Part shown: positions 1 through 58,818 of the stretch, in pieces
Position numbering within the stretch: the first letter of the stretch is position 1
Layout: each line of letters starts with the position of its first letter
Source: Candidatus Zhuqueibacterota bacterium
Lineage (GTDB): Bacteria > Zhuqueibacterota > Zhuqueibacteria > Residuimicrobiales > Krinioviventaceae
Direction: 5' to 3'
Assembly: GCA_016934825.1 (NCBI GenBank)
Contig: JAFGSB010000009.1
Span: 1 to 58,818, forward strand
DNA length: 58,818 nucleotides
Program-made: the position numbers and the translations under genes
Notes under the pieces: generated by a model
Told to the model about the DNA's origin: nothing
What the model saw: the letters and a program-made list of their open reading frames with translations, nothing else
Database searches by the model: none

Positions 1-217
1 GACACCGGTGTTTAATAATATAATAATAAAATATGGTAATAATATAAAGACTTTTTAGGGTAACGAATATCTTCATAACGTTATTGTCTTCGTTATAAGA
101 AAAATTATATCAGAGAAAGTGACCGTAATTCTGTGTAAATCCCAATCAGAGAATTGGTATCCCACAACAGGGTTATTGAATTTCGGTTATCCATGAAGAT
201 ATATATTATTACTCTGT

Positions 218-1330
218 TCAGGAAACGTTGAATCGCTCCAGATTGTAAAAATTATAAGCATTGTCCCAATAGAATTTTTGCAGAACATCCTGATCCAGTG
301 CGATCCCGTCAATTTTCCATTGACCCTGAATAGGAGTGGGATGATCAAATTGTTTATCGTTTGTCTGGAAATAACGCCAGTGGCTCTGATAAAATTTGTC
401 ATTATCCTCTTTTGTAAAAGCTCTTCTGGGACCTGCGCCCAGGACTTCGCCATTTTTTCGATACTGGTGATCCGTACCAAACATCAAGCGGTCCTGATGC
501 TTTGTAAATAAAGCATGCCCTTTTTCAGCGGGATGACGACCCAGTTCACCCACCCGCGCGGATATATCCAGAAAGAAATTAGGCATCGCATCGAGCCTTT
601 TATCAACCATATCCAAATCTTCGGCATTGTTGCCGACATGACAGCCCTGAAATTTCAGATTCGGGAATTTAAGAATGACATTATCCCGTTGTTCCAATAT
701 CTGATCCCTGGGCGGGTACTTGGTTCTGTCTGCAAATGACCACTCGGGATGAAGTTCGAGTTCCTGCCACCGTTCATTCTGGGCATTCCAGGGTGCAAAG
801 AATGCTACCGGGTCCGTGCTGTGGAACGAAACAATAACATTCAATTTTTCCGCGCGTTCCCAAACCGGGAAAAGACGAGGATCGTCAATCCGAAGTAAAG
901 AGCCGTCACGATCTTTGACGGTCAAACCCAAATTTTTAAAACATTTTAAACCCAGTGCTCCGCCTTTTACAGCTTTTTCAAGCATATCCGGTGCTTTATC
1001 GAAAAATTTCCGATCAGTCTGGATAAGCTCCCAATCAAACGCATACATAGCGCCTATTCGGTGTTTATAGGGATTTACTGCTTCCATAAAGCTGTAAAAC
1101 GTGTCGTCTCCGGTTACGCCCATATTGACACCATAATGAATTTGGTTTTCATCCATAACCTGTATACATCGTTTGATTGATTCTTTATCGACATGCAGGT
1201 GAGCGTCAATAACTTTGCCTGTAGAGGGTCCTAAATAGGACTTGGCAGATTTGCTGCAGGATTCCAAACCCATAAATGAAATACCGACAAGTGAAGCGCC
1301 GAATTTTTTTAAAAATGTTGCTCGATCCAT
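218..1330 (-). CDS. Amidohydrolase-2 family metal-dependent hydrolase, exported
   Basis: 370 aa, TIM-barrel amidohydrolase (amidohydrolase_2/COG2159-like). Seen: an HxH metal motif (DAHLH, about residues 42-46), later FHSTD (about 170), CHVGNN (about 230) and a C-terminal FGTDH (about 285) that supplies the usual metal Asp. The N-terminus is Lys-rich, then hydrophobic, then has a Cys (LESC, about residue 25), so it could be an exported lipoprotein. The ATG is preceded by AAGGAG at about 7 nt. Family members hydrolyse or decarboxylate lactones, amides or aromatic acids, and the substrate cannot be told here. It lies downstream of the SGNH/TPR gene on the same strand with a 180-nt gap, so it may have its own promoter. 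Alternative: a lactonase acting on oxidised sugars, which would suit the sugar region. Confidence 0.75.
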   Translation of the reverse strand: MDRATFLKKFGASLVGISFMGLESCSKSAKSYLGPSTGKVIDAHLHVDKESIKRCIQVMDENQIHYGVNMGVTGDDTFYSFMEAVNPYKHRIGAMYAFDWELIQTDRKFFDKAPDMLEKAVKGGALGLKCFKNLGLTVKDRDGSLLRIDDPRLFPVWERAEKLNVIVSFHSTDPVAFFAPWNAQNERWQELELHPEWSFADRTKYPPRDQILEQRDNVILKFPNLKFQGCHVGNNAEDLDMVDKRLDAMPNFFLDISARVGELGRHPAEKGHALFTKHQDRLMFGTDHQYRKNGEVLGAGPRRAFTKEDNDKFYQSHWRYFQTNDKQFDHPTPIQGQWKIDGIALDQDVLQKFYWDNAYNFYNLERFNVS

Positions 1331-1512
1331 TAATTACTCCTTTTTTTAAATGTACTTTTATAGCGAATTTGTTACAACTTTTTTCGCGGAAATTATATGT
1401 TTTGGTTTTACTTTACGCCAATGCGTTTTTTTTGCTTTTGATTTAGCTATATATCAGTTAATAAGCGTATATGTGAAATGAATCACAAAAAATCAGTTTT
1501 ATTAATATATGT

Positions 1513-3588
1513 TTATAATGCCAATTTCCCCTCGACCTGTTTTAACCAATAGAGTGAAAATTTGTCATCCGGTTTGATTCCCAAAGCCTTTACAAACATT
1601 GCCCGGCTTTTATCCAAATTGTTTTGCCGGAAATAAATTAAACCGAGATTGTTATAAGCCCTGTAATATTTTGGTTCAATTTGTAACAGTGATTCAAATG
1701 CATTGATTGCCTCATTAAAATTATTTATCTCCATAAAAGTCGCACCCAAATCATTGAGCGCCTGGATATGATATGGATTTATTTGGAGGACCTTTTTATA
1801 TGCGCCTATAGCTTTTTGTAAATCACCCTTTTTATAAATTGTGTCCCCAAAATTATAATAAGCTTCATCGAATTGAGGTTTATATTTTATTGCCATCTGG
1901 AAAAATATTAAAGCTTCATCCAGGTTATTATTCGTTTCATAAATTCGTCCTAATGCATTATAAGCGTCTGCAAAGGTGGAATCTAATTTTAATACTTTAC
2001 GGTATATCTGAGCCGCTTTTTCATTATTTTTCTGCCTTTGGTATAAAAGACCAAGCGCATATTGGGCTTCAGGATTATTCGGTAACGATTTTGCAGCTCT
2101 TTTGATAAAAGCAGCTGATTCGTCGGTTTTACCCGACCAATCCAGGACTTTTGCCAAATTCAAATCGCGCATCGCAAAGTAGGAACTGTCTATCTGTTCA
2201 ATGACGCTCTCATACAACTGTTGATGATTAATTTCCTCCCAGTTTTTTTCCGGTTCTATGATTTTATAATTTAGCATCATCTTTGTTAATTCATTCGCAA
2301 TAAACTGGTTTGTTTTGATGGTCGGATGGACATGATCCAAAAACGTTTCTTTTCCAAGGATTGGATAACCGTGTTCCTGATGATTTTTTTGCCGTAATAT
2401 ACGCGCCAGATCAAGAGTCGGAATTTTGTACTTTTTTCCAATTTGTCTTATAATTTGCCGTATTTTGTTTGTGGCACGTAATGGCGCAACATCAAATTCC
2501 TGTGCTTTGGCAAATACAATTTTAGCTTCTTCATACTTTTTCATTCTAAATAAACATTGACCTTTTCGATACAAAAGATCAGCATAACAGGAATCAACTT
2601 TTTCCGCTGCCCGAAGTTTTTCAAATGCAACTTTGTACCGCATACTATCCAGATTACTCAGTCCGGCTTTATAATTATTTTCAAATTTTATTAATTGTGC
2701 ACTATTCAAATTCTGACAATATTCCGATTTAAAGGGGGAAAAATCTTTTTCATTTGAAGGCGGTACAATAAAAATTATTTCTATCCCATGCCTTTTGGCA
2801 ATATTAATCATTTCGTCCAAATTGAACTGGAAATAATTTAATACGGCTTTTTTCCGTTTAACATCACGGTGATATCGATTAAGACCAAAGGATTGATCGA
2901 GCATGGCATTAACTTCTGAAGATATTTGGGATTCTCTTTGAATTGTTTTATTGTTCTTTTTTTGTTTTAAACTTAACCATCCACTCCTCATCAAAGAATA
3001 AATCCTGAGTTTATTTAACTGGATTCTTATATCCGTGATAAGGCGTGGTTCATTTTTAATATTAGAATATGTGATATTTTCCAAAAATTCGTTATTACCC
3101 GAATATACTATAAACACATCCGGTTGATAACGAACCATCTCTTTCATCAGATTGACGATACGGTAACTTGCATAGGACACTCCGCCCACATTGATCACTT
3201 TATAATGTTTTGTAGAATCCAAAGCCTGTAGATTTAACTGCAACCAGTTGGGAAAAGCCGTTAAAGCAGTATAGGGACGTCCGAATGTTACCGATCCGCC
3301 AAAGCAAAAAATTCGAAATTCATTCTCTGCTTTTCGGACACTGAATTTTTGATCATTAAACCATCGAAGTTTACTTTTACGTGTAACATACATATCCCTG
3401 CTTGAATTCATTTCAAATATTGGGTAAACTTTTTGAAATCCTAAAAAGGGATCCTCACGTTCATAAGTATTTTTTACGCCAATCAAATAAAGAAAAAACT
3501 CAATGCAACAAATGATTGCAATCGGAAAAATCAAAGTTACTACTTTAAAAAAATATTTTTTTTTAATATTTCCGTTTTTCAAAGTCAT
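1513..3588 (-). CDS. Membrane-anchored SGNH/GDSL-like hydrolase with TPR repeats
   Basis: 691 aa. An N-terminal transmembrane helix (about residues 13-34) is followed by an SGNH-type esterase core: GGSVT (about 95, candidate Ser nucleophile), the Asn block GNNEF (about 165) and a late DHVHP (about 410) as the Asp-x-x-His pair. A TPR-like segment sits inside this domain, between the Asn block and the His block. About five further TPRs fill residues 490-690, with repeating LG..Y and A...KP patterns. The fold suggests removal or transfer of an ester group (for example acetyl) with protein-protein contacts through the TPRs; the substrate is unknown. The gene is clearly AT-richer than the genes at 33-41 kb. 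The ATG lacks a strong ribosome site close by. Similar SGNH-TPR proteins occur widely in FCB bacteria. Confidence 0.7.
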   Translation of the reverse strand: MTLKNGNIKKKYFFKVVTLIFPIAIICCIEFFLYLIGVKNTYEREDPFLGFQKVYPIFEMNSSRDMYVTRKSKLRWFNDQKFSVRKAENEFRIFCFGGSVTFGRPYTALTAFPNWLQLNLQALDSTKHYKVINVGGVSYASYRIVNLMKEMVRYQPDVFIVYSGNNEFLENITYSNIKNEPRLITDIRIQLNKLRIYSLMRSGWLSLKQKKNNKTIQRESQISSEVNAMLDQSFGLNRYHRDVKRKKAVLNYFQFNLDEMINIAKRHGIEIIFIVPPSNEKDFSPFKSEYCQNLNSAQLIKFENNYKAGLSNLDSMRYKVAFEKLRAAEKVDSCYADLLYRKGQCLFRMKKYEEAKIVFAKAQEFDVAPLRATNKIRQIIRQIGKKYKIPTLDLARILRQKNHQEHGYPILGKETFLDHVHPTIKTNQFIANELTKMMLNYKIIEPEKNWEEINHQQLYESVIEQIDSSYFAMRDLNLAKVLDWSGKTDESAAFIKRAAKSLPNNPEAQYALGLLYQRQKNNEKAAQIYRKVLKLDSTFADAYNALGRIYETNNNLDEALIFFQMAIKYKPQFDEAYYNFGDTIYKKGDLQKAIGAYKKVLQINPYHIQALNDLGATFMEINNFNEAINAFESLLQIEPKYYRAYNNLGLIYFRQNNLDKSRAMFVKALGIKPDDKFSLYWLKQVEGKLAL

Positions 3589-4026
3589 TTGGAATTAAAA
3601 ATCCTATTTCCCAAAATAAATTTTAACCGGATTACATTATCTTATTTATATTTGTATTCTGTAAGTCCCTTCAGATTGAGTTCTTTTATCGTTTGTACGC
3701 TCTGGTGTTTAATTAAAAAGGGTAACTTGATGTTCATTAGAATGAAAAAGACTTTTGATCGCCCAATTGGTTCTCTTCCCCAGGGCGTATAATATACCAT
3801 ATTTTTTGTGTATCATATTATTCAAGTAATCTTTTGTTATTGTTGTACGGACTGATGCCCATCATGATATTCGGCTATTGGATGGAGTGCCAGATTTATC
3901 AAATTAATAGCTATTACTGTAAAATAGAATGGAAAATCCACATTTCCCGCAAAGCAAAACAGGTGTCGTTTAAAAAAACGTGCAGTCCATTCCGCAAGGC
4001 GTAATGGACTGCGAAAACAATTAAAA
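3589..4026. other. Intergenic stretch between two minus-strand genes
   Basis: About 440 nt of AT-rich DNA with no convincing gene. A 67-codon open frame at 3589-3792 on the plus strand has no ribosome site and an unremarkable sequence. The only clear element is the terminator at 3972-4012. The promoter of the SGNH/TPR gene should lie here, but I could not pick a clear -35/-10 pair. Confidence 0.6.
3972..4012 (-). terminator. Rho-independent terminator after the GH109-like gene
   Basis: A perfect 10-bp stem (3982-3991 with 4003-4012, arm GCAGTCCATT) has an 11-nt loop. Read on the minus strand it is followed three nucleotides later by a run of seven T (3972-3978). It begins 14 nt after the stop codon of the minus-strand gene at 4027-5370, so it ends that transcript. 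Confidence 0.85.
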
Positions 4027-5370
4027 TCAATATTCGTCGGTGAGACCGAATATCGGTTTGTTAGTCAACCAATCGCCTCTGGTAAAGTCCGGGAATTCAA
4101 CAGGCGCACTGCCGGTAGCGATAGATTGCTCGGAAAGCGGCGTCACTACGATCCATGCTGCGGTATCGTAAACATCAATCGGGGTCGGAATTTTTCTTTT
4201 AACACATTCCACAAAAGCGCGGCTCTTTAAAAAGCCTGCGCCGCCATGGCCGCCCCGAACACCTTCGGTCGTGAATTTTTTCCATAACGGGTGTTCCCAT
4301 TCGGGCAGATAATCTTCTAACTTTTCCCATTGATGCGACGGGCTTTTACCTTCTATATAAATCGCATTGGTCAGGGCACGGTGTTCCATCCATACTCCCT
4401 TTGTTCCCTGCACAACATAGTTGTTGGAATACGGCCGCGGTGAATTGGTATCATGAAAAATTACAATTGTTTCACCTCTCTGACATTTAATAACTGAGGT
4501 AACGATATCACCAATGGCCCAGTTTAACTTTGCATTCGGATGATCTTCACCGCCCACACGTACAATATGTTCATGCAAACTTCTCGCCTTGGAAGCGGTC
4601 GCGGTCAGGGTGACCATTCTATTGCCCCTGTTATCATCCAGGCAGTTGGCTATGGGTCCGAGTCCGTGTGTGGGATATAAATCCCCGTTTCTTTTTAGGG
4701 AATGAGCTGTCCGCCACCGTGCTTCACCCTGTGCTCCGGGGCCAAATTCCGCTCCCGGTCTGAATTTGACGCCCAGAAGATCGTGGCGATATCCACATTC
4801 TGTATGTGTGATTTCGCCAAACAAACCCTCTCTTACCATTTTGAGCACTGCCATATTATTGCGGTCATAGCAATGGTTCTCCAGCATCATACACGGCATA
4901 CCAGATTCTTCGGAAGCATCGATCAACTCCCAGCATTCCTCGATTGATGAGGCGCCCCACACTTCAGGCGCGCAGTACTTGCCGGATTTCATTGTCGCTA
5001 CGGCCATGGGTGTGTGCCATAACCAGGGTGTGGCAATGAAAACGCCGTCCAGGTCATCACGGGCGACGAGGTTGAGGTAATCTTCTTCACCGTTTGAATA
5101 ACCGGTGGGTTTTTTCCTGCCGGATTCTTCTACCAGATTTGTCGCTCTGAGCAGGGCTTCCTTATTGATATCACAGATTGCCGGAACCTCGACATCTTCC
5201 ATTGACAAGCACATTCTCAACAATCCGGTTCCCTGACCTCCAACGCCAATAAAACCTAACCTTACTTTACGATCATCTTTACCTCTTAAAATATTTGGGG
5301 CCATTGCCAACGCAACCCCGGCGGCAGCGCCGCTTTTAACAAATTGTCTACGATTTAAATCACTGCTCAT
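4027..5370 (-). CDS. GH109-like Gfo/Idh/MocA family protein, Tat-exported
   Basis: 447 aa. A twin-arginine signal (NRRQFVK then a hydrophobic Ala-rich run) predicts export. A Rossmann domain (GFIGVGGQGTG, about residues 39-49) is followed by a Gfo/Idh C-terminal domain. The usual EKP motif is not present: the corresponding stretch reads CAPEVWG. Together with MMLENHCYD (about 160) and YPTHGLGP (about 230), this is the pattern I associate with glycoside hydrolase family 109, NAD-dependent alpha-N-acetylgalactosaminidases that act by a redox mechanism. The length also fits that family. It stands alone between terminators at 5444-5498 and 3972-4012, with GGAGG before the ATG. An exported GalNAc-releasing enzyme would suit the AgaS-type amino-sugar genes at 14.5 kb. 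If it is not GH109, it is a related oxidoreductase. Confidence 0.75.
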   Translation of the reverse strand: MSSDLNRRQFVKSGAAAGVALAMAPNILRGKDDRKVRLGFIGVGGQGTGLLRMCLSMEDVEVPAICDINKEALLRATNLVEESGRKKPTGYSNGEEDYLNLVARDDLDGVFIATPWLWHTPMAVATMKSGKYCAPEVWGASSIEECWELIDASEESGMPCMMLENHCYDRNNMAVLKMVREGLFGEITHTECGYRHDLLGVKFRPGAEFGPGAQGEARWRTAHSLKRNGDLYPTHGLGPIANCLDDNRGNRMVTLTATASKARSLHEHIVRVGGEDHPNAKLNWAIGDIVTSVIKCQRGETIVIFHDTNSPRPYSNNYVVQGTKGVWMEHRALTNAIYIEGKSPSHQWEKLEDYLPEWEHPLWKKFTTEGVRGGHGGAGFLKSRAFVECVKRKIPTPIDVYDTAAWIVVTPLSEQSIATGSAPVEFPDFTRGDWLTNKPIFGLTDEY

Positions 5371-5443
5371 TTATAAATCCTCCAGGTAAATATTTATTAT
5401 TCATTATTCAGAAATACTCATTAAATTCTTTTGATTCTGTGTG

Positions 5444-5498
5444 AAAAAAATTAAGTTCGACGCATTTGTTATTAATGTTGATTAAATGCGTCGAACTT
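5444..5498 (-). terminator. Strong terminator after the PorV-like gene
   Basis: A perfect 15-bp stem (5453-5467 with 5484-5498, arm AAGTTCGACGCATTT) has a 16-nt loop. On the minus strand it is followed by a T-rich tail (run of seven at 5444-5450). It closes the receptor operon and isolates the GH109-like gene. Confidence 0.9.
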
Positions 5499-5548
5499 GT
5501 TATAGATTAACAACCAGAAGATTGTCGCTATTTGTTAATCAGCTTGTG

Positions 5549-6532
5549 CTAAAACGCCAGCCCGAAGGACATTCTACTGACATTATCAAATATACCAAAA
5601 TCAGAATAGGTGTAACCTATTTTAATGGTTAGTCCGCCAATATCGCTGTTTAATCCAAGACCGGCAGTTAATCCTTCTTCATCGTAATTAAATTTATAAC
5701 CGGCCCGGAGTGCAATCATATTCATAAGCGTATATTCGGCTCCTACATGTACTCTTTCCGTGTAATCCCGCGGATGTACAGCATCGATAGCAATAAGTAA
5801 AGGATTACTATGTTCTCCTAACAGGTCCATTACATCCATAGCAAAACCAATTGTGAATGTAAGTGGTAATTGAAAACCTGTTTGTTGATATTTAAACTCG
5901 GGAGAAAAATTGCGAACACTCATGCCAAACCTGAAAGATTTAAATCCAGGATAAAACATTGTCCCAAAATCAAATGCGACTCCGGAAACTTTGTTCTCAA
6001 CTGTTGAACCATCCGGGAAAAGATTGCTTCCCAGATGCTGGGCTGCATATTTTACTTGCCCGCCAACAGTGAATTTATTCGTCAATGATCTGGCATAAGA
6101 TATACCAATGGCATAAGCGCCAACATCGAGATTTCCTGTTTCTTCGAAACCCTGCTCCGTTGAAGCGACTCGCGTACCAATAATGTCACCATAATCTGAA
6201 GTGACAAAGCTTATACCAAAATTACCTACGTTGCCAAAATTTTTAACAATACCGCCGGAATTATAGGATATATCTGCAATCCATTGTGTTCGACAAGCAA
6301 TAAAATCAACATTGGATTCCATATATGCAATGCCGGCAGGATTATAAAACATAGCATCTGCATCTTCACCTACCATCATGAATGCTCCACCCATAGCTGC
6401 AGCACGAGTACTTACATCGATTTCCAAAAATTGAAGACCGGTTTGCGCAAGTTTCTTGATGGCCGAATGGGCAGGCATTAAGAAAATAGTAGTGAGAAAA
6501 ACAAGTATTAAAAATAAACTCAATTTTTTCAT
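5549..6532 (-). CDS. PorV/PorQ-family outer-membrane beta-barrel protein
   Basis: 327 aa. Start placed at 6532 because GGAGGT lies 8 nt upstream; the frame stays open further upstream but without a site. A signal peptide (MKKLSLFLILVFL...) is followed by a short helical part and the family block FLEIDVSTRAAAMGGAF with FYNPAGIA (about residues 35-70). The rest alternates as beta strands and ends in a terminal aromatic (FGLAF). PorV carries type IX secretion cargo to the surface anchoring machinery. Related barrels are numerous in FCB bacteria and many have no assigned role. It directly follows (53 nt) a large sorting-domain protein and a TonB receptor, so it may serve that cargo. It could equally be a FadL-like or generic barrel. 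Confidence 0.8.
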   Translation of the reverse strand: MKKLSLFLILVFLTTIFLMPAHSAIKKLAQTGLQFLEIDVSTRAAAMGGAFMMVGEDADAMFYNPAGIAYMESNVDFIACRTQWIADISYNSGGIVKNFGNVGNFGISFVTSDYGDIIGTRVASTEQGFEETGNLDVGAYAIGISYARSLTNKFTVGGQVKYAAQHLGSNLFPDGSTVENKVSGVAFDFGTMFYPGFKSFRFGMSVRNFSPEFKYQQTGFQLPLTFTIGFAMDVMDLLGEHSNPLLIAIDAVHPRDYTERVHVGAEYTLMNMIALRAGYKFNYDEEGLTAGLGLNSDIGGLTIKIGYTYSDFGIFDNVSRMSFGLAF

Positions 6533-6585
6533 TTTAGAATACCTCCGTTTAGACCAAATTTTAATAATGCAAAGCAAATTAATTC

Positions 6586-8718
6586 TTACCTAACTATAAG
6601 AAATTTTACGTTAATGCTTTCGCCATCGGGAGTTTCAATATGAGCAATATAAATCCCGCTGACGACAATTTGGCCGGTTTCTGTGGTCGAATGCTCTAAT
6701 AACACATTACCCCATGCCTCGTCTCCTGAGCCATTGGTATGTTCAAGCGTTTTGATCAAACTACCGTTTTCACTATAAATTTTGATCGTACATACGGGTG
6801 GTAAATCCATAAACATGATCTTATCAGGTTCGCCTGTGAACTGAAGTTCCTGGGCGCCGACATTAAATGGATTCGGTACCACTCTAATAGATGATAGAGT
6901 TCCCGCAGATCTGGTAAGATGCGCTCCCACGGTAGTACGGTTTACATATTCACCGCTTTCGAGGCTCGAACCGACGTCTCTAACATCAGCGGTATTTTCC
7001 GAACCGTCATCAAAAGCAGAAACATAATAGAAATATGCAATACCACGATCGGCATTGGTATCATCATAACTGTGTGTAAGAGCATTGGAGGTACCCTGTC
7101 CGCATTCATATATTTTGGTCCATTTGCCCACTACGACGCCGCCTTCTTCATTGTAATCGGGGGCGCCGGTAGCCCGATAAACCTTATAACCGGCAAAATC
7201 GGAAGCTGCCTCAGATTCGGTACCCCAAGAAATCGTGATTTTGTCCGGCAATGACATGACGTCAACTGACGGAGCGGGCGGCGGGACAGGTACATTGTAA
7301 TTATTGCGTACGGCCCATTGCGCTGCCCAGGCGTTAGCAAACAGCGAATCTTTACCTGTACAAATCCAGCGATCTTTATTGCGATCGTTATCGGTTGGGG
7401 CAAGATCCGGAAAATCTTTCAACACCGGGTAGTAATCTTCAAGGTCATCAGCTCCATCCCAGGTGCAGGTTCCGGCCAGCCATTCTTTACCTACTTTCCA
7501 GGCCACCTCTGGCGATATAGTTCCTACCACAGTCGCCCAGACAATTCTGAATGAATCACCCGGGTTCAGGGTGTAGGGTCCGGTGGAGGAATAAGTGCAT
7601 GTACGCCAGTTAAACCAGGGGAAGTCCCTGACAAATTTAACTCCACGCTCGTCCAATCTCACGCTGTGGTGCCCCGGATATGTACCTTCCATTTCAGGGG
7701 TTCCATCGTAACCCAAAAAGCCGTTTTTCATTACTTCATAAAGAAGAGCATGATCGGACGGGCCATTCAATTCGGCTCGCAGTTTAATCCACGGCAATTC
7801 GGCAGTCTGAAATGCGGTCATTTGCGGTTGAGCAGGATTATCCGTCGCATCGTCCGGTGATGTGTCGGCGTGAAGGATTGCCTCACCGATATATTGCGGA
7901 CGGCGGAGAAATCCATTTGATCTTGTGTTTCCAAAATCATCTTCATCAGCGCCTCGGCTCCGTTGCGGATATGCATACATTATCCGTAGAGAGTCACCCG
8001 GGAATTCTCCGTAAGAACTATTCCATGGTCTGCTTGCGCTCGGCAATATCCAATTATTGGCCCTTTGAAAATAGACATCTTTCAGTACCTGGTTTGGAAG
8101 TTCAATTTCCGCATCAGCATCTATATTTCCTGTGTTTTCAAATGTCCAATCGTATAAGATATAGTCGTCATGATGTTTCTGACTCCAGCCAAAAACTCTC
8201 TGATGAATTGTAATACCCATGGAGGTATTGATCCAGGATTCCACCATAACATCCGCAGTGCCGGGGATTTTATCCGGGGCAACTTCATCGCCTTCCATAG
8301 GGAACGGTTCATCCAGTCTGACGCCGTCTACAGAGACAGTTGGCGGTTGATTTCTATAATACCTGTGGATATATATCCCGTCCGCATCCGGTATTGGGAT
8401 AGTATTAAGTACTTCATCAGAGTTGCCATGGGGCGCTCCCGATATTTTAACGGGCCAAAGATTACCCTTATCATCGGTCCATTCTTTTGTTCCCAATTGC
8501 CAGCCGGCATGATCGATGCCGGAACGGGTAAAGGCATCAAAGTAATAATAAGCAAAGGTGCCTTCCCCTGCAGATTCACTTTGATCGCCAGAATCTATAA
8601 CTTTGGTCTGATATTTTCCTGCTCGTATCCACTTTAATACACCCGCATATGAATGCTGATACATAAATAGGCAAAATAAAAGACTCAAAAGCCCTATTAA
8701 ACAAGAAAATTTACGCAT
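6586..8718 (-). CDS. Large secreted protein with fibronectin-III and FlgD-like sorting domain
   Basis: 710 aa. A signal peptide (about residues 1-25) is followed by a large domain of about 450 residues that I do not recognise, rich in Trp, Asp and Gly, as in surface glycan-binding proteins. Next come a fibronectin type III-like domain (about 485-600, with ISWGTESEAASDFAGYKVYR) and a C-terminal FlgD-like/type IX sorting domain (about 610-710, VVPNPFN, ending FLIVR). It lies 33 nt after the TonB receptor, in the position SusD holds in Bacteroidota, so a surface ligand-binding role is a reasonable inference. Nothing in the N-terminal part resembles SusD. AAAGGAG precedes the ATG. Confidence 0.7.
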   Translation of the reverse strand: MRKFSCLIGLLSLLFCLFMYQHSYAGVLKWIRAGKYQTKVIDSGDQSESAGEGTFAYYYFDAFTRSGIDHAGWQLGTKEWTDDKGNLWPVKISGAPHGNSDEVLNTIPIPDADGIYIHRYYRNQPPTVSVDGVRLDEPFPMEGDEVAPDKIPGTADVMVESWINTSMGITIHQRVFGWSQKHHDDYILYDWTFENTGNIDADAEIELPNQVLKDVYFQRANNWILPSASRPWNSSYGEFPGDSLRIMYAYPQRSRGADEDDFGNTRSNGFLRRPQYIGEAILHADTSPDDATDNPAQPQMTAFQTAELPWIKLRAELNGPSDHALLYEVMKNGFLGYDGTPEMEGTYPGHHSVRLDERGVKFVRDFPWFNWRTCTYSSTGPYTLNPGDSFRIVWATVVGTISPEVAWKVGKEWLAGTCTWDGADDLEDYYPVLKDFPDLAPTDNDRNKDRWICTGKDSLFANAWAAQWAVRNNYNVPVPPPAPSVDVMSLPDKITISWGTESEAASDFAGYKVYRATGAPDYNEEGGVVVGKWTKIYECGQGTSNALTHSYDDTNADRGIAYFYYVSAFDDGSENTADVRDVGSSLESGEYVNRTTVGAHLTRSAGTLSSIRVVPNPFNVGAQELQFTGEPDKIMFMDLPPVCTIKIYSENGSLIKTLEHTNGSGDEAWGNVLLEHSTTETGQIVVSGIYIAHIETPDGESINVKFLIVR

Positions 8719-8751
8719 AATTATGCTCCTTTGTTTTTTGTTACTTTCTGT

Positions 8752-11700
8752 TTAAAAATCGAATTTAATGCCCAAAAAGATGCTTCTTGGATTTAAATAG
8801 GTAAGAAACTCTCTATTCGGCATATCAATATAGGGCTTATCATCGCTTTTTACATCACCCGGTTTATCATCTCCGCCTGTATAACCTTGTGCTTTATATT
8901 CCGGGGCATCGTATTGTGGCAGATGTAAAGATTCCAGATAATTCAGTCTATCTATATCATCTGCAAAGCCTTGTTCACACATGTATTTCGTATTAAACAG
9001 ATTTTTGATATCAACAAACAGTTCGAAATTCGAAATTCCAAATCGAACTAATTTACTTAATCTCAAATCAAAATTATATTGACCTTTCCATTGCAGGTTT
9101 TGTTTCAATTGATATGTTTCCAATGGATCCCAAGTTTCATATTTACCCGCTTTCCAGCTAAACAGCCAACTCATATGCATGTTGCCGAACGGTTGAATGC
9201 CGGCCAATGTTGGTCCCCATGTATCCGGGGTGTGGAGCTGAACATTTACACGAGTAAAAGGCCGAGCAATAGGTCTCTCCTGATAAGGATTCTGCAAACC
9301 TTCAATCCTCTGCAGTCTTTGATCCTGATAATAGTGCTCGCGGCCAATAAAACCGGAGGTAGTTACAATATAATTATAATTAATCCAGCCGGTGATCCAT
9401 TGACCAAATCGTTTATCGATTCTCATTTCAAAGCCTCTGATGTCGGCATAGTTGTTATTTTCAACTGTGCCGTAGTCGACGCTGCCGTCATAATTTGTGT
9501 ATTGGATCTCTCCGGTCTGATCGCTCACGTCTTTATAATATCCGGCCAAATGAAGCAAAAACAAATCTGCGATATTGTACTCCAGGCCTAATTCATAAGC
9601 GATTGTTTTAGGCAAAAGTGCAGACGGGTTGCCAAGGAATCTAACGCCCTCGGATGATTTCCCGTACTCAATCTCGTACATCTGCGTTGATCGAGGCATT
9701 GAATAAAAATGGCCGTAGTTAAAATAAAGTTTGGCATCTTCTGTAATTGGATGAGAAACTCCCAATCTCGGGCTTAATTTAATATGACCCTCAGCAGGTT
9801 GTGTAGGCGCTTCTTTTGTGAATAATTCTTTATACTGCTTCTGGAAATACTTGGAGTATCTATCCACGTCATACCAGTCCGTATTGGGTTCGTTATAATC
9901 CATTCTCAAACCGATATTAGCGATCAATCCTTCAAACTCGAGTTTATCTTGTGCATAAACTCCCAAACGATAGGGGAATGCAGTCCAATCGAGATAGTAG
10001 CTGTCACTCGGCAGATACATGGATACACCCGCATAATTTGAATGAATATCATCGTAGTTATATTCAAAACCAATTTTAACCTGATTATATTTATTGACTT
10101 GGCTGGTTAAATCAAATTTGGCGCTGAATGAATTCACCTCTGACCAGTCCCGGGCTCCGGCGCCAATAGAAGCGAGCAACTGTCCATCCTGCATTGAATA
10201 TTCATTTAAAATATCAAAGCCGTAAGGAGTTTCATCCACACCAACATTGCCAAAATATCTAATAATAGTATTATCACGCAACTTGTCGGGTCCTGCCGCG
10301 AAATTTTTAACGCGAGTGTTCGATACTCTGACACTGTAAAAGGTATTGGGACTCAGAACGTGGTCAAAAGAAATACCCAGCATGGAACGATAAACGTCAA
10401 ATGGCGTTAAAGAACTGGGCCAGTAGAGATTGGCTCCGCCACGATGATCATAAGCATAGCTTGTGGCTAAAGGACTCCAAAGGATATCATCCCCGCTTGT
10501 CAGGTAGTCATTGAGGGACGTACCGGTCATATTTCGCGATTGTGTATTTATCTCTCCATACAATCCTTCGACGGATAATTTCATCGATTGCGATAAACGG
10601 GAAGTAAACTTTAATAATGCATTCTGTTCCAGGTAGTAATCTCTGTTGGTTGGAAGGGCAAACATTTCTCCCATGTTTCTGTATGAGGCAAAAAAGCTTG
10701 CATTACCCAAATATTTACCGATAACAGGAACCGGTCCGCCAAAGCTTGCATCTACGTTCCAATCCGGTTTTTTGCCGTATTCGCTTTCTGTCTGTCCAAG
10801 CGCCTCACTGCCTTCAGCCCGGTGCTGCCACATAAACAGGTCCCGTGCTTGTTCAGGGGTCATATCGTTGGAAGGATCCTCGTCTCCTAACAGGTTTTCT
10901 GAAACAGAGTTCCAGCCGACAAATTCAGGATACTGTAGTTGAGTTGCCTCATCCCAGGAACCGTTTTTCGTGCCAACCCAGCAAACCGCCGGATCGAGGT
11001 AAGAACGTAAATAATAATTGTTGTGATCAAAGAGAGACTGGCCGCTATGTTTCAGGTGTGCTGGACTCAGACGCATATCAAGTGATCCATGATATGATTC
11101 TTCTCCACTTTTTGTAATAACATTAATAAGGCCTGAACGTATATTACCGTATTCGGCGTTGAAGCCTCCTTTGATAATGCTAACTTCTTTAACAGCGCTG
11201 AGATTAACCATCATAACCGGTTTATTCGCCCTGTTGTCAACAACCATTAATCCATCCATCATAAACCCTGTCTGGTCTAAACCACCACCTCTGATGATAT
11301 CTCCTTCAACACCAGCCTGCAGGTTCACGAATTCCAGAACGTCTTGAACAAAAGGAATGGCATGAATTTCCGGAGCCTCAGCAACAATCTGGCTCGCGGA
11401 AACGTCCATAGGAACGATTTCTCGTTCTGCTACAACTGTTACCTCCGCACCCTGGATTGTAGTTTCCTTCAATTCGAAATCAACCGGGGTTGTGTGGTCC
11501 ACGCTCACAATAACTTCGGTTTTATTCAGAATTTCATACCCCATCATTGATGCTGAAACTGTATATCTACCAGGAGGAATGTTCACGATAAAATATTGAC
11601 CGGCTACATCGGTAGCCGCTCCCATTGTTGTTCCGGCAAGAACAACATTTACTCCTGGTAATGCTTCACCAGTGTTAGCATCTTTAATAGTACCTGATAT

Positions 11701-11799
11701 TTTCCCCGTAACACCGGCAAGTGTTATGCTAGTGCAGGCAAAAAGGAATATGCACATTAAAGTAATCAGAGTACTTTTTTTGAAAAATTTGCTATTCAT
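8752..11799 (-). CDS. TonB-dependent receptor with N-terminal carboxypeptidase-like domain
   Basis: 1015 aa from the ATG at 11799, which has AAAGGA about 7 nt upstream; an upstream ATG at 11829 lacks a site. Signal peptide about residues 1-28. A CarboxypepD_reg-like domain (about 30-115; GTIKDANTGEALPGVNV) is followed by the plug (about 130-235; VEVSIIKGGFNAEYGNIRSG region). A 22-strand-type barrel follows and ends in IKFDF with a terminal Phe. This architecture imports large ligands through the outer membrane using TonB energy. It is first in a minus-strand operon with the sorting-domain protein and PorV-like barrel. No TonB box or SusD partner was identified. The ligand is presumably a glycan. 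Confidence 0.9.
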   Translation of the reverse strand: MNSKFFKKSTLITLMCIFLFACTSITLAGVTGKISGTIKDANTGEALPGVNVVLAGTTMGAATDVAGQYFIVNIPPGRYTVSASMMGYEILNKTEVIVSVDHTTPVDFELKETTIQGAEVTVVAEREIVPMDVSASQIVAEAPEIHAIPFVQDVLEFVNLQAGVEGDIIRGGGLDQTGFMMDGLMVVDNRANKPVMMVNLSAVKEVSIIKGGFNAEYGNIRSGLINVITKSGEESYHGSLDMRLSPAHLKHSGQSLFDHNNYYLRSYLDPAVCWVGTKNGSWDEATQLQYPEFVGWNSVSENLLGDEDPSNDMTPEQARDLFMWQHRAEGSEALGQTESEYGKKPDWNVDASFGGPVPVIGKYLGNASFFASYRNMGEMFALPTNRDYYLEQNALLKFTSRLSQSMKLSVEGLYGEINTQSRNMTGTSLNDYLTSGDDILWSPLATSYAYDHRGGANLYWPSSLTPFDVYRSMLGISFDHVLSPNTFYSVRVSNTRVKNFAAGPDKLRDNTIIRYFGNVGVDETPYGFDILNEYSMQDGQLLASIGAGARDWSEVNSFSAKFDLTSQVNKYNQVKIGFEYNYDDIHSNYAGVSMYLPSDSYYLDWTAFPYRLGVYAQDKLEFEGLIANIGLRMDYNEPNTDWYDVDRYSKYFQKQYKELFTKEAPTQPAEGHIKLSPRLGVSHPITEDAKLYFNYGHFYSMPRSTQMYEIEYGKSSEGVRFLGNPSALLPKTIAYELGLEYNIADLFLLHLAGYYKDVSDQTGEIQYTNYDGSVDYGTVENNNYADIRGFEMRIDKRFGQWITGWINYNYIVTTSGFIGREHYYQDQRLQRIEGLQNPYQERPIARPFTRVNVQLHTPDTWGPTLAGIQPFGNMHMSWLFSWKAGKYETWDPLETYQLKQNLQWKGQYNFDLRLSKLVRFGISNFELFVDIKNLFNTKYMCEQGFADDIDRLNYLESLHLPQYDAPEYKAQGYTGGDDKPGDVKSDDKPYIDMPNREFLTYLNPRSIFLGIKFDF

Positions 11800-11890
11800 T
11801 TTTTTATCCTTTCTTTTGGTTGATTCCAAGCTAGTTACTTAATAATTACATACCCAGCTTTTTACGGATTATGTATACCCGTTCAATTGC

Positions 11891-11902
11891 ATCACCTCCT
11901 TT
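11891..11902 (-). promoter_or_regulatory. Orphan Shine-Dalgarno-like sequence in TonB receptor leader
   Basis: On the minus strand this reads AAAGGAGGTGAT, an essentially perfect anti-16S match. It lies about 90 nt upstream of the receptor start, not next to it. The following codons could give only a peptide of 5-8 residues (for example GTG/ATG/TTG starts ending at a TAA). It may mark a leader peptide or act as a ribosome standby site. Confidence 0.5.
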
Positions 11903-11954
11903 GTTAATTTATATTCCTATTATTATCAACCTTTGAATCAATAGAATTCAACAA

Positions 11955-11964
11955 CACCTCCTTT
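11955..11964 (-). promoter_or_regulatory. Second orphan Shine-Dalgarno-like sequence
   Basis: On the minus strand this reads AAAGGAGGTG and is followed by overlapping GTG/TTG/TTG codons that open a frame of about 16-17 codons ending in TAA before the next orphan site. Two such sites in series upstream of one receptor gene are unusual. Confidence 0.45.
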
Positions 11965-12506
11965 CAATAAAAAATAAAATAACATGTGTATAGAAATAGA
12001 AGATTATTTTTTAAAAGTATTTTTTAAATTTTCATTTTCAAATACCGTTGGTACTGGTTATAGAAAGATACTTATACTAATAATAAAAAAATTATAGATA
12101 GTTATCAAGGTTAATATTAAAAAAATAAAATTTTTAAGCCTATAACTTATTCTATATTTTGATATGTTAAAATTGTTAAAATATTTGATATTCTCGGTGG
12201 TTCTGTTTGCTGGAAAAGTTTCATTCGAATTTATATGTACCACACCGTTTCGGATTGAGAAACCTTTCAGCGTAAGCAGGTGTACAAATGTAAGCATAGC
12301 GCCTGTCGTAATCATCAAAACACCCTCAACAATAATCGGAGTTTTAGTATGTTTTACCGTCTTGTGTTTCAAAGTTACAAATTTTTTGTACTGAGGACAA
12401 CAACTAAACAGTAAACTTTGTTCGAAAAGAAGATGAAAAAATAACATTGGTTAATTTCATCATTTTACCTTTTTAGGATTGAATTGGCAAGAAATTTTAC
12501 ATAAAA

Positions 12507-13406
12507 TCATTCCTGTAATGAATCCGATTCTCCTTCATCTGCCAAGGCCATAAAAAAAGCTGCAAAGATTGCGATGACAATACCGCAAATGATAACAAAA
12601 TGGGGGATTCTTTGATATAATATCAAAGATAAAATAACTGTCAGTATGGGGGCTACTGCGTTGGTCAAGGGACTTACGATAATCGCTTTACCATAACGAA
12701 ACGCATAGACAATACACAAAGCGCCAATTGAATTTAAAATCTGAATCATTGCAGCAAGATAAGGCCCTTTGAATCCATAATTTATATTTTGACTAAAGTC
12801 CGTCATTAACAGAGCAAACGGAACGAGGATAATTCCAGTTACGGCCATATAGAAAAAGATACTTTCCGCTTTCATTGTCTGATTGGCCAGTTTCATAAAA
12901 AAAGCCTGAAAACCCCATGCCAGGAAAACAATTAAAGCGAAAACTAACCATAACAGACCGCCGGTTGTTGAATTTCCTGGTTCCTGGTATGAACATAACG
13001 GAATGGCGATCAGCGCAAGAACAATACCAAACCAACCTCGTTTATTTGTTCGTTCCTTTAATATCATATATGAAATTAATATTGTTATAACAGGTGAAAG
13101 CGAAATAATAGGAAAGATAAGATATGCAGGACCTCTCGTTAATGCGTTTGTAAAAAGAACGAGTTGGCCTCCTGCTCCAAGGAATCCAATAATCACTCCA
13201 TAGACAATGGATTTAATATCATGTTCTATTTTTCCTTTTATGAGTATTACGGCTACAATTGCCGGCAAAATCATGGTAAATGCCCACACAACATAACCAA
13301 GGGTTGCCGGAAAACCTGCTTTTTCAGGCATTTCAATAAGAGCACCCCACACACCCCAAAAAACCGTTGTAACGAAAGCATAAAATAACCAAACTTTTGA
13401 TTTCAT
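12507..13406 (-). CDS. DMT/EamA-type inner-membrane permease (copy 1)
   Basis: 299 aa, about ten hydrophobic helices in two EamA-like halves; drug/metabolite transporter superfamily. The N-terminus (FWGVWGALIEMPEKAGFPATLG) is nearly the same as that of the permease at 21025-21900, so the two are paralogues. It lies 50 nt after the DeoR regulator on the same strand, and AAAGGA precedes the ATG. Placement with a sugar regulator and AgaS-type genes suggests uptake of a sugar or amino sugar. DMT members also export metabolites, so direction and substrate are not shown by sequence. Confidence 0.8.
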   Translation of the reverse strand: MKSKVWLFYAFVTTVFWGVWGALIEMPEKAGFPATLGYVVWAFTMILPAIVAVILIKGKIEHDIKSIVYGVIIGFLGAGGQLVLFTNALTRGPAYLIFPIISLSPVITILISYMILKERTNKRGWFGIVLALIAIPLCSYQEPGNSTTGGLLWLVFALIVFLAWGFQAFFMKLANQTMKAESIFFYMAVTGIILVPFALLMTDFSQNINYGFKGPYLAAMIQILNSIGALCIVYAFRYGKAIIVSPLTNAVAPILTVILSLILYQRIPHFVIICGIVIAIFAAFFMALADEGESDSLQE

Positions 13407-13456
13407 AAAACTGATCCTTTTAAGAGTTCAAACATAATAATAAGTATCAACTGACC

Positions 13457-14239
13457 TCAGGCGATTATTAGTTTGACATTTTGTGATAATAACCTCGCTT
13501 TGTCTTCTTCGGAAATACCATCATCGGTAATCACCGTGTGAATTTTAGTAACCGGTAGAATGAATGCAAGACTTCGCTTGCCAAATTTTGACGAATCAGC
13601 AACAACAATGATTTCACGCGTAATGTTACCCATAACACGGTTGATTTGCGCTTCAGAAATAATAGGTGTATAAATTCCCGTAGTTGTGTCAAAGGCGTCG
13701 ACACCTAAGAAAAATCGATCGGTGTAATACTCCATCAAGTTCTGTTCAGTTTTTGACCCGACCAGGGAGAAGGAATTTGTTCTAAGTGTTCCTCCCGGCA
13801 TTATGATTTCAATATTCTCAAATTTTGCCAATTCCAATGCAATATTTAAAGCATGAGTAATAACAGTCAAATGCGAAAAGTTCTTGATTTGTTTGGCTAT
13901 TTCCAAAGTAGTCGTCCCGGAATCTATAATAATCCTGTCCCCATCCTGGATTAACTCAGCAGCTTTTTTGCCAATTCTTCTCTTTTGCTCGAAATTCCGG
14001 CGTGCTTTTTCAGAGATCGCCAGGTCCAGAGCAATTTTTTTATGTTTGATCGCTCCGCCCCTGGTTCGTAGCAGCACATTTTTTTCTTCCAGATATGCCA
14101 GATCATTTCGTATTGTTACCTGACTAACCCTGAATATTTCACTTAGATCCTGAACCTGAACGATGCCATTCTCTTCCAATGTTGAAATTATTTGGGCTCT
14201 GCGATCCGTTGTTGATATTTGATCAGTAGTTTCTTTCAT
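13457..14239 (-). CDS. DeoR/GlpR-family transcriptional repressor
   Basis: 260 aa. An N-terminal winged helix-turn-helix (about residues 12-68; RRAQIISTLEENG, then SQVTIRNDLAYLEEK) and the family linker LLRTRGGAI are followed by a DeoR C-terminal sugar-phosphate sensor domain (DSGTTTLEIAKQI, about 100; GVDAFDTTTGIY, about 185; VADSSKFG, about 220). Such proteins are repressors released by a phosphorylated sugar. It is divergent from the AgaS operon and probably controls both promoters. A clear promoter (TTGACA/TATTAT) lies at 14297-14325, and AGG precedes the ATG. Likely inducer, by context: a ketohexose or amino-sugar phosphate made by the AgaS/PfkB steps. Confidence 0.9.
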   Translation of the reverse strand: MKETTDQISTTDRRAQIISTLEENGIVQVQDLSEIFRVSQVTIRNDLAYLEEKNVLLRTRGGAIKHKKIALDLAISEKARRNFEQKRRIGKKAAELIQDGDRIIIDSGTTTLEIAKQIKNFSHLTVITHALNIALELAKFENIEIIMPGGTLRTNSFSLVGSKTEQNLMEYYTDRFFLGVDAFDTTTGIYTPIISEAQINRVMGNITREIIVVADSSKFGKRSLAFILPVTKIHTVITDDGISEEDKARLLSQNVKLIIA

Positions 14240-14296
14240 TCAAACCTGTCAACATTGACCTTGCATAACATTAGGTAGTTGATTTCGAATTATTTC

Positions 14297-14325
14297 ATAA
14301 TAATTATATTTACTTACAATGTCAA
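14297..14325 (-). promoter_or_regulatory. Sigma-70-type promoter of the deoR-like gene
   Basis: On the minus strand: TTGACA (14320-14325), 17-nt spacer, TATTAT (14297-14302), 57 nt before the start codon. This is close to consensus. Confidence 0.7.
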
Positions 14326-14387
14326 GCAATTTTTATTTTTTTTTGTTGTTATTGTGTTTGCCGAATAATTTTCTAATATGACTCCTG

Positions 14388-14449
14388 TTCAATGTTATTT
14401 GTTGTTAATAATTAATTTATATAATTAAAAAATAACAATGTTTGTTGAA
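14388..14449. promoter_or_regulatory. Candidate DeoR operator pair between divergent promoters
   Basis: TTCAA-N6-TTGTT at 14388-14403 and its reverse complement AACAA-N6-TTGAA at 14434-14449 form an inverted pair between the two divergent promoters. The surrounding DNA is very AT-rich, so chance similarity is possible. The position is what a shared operator would need. Confidence 0.4.
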
Positions 14450-14464
14450 TATTATAAAAACAAT

Positions 14465-14493
14465 TTGACAAGTTAGTGAAAATTAACTATATT
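14465..14493 (+). promoter_or_regulatory. Sigma-70-type promoter of the agaS-like operon
   Basis: TTGACA (14465-14470), 17-nt spacer, TATATT (14488-14493), 36 nt before the ATG at 14530. GAGGGA serves as ribosome site. Confidence 0.75.
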
Positions 14494-14529
14494 CATTTTA
14501 TAAGATTTCGAAAGTTAGAGGGATATTAA

Positions 14530-15717
14530 ATGTCAGAAAAAAGGAATAACATTTTGGATATAAATCCAGTTAAATTAGGTGCCGAACATACGGTTTTTGA
14601 AATTTTTCAACAACCGAAATTGTGGAAACAAGTTTATGAAATGATAATGCAACGTCAAAAGGAACTTGTTGATTATTTTGATGTTATATTATCTCGAAAT
14701 ACCCAGGTTATTTTTACAGGTGCCGGAACTTCTGCTTTTATCGGTACCAGTCTTGAGGGAATTTTTCAAAATAACTTAAATGTCGCAGTCAGGGCCATCC
14801 CGACAACCAGCATTGTTACACATCCCGAATACTATTTTCAAAAGGATAAACCAACACTGCTGGTTTCATTTGCCAGATCCGGGGACAGCCCGGAAAGCCT
14901 TGCCACTGTCAGACTTGCCAACCAATTAAGCGAAAACATTAACCATTTTATTATTACCTGTAATGAAAATGGACAGCTTGCATTAAATGCTGATAAAGAA
15001 AGGGATTTTGTATTTATTCTGCCTCCCGAATCAAATGACAAGGGCCTGGCAATGACGGGAAGTTATACGTCCATGTTATTGACGGCTATTTTGTTAAGCA
15101 AATTGGATAAAATTAACAAGCTGAAAAAACATATCGATCTTTTGTGTGATTATGGTACTACATTAATCAAAAAGTATTCAACCAGTATTGAAAAAATTTG
15201 TGAATTACCTTTTGAACGGGCTGTTTTTTTGGGATCTGGACCGCTTTTGGGATGTGCTGAAGAGTGTCATCTTAAATTGCAGGAATTGACTGACGGCAAG
15301 GTTATTTCCAAATTTGATTCTTTTCTTGGTTTTCGTCATGGCCCCAAAGCAGTTATCAACTCCCGTACATTGATTGTTTATTTATTTTCTTCAAATCCTT
15401 ATGTTTTTCAATATGAAAACGACCTTGTTCAGGCTGTTAATATAGGTGAAAGAGGTCTGGCAAGCATAGGTGTTTTTGAAAAAAGTCATCCCGGTTTAAA
15501 TCTTGACGTTGAGATTGAACTTAATTCACAAAACGGGGAAACTCTCGATAGTGACTTTTTTCCGGTATGTTATGTTCTTGTCGGGCAATTATTGGGTTTA
15601 CTCAAGTCACTGCAGCTGGGTTTAAAACCGGATAATCCTTCGGCAAGTGGTACGATTACCAGGGTTGTGCAGGGTGTGAAAATTTATCCTTTTGAAAAGA
15701 AAGGTTTACCAGAATGA
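14530..15717 (+). CDS. agaS: AgaS-like SIS-domain sugar isomerase/deaminase
   Basis: 395 aa with two SIS domains (about residues 45-185 and 215-365). Seen: FTGAGTSAFIG and SFARSGDSPES phosphate-binding loops in the first, and GSGPLLGCAEE with FRHGPKA in the second, as in AgaS and the isomerase half of GlmS. AgaS converts galactosamine-6-phosphate to tagatose-6-phosphate plus ammonia. It is the first gene behind a strong promoter and overlaps the GatZ-like gene by 4 nt. Divergence from a DeoR regulator repeats the layout of known amino-sugar operons. A related ketose/aldose phosphate substrate is possible. Confidence 0.85.
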   Translation: MSEKRNNILDINPVKLGAEHTVFEIFQQPKLWKQVYEMIMQRQKELVDYFDVILSRNTQVIFTGAGTSAFIGTSLEGIFQNNLNVAVRAIPTTSIVTHPEYYFQKDKPTLLVSFARSGDSPESLATVRLANQLSENINHFIITCNENGQLALNADKERDFVFILPPESNDKGLAMTGSYTSMLLTAILLSKLDKINKLKKHIDLLCDYGTTLIKKYSTSIEKICELPFERAVFLGSGPLLGCAEECHLKLQELTDGKVISKFDSFLGFRHGPKAVINSRTLIVYLFSSNPYVFQYENDLVQAVNIGERGLASIGVFEKSHPGLNLDVEIELNSQNGETLDSDFFPVCYVLVGQLLGLLKSLQLGLKPDNPSASGTITRVVQGVKIYPFEKKGLPE

Positions 15718-16982
15718 ATGATATAGAGTTGAGAAAAAAAGCTTTATCCAATGACGTCTCATTTTTAGACTATATATTGAGCAAAATTAAAGTGAATACA
15801 GAAAAATCAGGAGTCCATTCGACAATTTTTGCGGCGTGCCCGAATTCGGAGGATGTGATCAAAGCCTCCCTTCGCGCGGCAAAAAGAGCGAATGCGCCAA
15901 TTGCATTTGCCGCCACCCTAAACCAGGTGGACAGGGACGGCGGATATACGAGAATGACACAGCAGCAATTTGTAAAAAAAGTGCGTCTGGAGGCCGAGGC
16001 AATTTGTTATGATGGGCCCATAATTATCGGCCTGGATCATGGAGGTCCCTGGCTGAAAGATATTCAGGCTATAAACAAATGGGACCTTGAGAAATGTATG
16101 GATTGGCTCAAGAAATCATTGGAGGCCTCGATTGAAGCCGGTTATGATTTGTTACACATTGATCCGACTGTGGATATTACGCTTGAGAAAGGGAAACCCA
16201 TCCCTATCGAACTCGTGGTCGATCGTACGGTCGAATTGATCCGGCATGCCGAAAAATTCAGACGTGAAGCCGGATACCCCCGGGTAGCCTATGAAGTCGG
16301 AACGGAAGAAGTCCACGGCGGATTAGCGAACATGGAAGTGTTTCAACATTTCTTGTCTCTGTTAAAACAGGGATTGGCGGAACACTCACTTGAAGATGTT
16401 TGGCCGTGTTTTGTAGTGGGTAAAGTGGGTACGGACCTGCATACCACCTTTTTTGATCCCGAAACGGCAAAACAACTTATAACCGAGGCTTCAAAATATG
16501 GCAGTGTCATTAAAGGACATTATACCGATGAAGTAACCAATCCCGAGGCTTACCCGGAATCCGGAATGGGAGGGGCAAATGTCGGACCGGAATTTACCAG
16601 CCTTGAATATGATGCATTAAGCAGTTTGTCATTGATTGAAGAGGACTTGGAGCAAAAGGGGCGGATTGCCGTTGCTTCTCAAATCATGAAATCGCTCAAG
16701 TCTGCTGTAGTCGAATCCGGGCGATGGAAAAAATGGCTGTTGAAGGACGAAATCGGGAAGGATTTTGATAGTCTTTCTGCGGAACGACAAGACTGGTTAC
16801 TTAAAACCGGCTGCAGATATATATGGACTGATGACCGTGTTTACGCCTCCCGGAGCCGATTATATGAAAATTTAACGCGAAATGGAATATTGGTCCAAGA
16901 TGCATTATTGATGAAAATAGAACAGGCAATGGATAAATATTTCCGCGCCTTTAATTTAATAAATTTGAATGACATTTTATAA
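15714..16982 (+). CDS. GatZ/KbaZ-like protein (tagatose-bisphosphate aldolase subunit family)
   Basis: 422 aa. Class II aldolase-related TIM barrel of the GatZ/KbaZ group: NQVDRDGGYTRMT (about residue 70), GLDHGGPW (about 105), YEVGTEEVHGGL (about 195) and KGHYTDEV (about 268) align by eye with KbaZ blocks. In enterobacteria this protein is a non-catalytic partner of GatY/KbaY. Some relatives are stand-alone sugar C4-epimerases. The start overlaps the AgaS-like stop by 4 nt (translational coupling). No GatY is adjacent; the class II aldolase at 26935 is 10 kb away. It may therefore pair with that enzyme or act alone. Confidence 0.8.
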   Translation: MNDIELRKKALSNDVSFLDYILSKIKVNTEKSGVHSTIFAACPNSEDVIKASLRAAKRANAPIAFAATLNQVDRDGGYTRMTQQQFVKKVRLEAEAICYDGPIIIGLDHGGPWLKDIQAINKWDLEKCMDWLKKSLEASIEAGYDLLHIDPTVDITLEKGKPIPIELVVDRTVELIRHAEKFRREAGYPRVAYEVGTEEVHGGLANMEVFQHFLSLLKQGLAEHSLEDVWPCFVVGKVGTDLHTTFFDPETAKQLITEASKYGSVIKGHYTDEVTNPEAYPESGMGGANVGPEFTSLEYDALSSLSLIEEDLEQKGRIAVASQIMKSLKSAVVESGRWKKWLLKDEIGKDFDSLSAERQDWLLKTGCRYIWTDDRVYASRSRLYENLTRNGILVQDALLMKIEQAMDKYFRAFNLINLNDIL

Positions 16983-17044
16983 TTTATAGAAATGTTAAAC
17001 GTAACTAAAAAATCGAATGAAACCAAATAAGGGATTTTATACGC

Positions 17045-17992
17045 ATGGACAAGCCAATTGATGTAGTTGTTGTCGGAGAACTGAATATTGATTTAATTCT
17101 CAATCAGATAGATGCTTTGCCGAAACTCGGAGAAGAAAAAATTGCCCAACAGATGATTTTGACACTGGGCAGTTCATCGGCTATTTTTGCAAGTAATTTG
17201 AGCAGTCTTGGCGCCAAAGTATCTTTTTTGGGTAAAATCGGCAGGGACTTGTTTGCCGACCTGGTACTCAAAAGCCTTAATGCCAAGCAGGTCGATACCT
17301 CCTGGATCATTCAGGATGAGGACCTGGCTACCGGCGCCACAATTGTTATGAGTTTTGAAAATGAACGCGCCATGGTAACCCATCCGGGAGCGATGGAAAT
17401 GCTGGGTATATCGGAGATTTCAGATGAACTTTTGAAAAAAGCCAAACACCTGCACTTTTCAAATTATTTTCTTCAGCCCAAACTCAAACCGGATATCGGC
17501 ACACTTTTTAAACGGGCAAAGTCGCTGGGTCTGACAACATCGTTTGATACCCAGGTCGATCCGGTAGATGAATGGGATATTGATTTGCCATCTGTCCTGC
17601 CGTACGTCGATGTGTTTCTCCCCAACGAGAGTGAAGCGCTGAATCTGACAAAAAAGAGCAGTATCGAAGCTGCGCTGGATTATTTGGCTGATATTGGCAA
17701 TATAATTGTTATCAAAGAAGGAGTAAAGGGGTCTATATCGAAATCCGGTCAAAATATTTCTAAAGTGCCTGCATTTTTGAATGAAAATGTCGTTGATGCG
17801 ATTGGCGCCGGTGACAGTTTTAATTCGGGTTTTATATTTAAGTTTATCCAGGGTTGTTCAATAGAAGAATGCCAGACATTCGGCAACCTGACCGGTGCTG
17901 TTTCCACAACACAGGCCGGCGGGACAACGGCGTTCACGAATTTTGATGACGTTATGCAAATAGGCAGAAAATTGTTTAATTATAATCATTAA
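17045..17992 (+). CDS. PfkB-family carbohydrate kinase
   Basis: 315 aa ribokinase fold. N-terminal NIDLILNQIDALPKLGEE, the GSSSAIFASNLSSLGAKV block (about residue 45) and the signature DAIGAGDSFNSGF (about 253) with the catalytic Asp. It phosphorylates a sugar or sugar phosphate with ATP. Between AgaS/GatZ-like and DUF1080 genes, tagatose-6-phosphate 1-kinase activity is the simplest reading. It is 62 nt after the GatZ-like gene, with AAGGGA upstream, and is probably in the same transcript. Confidence 0.85.
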   Translation: MDKPIDVVVVGELNIDLILNQIDALPKLGEEKIAQQMILTLGSSSAIFASNLSSLGAKVSFLGKIGRDLFADLVLKSLNAKQVDTSWIIQDEDLATGATIVMSFENERAMVTHPGAMEMLGISEISDELLKKAKHLHFSNYFLQPKLKPDIGTLFKRAKSLGLTTSFDTQVDPVDEWDIDLPSVLPYVDVFLPNESEALNLTKKSSIEAALDYLADIGNIIVIKEGVKGSISKSGQNISKVPAFLNENVVDAIGAGDSFNSGFIFKFIQGCSIEECQTFGNLTGAVSTTQAGGTTAFTNFDDVMQIGRKLFNYNH

Positions 17993-18008
17993 TTCTGAGG
18001 ATTCGGAT

Positions 18009-18731
18009 ATGAACCGGATGTGTATTTTATTAGTACTGGGTTTGGTTCTTATTCCATTATTGGGATTTGCCGAAGAACCCCTGAACCTTCCAAAATCTTT
18101 TATCGATGGAACGGGCCAAGGATGGCGACCGCTGGGGGAAAATGACTTTGTTCGTGTGAACTGCGATATTGATACCTGGAGCTGGCAAAACGGTCTGTTG
18201 ATGTGCACTGGAAAGCCGATAGGGGTTCAGCGAAGCAGTCAAAAATTTACCAACTTTGAACTGGTCGTTCAATGGCGACATTTACAATCCGGGGGCAATT
18301 CGGGAGTATTTATCTGGGTGCCGGAAGAGGTCCTTACGGGCCTGCAACCGGACGCACTGCCGAAACAGGGCATCGAAGTTCAGATACTCGATCATGGTTA
18401 TGCCGAACAATATGAAAAACGTACCGGGAAAAAAGGCGATTGGTTTACAACCAATGGCGACGTATTCGCCGTGGGTCAATCCGCTTTGAAACCGTTTTCA
18501 CCGACTTCGCCTGATGGTTCGCGCAGTTTTCCAAAAAAGAATTTGAGCAAGGGCGTCGGAGAGTGGAACCATTATTATGTACGCTGCATTAACGGCGAAG
18601 TAAGGCTATGGGTCAACGGTGAGGAAGTCTCGGGCGGCAGCAACGCCGAACCGCATACGGGTTATCTTTGCCTGGAATCCGAAGGCTCACCGATTGAATT
18701 CAAAAACATCAGAATACGCGAATTGCCGTAA
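18009..18731 (+). CDS. Exported DUF1080 protein (3-keto-disaccharide hydrolase-like)
   Basis: 240 aa. Signal peptide (about residues 1-22) then a concanavalin-like beta-sandwich of the DUF1080 family: FIDGTGQGWRPL, WSWQNGLLMCTG, then SGGNSGVFIW (about 92) and YVRCINGEVRLWVNG (about 195). DUF1080 proteins have recently been linked to cleavage of 3-keto-glycosides, acting after Gfo/Idh-type oxidation. The gene is 16 nt after the PfkB gene with GAGGA before the ATG, so an exported glycoside-processing protein is built into a cytosolic sugar-phosphate operon. The likely site is the periplasm. Alternative: a carbohydrate-binding protein without catalysis. Confidence 0.8.
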   Translation: MNRMCILLVLGLVLIPLLGFAEEPLNLPKSFIDGTGQGWRPLGENDFVRVNCDIDTWSWQNGLLMCTGKPIGVQRSSQKFTNFELVVQWRHLQSGGNSGVFIWVPEEVLTGLQPDALPKQGIEVQILDHGYAEQYEKRTGKKGDWFTTNGDVFAVGQSALKPFSPTSPDGSRSFPKKNLSKGVGEWNHYYVRCINGEVRLWVNGEEVSGGSNAEPHTGYLCLESEGSPIEFKNIRIRELP

Positions 18732-18944
18732 GAGATATTTTGAGACGGATTTTATAATATCATAAACCGTTTCAATACATAATCAACCTTTAAAAACAAG
18801 CAAGCGGGTTCTTGTTGATCGTATGCTTGCCGGGGTCTTTGGTGTTTCTTTGAATTTCTATTTCTTTGATAAAAATATGAACACCGGGGGCAAATATTAT
18901 TTACTCCTTTGCAATTAACCGTTAAACCTTTATTTATTTTAATT

Positions 18945-19799
18945 TTATTTCAGGTCTTTATAACTGATGAGTTTGATGTTTTTCTTTTTGACGGCATTTT
19001 TTACTTTTTTGTTTGTAAATACTTTGGTAACCCAATCCCTGTCAACGGCAACATTTTCATAACCTTTGTGATAAACGGCCCGCATTTCAGGGGTATCCAG
19101 GGCGGGATGGTCAATAAAGATATATGTGCCCGGTTCCAATTTATTGAGATTTTTAACAAAATTATTAATTCTTTCCTTAAGGGATTTTGCCTGTCCCCAG
19201 CCTTCAAAACGTTTAACATGATGTTTTTCGAAATCCACCTCAAAATGATATTCCTGACTTAATTTGTTCATCAACTCACCTATACGCGGATCTAATCCTG
19301 AAAATCCCATATGACCGCCCATATGCGAGACATGCGGCACATGTTTGATGACCATTTCTATCTGCGCCCTTAATTCATTCTCGATCTCTTCAAGTTTCCA
19401 ATCGGATTTTTGTAATGAGGTATACGGCGGAAAATCCTCCCTCTGCCAAACCATGGGAAAAAAGTATCCGTTTTCATCTACAAGACTCGGAGCGTATGTT
19501 AAAGGACCCCATTTTATATTTTCCCATTCACTTGTCAGCGCGAGGTGCACGCCAACATCAAGGCCTGGATTTTCATTGAGTAATTTAACCGCCTCGGGAA
19601 ACCAGGCGCATACAGGCATTATTTCCACGGACCGCATAATACCGTTTTGATATGAATTTATACAGGCGATATTTGCCGCATGTGAGCAGCCGATATCATC
19701 ACCCCGGATTAAAAGTTTGATTTCCTTGTCCGGCTCCCCAGAAAAACACAGAGACAATATCATAAAGGATAATACCAATACAAGCGGGGCTTTATTCAT
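18945..19799 (-). CDS. Exported YdjC/ChbG-family carbohydrate deacetylase
   Basis: 284 aa. YdjC fold with the metal motif RGDDIG (about residues 33-38), GVHLALT (about 85) and HMGGHMGF (about 150). Members such as ChbG remove N-acetyl groups from chito-oligosaccharides. The copy here begins with a hydrophobic signal (LVLVLSFMILSLCFSG) that may be a lipobox around Cys18, so it would work in the periplasm or at a membrane, unlike cytosolic ChbG. It is convergent with the DUF1080 gene, with AAGGAG before the start. De-N-acetylation outside the cytoplasm would fit later use of free amino sugars by AgaS- and NagB-like enzymes. Confidence 0.8.
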   Translation of the reverse strand: MNKAPLVLVLSFMILSLCFSGEPDKEIKLLIRGDDIGCSHAANIACINSYQNGIMRSVEIMPVCAWFPEAVKLLNENPGLDVGVHLALTSEWENIKWGPLTYAPSLVDENGYFFPMVWQREDFPPYTSLQKSDWKLEEIENELRAQIEMVIKHVPHVSHMGGHMGFSGLDPRIGELMNKLSQEYHFEVDFEKHHVKRFEGWGQAKSLKERINNFVKNLNKLEPGTYIFIDHPALDTPEMRAVYHKGYENVAVDRDWVTKVFTNKKVKNAVKKKNIKLISYKDLK

Positions 19800-19971
19800 A
19801 ATTTTCTCCTTTTTTAAACCAATGTCATTTTCTTTATTTTTAATATTTTATTTGAAAAAATTCGGTTCGATGAGTTTCAAATTTTTATTGAAAACCGTGA
19901 CTTGATAGTCTGTTTTTCAGGAGAATACTGGATTTGTATTTTTTTTATTGATAATTTAATGCTTTCTTAAT

Positions 19972-19985
19972 CGTTTGCGAAAACG
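19972..19985. promoter_or_regulatory. LacI-family-type operator candidate upstream of the deacetylase
   Basis: CGTTTGCGAAAACG is a palindrome around a central CG with 12 of 14 positions symmetric, the usual form of LacI/GalR-family sites. It lies about 170 nt upstream of the minus-strand deacetylase. No LacI gene is adjacent; the only one in the window is at 41.4 kb and its own sites look different. Confidence 0.4.
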
Positions 19986-20731
19986 TTTAAGATATTTTTT
20001 ATTATAAATATAAGTTTTTAAAGTGTCAAGTGTTTTTTCCGGGTTTTGTAATATTTTTCGGTTTGATCCGGATAATATTATGTAAATGGTAATGGTAAAA
20101 ATTTAAAAAAATAATTGTCGACAAAATGTAACCCAATTTCTGTAATAACAAACAATTAATGTATAATAGCGGATAAATCAAATTTTAAATTTGTTGCATA
20201 TAATTCAAAAATTTATAATATTGCCTATAGTTACATCGAGTTGGTTGTAGTTAGAAGAATCTTTAAGAGAAATAGTCCGAATGAAAAGCGATCACGCGGA
20301 ATGGATGCGATTATTAAAACAGCGAATCGTGTTGAAGCGAATCACATGGTCAGTACGCAAAATTCTAATTTGATTTTTTCTGATATACAATCATAAAGAT
20401 TTTGATTTAATTCAATTAACGGATATTTCTCCAATTAATCTATTACTGCCTGCAAAGATTTGTATTCAGGACATTCGTATTGAATATGCCTGATATTTTT
20501 CTAATCCATAAATTTTATTTAGTAACCCAAAGTCGAGAATGGATTACTGTCCAATAACAATATCCTCTGTTTTTCAAAATAAAGTACTTTGATATGTTTA
20601 ATTTTTAATATGACCGGTCTCACAACCGATTCTTCGATATAGATTTAAAAAGTGCCATTCGGGTAATTGGTTGTTTAAATACCACACAATACTCATTACA
20701 AAGAGTATTGATATATTCCATATGATTTTGA

Positions 20732-20974
20732 GCAGGATCTGCTGCCGATCAGGCTGTTAGCGTTGAACCGGAAAAACCGCACGTGACGCTGGCGGAAAGG
20801 AGTTATATTACGTCCATCAATGATGAGAAAAAACCGTTTTCTATGGGTCTGGGAACAGGGGAAATAGCAATGGGAAAGGTCTTTATCCCGGTTGTCGAAT
20901 CCCAAACCTCATTATGGGAAATATTCATAAAAACAATACCTGCTCGAATAACCTGTCGGTTTTTATTATTATAA
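20732..20974 (+). pseudogene. Possible remnant of a sugar-phosphate epimerase-like gene
   Basis: An 80-codon open stretch starts right after an in-frame stop and lacks a ribosome site. Its base composition is more gene-like than its surroundings. It contains PFSMGLGTGEIAMGKVF, which loosely recalls the 'LGxGEID...VF' block near the end of TIM-barrel sugar-phosphate epimerases, but the expected following residues are missing. It could be a decayed epimerase fragment; chance resemblance is not excluded. Confidence 0.3.
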
Positions 20975-21024
20975 TGTCTCAGGAATTATAAATCTAATGG
21001 TTCATTAACAAGGAGAAGATCCGG

Positions 21025-21900
21025 ATGAAGAACAGAAACTGGTTATATTACGCAATCACGACTACAGCACTATGGGGTGTTTGGGGTGCTTTTATAGAAC
21101 TGCCGGAAAAAGCGGGATTCCCCGCCACACTGGGCTATTCGGCATGGGCTCTGACAATGATCCCGGTTTCATTTATCGCATTAAAACTTGTATCATGGAA
21201 ATTAGACAAAGACCGCCGTTCTGTCTTGCTTGGAATAAGCGCCGGACTTATGGGTTGCGGCGGACAGTTGATTCTGTTTCAATGTCTTCGCATGGGGCCC
21301 GCTTATATTGTGTTCCCGATCATTTCACTTTATCCGGTTTTAACTGTTGTTTTATCCGTATTTATTCTAAAGGAAGTCGCGTGTAAGCGTGCGTGGATCG
21401 GGATCATATTAGCGCTTTTTGCCATCCTTATGCTTGCCTATCAGCCGCCGACTCAATCGCCCGTGCAGGGTTATTTATGGTTAGTATTAGCTATGATTGT
21501 TTTTGTGATGTGGGGCATACAGGCATTTATTATGAAGTTTGCCGGTGATGTTGAGAAGGAAGGGAGCATGAAAGCGGAGAGTTTTGCTTTTTATACCATG
21601 TTATGTTCTGTTTTGCTGGTTCCTGTTGCATTGTTAATGACTGACTTTTCGTTACCTATCAATTGGGGATTTAAGGGAGTTTACTCGGCCGTTCTTATAC
21701 AGTCTTTGAATGCGATCGGGTATCTTTTTTTCGCGTATTCGATACGGTACGGAAAAGCTATTATAGTCGTACCGATGATGGCTTTGGCGCCTGTTGTTAC
21801 GGTTATTTTGTCACTGGTGATATATTCCGTTATTCCCCACCCGGTCATTATAGTCGGAATGTTTTTTGCTTTCGTAGCCATATACCTGTTAGCTGAATAA
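21025..21900 (+). CDS. DMT/EamA-type inner-membrane permease (copy 2)
   Basis: 291 aa, about ten hydrophobic helices. Paralogue of the permease at 12507-13406: LWGVWGAFIELPEKAGFPATLG at the N-terminus and MTDFSLPINWGFKG late in the chain match copy 1 nearly residue for residue. AAGGAG precedes the ATG. It leads a run with NagB-like and PfkB genes, so it may import the sugar they use. The substrate is unproven. Confidence 0.8.
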   Translation: MKNRNWLYYAITTTALWGVWGAFIELPEKAGFPATLGYSAWALTMIPVSFIALKLVSWKLDKDRRSVLLGISAGLMGCGGQLILFQCLRMGPAYIVFPIISLYPVLTVVLSVFILKEVACKRAWIGIILALFAILMLAYQPPTQSPVQGYLWLVLAMIVFVMWGIQAFIMKFAGDVEKEGSMKAESFAFYTMLCSVLLVPVALLMTDFSLPINWGFKGVYSAVLIQSLNAIGYLFFAYSIRYGKAIIVVPMMALAPVVTVILSLVIYSVIPHPVIIVGMFFAFVAIYLLAE

Positions 21901-21939
21901 AAAAGTCGGCTCAAAAAAGATTTCATGAGGAAAAGATTT

Positions 21940-22836
21940 ATGACTTTCATTAGACAACAGGATTTATATAATTGGTGTCTGATCCCTTATAATGAGCTGG
22001 AGAATCACCCGCAGTTGAAAACACCCTTCCGGTTATGTAACGACACAATTGAAATGGGCCGGATCATGGCGCGGGAATTAGTGGATGAGATCGCAGATCA
22101 TAATCAAAAAGGTGAAATCACAAGGGCGATAATTCCCTGCGGTCCAAGCTGCTGGTACAGGCCGTTTACAGAAATGGTGAATACTGAAAAAGTCAGTTTG
22201 AATGACCTTGTAGTGTTTCATATGGATGAATGTCTCGACTGGCAGGGCCGGGAGCTACCCCGGAAACATCCGTACAGCTTTCGGGGATTCATGGAGCAGC
22301 ATTTTTATGATCCTGTAAGTCCAGGACTTGCGGTAAAAAACGAGAACAGGGTCTGGTTACACGCGAATAATATCGATAAAGTCAGGGACATGATCGGTGA
22401 AGCCCCCATCGACATTACCTATGGCGGCTGGGGTCAGGACGGACATGTTGCCTATAACCAGGCGCGGCGGCATCCATTCAGTCACGTCACAATAGATGAT
22501 GTTCGTGAATCGACCGTGCGGGTCCAGGAGAATAATATCGATACGATAATCGCGCTGGCGCAGCGGACTTTTGGTTCGGCATACCAGTTTGTCCCGCCCA
22601 TGTCTGTCACTCTGGGCATGCGGGAATGCCTGTCCGCAAAGAAAATTCGACTTTTCAGCGATACCGGCGCATGGAAACAGACCGCACTGCGCGTGGCGCT
22701 TTTTTCACCGGTCACTCCCGAGTATCCGATCACCCTGTTACAGGAACATCCGGATGCTCTGATAACGGCAACAATAGAAACAGCTACGCATCCCATCAGT
22801 AAACATCCCGAATGGGATCTGGGTATAATTAAATGA
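21940..22836 (+). CDS. NagB-like (glucosamine-6-phosphate deaminase/6-phosphogluconolactonase fold) enzyme
   Basis: 298 aa from the ATG at 21940, chosen because GAGGA lies 9 nt upstream; the ATG at 21925 has none. The fold is supported by FHMDE (about residue 93), the HPYSFRGFM block, GGWGQDGHVAYNQ (about 170) and SVTLGMRECLSAKKI (about 225), which follow NagB order. The active-site Asp and His of NagB are present, but the residue matching the catalytic Glu of the 'DGHIAFNE' block reads Gln. It could deaminate or isomerise a different amino-sugar phosphate, or hydrolyse a lactone. It lies 39 nt after the permease and 32 nt before the PfkB gene. Confidence 0.7.
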   Translation: MTFIRQQDLYNWCLIPYNELENHPQLKTPFRLCNDTIEMGRIMARELVDEIADHNQKGEITRAIIPCGPSCWYRPFTEMVNTEKVSLNDLVVFHMDECLDWQGRELPRKHPYSFRGFMEQHFYDPVSPGLAVKNENRVWLHANNIDKVRDMIGEAPIDITYGGWGQDGHVAYNQARRHPFSHVTIDDVRESTVRVQENNIDTIIALAQRTFGSAYQFVPPMSVTLGMRECLSAKKIRLFSDTGAWKQTALRVALFSPVTPEYPITLLQEHPDALITATIETATHPISKHPEWDLGIIK

Positions 22837-22868
22837 AATAGTAATTGCACGAATTGAGTTCGGATAAA

Positions 22869-23918
22869 ATGCAACCATTAAAAATCAATATTAGCAACTG
22901 CCGGTACAGGGCGATGATCGGCGTCGGGGGAATCGGTTCGGGAAAGTTTTTCCTGCTTGACGGAGATCATACTCTCGGCAGGGAAGAGAGCCGCGGCGGT
23001 CGATTTCTTGATACACGGGATTACTGCAAACTCCATATTATTGCACATTATGTCCAGGTACTGCTGGGCCCGGAGTTTTCTGTTATTCCCATAGGGAAAA
23101 TAGGTGATGACGATGTCGGAAGAAATCTTTTCAGGGAGATGCGGGAAACAGGCATGAACCTGAACTATGTCAGGTATGTCAAAGAAAGTCCGACGCTTTT
23201 TTCATTTTGTTTTGTATATCCCGACGGGAGCGGTGGAAATATGACGACGAATGATTCCGCGTGCTCAAAAATAAATGGTGATGATGTAAAAGAAGTTTTA
23301 CCTGAATTCGTTCGGTTTGCTCATAAGGGCATTGTCCTTGCCGCACCTGAGGCGCCCATGCCGGCCCGTGAAATACTGCTGGATATGGGAACTCAATATC
23401 ATTTTTTTCGGGTTGCCTCTTTTACATCGGAGGAAATGCGATATGTGATGCAATCAAATATGTTGCTTAATGTTGATTTACTGGCAATAAATATTGATGA
23501 AGCCGCCTCCGCGGTAGATATGACGGCGGAAAACAATAATAAGTTGTCCGTTATCAATTCGGCAATTAAATTATTCGGGAAAATTAATCCCGGTCTGAAT
23601 ATTTCCATTACCGGCGGCAGTAACGGAAGCTGGACCTGGGATGGAAAAACACTCAATCATGTACCGGCTTTGAAAGTAGATGTAAAAAGCACGGCCGGCG
23701 CGGGAGATGCTTTTCTGGCCGGAATGATTACGGGATTAACAGCGGGATTGTCATTACAGGAATCACAGCACCTTGCAACTTTGACGGCAGGTGTATCGGT
23801 TCAATCACCGCATACGATTAATTGGGATTTGGATAAAAAGTCACTATATAAACTGGCCGAATGTTCAACCGAAAATGTAAATAATCACATAAACAGACTA
23901 TTAGAGGATGTGTTATGA
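22869..23918 (+). CDS. PfkB-family carbohydrate kinase (second)
   Basis: 349 aa from the ATG at 22869; a TTG at 22845 is also in frame but has no ribosome site. Ribokinase fold: GGIGSGKFFLL near the N-terminus, IGKIGDDDVGRNLFREM (about 78) and STAGAGDAFLAGM (about 280) with the catalytic Asp. Its early sequence (IGVGGIGSGKFF) differs from the 17045 kinase, so the two likely act on different sugars. It overlaps the next small gene by 4 nt. Confidence 0.8.
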   Translation: MQPLKINISNCRYRAMIGVGGIGSGKFFLLDGDHTLGREESRGGRFLDTRDYCKLHIIAHYVQVLLGPEFSVIPIGKIGDDDVGRNLFREMRETGMNLNYVRYVKESPTLFSFCFVYPDGSGGNMTTNDSACSKINGDDVKEVLPEFVRFAHKGIVLAAPEAPMPAREILLDMGTQYHFFRVASFTSEEMRYVMQSNMLLNVDLLAINIDEAASAVDMTAENNNKLSVINSAIKLFGKINPGLNISITGGSNGSWTWDGKTLNHVPALKVDVKSTAGAGDAFLAGMITGLTAGLSLQESQHLATLTAGVSVQSPHTINWDLDKKSLYKLAECSTENVNNHINRLLEDVL

Positions 23919-24226
23919 GTATTACAATGAGAATAATGCAGCAATTTGATCCCACCAAAGAAAACGAATTCATGGAACTGGAAAAAAAGTTTGCTGAACT
24001 GGAGAAAAAACGCCCGGATTACCCAAAGGGAACACGAATGCAGCCCATTTCGGCGGCGGAGCCCTGTAATACTTTGATCTGGCAGTGCGAATTCAAAGAT
24101 ATTGAATCTGCATATCGGGTTCTGGATTTTTTCAATGGTGATGAAGCGCACGAAAAATTATTTGAGAAGCAGGCCCCCTTTTTCAAGCAGGTCAAAATAG
24201 AATTTTATAAAAATCTGGATTTTTAG
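23915..24226 (+). CDS. Small dimeric alpha/beta-barrel-like protein
   Basis: 103 aa. The start ATG overlaps the kinase stop (ATGA), with GAGGA upstream, so translation is coupled. Predicted alternation strand-helix-strand-strand-helix-strand, with TLIWQCEFKDIESAYRVLDFF and an aromatic C-terminus, resembles dimeric ferredoxin-like proteins such as the NIPSNAP or sugar-mutarotase (RhaM-like) size class. No catalytic motif is evident. A mutarotase or a small partner of the kinase/NagB-like enzymes are both possible; I do not assign a function. Confidence 0.6.
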   Translation: MSITMRIMQQFDPTKENEFMELEKKFAELEKKRPDYPKGTRMQPISAAEPCNTLIWQCEFKDIESAYRVLDFFNGDEAHEKLFEKQAPFFKQVKIEFYKNLDF

Positions 24227-24568
24227 AACAGATAGAGTTACACTTTATTAATTTTTAGTCGGATGCTCCTTGAAAAATTTTCCATGTGTTGTGTTTACAC
24301 ATTGATGGCAACTGCGCCCTCGAGCAATAAAAATTTTTTATTAAATATTACAACACCTCTATTATTATCATTACATGTAAAAAAATAAAAAAAATTACTC
24401 AGGTAAATTAATTGTCAGTATTATCGAGGGTAACGGTCGGCCATAATTTGTATCCGTTTTTGATCAAAATTATTTTATAAACAGATGGAATGATTTTAAT
24501 TTTTAAAATTTTTATTGCCAACAATTCATTGAGGAATAATTTTAATTAAAACTTCTGGAGGTCTTTAA
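24227..24568. other. Non-coding region before the isomerase-like gene
   Basis: About 340 nt, very AT-rich, with no gene, tRNA or strong hairpin that I can see. It presumably holds the promoter of the isomerase-like gene, but no -35/-10 pair stands out. A GGAGG ribosome site sits just before 24569. Confidence 0.5.
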
Positions 24569-25951
24569 ATGCAAAAACCTAAAGTAGGCTTTATTGTTTA
24601 TGGAGTTCATAAGGACGGTCTTCTCGATCCGATGGGCACCCCTTTTATCGATGACGAATTAGTAAAAAATGCGAAAGCGGCGTTAAAGAACGCTGGAGTA
24701 GAGTTAGTAGAATATGATCTTGTTATTGCTTCCAAACAGGAGGCCAAAGAATGCTTAACCAAGTTCAAAAAGATGGATGATGTCGATGCGGTTGTGCTGT
24801 TTTCCGGGACCTGGGTATGGGCGGCGCACTTGATCGCTCCGATACGTGATTTTTCTTTTACCGGAAAAGGGATCGTGCTGTGGACGAATCCGGGATCGCA
24901 GGGCTGGCGGCCGGTGGGGGGTCTGGTAATGCACGGCGCATTAAAAGAAGTGGGGATAAAACATCGTTTTGTCTATGGAAGTTACGACAATAGCAAAGAA
25001 ATAAATAAAATTGTTTCCTGGTGCCGGGCAAGCCAGGAAAAGAACCGGCTTAATATGAGCACTGTCGGTACTTTTGGCGGCCGGGGAATGGGGCAAACCT
25101 GCGGCGTCGCGGACCCCTCGCAGTGGATGAAAATTTTCGGAGTGGACATTGACTCCCGCGATACGACGGAATTGATAGATACCGCCAAAAATATTACTGC
25201 AGATGAAATTAAAGAGGCCAGAAAAGCAATTCAGGTGTTTTTTGCCGATCCGATTCCCGATGATGAAACTTCCGAGCGTTCCATTCGTCTGTATCTGGCG
25301 ATCAAGAAAATTGTTAAAAAAGAAAACTGGGACTTTTATACGATACAATCCTTTCCCGGTCTGGGCGACGATTACAGCGCCACATGTTTCGCCCAGAGTA
25401 TGATGCTGAACGACGGTGTCGGCACATCCACACTTGGCGATTTCAATACCCTGTTGACGGCCAAGCTGCTTACCGATCTGAGTGAAGATCCGATATATTA
25501 CGGAGATTTACAGCATATTGACAAAACAAATAACGAGATCAAAATAATCGGCGACGGAGCGTGTCCCCCGTCGCTTGCCGGTAAACTGGGACCGGCCGGA
25601 TTCGCCGAACACGGCATACCCACGGAAGGGGAAGCCGGCGGATTGTCCGTTAAACTGGTTTGCAAGCCTGGAAAAGGTGTACTGGCCCGGGTTGGCAGGA
25701 ATAACGGAGAATTTGAAATGGTCATCACCCGTTGTACCGTATTCGAACCGTCAAAAGAAGAGTTGGAGAAAAGACAGCTTGAATGCGGAATTCCGTTCTG
25801 GCCGCATGCTTTTGTGACCGCCCACTGCGATATCGACCGGCTTGTTGAAGCCTGGAACAATGAATATGCTGTGCTCGGTTATGGCGAGCATTTATATGAT
25901 GAATTAATCGCTTTTTGCGAATTAACAGGAATTAAGATGGTGGCTTTATGA
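24569..25951 (+). CDS. L-fucose/L-arabinose isomerase-family protein
   Basis: 460 aa. An N-terminal Rossmann-like part (VGFIVYGVHKDGLLD), a middle part with TFGGRGMGQTCGVADPSQW (about residue 170) and a C-terminal part with GKGVLARVGRNNGEFEMVI and WPHAFVTAHCD (about 420), as in FucI-type aldose-ketose isomerases. By eye, the block that usually carries the metal Glu (KCWPEL-like) reads QSFPGLGDD here, and the CEGD-like block reads TLGD, so some usual metal ligands may be replaced. The His of the PH block is kept. The 4-nt overlap with the mutarotase-like gene and the nearby kinase and aldolase support a sugar-isomerase role. Confidence 0.75.
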   Translation: MQKPKVGFIVYGVHKDGLLDPMGTPFIDDELVKNAKAALKNAGVELVEYDLVIASKQEAKECLTKFKKMDDVDAVVLFSGTWVWAAHLIAPIRDFSFTGKGIVLWTNPGSQGWRPVGGLVMHGALKEVGIKHRFVYGSYDNSKEINKIVSWCRASQEKNRLNMSTVGTFGGRGMGQTCGVADPSQWMKIFGVDIDSRDTTELIDTAKNITADEIKEARKAIQVFFADPIPDDETSERSIRLYLAIKKIVKKENWDFYTIQSFPGLGDDYSATCFAQSMMLNDGVGTSTLGDFNTLLTAKLLTDLSEDPIYYGDLQHIDKTNNEIKIIGDGACPPSLAGKLGPAGFAEHGIPTEGEAGGLSVKLVCKPGKGVLARVGRNNGEFEMVITRCTVFEPSKEELEKRQLECGIPFWPHAFVTAHCDIDRLVEAWNNEYAVLGYGEHLYDELIAFCELTGIKMVAL

Positions 25952-26811
25952 TGAAAAAAAAATTTAGAAATAATAAATGGACCGTAGTATATACGCCGGA
26001 GGATGGCGCACGTATAGACAGATTAAATTTTGATGGATTTGACTTGCTTACAACGGAACCGGAAAAGTTTAAACTGCCAGAAACCGATTTCGGCCAGTTC
26101 GAAACTAGACCGGTTTATGGTTATGATGACTGCTTCCCCTCAGTGGATTACAGTATTTATCCGGGACTGGATTGGAATATCCCGGACCACGGGGAACTGT
26201 GCTGGCTTAAATGGCAGGTTGATGAAACCAAAGACCGTTTAATTTTTTCGGTGAGAAGTAAAGTCCTGCCCGTTATTTTCAAGCGGGAAATGCATTTTGC
26301 CGACGATGTTTTGTCATGGAATTTTCATGTTATTAACGAAGGTCAAGAGACTTTACCTTTTTTACATGTTATGCATCCGTTGATGCCGTTGCGGGAGGTC
26401 GAAAAATTTGATTTGCCCGCATTTGGACCGGTTTTCGATGAGAGACAACAGAAATATTTGAATTTTACTAAACCGGACGAAATAGAAAACTTTTTACTTA
26501 ACCAGCCGGCAGGAACCGAGCAGATGCTGTTTTTGCAGCAGGTGCATAACGGCGAAATGAGTTTGACTTTTAAAAACGGTTTGAAATGTGTTATAACATT
26601 TCCTGTAAAAATTTTCCCGACAATTGGTATCTGGTGGAACAACCTTGGTTATCCCGATGAGGATGGCTGCCGCCGGATTGAATGCGCGTTCGAACCGACA
26701 CCCGGTCCCACAAGTGTGCTGGCCGATGTTTATAAAACCGGGACATGTTTGTCAGTCATGCCAGGACAAAGTATATCGTGGCAGATAGACTGGAAAATGA
26801 GCCGTGAATAA
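25948..26811 (+). CDS. Aldose 1-epimerase-like protein
   Basis: 287 aa, galactose-mutarotase-like beta-sandwich: GYDDCFPSVDYS (about residue 58), IPDHGELCWLKW (about 78), LSWNFHVINEGQETLPFLHVMHPL (about 115-138) and WWNNLGYPDEDG (about 230). Such proteins interconvert sugar anomers, here probably feeding the isomerase with which it overlaps by 4 nt. The DHGE and HVMHPL blocks hold His residues at plausible catalytic positions. A terminator follows directly. Confidence 0.75.
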   Translation: MMKKKFRNNKWTVVYTPEDGARIDRLNFDGFDLLTTEPEKFKLPETDFGQFETRPVYGYDDCFPSVDYSIYPGLDWNIPDHGELCWLKWQVDETKDRLIFSVRSKVLPVIFKREMHFADDVLSWNFHVINEGQETLPFLHVMHPLMPLREVEKFDLPAFGPVFDERQQKYLNFTKPDEIENFLLNQPAGTEQMLFLQQVHNGEMSLTFKNGLKCVITFPVKIFPTIGIWWNNLGYPDEDGCRRIECAFEPTPGPTSVLADVYKTGTCLSVMPGQSISWQIDWKMSRE

Positions 26812-26821
26812 TTCTTAAAGG

Positions 26822-26866
26822 GACACATCTTCTGAAAATCGGTTTTGTCTGCAAAGAAGATGTGTC
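26822..26866 (+). terminator. Terminator between mutarotase-like and aldolase genes
   Basis: A perfect 12-bp stem (26822-26833 with 26855-26866, arm GACACATCTTCT) has a 21-nt loop and is followed by a T-rich stretch (TATTTTTAT). It lies 10 nt after the stop at 26811. It suggests the aldolase/kinase pair has its own promoter or is only partly read through. Confidence 0.75.
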
Positions 26867-26934
26867 ACGATATTTTTATATTAATTTTATTTATCCTTGG
26901 ATTTTCATTAGGACTTTATTAAAGAGGGTCATTT

Positions 26935-27945
26935 ATGCCGCTTGTTTTGCAGCGTGAACCGGTACTTGAAATTTATGAGGAAGCCGCAAACCGGAAATGG
27001 GTACTTCCCGCGTTTAATGCGGAAAACCTGACAACCGTTGAAGCTATACTGGATGCCGCCCGTGAATACGGGTCCCGTGTTCACGTTAAAAATTTACCGG
27101 TTATTATCAGTATTACCAATAATTATAAATCCAGACCCCAATCGGTATATTATACGTTTACCCGACAATGGCAGGTTGGATTAAAACTGTTTTTGGCGGA
27201 TTTGCATGTCCTGACCTCGGATGAGTCGCCTTTTGCCGATCTGAATGTTATGATCCATCTGGATCATATACAGTGGGATGATGACCGGGAACTGCTGGAT
27301 TGGAATATGGACCAGTTTTCCTCCATCATGTTTGATGCTTCGGCGCTGCCCCTGGAACAAAACATAAAAAAAACAGCCGCGTTTAAGGAAAAACACGGTA
27401 AAAATATTCTTATTGAAGGGGCATGTGATGAGATATACGATTCATCTTCGAATATGACAAACAGTCTGACGACGCCGGATATGGCGGCAAAATATATTTC
27501 CGGGACAGGAGTGGATATAATCGTCGCGAATCTGGGTACCGAACATCGTTCGTCGGGCGCAAATCTGTACTATCGCAGAGAATTGGCGCGGAAAATCACC
27601 GAGCGTACAGGACCCCGTCTCTGTCTGCACGGGACGTCCTCCGTATCCGTGGATAAATTAACACAATTATTTGATGATGGAATCAGAAAGGTCAATATCT
27701 GGACCGCATTGGAACGTGACAGTTCGGCGCTTCTTTTTCACAATATGCTTGAAAACGCCTCAAAAATTATCGGCCGTGATAATGCTGAAAAATTAGTTGC
27801 CGATCAATTGTTAGGGCGCAATGTCGGTCTGCAAAACGATTCTTCTGTTCATTATTTTACGACAACCTATCGTCAGGGCATTATATTTCAGAGTATGAAA
27901 GAAAATGTTCTGCATTATATGAAAACATTTTATGGTTCTTTTTAG
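26935..27945 (+). CDS. Class II (zinc) fructose/tagatose-bisphosphate-type aldolase
   Basis: 336 aa. TIM-barrel class II aldolase: N-terminal PAFNAENLTTVEAIL (about residue 24), the metal block MIHLDHI (about 104), LIEGACDEI (about 158), ANLGTEHR (about 200), LHGTSS (about 225) and KVNIWT (about 248). These provide the catalytic Asp and the zinc His/Glu ligands. It would split a ketose-1-phosphate or ketose-1,6-bisphosphate to dihydroxyacetone phosphate and an aldehyde. It lies 17 nt before the FGGY kinase, and GAGGG precedes the ATG. It may complete either the FucI-like route or the AgaS/PfkB route, which has no aldolase of its own nearby. Confidence 0.85.
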   Translation: MPLVLQREPVLEIYEEAANRKWVLPAFNAENLTTVEAILDAAREYGSRVHVKNLPVIISITNNYKSRPQSVYYTFTRQWQVGLKLFLADLHVLTSDESPFADLNVMIHLDHIQWDDDRELLDWNMDQFSSIMFDASALPLEQNIKKTAAFKEKHGKNILIEGACDEIYDSSSNMTNSLTTPDMAAKYISGTGVDIIVANLGTEHRSSGANLYYRRELARKITERTGPRLCLHGTSSVSVDKLTQLFDDGIRKVNIWTALERDSSALLFHNMLENASKIIGRDNAEKLVADQLLGRNVGLQNDSSVHYFTTTYRQGIIFQSMKENVLHYMKTFYGSF

Positions 27946-27962
27946 AATTTTAAGGAAAAGAG

Positions 27963-29459
27963 ATGAACATTCTGGGTATCGATATCGGTACAAGCGGCTG
28001 CAAAGCGGTCGTATTTGATGAGACGGGTCAACAGCTTGCTATGTCTAAAAGCGAATACGATGTGATCTTTTATAATGACGGCGGCGCCGAACTGGATTCC
28101 AAGGAAGTTATTGAAAAGTGTTTCCGGGTCATTAAAGAGTGCTCGGAACAGGTTGAACCCGCTTCGATTGTCGGATTGGGAATTTCCAGCCAGGGCGAAG
28201 CCTTTACGGCAATCGGTAAAAATAATGAAATAATTTGTAATGCAATGATTTCTTCGGATATGAGATCCGAAGCCTATGCCAGGTCCTGGCCCAAAGAATT
28301 TGGTGAAGAAAAATTATACCATATTACCGGACATACCGCGCACCCCTTGTTTACTCTCTTTAAGTTGTTGTGGCTGAAGGATAATAAACCGGATATATGG
28401 CGGAAGGCGGAGAAATTGCTCTGCTTTGAGGATTTATTACAACTGAAACTGGGTCTTGATCCGGCAATTAGCTGGTCCCTTGCCGGCCGAACGATGATGT
28501 TTGACGTTCGTAAACATGAATGGAACGCGGAAATTTTAGAGACAATTGGCTTGTCTGCCGGACGCCTGGCAAAACCGTTACCCTCCGGCAGGATCGTGGG
28601 CAGGATCGATAATAAAATCGCCGGAGAGCTGGGCCTGTCAGATAATGCCTTTGTCGTAACCGGCGGTCACGACCAGCCCTGCGGCGCCTTGGGGGCCGGG
28701 GTCACAAAACCGGGTTTGGCAATGTACGCGACAGGTACCGTCGAATGCATCACACCTGCTTTTTCGGAGCCGGTATTTACCAAAGATTTACGGTATAGTA
28801 ATCTTTCCACCTATGATCATACCGTTGACGGCATGTATATAATTGTTGCCTATAGCCTGACGGGCGGTAACATTTTAAAATGGTTCCGTGACGAATTCGG
28901 TAAAGATGAATTAACTCAGGCTGAACAGAGCGGAGGAAATGTCTACGATCTGTTATTGAAAACAGCCGGAGAAGAGCCTTCCGGCCTGCTGGTTTTGCCG
29001 TATTTTACTCCTTCAGGCACACCGTATTTTGATACGAAAACAAAGGGGGCCGTATTGGGACTTCGACTTTCGACAAGACGGGGGGAATTCATCAGGGCAT
29101 TGCTGGAAGGTGTGGCATTTGAGATGCGCCTGAATATGGACATTTTAGAAAAATCGGGTTGTAATATTGAAGAATTACGCGCTATCGGCGGCGGGGCCAA
29201 ATCCGCTATATGGACGCAACTAAAAGCCGATGTAACCGGTAAAAAGATCACAACGCTCAATATTACTGAAGCAGGATGCCTTGGTGTGGCGATGCTTGCT
29301 TGCTCGGCTTATACCGGAGTACCTGTCCGGGAATTGGCTGAGAAATGGGTAAAGCCGCAATCTGTTTTGTACCCCCGGAATCAAAACAGGGCATTGTATG
29401 ACGAACGTTTTGTGCAATACAAAAAGCTGTATAGCGCTGTAAAGGGAATTGATATTTAA
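27963..29459 (+). CDS. FGGY-family carbohydrate kinase
   Basis: 498 aa, two actin-like ATPase domains. N-terminal GIDIGTSGCKAVVFDETG, GGHDQPCGALGAG (about residue 234), ATGTVECI (about 258) and GGGAKSAIWTQLKADVTG (about 410), typical of xylulokinase/fuculokinase relatives. It phosphorylates a ketose (often the 1- or 5-hydroxyl). It follows the aldolase by 17 nt with AAGGA upstream. With the isomerase-like protein and aldolase it makes a complete isomerase-kinase-aldolase set. Confidence 0.85.
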   Translation: MNILGIDIGTSGCKAVVFDETGQQLAMSKSEYDVIFYNDGGAELDSKEVIEKCFRVIKECSEQVEPASIVGLGISSQGEAFTAIGKNNEIICNAMISSDMRSEAYARSWPKEFGEEKLYHITGHTAHPLFTLFKLLWLKDNKPDIWRKAEKLLCFEDLLQLKLGLDPAISWSLAGRTMMFDVRKHEWNAEILETIGLSAGRLAKPLPSGRIVGRIDNKIAGELGLSDNAFVVTGGHDQPCGALGAGVTKPGLAMYATGTVECITPAFSEPVFTKDLRYSNLSTYDHTVDGMYIIVAYSLTGGNILKWFRDEFGKDELTQAEQSGGNVYDLLLKTAGEEPSGLLVLPYFTPSGTPYFDTKTKGAVLGLRLSTRRGEFIRALLEGVAFEMRLNMDILEKSGCNIEELRAIGGGAKSAIWTQLKADVTGKKITTLNITEAGCLGVAMLACSAYTGVPVRELAEKWVKPQSVLYPRNQNRALYDERFVQYKKLYSAVKGIDI

Positions 29460-29917
29460 TTTGTTCCACCTGTGTCCGGTTAAACCCGGACACGGCACTC
29501 TTTACATATTATATATACTATTAACGTGACCGGATATGAAATAATTAATTGATTTGTCGGGAGAAAATAATTTTTTATTAAATAACTTGATTTTAATGAA
29601 CTTGCAGGACAGATAAGGTAGCGATGTCCGTAAACCGGTCACCGGTGAATTTGTTTAAAATAATAAAACAGGGTTAATAAAAAAATCAGGATTCGAATCC
29701 AATTTAAATTAGTATTCCTGCCGTTATTATTTTTACAAAGTAATATAACTCATTGTATACTTTTAAGCGACAACATCCGGATTAGGAGTAAAATATATTG
29801 ATTTTAAGATGAGAAAATGTAATATTATAATTGTAATCCATATTAATTCAAGGCTTTCAATATTACTATATACTTTTATTTGCGAATTGTATTAATGGCT
29901 TGAAAATAGGGTTTGAT
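29460..29917. other. Non-coding region before the sulfatase
   Basis: About 460 nt, AT-rich. It holds the hairpin at 29472-29493 and a 13-nt palindrome ACCGGTCACCGGT at 29634-29646, which could bind a regulator. No gene is seen; frames are short and lack ribosome sites. Confidence 0.5.
29472..29493 (+). terminator. Possible terminator hairpin after the FGGY kinase
   Basis: An 8-bp perfect stem (GTGTCCGG at 29472-29479 with 29486-29493) has a 6-nt loop and lies 12 nt after the stop. The T tract behind it is weak, so it may be a transcript-end stabiliser and not a classical terminator. Confidence 0.5.
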
Positions 29918-31324
29918 ATGCAAACGGTAACACGAAAAAAATTAAAAAATGATTCAACTATTTCCCGCCGTGAATATTTAAAAACAATTTCACTTGGTAT
30001 AACAGGGTTAACGCTCGGAACGCTTGGCAGTCAATTTTCGGCCTGTGACGGATTGAATACAAAAGAACGCCCGAATATTTTAATAATGGTCGCAGATGAT
30101 GCGGGATGGCGGGACGTCGGTTTTCACGATTCGGAGATTAACACTCCCAACATCGATGAATTGACAAAAACCGGTGTGGAACTGGATCAATTCTATGTTT
30201 GTCCGACGTGCTCTCCGACCAGGGCCTCATTATTAACCGGACGTTTTGCCAGTCGGTTTGGGATATTGGGTCCGATTGCCATGCGAAGCAAACTGACTTT
30301 ATCCGGGGATACGGTCACTCTTGCCGAACTTCTGCGCCGTAACGGCTACGCGACCGCGATTACCGGTAAATGGCACCTGGGATTACGACCCGAATGCGGC
30401 CCTAATCAATATGGTTTTGAATATGCTTACGGGTATTTACACGGGCAGATTGATCAATATACTCATATATATAAAAATGGCGATCAAAGCTGGCACCGCA
30501 ACGGTGAATTTATAGAAGAAGAGGGCCATGCCACGGATCTGATCGCCAATGAAGCGATTCGATATATAAAAGAGATCAGGGACAAGAGCAAACCGTTTTT
30601 TCTTTACGTGACATTCAGTGTTCCCCATTATCCGTTGCAAGAGGAGGAGAAATGGGTGGAACCGTATAATATAATTGTAAATGAATCGCGACGTGTGTTT
30701 GCCGCTTCGGTAACCCATATGGACTATGTCGTCGGGCAGTTGGTCAAAATTCTGGAAGAGGAGAACCTGCGTAAAAACACGCTTGTTGTTTTCGTCAGCG
30801 ACAATGGCGGACAGGAGAACTGGTTTCCGACCTTTGAATACAACGGAAAGCATGGCCCCAATGACCGATTGGGCGACAATCGACCGCTGCGGGACTGGAA
30901 GGGCAGTCTCTATGAAGGCGGCATCCGGGTACCTGCTTTGGTGAATTGGCCCGACAAACTGAAACCCCGTAAAGTTGACCAGGTCATGCATGCTGTCGAT
31001 ATTTACCCGACAATTACGGCGCTGGCGGGGGTGTCCTTATTACCGGATATGAATATCGAAGGTGAAAATATGTGGCAGACGATTTTACGGAAAAAGCCGT
31101 TAACGGAACGGACACTTTATTGGAGGACAAATAACCAGTATGCGTTACGTAAAGGGGATTGGAAGCTGGTGCATACGGGCGGAACATTAGATGAGGGACG
31201 TGATGAATTATTTGACTTGTCTGATGATCCGAATGAAACCCGGGATGTTGCTAAAGATAATCCCGAAATTGTTAAATCATTGTTTGCGGAACTGGTAAAA
31301 CAGGCTGAAAAAGACGTATTATAA
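29918..31324 (+). CDS. Arylsulfatase B-like sulfatase, Tat/lipoprotein signal
   Basis: 468 aa from the ATG at 29918 (AGG 7 nt upstream); a TTG at 29900 is weaker. The N-terminus has SRREYLK (twin arginine), a hydrophobic stretch and FSAC as possible lipobox. The sulfatase core begins NILIMVADDAGW (metal Asp pair), has CSPTR at about residue 95 (Cys to be converted to formylglycine), ITGKWHLG (about 150), FVSDNGGQE (about 295) and YEGGIRVPALV. GYLHGQIDQYTH recalls N-acetylgalactosamine-4-sulfatase relatives. It would remove sulfate esters outside the cytoplasm. No maturase (anaerobic sulfatase-maturating enzyme or FGE) is in the window. Confidence 0.85.
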   Translation: MQTVTRKKLKNDSTISRREYLKTISLGITGLTLGTLGSQFSACDGLNTKERPNILIMVADDAGWRDVGFHDSEINTPNIDELTKTGVELDQFYVCPTCSPTRASLLTGRFASRFGILGPIAMRSKLTLSGDTVTLAELLRRNGYATAITGKWHLGLRPECGPNQYGFEYAYGYLHGQIDQYTHIYKNGDQSWHRNGEFIEEEGHATDLIANEAIRYIKEIRDKSKPFFLYVTFSVPHYPLQEEEKWVEPYNIIVNESRRVFAASVTHMDYVVGQLVKILEEENLRKNTLVVFVSDNGGQENWFPTFEYNGKHGPNDRLGDNRPLRDWKGSLYEGGIRVPALVNWPDKLKPRKVDQVMHAVDIYPTITALAGVSLLPDMNIEGENMWQTILRKKPLTERTLYWRTNNQYALRKGDWKLVHTGGTLDEGRDELFDLSDDPNETRDVAKDNPEIVKSLFAELVKQAEKDVL

Positions 31325-31343
31325 AATTAAATGAGACGTGAAT

Positions 31344-32333
31344 ATGAACTTAAAAACAATTATTTTAGTATTATTACTTTTTGGATTATTCTATTTTACC
31401 GCTGATGCGCAAAACGGCGGCAATGTTGCCTCAATCACGTGGAATATAGATAATGTGGACAGTATCGAAGGTCACGCGACGACAAAATTAGGAGACCCGG
31501 TTGTCGTGGAAACATCCAGGGGAAAAGCAGTCCATTTCGACGGCATTGACGACGGACTGCTCGTGACAACCAACCCGTTGGAGGGCGCAACAGCTTTTAC
31601 CGTCGAAGTCGTTTTTAAGCCGGATTCCTCCTACCCGGATAACCAGGCACAGCGGTTCGTTCACATACAAAATCCGGGAAGTGAGGATCGCCGCATCCTT
31701 ATTGAACTGCGTTTGTCGGAGGATCATCAATGGTATCTGGATACTTTTATTAATTCCGATTTATCCAGCAAAACGCTTGCCCTGGAGACAGCCGTTCATC
31801 CGGTCGGCGAGTGGTATCATGCCGCGCTGGTATATGAAAATAGATTAATGATCCATTATGTTAATGGAATTGAGGAATTGTCCGGGGAAGTTGACTATCT
31901 CCCGATTACCGGAGCTTATACATCCCTTGGAACCCGCATGAATAAAAGAAGCTGGTTTAAAGGCGCCATACGCACATTAAAGGTGACGCACAAAGCTTTG
32001 TCGCCGGATGAATTTTTGATTCAAAATACCGGTATTCAGGAAAAAAAAAAGATAAATGACTACCAAATATTGCAGAATTATCCGAATCCGTTTAATTCCA
32101 CAACAGCAATACAATTTAAAGTAGCAAAAAAAGCTCGAATCAAATTACAAGTATTAAATGCCCTTGGCGAAAAAGTTGCGACACTTGTTGATGGTATCCA
32201 TAATACAGGGTGGTACTCAATTCATTGGAACGGCAGAGACAAAAATGACCATCAGGTTGTATCGGGATTGTATTTTTACCGTTTGATTATAGGTGAGCAG
32301 GTTTTCATAAAAAAAATGCTCCTTCTCAAATAA
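31344..32333 (+). CDS. Secreted LamG-like protein with type IX sorting domain
   Basis: 329 aa from the ATG at 31344. Signal peptide (about residues 1-22), LamG/concanavalin-like domain (about 30-225; VHFDGIDDGLLV, GAIRTLKVTHKALSPDEF) and a C-terminal FlgD-like sorting domain (about 240-329; NYPNPFNSTTAIQF, SGLYFYRLIIGEQVFIKKMLLLK). It likely binds a carbohydrate at the cell surface. It follows the sulfatase by 19 nt and is probably co-transcribed. Confidence 0.8.
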   Translation: MNLKTIILVLLLFGLFYFTADAQNGGNVASITWNIDNVDSIEGHATTKLGDPVVVETSRGKAVHFDGIDDGLLVTTNPLEGATAFTVEVVFKPDSSYPDNQAQRFVHIQNPGSEDRRILIELRLSEDHQWYLDTFINSDLSSKTLALETAVHPVGEWYHAALVYENRLMIHYVNGIEELSGEVDYLPITGAYTSLGTRMNKRSWFKGAIRTLKVTHKALSPDEFLIQNTGIQEKKKINDYQILQNYPNPFNSTTAIQFKVAKKARIKLQVLNALGEKVATLVDGIHNTGWYSIHWNGRDKNDHQVVSGLYFYRLIIGEQVFIKKMLLLK

Positions 32334-32438
32334 ATGAAACGGTAAATTGTTTTAATGTTTTTTCCTGATTTTGTCCTACTCCTCACAATCGATAAGTACA
32401 AGAACCGTTATGTTTAAAATTTGTAAAGGAAAGACCAG

Positions 32439-33401
32439 ATGTTAAATCGAGTAGCAATCCTTGACACGGGTTACGATTCATATGATTATGAACAGGAATT
32501 ATTTACCGACGCCGGTTATCGCCTGGAGATATTCCCGGGTAAAAGGCATGACCGGGAGGGAAAAAAATTATTCGCGCGTGACGCCGTCGGATTATTTGTG
32601 CGCTGGACTGAAATTAACGATGATTTTTTGGGGGCGGCGCTTCAAGTAAAAGCGATTGTCAGGTACGGCGTCGGTTATGATAATATTGACCTGAATGCCG
32701 CGACCCGGCACAACGTTAGTGTGGCGAACGTACAGGGTTATGCCAATCACTCCGTTTCCGATCATGCCATCGCGATGATGTATACCTGTGCGCGAGCGTT
32801 ACCCGCCGGCCAAAAGTCGCTTAAAACGAAATTTGCCGCCCCGCCTATAAAACAAATATTTGAATTTCATGATAAAACGCTGGGCATTATCGGGCTGGGC
32901 CGGATAGGCGGCGCTTTATGCCGAAAAGTTTGCCCGCTTTTTAAAACCGTTTTGGCAACCGATCCGTATATCCCGGATGAACGGTTTGTAAAATTAGGAG
33001 CGGAAAAGACCGGGTTGGATGATCTGCTTCGCCGGAGTGATGTTATTTCAATTCATTGCAACCTGACCGAAGAAACGACAAATCTTATTCACGCGGCAAG
33101 AATAAACCTGATGCAAAAGAAACCGATCCTCATTAACACGTCGCGCGGACCGGTTTTAAACGAAGATGATCTGTTTACCGCGCTTCAGGCAGGGAAATTT
33201 CACAGTATCGGTATGGATGTGTTTTGTGACGAACCGCCGCTGGCAAACCGGGATGCGTTAATATCGCACCCGCGGGTCATTGCCACCGGGCATTATGCCT
33301 GGTATTCGACAAACGCGTCCGTTGAGTTGCAAAAACGTGCGGCAAATAATTTGTTGTCCATGTTAGACGGTCATACACCGGAAGATTGTTTGAATCCATA
33401 A
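32439..33401 (+). CDS. D-isomer-specific 2-hydroxyacid dehydrogenase
   Basis: 320 aa, phosphoglycerate-dehydrogenase/CtBP-like. NAD-binding GIIGLGRIGG (about residue 150), the catalytic Arg in NTSRGPV (about 232), Glu in DVFCDEPP (about 263) and His in TGHYAWYS (about 286). RYGVGYDNID (about 72) is typical. It interconverts a 2-ketoacid and a D-2-hydroxyacid. It is cytosolic, with AAAGGA upstream. It may act on sugar-acid products or keto acids from the neighbouring enzymes. Confidence 0.85.
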   Translation: MLNRVAILDTGYDSYDYEQELFTDAGYRLEIFPGKRHDREGKKLFARDAVGLFVRWTEINDDFLGAALQVKAIVRYGVGYDNIDLNAATRHNVSVANVQGYANHSVSDHAIAMMYTCARALPAGQKSLKTKFAAPPIKQIFEFHDKTLGIIGLGRIGGALCRKVCPLFKTVLATDPYIPDERFVKLGAEKTGLDDLLRRSDVISIHCNLTEETTNLIHAARINLMQKKPILINTSRGPVLNEDDLFTALQAGKFHSIGMDVFCDEPPLANRDALISHPRVIATGHYAWYSTNASVELQKRAANNLLSMLDGHTPEDCLNP

Positions 33402-33444
33402 AATACGGAAAATTATTATTTGATACGGAAAAGAGAATTTTATT

Positions 33445-36087
33445 ATGCAGGACAAAGATTTTATATTTCAACCGGTTACCATTCAAAATGTTCACTTTCG
33501 TAATCCTTTTTATGTGGCCTCCGGACCGACAACAAGAAATTTAAAGCAGTTGTTAAAAGCTGAAGAGTGCGGGTGGGGCGGCGCCAGTATAAAATTAACG
33601 ATCGGACCGGAACCTTATATAAACCGGGAACCCCGTTATGGATGGTTCAAAGATCAGGGTGTACTGGCATTTACAACCGAAAAACGGTTAAAACCGGATG
33701 AAGGGCTTTCGCTTGTTGAAAAAGCGCGGAAACATACTTCCGACCTGGTCATTATGGCAAATATAACATATGCCGGCGACGAGGATGTTAAAGAAGGATG
33801 GGGTGGTCTTGCAAAGCAATTCGAAAGCGCCGGGGCGCATATTATAGAATTAAATATGTGCTGTCCGAATATGTCGTATAACCTGGAAATATCAAATAAA
33901 GGTGACAGCGGCACCCCGAAAACAGGGGCAAGTTTGGGCCAGGATGCCGAAGCCGTTAGTCATATTACCAGGATTGTAAAAGAAAGTGTGAATATACCGG
34001 TATTTGTCAAGTTAACGCCCGAAGGCGGACGTATTGCCCAGGTCGCAAACGCCTGTTTTGAAGCGGGAGCAACCGCTGTGGGCGGGACGGCAAACCGCCT
34101 GGCCATACCGCCGTTCGATATATATAATCCCGGTAAATCCCCGTTTTACCTGCAGGACGAACTGAGTTTATCCTGCTTTGCCAGTGAATTTATCAAACCC
34201 CTGGCATTGAGGGATGTCTTTGAAATAAGAAAACTGGTGGGCGACGGCCCGATTATAACGGCCACGGGAGGAATTCGAAATTTTCAAGATGTTGTGCAAA
34301 TGACTTTTATGGGAGCGAATTTTTACGGAATATGCGCCGAAACCATTTTAAGCGGCTTTGGATTTTTAAAAGATGTTATTCGTGACCTGCGCTCCTATTT
34401 TGATGATATGAACTATTCATCATTTGATGATTTCAGGGGATCAATTGTCAATGAGTTGCGGTCTGCGCAAACAGTAACTCTGAGTAAAGGATACGCGCGG
34501 GTTAAGGACAGGTCCCTTTCTGCACCCTGTGTGGTGGCGTGTCCAAACTATGTACCCGCCCAGGGGTATGTGATGGCCGTCGCGAAAAAGGATTTTAAAA
34601 AAGCGTATAATCTTATCACCGCCTCGGGACCTTTTCAATCGGTCTGCGCTTACGTATGTACGCATCCCTGCGAATCGGTTTGTGTTCGGGGAAACATAGA
34701 TGAAGCGATTAAAATAAAAGAGATTAAACGTTTTGTTCTGGAATATGCCGGTGAAAAGAACTGGCAGCCGGAGTTGAATCCCGCACCCGGGAAACCGGAA
34801 AAGGTCGCCGTGATCGGGGCCGGCCCGGCCGGACTTTCGGCGGCTTTTTATCTTAAACTGGCCGGATATGAAGTCGTTGTATTCGAAAAACAATCCAAAG
34901 CGGGAGGATTGTTGAGGTCCGGCATTCCGCGGTACCGGTTGCCTCTGAAAGTGGTTGACGAGGAAATTAAAGTAATCGAAAATCTGGGCGTAAAAATAAA
35001 GACGAATAAAGAGTTGTTTAAGGATTTTACGATTGCTGATTTAAAGAGTGACGGTTTCGGGACCGTCATTCTGGCAATCGGCGCGCACAAAGGCATCCCT
35101 TTACAGGTATCCGGCGAGCTTTCGCAGGGCAATTTTACCGCGCTTAATTTTCTTGACCGGGTGTCCCGTGGTGAAAAACCCGATATCGGTAATAAAGTTG
35201 TTGTTGTCGGCGGCGGCTTCAGCGCGATTGACGCGGCCCGAACCTGTAAAAGGATGGGGGCCGAAGAAGTTTATATCGCCTATCGCCGCACCAGAGATGA
35301 AATGCCCGCAAGTCCTGAGGATGTTATGGAAGCGGAAGAAGAAGGCGTGAAAATTATGTACCTGGTTTCGCCTGAAGAAATTATTGTCAGGGACAATAAA
35401 GTGGCGGCCATTCGCCTTGTTAATTACGTTTTGGGTGAAATGGACGATTCCGATAGAAGAAAGCCGGTCGAGGTTGCGGGAACCGAATTTATTTTGCAAG
35501 CGGATACGGTTATTTCCGCACTCGGACAAAAAATTGATATTCAAAACGGCGAACTTACAGAGATCATGTCGAACGGCGCTATCAGGTGTGATGTCGATAC
35601 CGGTAAAACCGGATTGGATTATCTTTTTGTCGCGGGCGACGCGGCATCAGAGCCTGAAGACATTATTTCCGCGATAGCGAGCGGGAAAAAAGTTGCTTTT
35701 TCGGTTGATAAATATTTGTCTGCTGAAAATGCCGTACTGATTGGAACACCTCAATTATCTTCGATAGAAAAAACGTGGGTGCTGGAATCGAAAGGCAATA
35801 CAGAAAGAAAATCCGCCGTTAAAAATTATGTACGGAGTGCCGGATCCCGGGTTAAAGATTTTCAGGAATACACAAGAACCTTTACGGAAGAAGAGGCCGT
35901 AGCCGAAGCGGGACGCTGTTTAAACTGCGGATGCGGGGACGGCTGCATGCAGTGCATGGAGCTTTGTAATTCATTTGCTATTTCAAATGTGGACGGCAAG
36001 CCTTTTATAAACAAAGAAGAATGCGCAGGCTGCGGCATTTGTGTGTGGCGATGTCCAAATCATAATATTGAAATGATCCGTGATTAA
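33445..36087 (+). CDS. PreA-PreT-type flavo-iron-sulfur fusion protein (dihydropyrimidine dehydrogenase-like)
   Basis: 880 aa. Order read from the sequence: FMN TIM barrel of DHODH/PreA type (about residues 1-320; NMCCPN, VKLTPEG, TATGGIRNFQDV), then a GltD/PreT-type Cys-rich domain (about 360-410; CVVACPN, YVCTHPCESVC), FAD domain (AVIGAGPAGLSAA, about 455), NADPH domain (VVVVGGGFSAIDAARTC, about 588) and C-terminal ferredoxin clusters (CLNCGCGDGC, CAGCGICVWRCP). Mammalian dihydropyrimidine dehydrogenase has the same parts with the FMN barrel after the FAD/NADPH part, so this is the swapped order. The catalytic Cys of that enzyme is not conserved: ACGQD there corresponds to SLGQD here. It may reduce or oxidise a cyclic substrate other than uracil. 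Next to a YtcJ-type amidohydrolase. Confidence 0.8.
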   Translation: MQDKDFIFQPVTIQNVHFRNPFYVASGPTTRNLKQLLKAEECGWGGASIKLTIGPEPYINREPRYGWFKDQGVLAFTTEKRLKPDEGLSLVEKARKHTSDLVIMANITYAGDEDVKEGWGGLAKQFESAGAHIIELNMCCPNMSYNLEISNKGDSGTPKTGASLGQDAEAVSHITRIVKESVNIPVFVKLTPEGGRIAQVANACFEAGATAVGGTANRLAIPPFDIYNPGKSPFYLQDELSLSCFASEFIKPLALRDVFEIRKLVGDGPIITATGGIRNFQDVVQMTFMGANFYGICAETILSGFGFLKDVIRDLRSYFDDMNYSSFDDFRGSIVNELRSAQTVTLSKGYARVKDRSLSAPCVVACPNYVPAQGYVMAVAKKDFKKAYNLITASGPFQSVCAYVCTHPCESVCVRGNIDEAIKIKEIKRFVLEYAGEKNWQPELNPAPGKPEKVAVIGAGPAGLSAAFYLKLAGYEVVVFEKQSKAGGLLRSGIPRYRLPLKVVDEEIKVIENLGVKIKTNKELFKDFTIADLKSDGFGTVILAIGAHKGIPLQVSGELSQGNFTALNFLDRVSRGEKPDIGNKVVVVGGGFSAIDAARTCKRMGAEEVYIAYRRTRDEMPASPEDVMEAEEEGVKIMYLVSPEEIIVRDNKVAAIRLVNYVLGEMDDSDRRKPVEVAGTEFILQADTVISALGQKIDIQNGELTEIMSNGAIRCDVDTGKTGLDYLFVAGDAASEPEDIISAIASGKKVAFSVDKYLSAENAVLIGTPQLSSIEKTWVLESKGNTERKSAVKNYVRSAGSRVKDFQEYTRTFTEEEAVAEAGRCLNCGCGDGCMQCMELCNSFAISNVDGKPFINKEECAGCGICVWRCPNHNIEMIRD

Positions 36088-36147
36088 TGATGACTATCCG
36101 GATAGTTGCACCGAAATTTTAATCAAAGGAAAAGGGAGTATTAACAT

Positions 36148-37905
36148 ATGTTTAAAGTTTTAATTGATAAACGTATCAGGCATGTTCGATTTTTACTCTT
36201 TATGTTTACTTTGGGTTTGATTTCAAAAGTTTTTGGCGTCGACTTGAATCCTGATATCATAATGTACAACGGCAGGATACTGACTGTCGATGAATCTTTT
36301 TCCATTGCCGGGGCTGTCGCCATCAAAAATGACAGAATCCTTGCCGTTGGCTCGAATGCGGATATTATAACATTGGCCGGAAATTCAACGATCAAAATGG
36401 ATTTACATGGGAAAACGGTCATTCCCGGTCTGATTGACGCGCATCTTCATCCCGAAGACGCGTCGCTAAGCGAACTGGTTGAAGAAATACCGGATGTCCA
36501 TAACCGGAAAGAACTTTTGTCCTGGATCAAAACCCAGGCTGCTGTCAAGAAAAAAGACGAATGGATTATTCATCCGAAATTTTTCCCGACCCGGCTGCAG
36601 GAAATGACCTGGCCGCAATTGAAAGAACTGGATGCGGCGGCCCCGGATAACCCCGTCTTTTTAAACGGCAGTTATGGCGGTATGATCAATACCGCCGCCA
36701 TGCGGATCTCGGATATAACAGTGGAAACCAAACATCCCGGCATTTTTAAAAACCCTGATACAGGACAGCCGACGGGATTGATAAATGCTTCCGCTTTTTC
36801 GCTTTTAAAGATAAATAAATCCGCCCAATACACTTATGAACAACGGCTCGATGCTATGGAAAAAATGATCGCCCGCTATAATTCTGTCGGTATTACCGGA
36901 ATTTGTTCCGGGGCCGGTAATCCGGAAAACATGAGGATGTATTTTGATTTAAAAAAAAGCAAAAGACTCACCGCGCGAATCCTGCAGAATATCATATTGC
37001 CGCTTGATATCGATTCCTCCGCGGAAGAGATCGAAGAAAAACTGAAAAGTTTGGGTTATTGTACCGGATTTGGAGACGAATGGGTCAGGGTCGGTGCTTT
37101 AAAAGTATGGATTGACGGCGGGATCCTGACCGGCACCGCTTATCTCAGGGAACCGTGGGGTGAAAAGGGTAAAGAGATTTATGGCATCGACGATACATCT
37201 TATCGTGGTGTGTTATTGATCAGTAAAAAAGCGTTAATTACGATCGGGTCTGTCGCCAATAAACTGGGTTGGAAATTTACAGCCCACTGCACCGGCGGCG
37301 GCGGTGTTGATTTGATGCTTGACGCTTTTGAGGAGGTGAACAGAATCCGTCCTATAAGAGACAGGCGGTTTTCCATCATCCACGGCAATTTTTTTACGCC
37401 GGAATCCATCGAAAGAATGAAAAAACTTGGCGTTTACGCGGACATGCAGCCGGCCTGGTTCTATAAGGACGCGGACGCGATGAGTTATGTGCTTGGTGAA
37501 AAAAGAATCAGAACTTTTCATCCCTATAAATCTTTGTTTGACGCCGGTGTTATAATCAATTGCGGTTCTGACCACATGGTAAAATTTGATTCTTACGCCG
37601 CGATCAATCCGTATAATCCTTTTTTGGCCATGTGGTCAATCATTACACGAAAGACGGAGATGGGATCTGTAATTATTCCCGGCGAGGCGATAACCAGGGA
37701 GCGGGCGTTAAAAATGTACACCGTCAACAACGCAAGGGCTTCTTTCGAGGAGGACATTAAAGGTTCCATAGAAGCGGGCAAACTTGCCGACCTGGTTGTC
37801 CTTTCCGATGATTTTTTGCACTGCGAGGTGGATAAGATCAAAACAATTCAGGCGTTGCTGACTATGGTGGGTGGAAAAATCGTTTATAAATCGGGTTCAT
37901 TTTAG
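36148..37905 (+). CDS. YtcJ-type amidohydrolase-3, probably exported
   Basis: 585 aa. A hydrophobic stretch (about residues 13-28, LLFMFTLGLISKVFG) serves as a signal sequence or anchor. Amidohydrolase core: IPGLIDAHLHPED (about 93), LKVWIDGGILTG (about 317), TAHCTGGGGVD, FSIIHGNFF and NCGSDHMVKF (about 470). The HxH, Lys-like, two His and Asp ligands are all visible. It hydrolyses amide or related bonds; the substrate is unknown. Placed directly behind the PreA-PreT fusion, it recalls the reductase plus cyclic-amide-hydrolase pair of pyrimidine breakdown, but it is a different family and likely outside the cytoplasm, so this is only an analogy. Confidence 0.75.
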   Translation: MFKVLIDKRIRHVRFLLFMFTLGLISKVFGVDLNPDIIMYNGRILTVDESFSIAGAVAIKNDRILAVGSNADIITLAGNSTIKMDLHGKTVIPGLIDAHLHPEDASLSELVEEIPDVHNRKELLSWIKTQAAVKKKDEWIIHPKFFPTRLQEMTWPQLKELDAAAPDNPVFLNGSYGGMINTAAMRISDITVETKHPGIFKNPDTGQPTGLINASAFSLLKINKSAQYTYEQRLDAMEKMIARYNSVGITGICSGAGNPENMRMYFDLKKSKRLTARILQNIILPLDIDSSAEEIEEKLKSLGYCTGFGDEWVRVGALKVWIDGGILTGTAYLREPWGEKGKEIYGIDDTSYRGVLLISKKALITIGSVANKLGWKFTAHCTGGGGVDLMLDAFEEVNRIRPIRDRRFSIIHGNFFTPESIERMKKLGVYADMQPAWFYKDADAMSYVLGEKRIRTFHPYKSLFDAGVIINCGSDHMVKFDSYAAINPYNPFLAMWSIITRKTEMGSVIIPGEAITRERALKMYTVNNARASFEEDIKGSIEAGKLADLVVLSDDFLHCEVDKIKTIQALLTMVGGKIVYKSGSF

Positions 37906-37939
37906 GAAAAAATTAAAAGAAATTTCCAGGGATAAAAAA

Positions 37940-38992
37940 ATGGATAAATTAAAAGTTGGAATTGTCGGATCAAAATTTGCCGCGATGCTGCATGCGGAAT
38001 CATATAAAAGATGCCCGGATGTCGTGATAGCGTCCGTGGCCGCTGTTGATAACCTGAACGAATTCGCCGGGACTTATCAAATACCCAATCGTTACGACGA
38101 TTTCCGTGAGATGTTTGCCGGAGAAAAGTTGGATATTGTCAGTGTTTGCGTACCGAATTTTTTGCATAAGGATGTCGTCATCGCCGCCGCTGACGCCGGA
38201 ATAAAATCAATTATATGCGAAAAGCCTCTGGCCACATCTGTTGAAGACGGACTTGCCATGATAAAAATTTGCCGTGAGAAGCAGGTCAGGTTAATGTACG
38301 CCGAGGACTGGATATTCGCCCCGGCGCTGATCCGGGCCAAAGAGATAGTCAAAGAGGGCGGAATTGGCGATATTTTGTATGTGAAAGCAAAGGAAACCCA
38401 TAACGGGTCTCATTCCGTGTTTGCCCAGAAAAAGGAATATTGCGGCGGCGGGGCCATGATTCATTTGGGAATACATCCGATAGGATTTATGCCCTGGTTT
38501 TTAGAAAGCGATATCGTTCAGGTAATGGCTATGATAACAGAAGGCGCGGGCAATAATCTTGTGCATAAAGATTACACCGGCGAGGACTGGGCCGCGGCAT
38601 TGGTCAAATTTGAGCAAGGAGCGCGGGGGTTTGTGGAAGGTAATTATATTACCTGCGGAGGTATGGATGACAAAGTAGAGATATACGGGACCGAAGGTAA
38701 TATCCATGTAGACCTGACAATGGGTTCTCCTCTTACGGTGTACAGCCGTCCCGGTTACGGGTACGCCCTGGAAAAAACGGATTTTACTCACGGTTGGACA
38801 AAACCGGCCGTCGATGAGTTTATGTCACTGGGCTATATAAATGAAATAACTCATTTTGTAAATTGCACCCGTAACAACCTCGAACCGCAAAAAGGCACAA
38901 CCGGCGAAGACGGGCTCAAAGCTCTGTCCGTAACTTTTGCCGTTTATGAATCTGCTGAAAAAGGACAGGTTGTTAAAATATCAAAACAATAA
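37940..38992 (+). CDS. Gfo/Idh/MocA family oxidoreductase (cytosolic)
   Basis: 350 aa from the ATG at 37940, 34 nt after the previous stop; an upstream ATG in frame overlaps the amidohydrolase and was rejected. Rossmann GIVGSKFAAMLH, EKPLATSVEDG (about residue 95, the EKP motif), GGGAMIHLGIHPIGF (about 172). There is no signal peptide. It oxidises or reduces a sugar or inositol using NAD(P). The C-terminal end is an ordinary Gfo/Idh domain with IYGTEGNIHVDLT. Confidence 0.85.
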   Translation: MDKLKVGIVGSKFAAMLHAESYKRCPDVVIASVAAVDNLNEFAGTYQIPNRYDDFREMFAGEKLDIVSVCVPNFLHKDVVIAAADAGIKSIICEKPLATSVEDGLAMIKICREKQVRLMYAEDWIFAPALIRAKEIVKEGGIGDILYVKAKETHNGSHSVFAQKKEYCGGGAMIHLGIHPIGFMPWFLESDIVQVMAMITEGAGNNLVHKDYTGEDWAAALVKFEQGARGFVEGNYITCGGMDDKVEIYGTEGNIHVDLTMGSPLTVYSRPGYGYALEKTDFTHGWTKPAVDEFMSLGYINEITHFVNCTRNNLEPQKGTTGEDGLKALSVTFAVYESAEKGQVVKISKQ

Positions 38993-39028
38993 TCGGTGTT
39001 AAATTGTAATTTTAATACAGGCAGTATA

Positions 39029-41092
39029 ATGAAAATAAATTCATATCGTTCATTTTTAATAATTTTTGTTTGGTGTATTCTGGCTTCGTACAAAGTCGCC
39101 GTGGCCGGCAGCGGGACAGAGAACCTATCCGTATTGAATTTGAATCCTGACCGGCCCAAATCTGAAGAAATGATGCGGGGTCACCTGCGCCGTCTTGTTC
39201 ATGACGCGCTTGACCGTCGGCTTGATAATTATGAGGCTTTAAAAACCGAACAACAGATCCGGGCCTACCAAAAGGATATGCGACAGTTCTTTCTTCAACA
39301 GTTGGATTTACCTGAACGAACCCCGCTTAATGCTTCTATCGTGAGTCAAAAAGCATATAACGACTATCGTCTGGAAAAGATCATCTATGAAAGCCAGCCC
39401 GGATTTTATGTCGCGGCGCTGTTTTACCTGCCAATGAAAGAACCGCCATATCCCGGAGTTTTATTGCTCTGCGGTCATGACGAACTTGGAAAAGCCGCGT
39501 ACCAGGAAATAGCAATTTTACTGGTAAAAAACGGTATGGCCGTGCTTTGCCCTGATCCTATCGGCCAGGGTGAACGAAAACAGATTCTGAATGAAAATAA
39601 CCGGGGAGAATACCGTACAACGACAGAACATATGATTGAGGGAATTGCGCCTGTCCTGTTGGGTAAAAGTCTTGCTACCTATATGATCTGGGATGGTATA
39701 CGCGGGATTGATTATCTCGTTTCCCGACCGGAAATTGATCCGTCCCGTATCGGTTGTACGGGCATTTCCGGCGGCGGAAACCGAACCAGTTATCTTATGG
39801 CGCTGGATGACCGGATCTTATGTGCGGCTCCGGGATGTTTCATTACGACAACGCGCAGGAAAAACGAAAGTCCGGGACCGGGAGACGCGGAACAAAACAT
39901 ACACGGGCAAATTGCTTACGGCATGGATTTGCCGGACTATATGATTTTGCGGGCGCCGGTCCCAACGCTTGTCCTTTCGGCCACGCGGGACTTTGTGCCG
40001 ATAGAGGGAACATGGGAAGCATTCCGCCAGGCCAAACGTGTTTATACGCGCCTGGAATATGCGGAACGGGTTGATATCATCGAAACCGATGAGTTGCATG
40101 GTTTTTCCACGCAGCTTCGTGTCGGCGCCGTGCGATGGATGCGCCGATGGTTGTTAAAAGTTGACGACGCGATAACGGAAACCGAGTTACCCCTCGAGGC
40201 TCCCGAAGAACTTGAATGTACACCCGGCGGACAGGTGTTGTTATTGCCCGGCGCCAGAAGCGTTTTCGATTTGAACATAAATAAAGAAAAGCATCTAACT
40301 GATTTACGTAATGGAACCTTGTCGCAAATGAAACCTGAAGAAATACGAAAAAAAATACGTGATGTAACAGGCATCCGAAAACCGGAAGATCTGCCTAATG
40401 TAAAAATTGAGGAAAGCGGGATCATTCAGCGCAAGGGGTACAATATTAAGAAACTTGTCCTTAGCTGGGATACCGATATAACGTTACCCGCACTTTTATT
40501 CAGACCTGAAAAACCGGTTGGGGAACGGTATCTTTATTTACATGGTAAAGGGAAGCACGTTGACGCCGGTCCCGGCGGCCCGATTGAAAAACTGGTTCTG
40601 GCCGGGAATATTGTTATGGCCGTCGATTTGCGGGGGATCGGTGAAACCGGAACAACCCCCTGGCGGTACCAGGACGCCATAGAGTTCACCGGAAATGATG
40701 CGGCTGAATTTTTTATTGCTTATATGTTGGGTATATCATTTTTAGGTATGAGAGCTGAGGATATACTCGTTTCCGCCAGGTATCTTGCCGAACAGGTTAC
40801 AAGCACAAAACAGCGCGACGCGCATATAATCGCCATTGGCGAAGCCGGTCCCCCGGCGCTTCACATTATGGCGCTGGAACCGGGGCTCTTTGATACATTG
40901 ATCCTGCAAAGGTCACTCTTTTCATGGGAAAATGTCGTTCAAACACCCGTTACGAAGGGTATGTTGAACAACGTGGTACATGGAGCCTTGAAAGCATATG
41001 ATTTGCCGGACCTCATTTCTTTGATTGGTAAAGATCGGGTATTTATTAGAAAACCAATCAATGCAAAGGGAATGGATTATTTATCCCCCTAG
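39029..41092 (+). CDS. Exported tandem alpha/beta-hydrolase (acetyl-xylan-esterase-like)
   Basis: 687 aa from the ATG at 39029; a GTG at 38996 is an alternative. Signal peptide (about residues 1-25). First alpha/beta-hydrolase domain: LLLCGHDE (about 140), CTGISGGGNRTS (Ser nucleophile, about 245), DFVPIEGTWEAF (Asp) and DELHGFS (His). A second hydrolase-like domain (about 460-687; LYLHGKGKHVDAG, AVDLRGIGETG) has IGEAGPP where the nucleophile motif should be, so it probably lacks activity. Related secreted proteins remove acetyl or methyl esters from polysaccharides. Last gene of the plus-strand run starting at 29.9 kb. Confidence 0.75.
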   Translation: MKINSYRSFLIIFVWCILASYKVAVAGSGTENLSVLNLNPDRPKSEEMMRGHLRRLVHDALDRRLDNYEALKTEQQIRAYQKDMRQFFLQQLDLPERTPLNASIVSQKAYNDYRLEKIIYESQPGFYVAALFYLPMKEPPYPGVLLLCGHDELGKAAYQEIAILLVKNGMAVLCPDPIGQGERKQILNENNRGEYRTTTEHMIEGIAPVLLGKSLATYMIWDGIRGIDYLVSRPEIDPSRIGCTGISGGGNRTSYLMALDDRILCAAPGCFITTTRRKNESPGPGDAEQNIHGQIAYGMDLPDYMILRAPVPTLVLSATRDFVPIEGTWEAFRQAKRVYTRLEYAERVDIIETDELHGFSTQLRVGAVRWMRRWLLKVDDAITETELPLEAPEELECTPGGQVLLLPGARSVFDLNINKEKHLTDLRNGTLSQMKPEEIRKKIRDVTGIRKPEDLPNVKIEESGIIQRKGYNIKKLVLSWDTDITLPALLFRPEKPVGERYLYLHGKGKHVDAGPGGPIEKLVLAGNIVMAVDLRGIGETGTTPWRYQDAIEFTGNDAAEFFIAYMLGISFLGMRAEDILVSARYLAEQVTSTKQRDAHIIAIGEAGPPALHIMALEPGLFDTLILQRSLFSWENVVQTPVTKGMLNNVVHGALKAYDLPDLISLIGKDRVFIRKPINAKGMDYLSP

Positions 41093-41203
41093 AATAAGTG
41101 ATTAAAATTTAATAATGTACCCATAAAAAAGAGCGAATATACTGAATTTTACATTAATGGGTCTGATCAATTTATAGATAGTTAAATAAAAGTAAAAAAA
41201 GAC

Positions 41204-41232
41204 TTGACAAGTTCAGATGAATTTTGTAGTTT
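41204..41232 (+). promoter_or_regulatory. Promoter upstream of the lacI-like gene
   Basis: TTGACA (41204-41209), 17-nt spacer, TAGTTT (41227-41232), immediately followed by the operator at 41234-41249. The layout matches autorepression by a LacI-family protein bound at the transcription start. Confidence 0.55.
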
Positions 41233-41233
41233 G

Positions 41234-41249
41234 TTAACGTTCACGTGAA
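41234..41249. promoter_or_regulatory. LacI-family operator, site A
   Basis: TTAACGTTCACGTGAA: an imperfect palindrome with the common half-site ACGT. It shares 13 of 16 positions with site B at 42546-42561. It directly follows the -10 box of the lacI-like gene. Confidence 0.65.
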
Positions 41250-41372
41250 GCTTAACATATAAAATTTATTATTTATGAAATTAATGTTCATATTATTAAC
41301 TGATTGCAATATTATTTATGAATTCGTTATATTGTGATTCTAACATATTCTGACCGATCAGGGGATAGAATT

Positions 41373-42374
41373 GTGAATGTTACCATAAAAGATATTGCCA
41401 GAGAGGCCGGATGCTCGATTCAGACAGTTTCGCGGGCATTGAATAATAAGGTGGAAATTGATCCTGAAACCAAGAAACGAATTTTAGAGATAGCTAAAAA
41501 GTTAAATTATTCACCTAATATCCTGGCAAGCAGTCTCAGATTAAAAAAAACGAAAACCCTTGGTATCGTGATTCCCGATAATAGCGATCCGTTTTACGCC
41601 GAGATTTTGCAGGGAGCCAGTAAAAAAGCCAAGGAACATGGTTATCAAATAATTCTTTCTGTTTTATCTCAAAGAGGGTGTGATGTCGATGAAGAAATTG
41701 ATGCGTTACATACGTTAATTTCACAGCGTGTCGACGGTTTATTACTCCAGCCCGAGCAGGAAACCGGTATTTATCTTGATGCGTTAAGGGAATGTCCAAT
41801 TCCTTACGTTCTCTATAACCGATCCCCGGAAGGGCTGTTATGTAATTATGTCACTCATAATCACGAATATGGTTCTTTTATTGCCTGCAGTCATTTGTTC
41901 GAAAAAGGGAAAACGGAGATTTATTACTTACTTCGAAAACCCGAAACCTCCAGTACAAAAGCGAGAATTAAAGGCTGTGAAAATGCAATTAAAAAATACG
42001 GATTACCAAAGAGTTCTATCAAAATTATCGAATGCGACGACAGCGTTAATGATGCCTATCAGAAAACAAAAAGTCTCCTGGACCATTACGTTCCGCAAGC
42101 TTTTCATACGTGGGATGATATTATGGCAATCGGCGTCGCGAAAGCAATTATTGATAAGGGCTTACGGATTCCCCAGGATGTATCATTGGTTGGATATAAT
42201 GACATATTAATTGCCAGATATTTTAATCCACCTCTCACTACCGTCAGGCAACAATTGACTTTTATGGGAGAGACAGCGGTGGATATTTTGATCCAAAAAA
42301 TCTCTGATAAAAACAGCAAGCGTGTGGAACATGTAGAACTCACGCTTGAACTGATAAAAAGATCGACCACTTGA
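41373..42374 (+). CDS. LacI-family transcriptional regulator
   Basis: 333 aa from the GTG at 41373, which has AGGGGA about 8 nt upstream and makes the N-terminus start MNVTIKDIAREAG as in family members; an in-frame GTG at 41334 is weaker. Helix-turn-helix (about residues 4-50; GCSIQTVSRALN, hinge ILASSLRLKK), then a periplasmic-binding-like sensor domain (TLGIVIPDNSDPFYAEILQG, about 62; DDIMAIGVAKAI, DVSLVGYND). It should repress its own gene and the following operon through sites A and B until a sugar ligand appears. Confidence 0.9.
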   Translation: MNVTIKDIAREAGCSIQTVSRALNNKVEIDPETKKRILEIAKKLNYSPNILASSLRLKKTKTLGIVIPDNSDPFYAEILQGASKKAKEHGYQIILSVLSQRGCDVDEEIDALHTLISQRVDGLLLQPEQETGIYLDALRECPIPYVLYNRSPEGLLCNYVTHNHEYGSFIACSHLFEKGKTEIYYLLRKPETSSTKARIKGCENAIKKYGLPKSSIKIIECDDSVNDAYQKTKSLLDHYVPQAFHTWDDIMAIGVAKAIIDKGLRIPQDVSLVGYNDILIARYFNPPLTTVRQQLTFMGETAVDILIQKISDKNSKRVEHVELTLELIKRSTT

Positions 42375-42545
42375 TTATTTTTGGTTATTATAATAATGAG
42401 AGTCGTATAAACAACAGTAAATATTCTGTAACAGCAACCAAAAGCCTCGAATTTTCCAACTCACTATTTGCCCTGGTAATTGCTTAATATTCCGATAGTG
42501 TAGAAAACAGTAATTTGATAGAGGTGATAAATTAATATCATGATG

Positions 42546-42561
42546 GGAACGTTAACGTGAA
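42546..42561. promoter_or_regulatory. LacI-family operator, site B
   Basis: GGAACGTTAACGTGAA, 13 of 16 identical to site A. It lies 79 nt before the Gfo/Idh gene. TTGATA (42515-42520) precedes it and TATCAT (42536-42541) is a poor -10 with a 15-nt spacer. The same regulator probably controls the operon from 42640. Confidence 0.6.
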
Positions 42562-42639
42562 CGATAGCAGTTGTTTTTATTGTTTATATGTTCGTAATAA
42601 AACGGATTGGAAAATTATTGATAAATCGGAGGTCTTTCA

Positions 42640-44004
42640 ATGGGTACCTTTAGCGCCATTAACAGAAGAAGGTTTTTAAAGAAAAGTTTGACAGGCGGCC
42701 TGGGCATTGCCACCGTTTCGGGCGGATTATTATCAATACCAAAAACCATTTCCGCAAATGATAAAGTTGTTATCGGAGTAATGGGATTGGGTGAACGGGA
42801 TTGTTTTTTGATCGAAGAATTTTTAAAATTTCCGGAAGTGGAGATCGCTTATGTTTGTGATACTGATACACGCCGATATAAAGATGGAATTGAAGCAGCA
42901 AAGACACAGAAGAAAAAACCACAGGCTGTTCAGGATTTTCGAATTATGCTGGATGACAAGAATGTTGATGCGCTGATCATAGGGGCCGGTTCGCATTGGG
43001 GTCCCCTGGCGACAATTATGTCATGCCAGGCAGGAAAAGACGTGTATGTCGAAAAGCCATTTTCGCACGATATTTACGAGGGACGTAAGGCCGTAGAAGC
43101 CGCTCGGAAATATCAGCGTGTGGTACAAGTCGGCTCGCAAAACAGAAGCGGCGAATATATTAAAGACGCGATTGAAAATATTCGCTCCGGAATTCTGGGA
43201 GAGGTACATTTTGTACGGGTTCTGAATATGCTGAATGATAAACGGGGCGTTCCGGGCCCATATCCCGAGTGTCCGATTCCTCCGGAATTCGATTATGATA
43301 TGTGGTGCGGACCCGCGCCTAAAAGAGCCTATAATCCCAATAAAACTGCTCCGGGTGTGTGGAGAAATTTTTGGGATTATTCCGGCAGTGATTCCGAATC
43401 AATCCATCAGTTGGATATTGCGCGCTGGGTGATTGGAAAGGATTATCCTCGTTCCGTTTATTCGGTCGGCAGAGTCAGTTTTCCCGAACATGTTGCAGAT
43501 TTGCCGGATACCATGTCGACAATTTATGATTATGACGATTTGACATTATCTTTTGATCTGACATGGTGGACGCCGACAATGATCAAAACCCCATGGCCGA
43601 CCCGCAATTCGGATAATTTTCCTCATTGGCCCACGAATGGTACGAGGATAGAGATTTACGGCAGTAATGGAATAATGATGCTTGGTAGACATGGCGGCGG
43701 ATGGCAAATTTGGGGACCGAAAGGCGAACTGGTCTCTTCACAATACGGCAGAATGCCGGTCCCGGAACACATAAGGAATTTTCTTGATTGTATGAAAACA
43801 CGCAACAAACCAAATGCGGATGTTGAAACCGGTCATATTTCCCAGGCCATAGTTCATATGGCATATATATCATATCGACTTGGCAACAGGAACCTTGTCG
43901 TCGATGCGGCTTCGGAAACTTTTATCAATGATGATGAAGCCAATGGTTACCTGAAACGACCGGACAACGGTCGGGACCCCTGGAAAATTCCTGACAATGT
44001 ATAA
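42640..44004 (+). CDS. Tat-exported Gfo/Idh/MocA oxidoreductase
   Basis: 454 aa. Tat signal (INRRRFLKKS and a hydrophobic region ending at IPKTISA). Rossmann GVMGLGERD (about residue 46), EKPFSHDIYEG (about 140), then GSQNRSGEYIKDA and DMWCGPAPKRAYNP, common in the exported sugar-oxidoreductase branch. Here EKP is intact, unlike the gene at 4027. Such proteins probably oxidise or epimerise glycans in the periplasm with a bound nucleotide. First gene of the LacI-controlled operon, with GGAGG before the ATG. Confidence 0.85.
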   Translation: MGTFSAINRRRFLKKSLTGGLGIATVSGGLLSIPKTISANDKVVIGVMGLGERDCFLIEEFLKFPEVEIAYVCDTDTRRYKDGIEAAKTQKKKPQAVQDFRIMLDDKNVDALIIGAGSHWGPLATIMSCQAGKDVYVEKPFSHDIYEGRKAVEAARKYQRVVQVGSQNRSGEYIKDAIENIRSGILGEVHFVRVLNMLNDKRGVPGPYPECPIPPEFDYDMWCGPAPKRAYNPNKTAPGVWRNFWDYSGSDSESIHQLDIARWVIGKDYPRSVYSVGRVSFPEHVADLPDTMSTIYDYDDLTLSFDLTWWTPTMIKTPWPTRNSDNFPHWPTNGTRIEIYGSNGIMMLGRHGGGWQIWGPKGELVSSQYGRMPVPEHIRNFLDCMKTRNKPNADVETGHISQAIVHMAYISYRLGNRNLVVDAASETFINDDEANGYLKRPDNGRDPWKIPDNV

Positions 44005-44055
44005 AAAAGTTTTATGAACAAGATATAGTAAATAAATTTGAAAAGGAAACCTATA

Positions 44056-44931
44056 ATGAAAGTTGCTTGCGGATACACCATACCCATTACGAAATACGGA
44101 CTTCCACCCAGCCTGTCGAATCATCTCAAAGCCATGGAAGAGGTAAAAAGCAGCGGTTTTTCAGCCCTGGAAATGGAACTGGTTGCCGGAGAAAAAGATT
44201 ACCTGGAGAACTGGGGCAAAGTGATTCAAAAAAGTAAGGATTTGCATCTTGATGTGCCCAGCATAATGGCGGTCACCTATGATATGTTTTCGCTGGACGA
44301 ACGGAAACAGAAACAGTCAATTTCGCATTTTGCTGAAATTTGTGCTTTAACCCGGGATATTGGCGCAAAGATGGTCACAAATTGTTTTTATCTGCCGCCG
44401 GAACTGGTACCGGAAGAAAAAACCGAGCTTTATCATGGCGGTCCGCCTGTGAACATTTCCACGCCGAAAAATTTTTCCTGGTCTGCCCTCCGCGCGATTG
44501 TGTTGAATCAAATGATCGAAATGGCGAATTTGGCTAAACAAAATGAACTGGACTTTGCGCTTGAACTCAGAGCGGGCGATTTTCTTTCATCTGTAGACGG
44601 TATTATACAACTGATGGATGAAACGGGCGCCGACAATATCGGGGTTGTTTACGATTGTGCTCATATTCATGCCGTTAAGGAATACCTGGAACTGGCGATT
44701 CTCAAATTCGGAAAATTTATCAAGCTGGTCCACCTTTCGGACAATGATGGTACACAGGCTTATCATTATGTTCCCGGTCGGGGTAACATTGATTTTTCCG
44801 CGATCATAAAACGTCTGTTTGAAATTGGTTATAATGATTATTTGGTCGTGGATATAAGCGGCGTTGAAAATATCCTTGTTGAAGCGGTAAAAATGAAAAA
44901 TAATCTGGAAAACATGATTAACTCGCATTAA
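44056..44931 (+). CDS. Sugar-phosphate isomerase/epimerase-like TIM-barrel protein
   Basis: 291 aa from the ATG at 44056 (AAGGA upstream); a TTG at 44038 is in frame but has no site. AP-endonuclease-2/xylose-isomerase-like barrel: LEMELVAGEKDYL (about residue 38), ALELRAGD (about 175), VVYDCAHIHAVKEY (about 205) and VHLSDNDGT...PGRGNIDF (about 230). These supply the Glu, Asp and His metal ligands of a ketose epimerase or dehydratase. It is 51 nt after the Gfo/Idh gene. The substrate is presumably the keto-sugar made by its neighbour. Confidence 0.8.
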   Translation: MKVACGYTIPITKYGLPPSLSNHLKAMEEVKSSGFSALEMELVAGEKDYLENWGKVIQKSKDLHLDVPSIMAVTYDMFSLDERKQKQSISHFAEICALTRDIGAKMVTNCFYLPPELVPEEKTELYHGGPPVNISTPKNFSWSALRAIVLNQMIEMANLAKQNELDFALELRAGDFLSSVDGIIQLMDETGADNIGVVYDCAHIHAVKEYLELAILKFGKFIKLVHLSDNDGTQAYHYVPGRGNIDFSAIIKRLFEIGYNDYLVVDISGVENILVEAVKMKNNLENMINSH

Positions 44932-44997
44932 AACATGATATTTATTCTGAAAATTGAAAAACCGGAACCGGCCAATTACAAATAACAAGGACACTGA

Positions 44998-45822
44998 ATG
45001 AAATTAAGCCAGTCAACATTTCTTTATTTTAATTATCCGTTGGAAGAGGCCATAAAACGTCTGTCCTTACATGGGTATGAGGGTGTGGAAATCTGGGGAG
45101 GCAGGCCTCATGCTTATTATAAAGATATATCGGAAAAGAAGGCGTCGTACATCCGTGGTTTGATTGAAAAATATGGGTTGGAAATTTCCGCCTTTATACC
45201 CGCCCAGTTCCGGTATCCTACGTGTTTATGCAGCCCGGACCAGGGCGTCAGGAAAGACAGTGTACAGTATCTGAAAGACAGCATGGTTACTTCCCTGCGT
45301 CTGGGCTGTAATAAAGTCAGTCTATGTCCGGGTCATACTCTGTACGGACAGGGTTACAAAAATGGTATGGAACAATTGATTGAAAGCCTGAAGGAATTAT
45401 TAGAATTTGCCGCCGGTAAAAATGTTGTGCTTTACATGGAACCGGCGCATCGTTTTGAAAGTGATTTAATTGTTACTGTTGAAGATGGTGTCCGGTTGAT
45501 AAATGAGATGGATGCGGATAATTTAGGGATCGTCATGGATACCGGACACTGTTTTATCAACAAGGAATCTTTGGTGGATTGTGTCTCTATGGTAAAGGAT
45601 ATTCCTTTCCATATTCACCTTGACGACAACCGGGGATTTTCGGATGATCATATGATACCCGGTGAAGGCAATATATGTTTTGTTCCTTTTCTCCAATCTT
45701 TGAAAAAATCGGGCTATCAGGGATTCCTGACAGCGGAATTGGGCTGGGGGTATACCATTGAACCTGACACTGCCGCATATAAAAACCGAACCGCCGTGAA
45801 ATATTTATTGGATAAAATATAA
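44998..45822 (+). CDS. FrlC-like sugar epimerase (TIM barrel)
   Basis: 274 aa. VEIWGGRPHAYYKD (about residue 28) and HMIPGEGNI (about 217) match the E. coli fructoselysine 3-epimerase FrlC closely by eye; MEPAHRFESD (about 140), VMDTGHCF (about 177) and HIHLDDN carry the metal ligands. It epimerises a ketose or a derivatised ketose. It is 66 nt after the other barrel gene. The substrate is probably not fructoselysine, since no kinase or deglycase sits here. Confidence 0.8.
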   Translation: MKLSQSTFLYFNYPLEEAIKRLSLHGYEGVEIWGGRPHAYYKDISEKKASYIRGLIEKYGLEISAFIPAQFRYPTCLCSPDQGVRKDSVQYLKDSMVTSLRLGCNKVSLCPGHTLYGQGYKNGMEQLIESLKELLEFAAGKNVVLYMEPAHRFESDLIVTVEDGVRLINEMDADNLGIVMDTGHCFINKESLVDCVSMVKDIPFHIHLDDNRGFSDDHMIPGEGNICFVPFLQSLKKSGYQGFLTAELGWGYTIEPDTAAYKNRTAVKYLLDKI

Positions 45823-46180
45823 ACAGCAAAAAAATATATTTGTTTTGAATATAAATTAAACGGAGGACTTTTGATTAACACTTAATGAATGAGTATTTGG
45901 CTATATGTAAGAATTTCGGTTATTTTAACCGGAAAAAATCAAATTCATTCATCTTGTATTTTAATGAATAACCGTTTACTACGCTATTTAACCGTTCACT
46001 CTTATATGATTGCTTTCATGGTGATAATTTATTATTTATATATGATATTTGTATCATTGTGAAATTACCGGTGTATGGAAACGGTTTATATGATCAAATC
46101 TATAATTGAATAACAGTTGCGATAATAAATTACTTTATTAAAACCAAGGTATGATTTTATAAATTTGAGGAATAAATCGA
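45823..46180. other. Non-coding region before the LarA-like gene
   Basis: About 360 nt, AT-rich. Two palindrome-like stretches are near each other at about 46065-46091 (TTACCGGTGTA and TGGAAACGGTTTAT). The second has the AAnCGnTT core of LacI/CcpA-type sites. I see no gene. The ribosome site GAGGA at the end fits the TTG start at 46181. Confidence 0.5.
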
Positions 46181-47434
46181 TTGGTCCCGATAAAATTTGG
46201 TACAAATATTCTAGAACTCAATATTCCCGAAAAGAATCTTGTGTTTAATTTGAGTTCCAATGACTATCCCCATCCTAAAGATGCAAAGGATGATATCAGA
46301 CAATCACTTCACAATCCGGTCGGGTGTCGGCGCTTGCGGGATATTGTTCATAAAGATGCAACCGTAGTGATATTGGGAGATGACCGGACACGATTAACCC
46401 CACAGCACCTGATCGTTCCTGTTGTATTGGAAGAATTATATAACGCGGGCTTGCAGCCAAATCAGATAAAATTGATCATTGCCTGCGGAACCCACCGTCA
46501 AATGATGGAACGCGAAATTGAAGAGAAATACGGTCGGGAATTAATGAACGAAATTGAGATTAAAAATCACAATTTTTTAGATGTGAATAATCTGGCCAAC
46601 AAAGGGGTAACTCGCCGGGGTACAAGAATTTTAGTAAATAAAGAGTTTCTGCAAGCGGACATTCGTATTGGGATCGGTAGCGTTCTGCCTCATCATCCGA
46701 CAGGCTGGAGCGGTGGAGCCAAAATTCTTTTACCCGGCATCGCCGGTGAGGAAACCACCTGTGACATGCATCTATTGGGCGCTACCGAACAGCAATTGGG
46801 TAAAATCGATACTCCTTGCCGGAAAGAGATGGAAGATTTTGCCGAAAACGTCGGTTTGCATTTTATTGTAAATGTTATTTTGGATGAAAAAGGAAATATT
46901 TTAAAATCTATTGCCGGTCATTTTATTAAAGCGCACCGGGAAGCTGTTAAATGGGGCATTAAGGTGTTTGGCGTAGAGTTTCGTGAACAAGCGGAGTTGA
47001 CGCTCAGCAGCCCGTACCCCATGGACTACGATTTAACTCAGAGTGATAAGGGATTGTTTTCGGCAGAGATAGTGACAAAAAAGGGCGGCGAAATCATCCT
47101 GTTATCCCCATGCCTGGAGGGAATCGCGCCGACTCATGGTGAAGAAATTGCAAAACTGGCCGGATATGACGATGATACTTTATGGAACATGTTGAAAAAG
47201 AATCAGATTAAGGATCGATTCGCGGCATCTGAAAACATGTATTTAAACCATATCAAGAAAAATTTTAAAGCTACATTAATGATGGATCCGGTTCTGTGTA
47301 ATATTATGGGATTTTATTATTTAAATAGTCAGGATTTAAACAAATACCTCAATTTTAGACTTGATATGAATAAAAATCTTAAAATTGGTATCATAAATCA
47401 GAGCACAGAAGTTTTACCAATACTTGCAAAGTAA
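46181..47434 (+). CDS. larA: LarA-family nickel-pincer-dependent hydroxyacid racemase/epimerase
   Basis: 417 aa with a TTG start and GAGGA 9 nt upstream. LarA family: DDRTRLTP (about residue 69), GTHR (about 103) and PHHPTGWSGGAK (about 169-180). The His and Lys in the last block are ten residues apart, and a further His comes sixteen residues on, the same spacing as H174, K184 and H200 of Lactobacillus plantarum LarA, whose Lys carries the nickel-pincer cofactor. The family includes lactate, malate and sugar-acid epimerases. LarB, LarC and LarE, needed to make the cofactor, are not in the window. The Nramp-like gene follows closely. Confidence 0.85.
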   Translation: MVPIKFGTNILELNIPEKNLVFNLSSNDYPHPKDAKDDIRQSLHNPVGCRRLRDIVHKDATVVILGDDRTRLTPQHLIVPVVLEELYNAGLQPNQIKLIIACGTHRQMMEREIEEKYGRELMNEIEIKNHNFLDVNNLANKGVTRRGTRILVNKEFLQADIRIGIGSVLPHHPTGWSGGAKILLPGIAGEETTCDMHLLGATEQQLGKIDTPCRKEMEDFAENVGLHFIVNVILDEKGNILKSIAGHFIKAHREAVKWGIKVFGVEFREQAELTLSSPYPMDYDLTQSDKGLFSAEIVTKKGGEIILLSPCLEGIAPTHGEEIAKLAGYDDDTLWNMLKKNQIKDRFAASENMYLNHIKKNFKATLMMDPVLCNIMGFYYLNSQDLNKYLNFRLDMNKNLKIGIINQSTEVLPILAK

Positions 47435-47460
47435 TTTTGGATAAAATTACCGGAGAAAAA

Positions 47461-48726
47461 GTGCAAAACAGAAATAATATTATAAACCGATTTTGGCGCC
47501 TGCTCATCCTGATCGGCCCCGGTTTTTTTCTGATCGGGTACAGTATTGGAACAGGAAGTGTTGTATCTATGGCATCAGCAGGTTCTCGTTATGGAATGTC
47601 ACTTCTGTGGGCATTGATCCTGGCCTGTGTGTTTAGCTTTGTTATGCTTGAGGCCTATGGACGTTATACGCTTGTTACCGGTCAAAGCGCGCTTTTCAGT
47701 TATCGTAAACTTCCTTTTTTGGGAAGGACAACAGCCGTTACAACTTTGATCGGCCTGGTCTTTGTGGAAGTGCTCGCCCTTGCGGGTATTATGGGTATTT
47801 TATCAGATTTGATCAGCGAATGGTTAAAGATGCTGACTCGTGTTAATGTTTGGAATCCGCTTTGGATAGCGATTTTTATTATAATTGGTCTGTTTATATT
47901 TTTGTTGAAAGGGAAATATTCATTTTTCGAAAAATTGTTAATCGTTTTTGTTTCTATTATGGGCGTCAGTTTTATTTTAACAATGTTTTTGGTTATACCG
48001 AACCCTGTTGAAATTGTAAAAGGAGCCGTTCCCAGGATACCGCATGAACCAGATGTGAGTATGATTATAAGCGCTTTGGTGGGTACGACCCTCACCGCAC
48101 CAACATTCGTAATGCGAAGTATAATTGTAAAAGAAAAAGGATGGACCATTTCAGACCTGAAATCGGGTAGGAGAGATGCGTTTTTTGCCGCTTTTTTTAT
48201 GTTCGTTATTAGTGTGTCAATAATGGCCTGTGCTGCCGGAACTCTATATGTCGCCGGGAAACCAGTCGAAGACGCAATTCAAATGGTAAAACTGTTGGAA
48301 CCATTGGCCGGACGTTTTGCCTTATCTATTTTTATTTTGGGAATTATTGGTGCGGCCTTTTCATCAATAATACCTATTTCGTTGCTAGCTCCGTTATTGA
48401 TAAGTGACTACAGGGGCGTACCTGTCAATATGAGAACAAAAATGTTTCGTATCCTTTGCGGTTGTGCCTTATTATTTGGTCTTATTGTCCCTGTTTTTCA
48501 TGCCCGTCCCGTTTTTGCGATGATCATAAGCCAATGTTTTCAAATTTTCGTTCTACCCGTTGTTACAATTTCAATTATCTATTTGTTGAACAAAAAGGAT
48601 CTTATGGGTCAATACAAAGCCGGCTTTTGGTTGAATTGCGGACTTTTAGCCACTTTGGCTTTTTCCTTATTTATAACATATCAGTCTGTAATTGGTCTTG
48701 TAAATTATTTGGGAAAAGTTTTTTGA
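47461..48726 (+). CDS. Nramp-fold transporter lacking the canonical metal motifs
   Basis: 421 aa, about 11 hydrophobic helices. Start set at the GTG (47461) because CCGGAG lies just upstream; a TTG at 47437 is possible. Nramp family by IGPGF (TM1), ASAGSRYGMSLLW and IVKEKGW. At the place of the conserved DPGN of TM1 it reads GTGS, and at MPH(N) of TM6 it reads TAPT (GTTLTAPTF). These are the residues that bind Mn/Fe in MntH, so ordinary divalent-metal transport is unlikely. It lies 26 nt after the LarA-like gene and may carry the organic acid or sugar that LarA acts on. Confidence 0.75.
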   Translation: MQNRNNIINRFWRLLILIGPGFFLIGYSIGTGSVVSMASAGSRYGMSLLWALILACVFSFVMLEAYGRYTLVTGQSALFSYRKLPFLGRTTAVTTLIGLVFVEVLALAGIMGILSDLISEWLKMLTRVNVWNPLWIAIFIIIGLFIFLLKGKYSFFEKLLIVFVSIMGVSFILTMFLVIPNPVEIVKGAVPRIPHEPDVSMIISALVGTTLTAPTFVMRSIIVKEKGWTISDLKSGRRDAFFAAFFMFVISVSIMACAAGTLYVAGKPVEDAIQMVKLLEPLAGRFALSIFILGIIGAAFSSIIPISLLAPLLISDYRGVPVNMRTKMFRILCGCALLFGLIVPVFHARPVFAMIISQCFQIFVLPVVTISIIYLLNKKDLMGQYKAGFWLNCGLLATLAFSLFITYQSVIGLVNYLGKVF

Positions 48727-48782
48727 TTTATCAATAAAGACACTGGTAAAACTAAAGTCATTTATATAAAAGGCATAGTTTA

Positions 48783-49649
48783 TTGTTACAAAAACAAAAG
48801 GCAATAACACTTATATTTTTGACTGCATTATTGTGGAGTAGTGGCGGAGTGCTTATAAAATTGACTCCATTGAATCCCATCGCCATTGCCGGGAGCCGAA
48901 GTTTAATATCTGCGATATTTTTATCACTGTTTTTGCGGGATATAAATATAAAGAATTTGCATTATGTGATAGTCGGCTCTCTTTTTTACGCGGCTACTGT
49001 GATTCTTTTCGTTGTCGCCAACAAGCTTACTACAGCAGCAAATGTTATCTTACTACAGTATTCTTCCCCGATATGGGTTGCTTTGTTAGGTTCATGGTTT
49101 TTAAAAGAAAAAGTAAAGTTAATGGATTGGTTTTTTATATTTATGCTCATTAGCGGTATCTTTTTATTTTTTCTCGATGAATTGACATTAAAAGGGAAAT
49201 GGGGAAATTCCCTGGCGATCTTGAGCGGTATTGCCTTTGCCGGGACTATTCTTTTTATGCGAAAACTTAAAGATTCATCCCCTTTGTTCATGATCGTTTT
49301 AGGCAATTTTTTAGCCGCGTTTGTATGTTTGCCATTTTTTATCACTTCAGTTCGTATTGGTGATCATCTCTTGCTGCTTATGATCCTGGGAGTCTTTCAA
49401 TTAGGATTACCTTATATTTTGTATAGTATTGCAATTAAATCGGTGCAAGCAATTGAAGCGATTTTAATTTCAAGCCTTGAAGCGATATTAAATCCTCTTT
49501 GGGTGTTTATTGTATTTACTGAAAAACCGGGATTATGGGCGGTAATTGGCGGCGTCATCGTATTTATTACAGTGACAATATATGGCGTTTTAACAAGTTT
49601 GAGAGAAAAGTATAAAATCCAGTATGTCGTAAATAAAATGAGAGGATGA
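48783..49649 (+). CDS. EamA/DMT-family permease (third, distinct type)
   Basis: 288 aa, about ten helices. TTG start with a weak AAAAGG 10 nt upstream. Motifs LLWSSGGVLIKLTPLNPIA and LLQYSSPIWVALLGSWFLKE (about 90) are those of ordinary EamA proteins. It does not closely resemble the pair at 12507 and 21025. The substrate is unknown, and it could be an exporter. It follows the Nramp-like gene by 56 nt. Confidence 0.8.
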   Translation: MLQKQKAITLIFLTALLWSSGGVLIKLTPLNPIAIAGSRSLISAIFLSLFLRDINIKNLHYVIVGSLFYAATVILFVVANKLTTAANVILLQYSSPIWVALLGSWFLKEKVKLMDWFFIFMLISGIFLFFLDELTLKGKWGNSLAILSGIAFAGTILFMRKLKDSSPLFMIVLGNFLAAFVCLPFFITSVRIGDHLLLLMILGVFQLGLPYILYSIAIKSVQAIEAILISSLEAILNPLWVFIVFTEKPGLWAVIGGVIVFITVTIYGVLTSLREKYKIQYVVNKMRG

Positions 49650-49743
49650 TATATAAATTGTAAAGAAAAATTTAACACTAATGATAAAATGCAATTTTGG
49701 ACAACTAAAGGCAAAATGAAATTTAAGTGAACATTGAATGAGT

Positions 49744-49803
49744 TTGACATGGAGATTGATAAGTAAATAATTAATTGTCAATTGAATCTGATTACGTTAT
49801 CGG
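49744..49803 (+). promoter_or_regulatory. Promoter candidates of the TonB receptor gene
   Basis: TTGTCA at 49775-49780 is followed after 17 nt by TATCGG (49798-49803). Another -35-like TTGACA lies at 49744-49749 with TAATTA 18 nt on. Either could drive the receptor gene, whose ATG at 49852 has AAAGGAG upstream. Confidence 0.4.
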
Positions 49804-49851
49804 CTTCAATGCGAGTCAATTATAAAGGAATCAGCAAGAAAGGAGACAAAA

Positions 49852-52773
49852 ATGCTCCATAAGATTTTAACTCTATTTTTAGTTTTGTCAATTGTGATCT
49901 TTTGTGTTCCGAAGGTTTTTGCCGCTTCGAGTGGGACAATTGTTGGTGTTATTAAAGATGAAGTTACGGGCGATCCTTTACCCGGCGCGAATGTTTTTAT
50001 AGAAGGAACAGCAATCGGTTCAGCCTCGGATTTGAAAGGCCATTATCAGATTTCACGCGTTCCGCCGGGTTCGTTTACACTTAAAGTGACTTACATAGGA
50101 TATCGGGACAAAAGAGTACCATTCAAAATTACATTGGGCGAAACAAAGACAATTGATGTGGAATTGATATTTGATGTAGTTGAAGGTGAAACCGTTACGA
50201 TTACCGCCCAGGCTGAGGGGCAGGTGGCCGCGATAAACCAGCAGTTACGGTCAAACACAATAAAAAACATTGTTTCCGCCGAGCGAATCATGGAGCTCCC
50301 GGATGCGAACGCCGCGGAATCTGTAGGACGGTTACCTGGTATTTCCATTTTGCGGAGCGGTGGTGAAGCAAATCGAATTGTTATTCGTGGTCTCTCGCCA
50401 ACGTACAACACTGTAACCATCGGAGGTGAAAAAATTCCGGCTACCGACCTTGACGACCGTAGTGTGGATATGAATATGATTTCTCCTGAGATTCTCGCCG
50501 GTATAGAAGTTACCAAATCGTTAACACCGGATCAGGATGCTGACGCAATTGGTGGTACGGTTAACTTTAAACTGGCCGATGCTCCAAGCGGATTCCGGTA
50601 CAATTTTCGGTTTCAGGAAGGTTACAACGCGCAGCGCGATGAAACGGGTCAATATAAAGGCAGCATAACTTTAAGTAATCGCTTTTGGAGTGAAAAGTTA
50701 GGTGTTATGGTCACCGGAAACAGAGAACGTGCACAACGTGGTTCGGATCAGTTTGGTGCAAGCTATATAATTGGCCGGGATAAAAGAGAAGGCGAACAAT
50801 TTGCTCCACTTACAACACAATCCGTTAACCTTGAGTATATTGATGAACTGCGAGAACGAACAAGTTTCAGCGTTCTTTTTGATTATCATTTGCCCAACGG
50901 AAAGCTTATGTTTAGTAATTTTCTAAGTCGGTTAGACCGGAATGAGCAGATTTATTCAAATTCATTTGGTGATGATATGAATTCTTTTACCCCGGCCTAC
51001 CGGAACCGGGTGCGGCAGATCGATGTAATATCAAATTCACTCGCCGGTGAGCACACATTTAGCACCTTTAAATTTGATTGGCGTTTAGCGCGTACATCCT
51101 CTTTAACGCGGCACCCTTATGACAACACTTATACCTTTAGAGAAGAGGGAGCATTTGACCGGTCGGAACTCCCACAATATTTTACTCCGGATGAATTTAT
51201 CGGAGCCGCAAAACGTAACATAAACAATACTACACTGTTCAGCGGTGCTCTTCATAATGAAAAATCTTTTGAATGTAACAATACTATCCAAATGAATTTG
51301 GAAATACCCTATATTCTTACAAATAAAATTGTCGGCCATATAAAAATGGGTGGAAAATACAGAGATAAATCAAAGGAAAGAGATCGCAGTTATATGGCAA
51401 TGCATAGTTGGTCTATGCCGGGAGATGAGACGATTCTGGAACACTATCATACAAAATATGGGACCCCGGGATTCGAATATAAATGGCATGAAACCGGATT
51501 ACCCTCTATTCTTAATTATTATAATCCAAATTTCGATGCCGGTAATTTTCTAAACGGCGAATACGATTTAACGGCTATACCCGATGTCGATGAACTGGAT
51601 TATTTATATAAAAACTATGGTGAAGACTCGATGTATGTTCGTTCATCCCTTGCGGATATGGATGATTATGAAGTGATGGAGAAAGTTGCTTCGGGATATA
51701 TCATGTCGGAAATCAATTTGGGCAGGTTCATTATGTTTATGCCCGGAGTTCGTTATGAACATACGGAAGCGGAAATGACAGGTAGAAAGGGCGTTATTCC
51801 ATGGGAGTTCCAGGAGATAAATGTGATGGAGCCGATGATTTCAGACACAATGGCGACGAATAAATATGGCCGCTGGTTTCCCATGTATCATTTCAGGGTG
51901 CGACCAACGAACTGGTTTGATGTCAGGTTAGCTTATACCAAAACCCTTTCTCGTCCACGGCTTGACTGGATGCTGCCCAAAAAGAGTGTTCATTCACAAA
52001 AAAACACGGTCGATTTTGGCCGGCCGGACCTCAAGCCCCAAATTTCGACAAATTATGATATCTATTTATCATTTTACAGTAATAAAGTCGGACTTTTAAC
52101 GTGGGGCGGATTCTATAAGGAGATCGATGATTTAATTTTTAGACGAACAGGTCATTATATCCTCGACCCGGAAGTCGAAGGGTTTTCTCCCGAACTGAAA
52201 GGTTTTATCGTAAACCGGGCTGAGAACAATCCTAATTTGACAAAGGTGAAGGGTTGGGAAGTAGAGTGGCAGACAAATTTTCATTGGCTGCCCAAACCGT
52301 TAGATGGTTTTGTTTTAAACGTCAATTACACTCATCTTTGGTCTGAGACTCAATTCCCCAGGTCTTTTGTTGAAAAAGTAAGGATTCCCAAACCTCCTTT
52401 TGTCACTACCACGGTCATTGATACATTTCGAGTCGGCAGTATGCCGAATCAGGCGGATGACATTGCCAATATATCCATTGGATATGATAAAGGACCCTTT
52501 TCAGCTCGATATTCCTTACTTTATCAGGGGAGAACACTACGGTCACCCGGCGAAAGCCCGGAATTAGATGGATTCACGGCTGATCTGTTGCGAATGGATT
52601 TATCGGTTAAATACAAACTGACAAATCAAATCGGCTTGTTCCTTAACTGCAACAATATAACCAATGAACCGGATGAAGCCTTTCAGATGGCAACGGCATT
52701 CCCGGAAAGATATCCGACCTCCAGGGAGTTCTATAGTTGGACATTGGATTTTGGTATTGGATACAAGTTTTAA
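49852..52773 (+). CDS. TonB-dependent receptor (proteobacterial-style barrel with CarboxypepD-like N-domain)
   Basis: 973 aa. Signal peptide (about residues 1-25), CarboxypepD_reg-like domain (about 27-110; GVIKDEVTGDPLPGANVF), plug (about 130-250; ELPDANAAESVGRLPGI, IVIRGLSPTYNTVTI, LTPDQDADAIGGTVN) and a barrel ending GIGYKF. The plug pattern is that of carbohydrate receptors such as those of Caulobacter and Xanthomonas, not the SusC type. It starts a run of secreted proteins. It would import an oligosaccharide released by the beta-helix proteins. Confidence 0.9.
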   Translation: MLHKILTLFLVLSIVIFCVPKVFAASSGTIVGVIKDEVTGDPLPGANVFIEGTAIGSASDLKGHYQISRVPPGSFTLKVTYIGYRDKRVPFKITLGETKTIDVELIFDVVEGETVTITAQAEGQVAAINQQLRSNTIKNIVSAERIMELPDANAAESVGRLPGISILRSGGEANRIVIRGLSPTYNTVTIGGEKIPATDLDDRSVDMNMISPEILAGIEVTKSLTPDQDADAIGGTVNFKLADAPSGFRYNFRFQEGYNAQRDETGQYKGSITLSNRFWSEKLGVMVTGNRERAQRGSDQFGASYIIGRDKREGEQFAPLTTQSVNLEYIDELRERTSFSVLFDYHLPNGKLMFSNFLSRLDRNEQIYSNSFGDDMNSFTPAYRNRVRQIDVISNSLAGEHTFSTFKFDWRLARTSSLTRHPYDNTYTFREEGAFDRSELPQYFTPDEFIGAAKRNINNTTLFSGALHNEKSFECNNTIQMNLEIPYILTNKIVGHIKMGGKYRDKSKERDRSYMAMHSWSMPGDETILEHYHTKYGTPGFEYKWHETGLPSILNYYNPNFDAGNFLNGEYDLTAIPDVDELDYLYKNYGEDSMYVRSSLADMDDYEVMEKVASGYIMSEINLGRFIMFMPGVRYEHTEAEMTGRKGVIPWEFQEINVMEPMISDTMATNKYGRWFPMYHFRVRPTNWFDVRLAYTKTLSRPRLDWMLPKKSVHSQKNTVDFGRPDLKPQISTNYDIYLSFYSNKVGLLTWGGFYKEIDDLIFRRTGHYILDPEVEGFSPELKGFIVNRAENNPNLTKVKGWEVEWQTNFHWLPKPLDGFVLNVNYTHLWSETQFPRSFVEKVRIPKPPFVTTTVIDTFRVGSMPNQADDIANISIGYDKGPFSARYSLLYQGRTLRSPGESPELDGFTADLLRMDLSVKYKLTNQIGLFLNCNNITNEPDEAFQMATAFPERYPTSREFYSWTLDFGIGYKF

Positions 52774-52803
52774 GTAAAGACAGGCCGCATACTAATTTTT
52801 TTG

Positions 52804-52813
52804 AAAGGAGGTG
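52804..52813 (+). promoter_or_regulatory. Orphan Shine-Dalgarno-like sequence between receptor and beta-helix gene
   Basis: AAAGGAGGTG lies 72 nt before the ATG of the next gene, which has its own AAAGGAG site. It could only start a nine-codon frame (GTG to TAG, 52811-52840). It resembles the two orphan sites at 11891-11902 and 11955-11964 (minus strand). Confidence 0.45.
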
Positions 52814-52884
52814 ACACGACAAAAAAGATATAAAAAATAGTTGTTTTTAACTTTTTTTACAAAACATTTAAAAGGAGAAGCATA

Positions 52885-54570
52885 ATGAGAAGACAAGTTT
52901 ATACAATTTTTTTGATTGTTTTAGCGTTGTCAAGCGTGTTTATCTTATCCAAAAATGTTGTTGCTCAGGATTCAGACACACTCGATGTTGTTGCCGATTA
53001 TGAATCATTGAATCTTGCAATTGAAGGTGACACAACAGAAACAGGGGAGCCAAAAAATTATAACCGCGTTTATCGCCTGGAACGCGGCGGCTGGTACCTG
53101 TTGAACGGAACTCTTGAAAATATTAAAGATGCTCCTTTAAGAATCGTTGCCGCCAAAGGAGAGGGCCCCAGACCAATGCTTATTGCGTCGGTGGATGAAT
53201 CAGGTGGGACTTCGAAAATATTCACAAACGATGGTGACGCAGAATGGAGAGGCCTTTATGTAACCGGTATCAATAATCTGGGAAACCAGGGAAATAAGAA
53301 TAATTTTACGATTAATAAAGAAGAAGGCCGCTATATTATGGACGACTGTTTCCTGGATGACGATCGCCAGGCTTTTTTCCGTATGAATTCGCCAAACCAG
53401 AAACTTTATATCACCAACTCTATTTTTAGAAATGCTGAAAGACAGGCTGATCCCTGGGACGGAATAATGATCGCTGCCCGGGGCGGCATTCAGGATACCA
53501 TCTTTGTCCAGAATTGTACTTTTTATGTTGCTTCAAATCGTATCATGGATGATTACAACGGAAAATTGAAAAATGTGATCTTTGACCATAACACATTCGA
53601 CGAGTACGGTGGTGTCGTAGGAGGAAATTTAGCCGTTGATCAATCAGTTAATTTAACGATAACGAATAACTTGTTCACAGATGTCGGATACGAAGGCGGC
53701 CGAGTAATCGACGACGAATTACTGCCGGGTGAAGTAGACACTTTTGCGGTCGAAATATTTGGTATAGATTCACTTGAAGCCCCTGAATTGGCGTCAGATG
53801 ATCAGCGCCATATTGTCATTAAAAACAATGTGTATGGATGGTCGCCGGAAGTCATAGCCTGGATGGACAGCAAACCGGACCGTAAACTCTATGAATTTAA
53901 CAATCTTCGAACTCAACTGATGATAGCAGGTTTTCCGAACATGGTCTCGGAAAACAATATAGAGGAATATCCCGGATATAGCGATCCCCCTGATATTCAG
54001 GTTCAAGTTGATTATGCGGAATACAGATGGGCAACGGGAGGTTCCAATGAGAACAATCCTCCAATCTGGGCCGACAGGAACGGCAGAAATGACCTGACAA
54101 TTGACGCAACCACAATGGGACCTGCTGAAGATGAATATGATTTCGATTATCCCACAACTTCACAGGCTTATACGCATGCTCAAGGCGGTTTCCCCGTTGG
54201 TGATTTGAACTGGTTCCCGGACAAAAAAGCCGAATGGGAAGCATGGATTCAAACAAGTGTTGATGGTAAAAACAACAATGTTGCCCCGGCTGAATTTGCT
54301 TTACAGCAAAATTATCCGAATCCATTCAATCCGAGCACGACCATTTCTTATCAACTGAACAAGTCGTCAGTGGTCAAACTTTCGGTTTTTAACACCCTTG
54401 GTCAAAAGGTCAGGGTTCTGGTTAGCGATATACGGCAGAACGCGGGAACCCACTCCGTTCAGTGGGATGGTCTGGATGATTCTCATAAACTGGTTTCGAG
54501 CGGATTTTATTTTTATCGATTGGAAGCGAATAACCAGGTTCTGACTAAAAAGATGTTATTGATGAAGTAG
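52885..54570 (+). CDS. Secreted beta-helix protein with type IX sorting domain
   Basis: 561 aa. Signal peptide (about residues 1-27). A parallel beta-helix of lyase/DUF4957-DUF5123-like type follows (about 50-380): repeated N-rich turns such as YITNSIFRN, FVQNCTFYV, VIFDHNTF, LTITNNLF. The C-terminal sorting domain occupies about 475-561 (NYPNPFNPSTTISYQL, SGFYFYRLEANNQVLTKKMLLMK). Such helices are polysaccharide lyases or binding proteins (chondroitin- or pectin-type). I cannot identify a catalytic Lys/Arg with certainty. Confidence 0.8.
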   Translation: MRRQVYTIFLIVLALSSVFILSKNVVAQDSDTLDVVADYESLNLAIEGDTTETGEPKNYNRVYRLERGGWYLLNGTLENIKDAPLRIVAAKGEGPRPMLIASVDESGGTSKIFTNDGDAEWRGLYVTGINNLGNQGNKNNFTINKEEGRYIMDDCFLDDDRQAFFRMNSPNQKLYITNSIFRNAERQADPWDGIMIAARGGIQDTIFVQNCTFYVASNRIMDDYNGKLKNVIFDHNTFDEYGGVVGGNLAVDQSVNLTITNNLFTDVGYEGGRVIDDELLPGEVDTFAVEIFGIDSLEAPELASDDQRHIVIKNNVYGWSPEVIAWMDSKPDRKLYEFNNLRTQLMIAGFPNMVSENNIEEYPGYSDPPDIQVQVDYAEYRWATGGSNENNPPIWADRNGRNDLTIDATTMGPAEDEYDFDYPTTSQAYTHAQGGFPVGDLNWFPDKKAEWEAWIQTSVDGKNNNVAPAEFALQQNYPNPFNPSTTISYQLNKSSVVKLSVFNTLGQKVRVLVSDIRQNAGTHSVQWDGLDDSHKLVSSGFYFYRLEANNQVLTKKMLLMK

Positions 54571-54844
54571 AGAAAGATTATTGTTTAAATCGTTTTGTTC
54601 TAATAGTAAACTTAATTATTGTATGAGGAATAAAAATAAATTAAAAATATGGTCAGTTATTTTTTAAACTTTTTAAAAGTTATAATTCACAAATTATTTT
54701 CATATTTTCTCCCATGATTCTAAATGCATGTTCATTTTGGGGCGATGGTAAAAAGTTATTAAATCTAAAAAAACCATAGCCCCGGAACATGCTAAATAGT
54801 CGGTAATAAGGAATACTAACTTCTAATAAGAAAGGATATACAAA

Positions 54845-55663
54845 ATGAAGAATAAACTGATTTTTGTCATAATCCTATTGTTGCTCTCGAGTACTGTTTA
54901 TTCCCAGCAGGGTGAATTGAGTTTGCACCTTTTTGGGAGCGCATCCCTGCCTAATGGAGATTTTGGGAAAAATTTTGACGATTATACCCGGGTAACGAGA
55001 TTATCGGGTTTTCGGACCGGCGAAAAAATCGGGTTGGCCGAAACAGGCGCCGGTGTTGGCGCGGAGTTGATTGCTCCAGTATGGTTTCGCGGATTAAATT
55101 GGGTGCTGAGCGGCAGAATTATAGTGAATGGTGTTAACGGTGAATCAGCGTTATCCAAATATCATTCACAGATTGTCGGCGATACAACAATTACTACTAA
55201 TATTATAAAGGAACGAAATATAATTAAGAGTATTAATCTTGAATTTGGCCGTTGGATAAACATTCCTGTTATGACAGGATTCCGATATGATCATCATTTT
55301 TCGCACAAATATACATTATATGGCAGTTTACAGGCCGGTGTGAATTTGTCAAAAGCACCTTCCAAAAAGGCAACCGTCGGTTTGATGTCATTTGAGGGTG
55401 TAAAAGAGTCGGTAACGGCAGATGATACACAGTTTAATTTTGCCAGGGATTTCGGATATGAACTCGGAATTGGTTTTGTTTTTTATCAGACGTATAACCT
55501 GGGATTTCGATATTTGGCTCTTAGCACTCCACGCTTTGATGGTACACAAAATTTATCGGAAAAAGTTTTTCCTGAAATCAATAGTCTGAAAGATACTATT
55601 TTAGGAGAAGACCGCTCTATTTCCATGTTTATTGTGACATTGGGTATTCAGTTGTTCCGATAG
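54845..55663 (+). CDS. Outer-membrane beta-barrel protein, unknown role
   Basis: 272 aa. Signal peptide MKNKLIFVIILLLLSS... cleaved about residue 21, then alternating strands (ELSLHLFGSASLPNGDFG, YTLYGSLQAGVNLSKAP, YNLGFRYLALSTPRF) ending in LGIQLFR. Consistent with an 8-10-strand OmpA/porin-like barrel. GAAAGGA precedes the ATG. It lies between the beta-helix and the TolB-like genes, 11 nt from the latter, so it is probably part of the same surface assembly. Confidence 0.7.
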   Translation: MKNKLIFVIILLLLSSTVYSQQGELSLHLFGSASLPNGDFGKNFDDYTRVTRLSGFRTGEKIGLAETGAGVGAELIAPVWFRGLNWVLSGRIIVNGVNGESALSKYHSQIVGDTTITTNIIKERNIIKSINLEFGRWINIPVMTGFRYDHHFSHKYTLYGSLQAGVNLSKAPSKKATVGLMSFEGVKESVTADDTQFNFARDFGYELGIGFVFYQTYNLGFRYLALSTPRFDGTQNLSEKVFPEINSLKDTILGEDRSISMFIVTLGIQLFR

Positions 55664-55674
55664 GAGATGAGTTA

Positions 55675-56697
55675 ATGAAACAGTTTATTTACTTATTTAT
55701 TTTTCTGATTTTTATCTCAAGTTGCCGGGAACAAACACGAAAACAAGTAAAAAATTTCTCCAAAATTGTATTCCTGTCCGACCGGGACGCGCCAAGACGG
55801 CAGTTCGATATATTTATGATGGATACTGACGGAGGCAATCAGGTTAATCTGACGCCGGATATTGAATCAATTGTGAGTTTTTCATATCCTGTACTCTCAC
55901 CGGATGGCAACAAAATATTGTACCTCGCTTATGTAAAAGATAAACTGCTTCGAATTTTAAATATCGAAGAACATAGCGTTACGGATTTAACTCAAGTCGG
56001 CTGGGATATTCCTCAATACTCTTTTTCTCCGCAAGAGGATAAAATAGTATTTGTCCGAAAGATCGAAGGTCGCCGGCAGATTTTTATAATAAATACTGAC
56101 GGTTTCGGAGAAAAATGTTTGTCCGATCCTGATTTTGATGAATATGATCCCGCTTTTTCACCGGATGGTTCCCAAATAGTTTTTGTATCGAAAAGGAGCG
56201 GAACTTTTGCAATTACTATAATGAAAAAGGATGGGACCAAAATCAGGGATCTGGTTCAACGAAAAGAAAAGATCCGGTTTCCCGCGTTTTCGCCGAACGG
56301 TGAATTTGTGGCGTTTATCTCTTATGAAAATAACATACCCGGTTTATTTATGATTAAAAGTGATGGGAGAAATCTGAAAAATATAATAAAAGGTAAAGTT
56401 GTGGAATCCAGGCCTCAGTTTACGCCGGATGGCTCTAAAATCGTTTTCCTGGCCCGGCAAAGAGGAATGAAATATTGCGATGTTTGTATTATAAATAAAA
56501 ATGGAAAAAAGTTCAAAAATTTATCCAATGATTTAAATTTTATTAATCAGTACCCATCGATCACTCCCGATGGAAAATCAATTATTTTTCAGTCCGTCAA
56601 ATTCAACAATTGTGAAATCTACCGTGTTGATTTAAATGGGAAAAATCTTGTCAATTTAACCAATCATCCCAAGTGGGACATGAGCCCAAGTTTTTAA
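55675..56697 (+). CDS. TolB-like beta-propeller lipoprotein
   Basis: 340 aa. Short signal with lipobox FISSC (Cys about residue 17). Then about six PD40/WD40-like blades with the repeating pattern (S/T)PDG...IVF...I...G (AFSPDGSQIVFVSKR, AFSPNGEFVAFIS, QFTPDGSKIVFLA, SITPDGKSIIFQS). TolB-like propellers act as periplasmic scaffolds or binders. GGAGA precedes the start. No catalytic residues are visible. Confidence 0.8.
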   Translation: MKQFIYLFIFLIFISSCREQTRKQVKNFSKIVFLSDRDAPRRQFDIFMMDTDGGNQVNLTPDIESIVSFSYPVLSPDGNKILYLAYVKDKLLRILNIEEHSVTDLTQVGWDIPQYSFSPQEDKIVFVRKIEGRRQIFIINTDGFGEKCLSDPDFDEYDPAFSPDGSQIVFVSKRSGTFAITIMKKDGTKIRDLVQRKEKIRFPAFSPNGEFVAFISYENNIPGLFMIKSDGRNLKNIIKGKVVESRPQFTPDGSKIVFLARQRGMKYCDVCIINKNGKKFKNLSNDLNFINQYPSITPDGKSIIFQSVKFNNCEIYRVDLNGKNLVNLTNHPKWDMSPSF

Positions 56698-56726
56698 TTA
56701 TTTATATACGGAAAGAAAAAAGAAAT

Positions 56727-58343
56727 ATGCTGACAGGTAATGATTTAAACCCTATGAAATCCGGCGTTCAATATAGCTATAAAAAAAGTTCAATGTTCTT
56801 AAAACAATATCGGATATTAATATATATTTTTTTGTTATGGTTTTTTTTAACTGAAAGCTATGGTCAAACCTATAAACCGCCAATTGGAATCCCGATTCCC
56901 GATTTTGGTATTGAAGAAACGGTTGAAAGTGTATACGGTCCCGGTTTTTATACACATTATATTGATAATACCCACCGAGGCGCGACTGATATCAATAATC
57001 CCAACGGAAGTCAGGATAAACCAAGAAAAACAATCCCCCAAAACATGACACTTCCTGCCGGGAGTGTTGTGCTCATCAAAGGCGGCCCTTACCAGACGGA
57101 TTTAAAAAATATCTGGACATGCAGCGGAACAGCCGACAAACCTGTGTTTATCCGGGGAATCTACCCGGATAATAGGCCGCAACTTTTAAATTTTCACCTG
57201 AGTGTGGATGGGCAGTATTTCATTATCGAAGATATAGAATTTTATGATGACTCTTTTATAAGATCCCGTGATACGGCCGCATATTTTGCGATCAGAAATT
57301 GTGAAATCCATAATCCGCCAGGGAAGATTATCAATTTCGGCGCGGCAATATCGGCACGGGGCAGTGATGTGGTTATATATAAAAACCACATTCATCATAA
57401 TATTACAAACGATCCCCGCAAGGGGGGTGACTGTCATGGCGTCAATCCCGGTGTGGGCGCGAAGAGAGTGTGGATATTGGACAATCATATTCACCATAAC
57501 AGCGGCGATGCTGTCCAGGCCTGTCATGCCTGTGATCCGGCTCCGCAGTATGTGTACATCGGCCGGAACCTGTTGCACGAAGACAGGGAGAATGGCGTCG
57601 ACCTGAAATATGTTAAAGATGTCGTTATTTCACAGAATATATTATACGGGTATAAACGGGCATCCACTTCCGACGGCAGCGCGATGGTACTGGGCAGCGA
57701 CGGTATGCCGAACCGGCCATGGGTTATATTTAATGAAATTTATGACTCCGATAACGGTATACGCAACGAGGAAACGGATAACGCGTGGATCATCGGCAAC
57801 AAGATTTATAATATTAAAGGATTCGCGATTGCCCTGGAAAAAAAGTCAGATGATTTATATATCATTGGCAATACGGTCTGTAATGTTGATGTTATCATTC
57901 ATCAATACAAACGGGAAAATTTTCGTATCCATGTATTTAACAACATTTTCGCCAATATAAGGGGAAAACGCTATAAATGTCATTTGAATATCCCAAGTCC
58001 TACTATTGCCGATGTGTCCGAATTTGCGAACAATCTATTCTGGCAGGACGGTGCGCCAGTTATTCTTCGATGGGATTCAGAATTCACAATCCATTCCACT
58101 TTGGAATTTGAAAACTTTCCGGGCGGCGCGAATAATATCATAGGGAATCCGCTTTTCAGGAATGTCGCGAAGAATAATTTTGAGCTTCAGAAGAATAGCG
58201 CGGCTATTGATAAAGCAATAGAGTATCCCGTTTACGAAAAATATTATAGAATGCACGGACTTGACATAAAATTAGACTATAACGGTACTGTACGTCCCCA
58301 ACACACGAACTGGGATATTGGTGCTTATGAATATATAAAGTGA
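56727..58343 (+). CDS. Secreted parallel beta-helix protein
   Basis: 538 aa from the ATG at 56727 (GGAAAG upstream); a GTG at 56673 overlaps the previous gene and an ATG at 56754 is an alternative. A signal-like stretch (ILIYIFLLWFFLTESYGQ, about residues 31-48) precedes a right-handed beta-helix with repeated asparagine turns (VWILDNHIHHNSGDAV, VISQNILYGYKR, IIGNTVCNVD) and a terminal block DYNGTVRP...WDIGAYEY. Related proteins include polysaccharide lyases and epimerases. Unlike the protein at 52885 there is no C-terminal sorting domain, so its location differs. Confidence 0.75.
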   Translation: MLTGNDLNPMKSGVQYSYKKSSMFLKQYRILIYIFLLWFFLTESYGQTYKPPIGIPIPDFGIEETVESVYGPGFYTHYIDNTHRGATDINNPNGSQDKPRKTIPQNMTLPAGSVVLIKGGPYQTDLKNIWTCSGTADKPVFIRGIYPDNRPQLLNFHLSVDGQYFIIEDIEFYDDSFIRSRDTAAYFAIRNCEIHNPPGKIINFGAAISARGSDVVIYKNHIHHNITNDPRKGGDCHGVNPGVGAKRVWILDNHIHHNSGDAVQACHACDPAPQYVYIGRNLLHEDRENGVDLKYVKDVVISQNILYGYKRASTSDGSAMVLGSDGMPNRPWVIFNEIYDSDNGIRNEETDNAWIIGNKIYNIKGFAIALEKKSDDLYIIGNTVCNVDVIIHQYKRENFRIHVFNNIFANIRGKRYKCHLNIPSPTIADVSEFANNLFWQDGAPVILRWDSEFTIHSTLEFENFPGGANNIIGNPLFRNVAKNNFELQKNSAAIDKAIEYPVYEKYYRMHGLDIKLDYNGTVRPQHTNWDIGAYEYIK

Positions 58344-58564
58344 GAGCATTATATTCTTTTGTAGAATCAGAAAATAATTAATATTAATGTTTCACTTTTT
58401 TCAGGATTTATTCAGATAAAAGTGATTTCAGATATTATATTGAAAGGTTATAATTCATAAATCCCCGGTGATTCCAATCAAAAATCCCTTTCCGTGGGAA
58501 TACTGAAATATTATTATTATCAATATAAAGTAACTTAAAATTATAATTTTCCGGGAGGTGTCTG

Positions 58565-58818
58565 GTGGAAAATAACAAAAATATAGCCCGCAGAGAATTT
58601 TTAGGCAAAGGAACAAAAATGGCAGCCGCGACTGCCGCCGCTCTGGCAACCTTAACAAATGTTGCGCCCTCAAAAGCCGCAAACGGCGGGAAGCTTAAAT
58701 TCGCACTCGTCGGTACGGGCTCGCGGGGCAGTGGTACGTGGGGGAAAAATCTCATTCATCCTTTGAAAGATTACGTCGAGTTGGTGGCATTGTGCGATAT
58801 TAATCCCAAAAGATTAAA
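58565..58818 (+). CDS. Start of a Tat-exported Gfo/Idh/MocA protein (cut by window end)
   Basis: At least 84 codons, open to the end. GTG start with GGGAGG a few nt upstream. Twin-arginine signal (ARREFLGKG and an Ala-rich hydrophobic part) then the Rossmann start LKFALVGTGSRGSG and LVALCDINPKR. It is the third Tat-type Gfo/Idh protein in the window. The EKP motif and C-terminal domain lie outside, so no substrate can be suggested. Confidence 0.8.
   Translation, partial: MENNKNIARREFLGKGTKMAAATAAALATLTNVAPSKAANGGKLKFALVGTGSRGSGTWGKNLIHPLKDYVELVALCDINPKRL

Follow-up and report, generated by a model that had tools for sequence, protein, structure and literature searches.

We describe an 880-amino-acid protein that resembles the uracil-degrading enzyme dihydropyrimidine dehydrogenase (DPD) but probably acts on a sugar- or cyclitol-derived compound instead of uracil, since its gene travels with sugar-processing dehydrogenases. 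Judged by its sequence, it is best seen as a non-PreA barrel and a non-PreT GltD-like protein that fused independently, rather than as a reordered DPD. The protein is encoded in the stretch of DNA analyzed here (58,818 nucleotides, hereafter the window) by a single open reading frame without interruption (33445–36087, forward strand), which domain matches and the occurrence of the same fusion elsewhere mark as a single-chain FMN / Fe-S / FAD-NAD(P)H oxidoreductase.

Pfam matches along the protein (DHO_dh at residues 11–317, Fer4_20 at 359–439, Pyr_redox_2 at 453–747, and Fer4 at 854–875) give the order FMN barrel, GltD-like module with Fe-S, FAD, and NAD(P)H parts, and 8-Fe ferredoxin tail. 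This is as the first-pass annotation had read it, and its further claim that the order is opposite to that of mammalian DPD is also borne out: There, the GltD-like part occupies residues 2–524, the FMN domain 525–847, and the Fe-S domain 848–1025 (PMC8097209). In the fusion, the FMN alpha/beta barrel (residues 10–334; 33472–34446) is like the FMN domains of DHOD and DPD, matching DPD 534–836 by phmmer. The Fe-S part of the GltD-like module (residues 359–439; 34519–34761) carries C362, C366, C401, C405, C409, and C413 without the RCLxC that usually precedes them, and is followed by the FAD and NAD(P)H domains (residues 453–760; 34801–35724), with GAGPAG at 458, GGGFSA at 589, and YRRTR at 613. 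A displaced RCLNCGC motif (C825, C828, and C830; 35917–35934), seen in both the motif scan and the family alignment, leads into the C-terminal 8-Fe ferredoxin-like domain (C830, C834, C837, C841, C860, C863, C866, and C870; 35932–36069). All of these features lie on the forward strand. Across the family, the nucleotide-binding glycine motifs and the six Fe-S domain cysteines are all conserved, as are the ten tail cysteines in every row long enough to include them. The arginine pair R614 and R615 is also conserved, which by analogy would suggest NADPH as the donor. Single-sequence structure prediction of the fusion gave a mean pLDDT of 34.7 and was not used for inference.

The same domain order is kept in nine other genomes, recovered by the kind of genome survey that the first-pass annotation had proposed, and is therefore no effect of chance or assembly. 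These genomes belong to two further phylum-level groups, and their fusions are 47%–63% identical to that of the window. No other match spanning both halves turned up in 82 genomes of the phylum to which the window belongs, and a genome of the same genus lacks the fusion. A 69%-identical barrel lies inside an 894-aa frame in G135, a single genome in a sample of 290, most of them from other groups; a second fusion genome, G290, is from the same small phylum as G135. In the third phylum, the fusion occurs in seven of 294 sampled genomes with 47%–49% identity overall, and three further barrel copies (in G573, G604, and G539) have their own PreA-like 8-Fe tail. Not all copies are whole: Those of G290, G543, G682, and G538 run into contig ends, and that of G561 is broken by a frame change. 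This distribution tentatively suggests gene transfer between phyla. GC content at the window locus shows no sharp break, with a mild rise to 45%–47%, and composition therefore speaks neither for nor against transfer. The matches listed by tblastn against plasmids were all PreA-like barrels with at most 31% identity, and a contig scan with poorly conserved peptides of the fusion returned just a short GltD-type match.

Relatives of the barrel alone were also seen in the third phylum. At L095 (G539:C99, 9007–11330), a bare barrel of ∼325 aa, without Fe-S or GltD part, stands divergent beside the ortholog of the Gfo/Idh/MocA dehydrogenase described below. The barrels with their own 8-Fe tail, at L089, L090, and L092 (G573, G539, and G604, respectively), have LacI-type regulators upstream on the opposite strand, directly adjacent in L089 and L090; near those of L089 and L092 lies a distant relative of the AXE1-like hydrolase of the window (38996–41092).

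Searches of curated libraries placed the fusion under the cut-off of every NCBIfam model listed. The best listed match, to the PRK12771 GltD-like model (NF009410), covers residues 355–879 with 478 bits against a cut-off of 516. No solved structure matches both halves in FMN-GltD order; DPD matches both, with the order reversed. A search of the literature found no report of a matching architecture or pathway. The fusion family is thus without counterpart in the curated libraries or papers searched, and in it the DPD layout is re-invented.

Trees of the two halves bear on how this layout arose. In the barrel tree, the fusion family together with a barrel from G255 splits from all PreA/DPD rows (support 97/95, and SH-aLRT 98 with more rows). 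In the tree of the GltD halves, the fusions form one clade (SH-aLRT 100) and, with other GltD-like proteins, split from the PreT rows (97/95; SH-aLRT 100), in a comparison set that was drawn from matches of the fusion itself and is biased to that extent. The Fe-S motif bears out the second split directly. In the fusion family, the motif scan finds APCxxxCP at the start of the GltD module and RCLNCGC ∼460 residues further on; in PreT, as in the canonical single-chain DPD of a bacterium (L051), CLxCxDAPCxxxCP lies near the N terminus. The displaced RCLxC arrangement is also found in several non-PreT GltD-like proteins, and the GltD module of 9BOV/8OH5 aligns likewise. With the barrel outside PreA/DPD, the GltD half outside PreT, and the Fe-S motif displaced, DPD and the fusion are therefore independent assemblies of similar modules, and descent as a single-chain PreA-PreT fusion, which the first-pass annotation had put forward, is ruled out.

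The locus of the G255 barrel deserves description in its own right. This 405-aa barrel with its own ferredoxin tail (L052, G255:C89:1000-13000, 2480–9670), among the nearest outside barrels, has as neighbors a UbiD decarboxylase, an aldehyde:ferredoxin oxidoreductase, and genes like those of pyridoxamine-pyruvate transaminase and FHMPC dehydrogenase, the last two below cut-off. The cluster possibly serves an anaerobic breakdown of vitamin B6 or the pyridine ring with a DPD-like ring reductase.

The first-pass annotation had also taken the active-site cysteine to be altered, because the ACGQD of DPD faces SLGQD in the fusion (residues 163–167; 33931–33945). In the numbered alignment, the cysteine of ACGQD is C684, opposite L164, and the general-acid site lies elsewhere: The residue that differs from wild type in the C671-variant PDB entries (1H7X/7M31) is the cysteine of LNLSCPHG, and C671 aligns with C140 of the fusion (NMCCPN; 33862–33864), which is unchanged in 14 of the 14 family members collected. 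Cys140 is thus the equivalent of C671, the proton donor of DPD. A cysteine at the general-acid position is what that annotation had itself named in advance as refuting its claim, and the variant entries and the alignment numbering together rule out loss of the residue. Further identities in the alignment pair K574 of DPD with K50, K709 with K189, and N668 with N137, the two lysines being FMN-binding in DPD; C140, K50, K189, N137, and the ten C-terminal cysteines are conserved in the family wherever these columns are present. In DPD, C671 is catalytically essential and the C671A enzyme is inactive (reviewed in PMC8097209).

Same modules, same catalytic cysteine, and NAD(P)H entry would all be expected of a true dihydropyrimidine dehydrogenase (PydA/PreAT) with shuffled domains that reduces uracil or thymine, with the neighboring amidohydrolase as dihydropyrimidinase; 29 bacterial PydA candidates are reported to have Pyr_redox_2 in the same polypeptide (PMC7332683). 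The sequence of the barrel argues otherwise. Against the PreA model (NF006183), the fusion barrels score 160–187 bits, well short of the equivalog cut-off of 335, whereas the genuine bacterial single-chain DPD at L051 scores 508; both halves fall outside PreA and PreT in the trees; and where PreA/DPD has the pocket motifs F-x-N-I-E and I-N-T, the fusion shows F-T-[TAS]-E and A-N-R, although moving the alignment by one residue could retain the Glu and one of the Asn. The amidohydrolase, an exported Amidohydro_3 protein (36148–37905, forward strand), does adjoin the fusion in lineage A (G000, G135, and G290), the only lineage in which its ortholog occurs with the fusion (one in G135, two contig-end fragments in G290). 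It scores 24 bits for D-hydantoinase, however, and none of the seven third-phylum genomes with the fusion has an ortholog; any relatives there are 31%–33% identical. The gene is therefore outside the core partner set, and a dihydropyrimidinase-like role for it was rejected on these grounds. Moreover, the constant partner of the fusion is a Gfo/Idh/MocA dehydrogenase, not a dihydropyrimidinase or ureidopropionase. We consider a shuffled DPD very improbable. The idea of the first-pass annotation that the protein reduces some other substrate, through an electron chain contained in its single polypeptide, stands in part: The PreA scores, the apparent difference in pocket motifs, and the Gfo/Idh/MocA partner favor it, but the supposed loss of the cysteine, on which it had leaned, is refuted.

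L051 itself (G174:C6, 4684–7302) has the canonical GltD-FMN-Fd order, and a reading frame at 8962–10338 looks hydantoinase-like by eye; the locus is a useful contrast to the enzyme of the window.

The gene of the Gfo/Idh/MocA dehydrogenase (37940–38992, forward strand), assigned by domain match, has orthologs 51%–70% identical in nine of the ten fusion genomes, the exception being G290, which is 70% complete. The 70%-identical ortholog of G135 adjoins the fusion there, in a local gene order and with strands that differ from those of the window. Of the 294 genomes of the third phylum, nine have the ortholog (E < 1e-95), and these include all seven with the fusion, a co-occurrence expected by chance at ∼1e-12 (hypergeometric, with shared ancestry ignored). 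The two that have the dehydrogenase without the fusion are G539, with the bare barrel beside it, and G556, with no barrel match in a genome 86% complete. A D-2-hydroxyacid dehydrogenase family gene, recognized by domain match, lies 43 bp upstream of the fusion (32439–33401, forward strand), and the same family stands beside the fusion or its Gfo/Idh/MocA partner in three other genomes; the likeness is at family level, as the enzyme of the window shares only 35%–37% identity with those of G543, G747, and G474. The Gfo/Idh/MocA and 2-hydroxyacid dehydrogenase genes are adjacent in G543; in G474, the former is followed by the latter and by a creatininase-family gene. The cleanest operon is that of G747 (L086, 253–7863), where six co-directional genes with short gaps encode the Gfo/Idh/MocA dehydrogenase, the fusion, a 2-hydroxyacid dehydrogenase, a PfkB kinase, a KDPG-like aldolase, and an SDR. 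The last three were classified via their G543 homologs (74%–85% identical): The SDR scores above cut-off for the D-mannonate oxidoreductase subfamily, and the kinase, which is like KDG or 5-dehydro-2-deoxygluconate kinases, stays below the cut-offs of both. Kinase, aldolase, and SDR genes like those of G747 are not adjacent in the lineage of the window.

Other neighbors of the fusion vary, from the exported amidohydrolase of lineage A to an MttB-like gene in G494, where an MttB-family methyltransferase gene follows 26 bp after the Gfo/Idh/MocA ortholog (L106, G494:C251, 5254–7772). Within the same run of sugar-catabolism genes, the window encodes a lactate-racemase-like protein (46181–47434) with a LarA N-terminal domain and a C-terminal domain below the Pfam cut-off.

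The constant Gfo/Idh/MocA partner, the frequent D-2-hydroxyacid dehydrogenase, and the one operon with KDG-type kinase, KDPG-like aldolase, and mannonate-type SDR point to a sugar-acid or cyclitol substrate, and we count the LacI-type regulators beside the barrel-only relatives in favor of this reading. The substrate is probably not a pyrimidine; the likeliest class is that of keto compounds derived from sugar acids or cyclitols, a class that is weakly determined because the Gfo/Idh/MocA and 2-hydroxyacid dehydrogenase families are broad. On balance we lean toward a soluble single-chain NAD(P)H-linked FMN/FAD/Fe-S flavoenzyme that acts on such a compound, at a C-C bond beside the carbonyl.

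We infer the cofactor content, electron path, direction, and substrate class of this enzyme as follows. It would hold FMN, FAD, and about four [4Fe-4S] clusters; we tentatively assign the eight cysteines of the ferredoxin-like tail to ferredoxin clusters, and C825/C828 to a cluster of Fer4_20. NAD(P)H would deliver electrons to the FAD of the GltD-like module, and from there they would cross the two clusters of that module, one of them probably completed by the displaced C825/C828, and then both clusters of the C-terminal ferredoxin domain on their way to the FMN of the N-terminal barrel. This last transfer would probably cross a dimer interface, as in DPD, whose electron path, like its essential C671, has been reviewed (PMC8097209). 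FMN would then give a hydride, and Cys140 a proton, to reduce an activated C=C bond beside a carbonyl, for example, in an enone left by oxidation then elimination; the reverse dehydrogenation would be possible as well.

Indeed, the enzyme might run as a dehydrogenase, oxidizing a saturated sugar-acid or cyclitol compound and passing the electrons to NAD(P)+ or, at the C-terminal clusters, to ferredoxin, in the manner of class 1B DHOD. In class 1 DHOD, the cysteine of the SCPN motif acts as a base, class 1B enzymes having the same active-site cysteine position in that role, and the fusion barrels also match the class 1B profiles, below cut-off (NF005574, 101–110 bits against 269; TIGR01037, 93–103 bits against 270); the partners, too, are catabolic dehydrogenases. 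However, the GltD-like module is described as passing reducing equivalents from NAD(P)H to a partner (PMC8097209). Direction is not readable from sequence, and we hold this oxidative role to be unlikely, while still giving it some weight. That the enzyme serves an anaerobic pathway of ring reduction, with a nitrogen heterocycle or an aromatic ring as its substrate instead of a carbohydrate-derived compound, appears improbable to us. Among the nearest outside barrels, that of G255 (L052) is clustered with UbiD, AOR, and vitamin-B6-catabolism-like enzymes, and the amidohydrolase or creatininase neighbors could open a cyclic amide, but the constant partner is the Gfo/Idh/MocA dehydrogenase and the cleanest operon has genes of KDG-kinase, KDPG-aldolase, and mannonate-SDR type.

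Returning to the reduction of a carbohydrate-derived keto compound, we tentatively put forward a broader and rather less certain proposal: The fusions may be an undescribed family, a second assembly of DPD-like chemistry out of different modules, which, with its dedicated Gfo/Idh/MocA dehydrogenase, might constitute a new redox route of carbohydrate breakdown (oxidize, eliminate, reduce the enone) spread between phyla by gene transfer. DPD is the textbook complex Fe-S flavoenzyme made of ready-made modules, and an independent assembly of its layout is a natural experiment that separates the features needed for electron transfer from those that set the substrate. The tight link between the fusion and the Gfo/Idh/MocA dehydrogenase also makes the two enzymes a candidate for an unassigned step of carbohydrate catabolism in uncultured bacteria.

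Four known systems invite comparison. Mammalian DPD (PDB 1GT8/1H7X; PydA) likewise joins in one chain a DHOD-like FMN barrel with catalytic cysteine, a GltD-like module, and an 8-Fe ferredoxin domain, with probably a common electron path; but its order is GltD-FMN-Fd where that of the fusion is FMN-GltD-Fd, the barrel of the fusion is distant from its own, both halves come from other clades, the Fe-S motif is displaced toward the C terminus, gene neighbors differ, and pocket motifs appear to differ. The E. coli-type PreAT, or bacterial two-subunit PydA, has the same modules, and its PreA barrel the cysteine of SCPH/SCPN. Unlike the fusion, it is encoded by two genes, with the ferredoxin domain on the FMN subunit and CLxCxDAPCxxxCP in PreT; the fusion is well under the PreA cut-off. 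The clostridial ferredoxin-dependent PydAc (PMC7332683) also combines an FMN barrel with ferredoxin domains and is DPD-like with a changed domain composition, but it has no FAD or NAD(P)H domains and lies in a pyrimidine gene cluster. The PRK12771-type GltD-like proteins (NF009410) and the GltD module of 9BOV/8OH5 align end to end with residues 355–879, including the displaced RCLxCGC and the C-terminal clusters, whereas they have other partners and no N-terminal FMN barrel.
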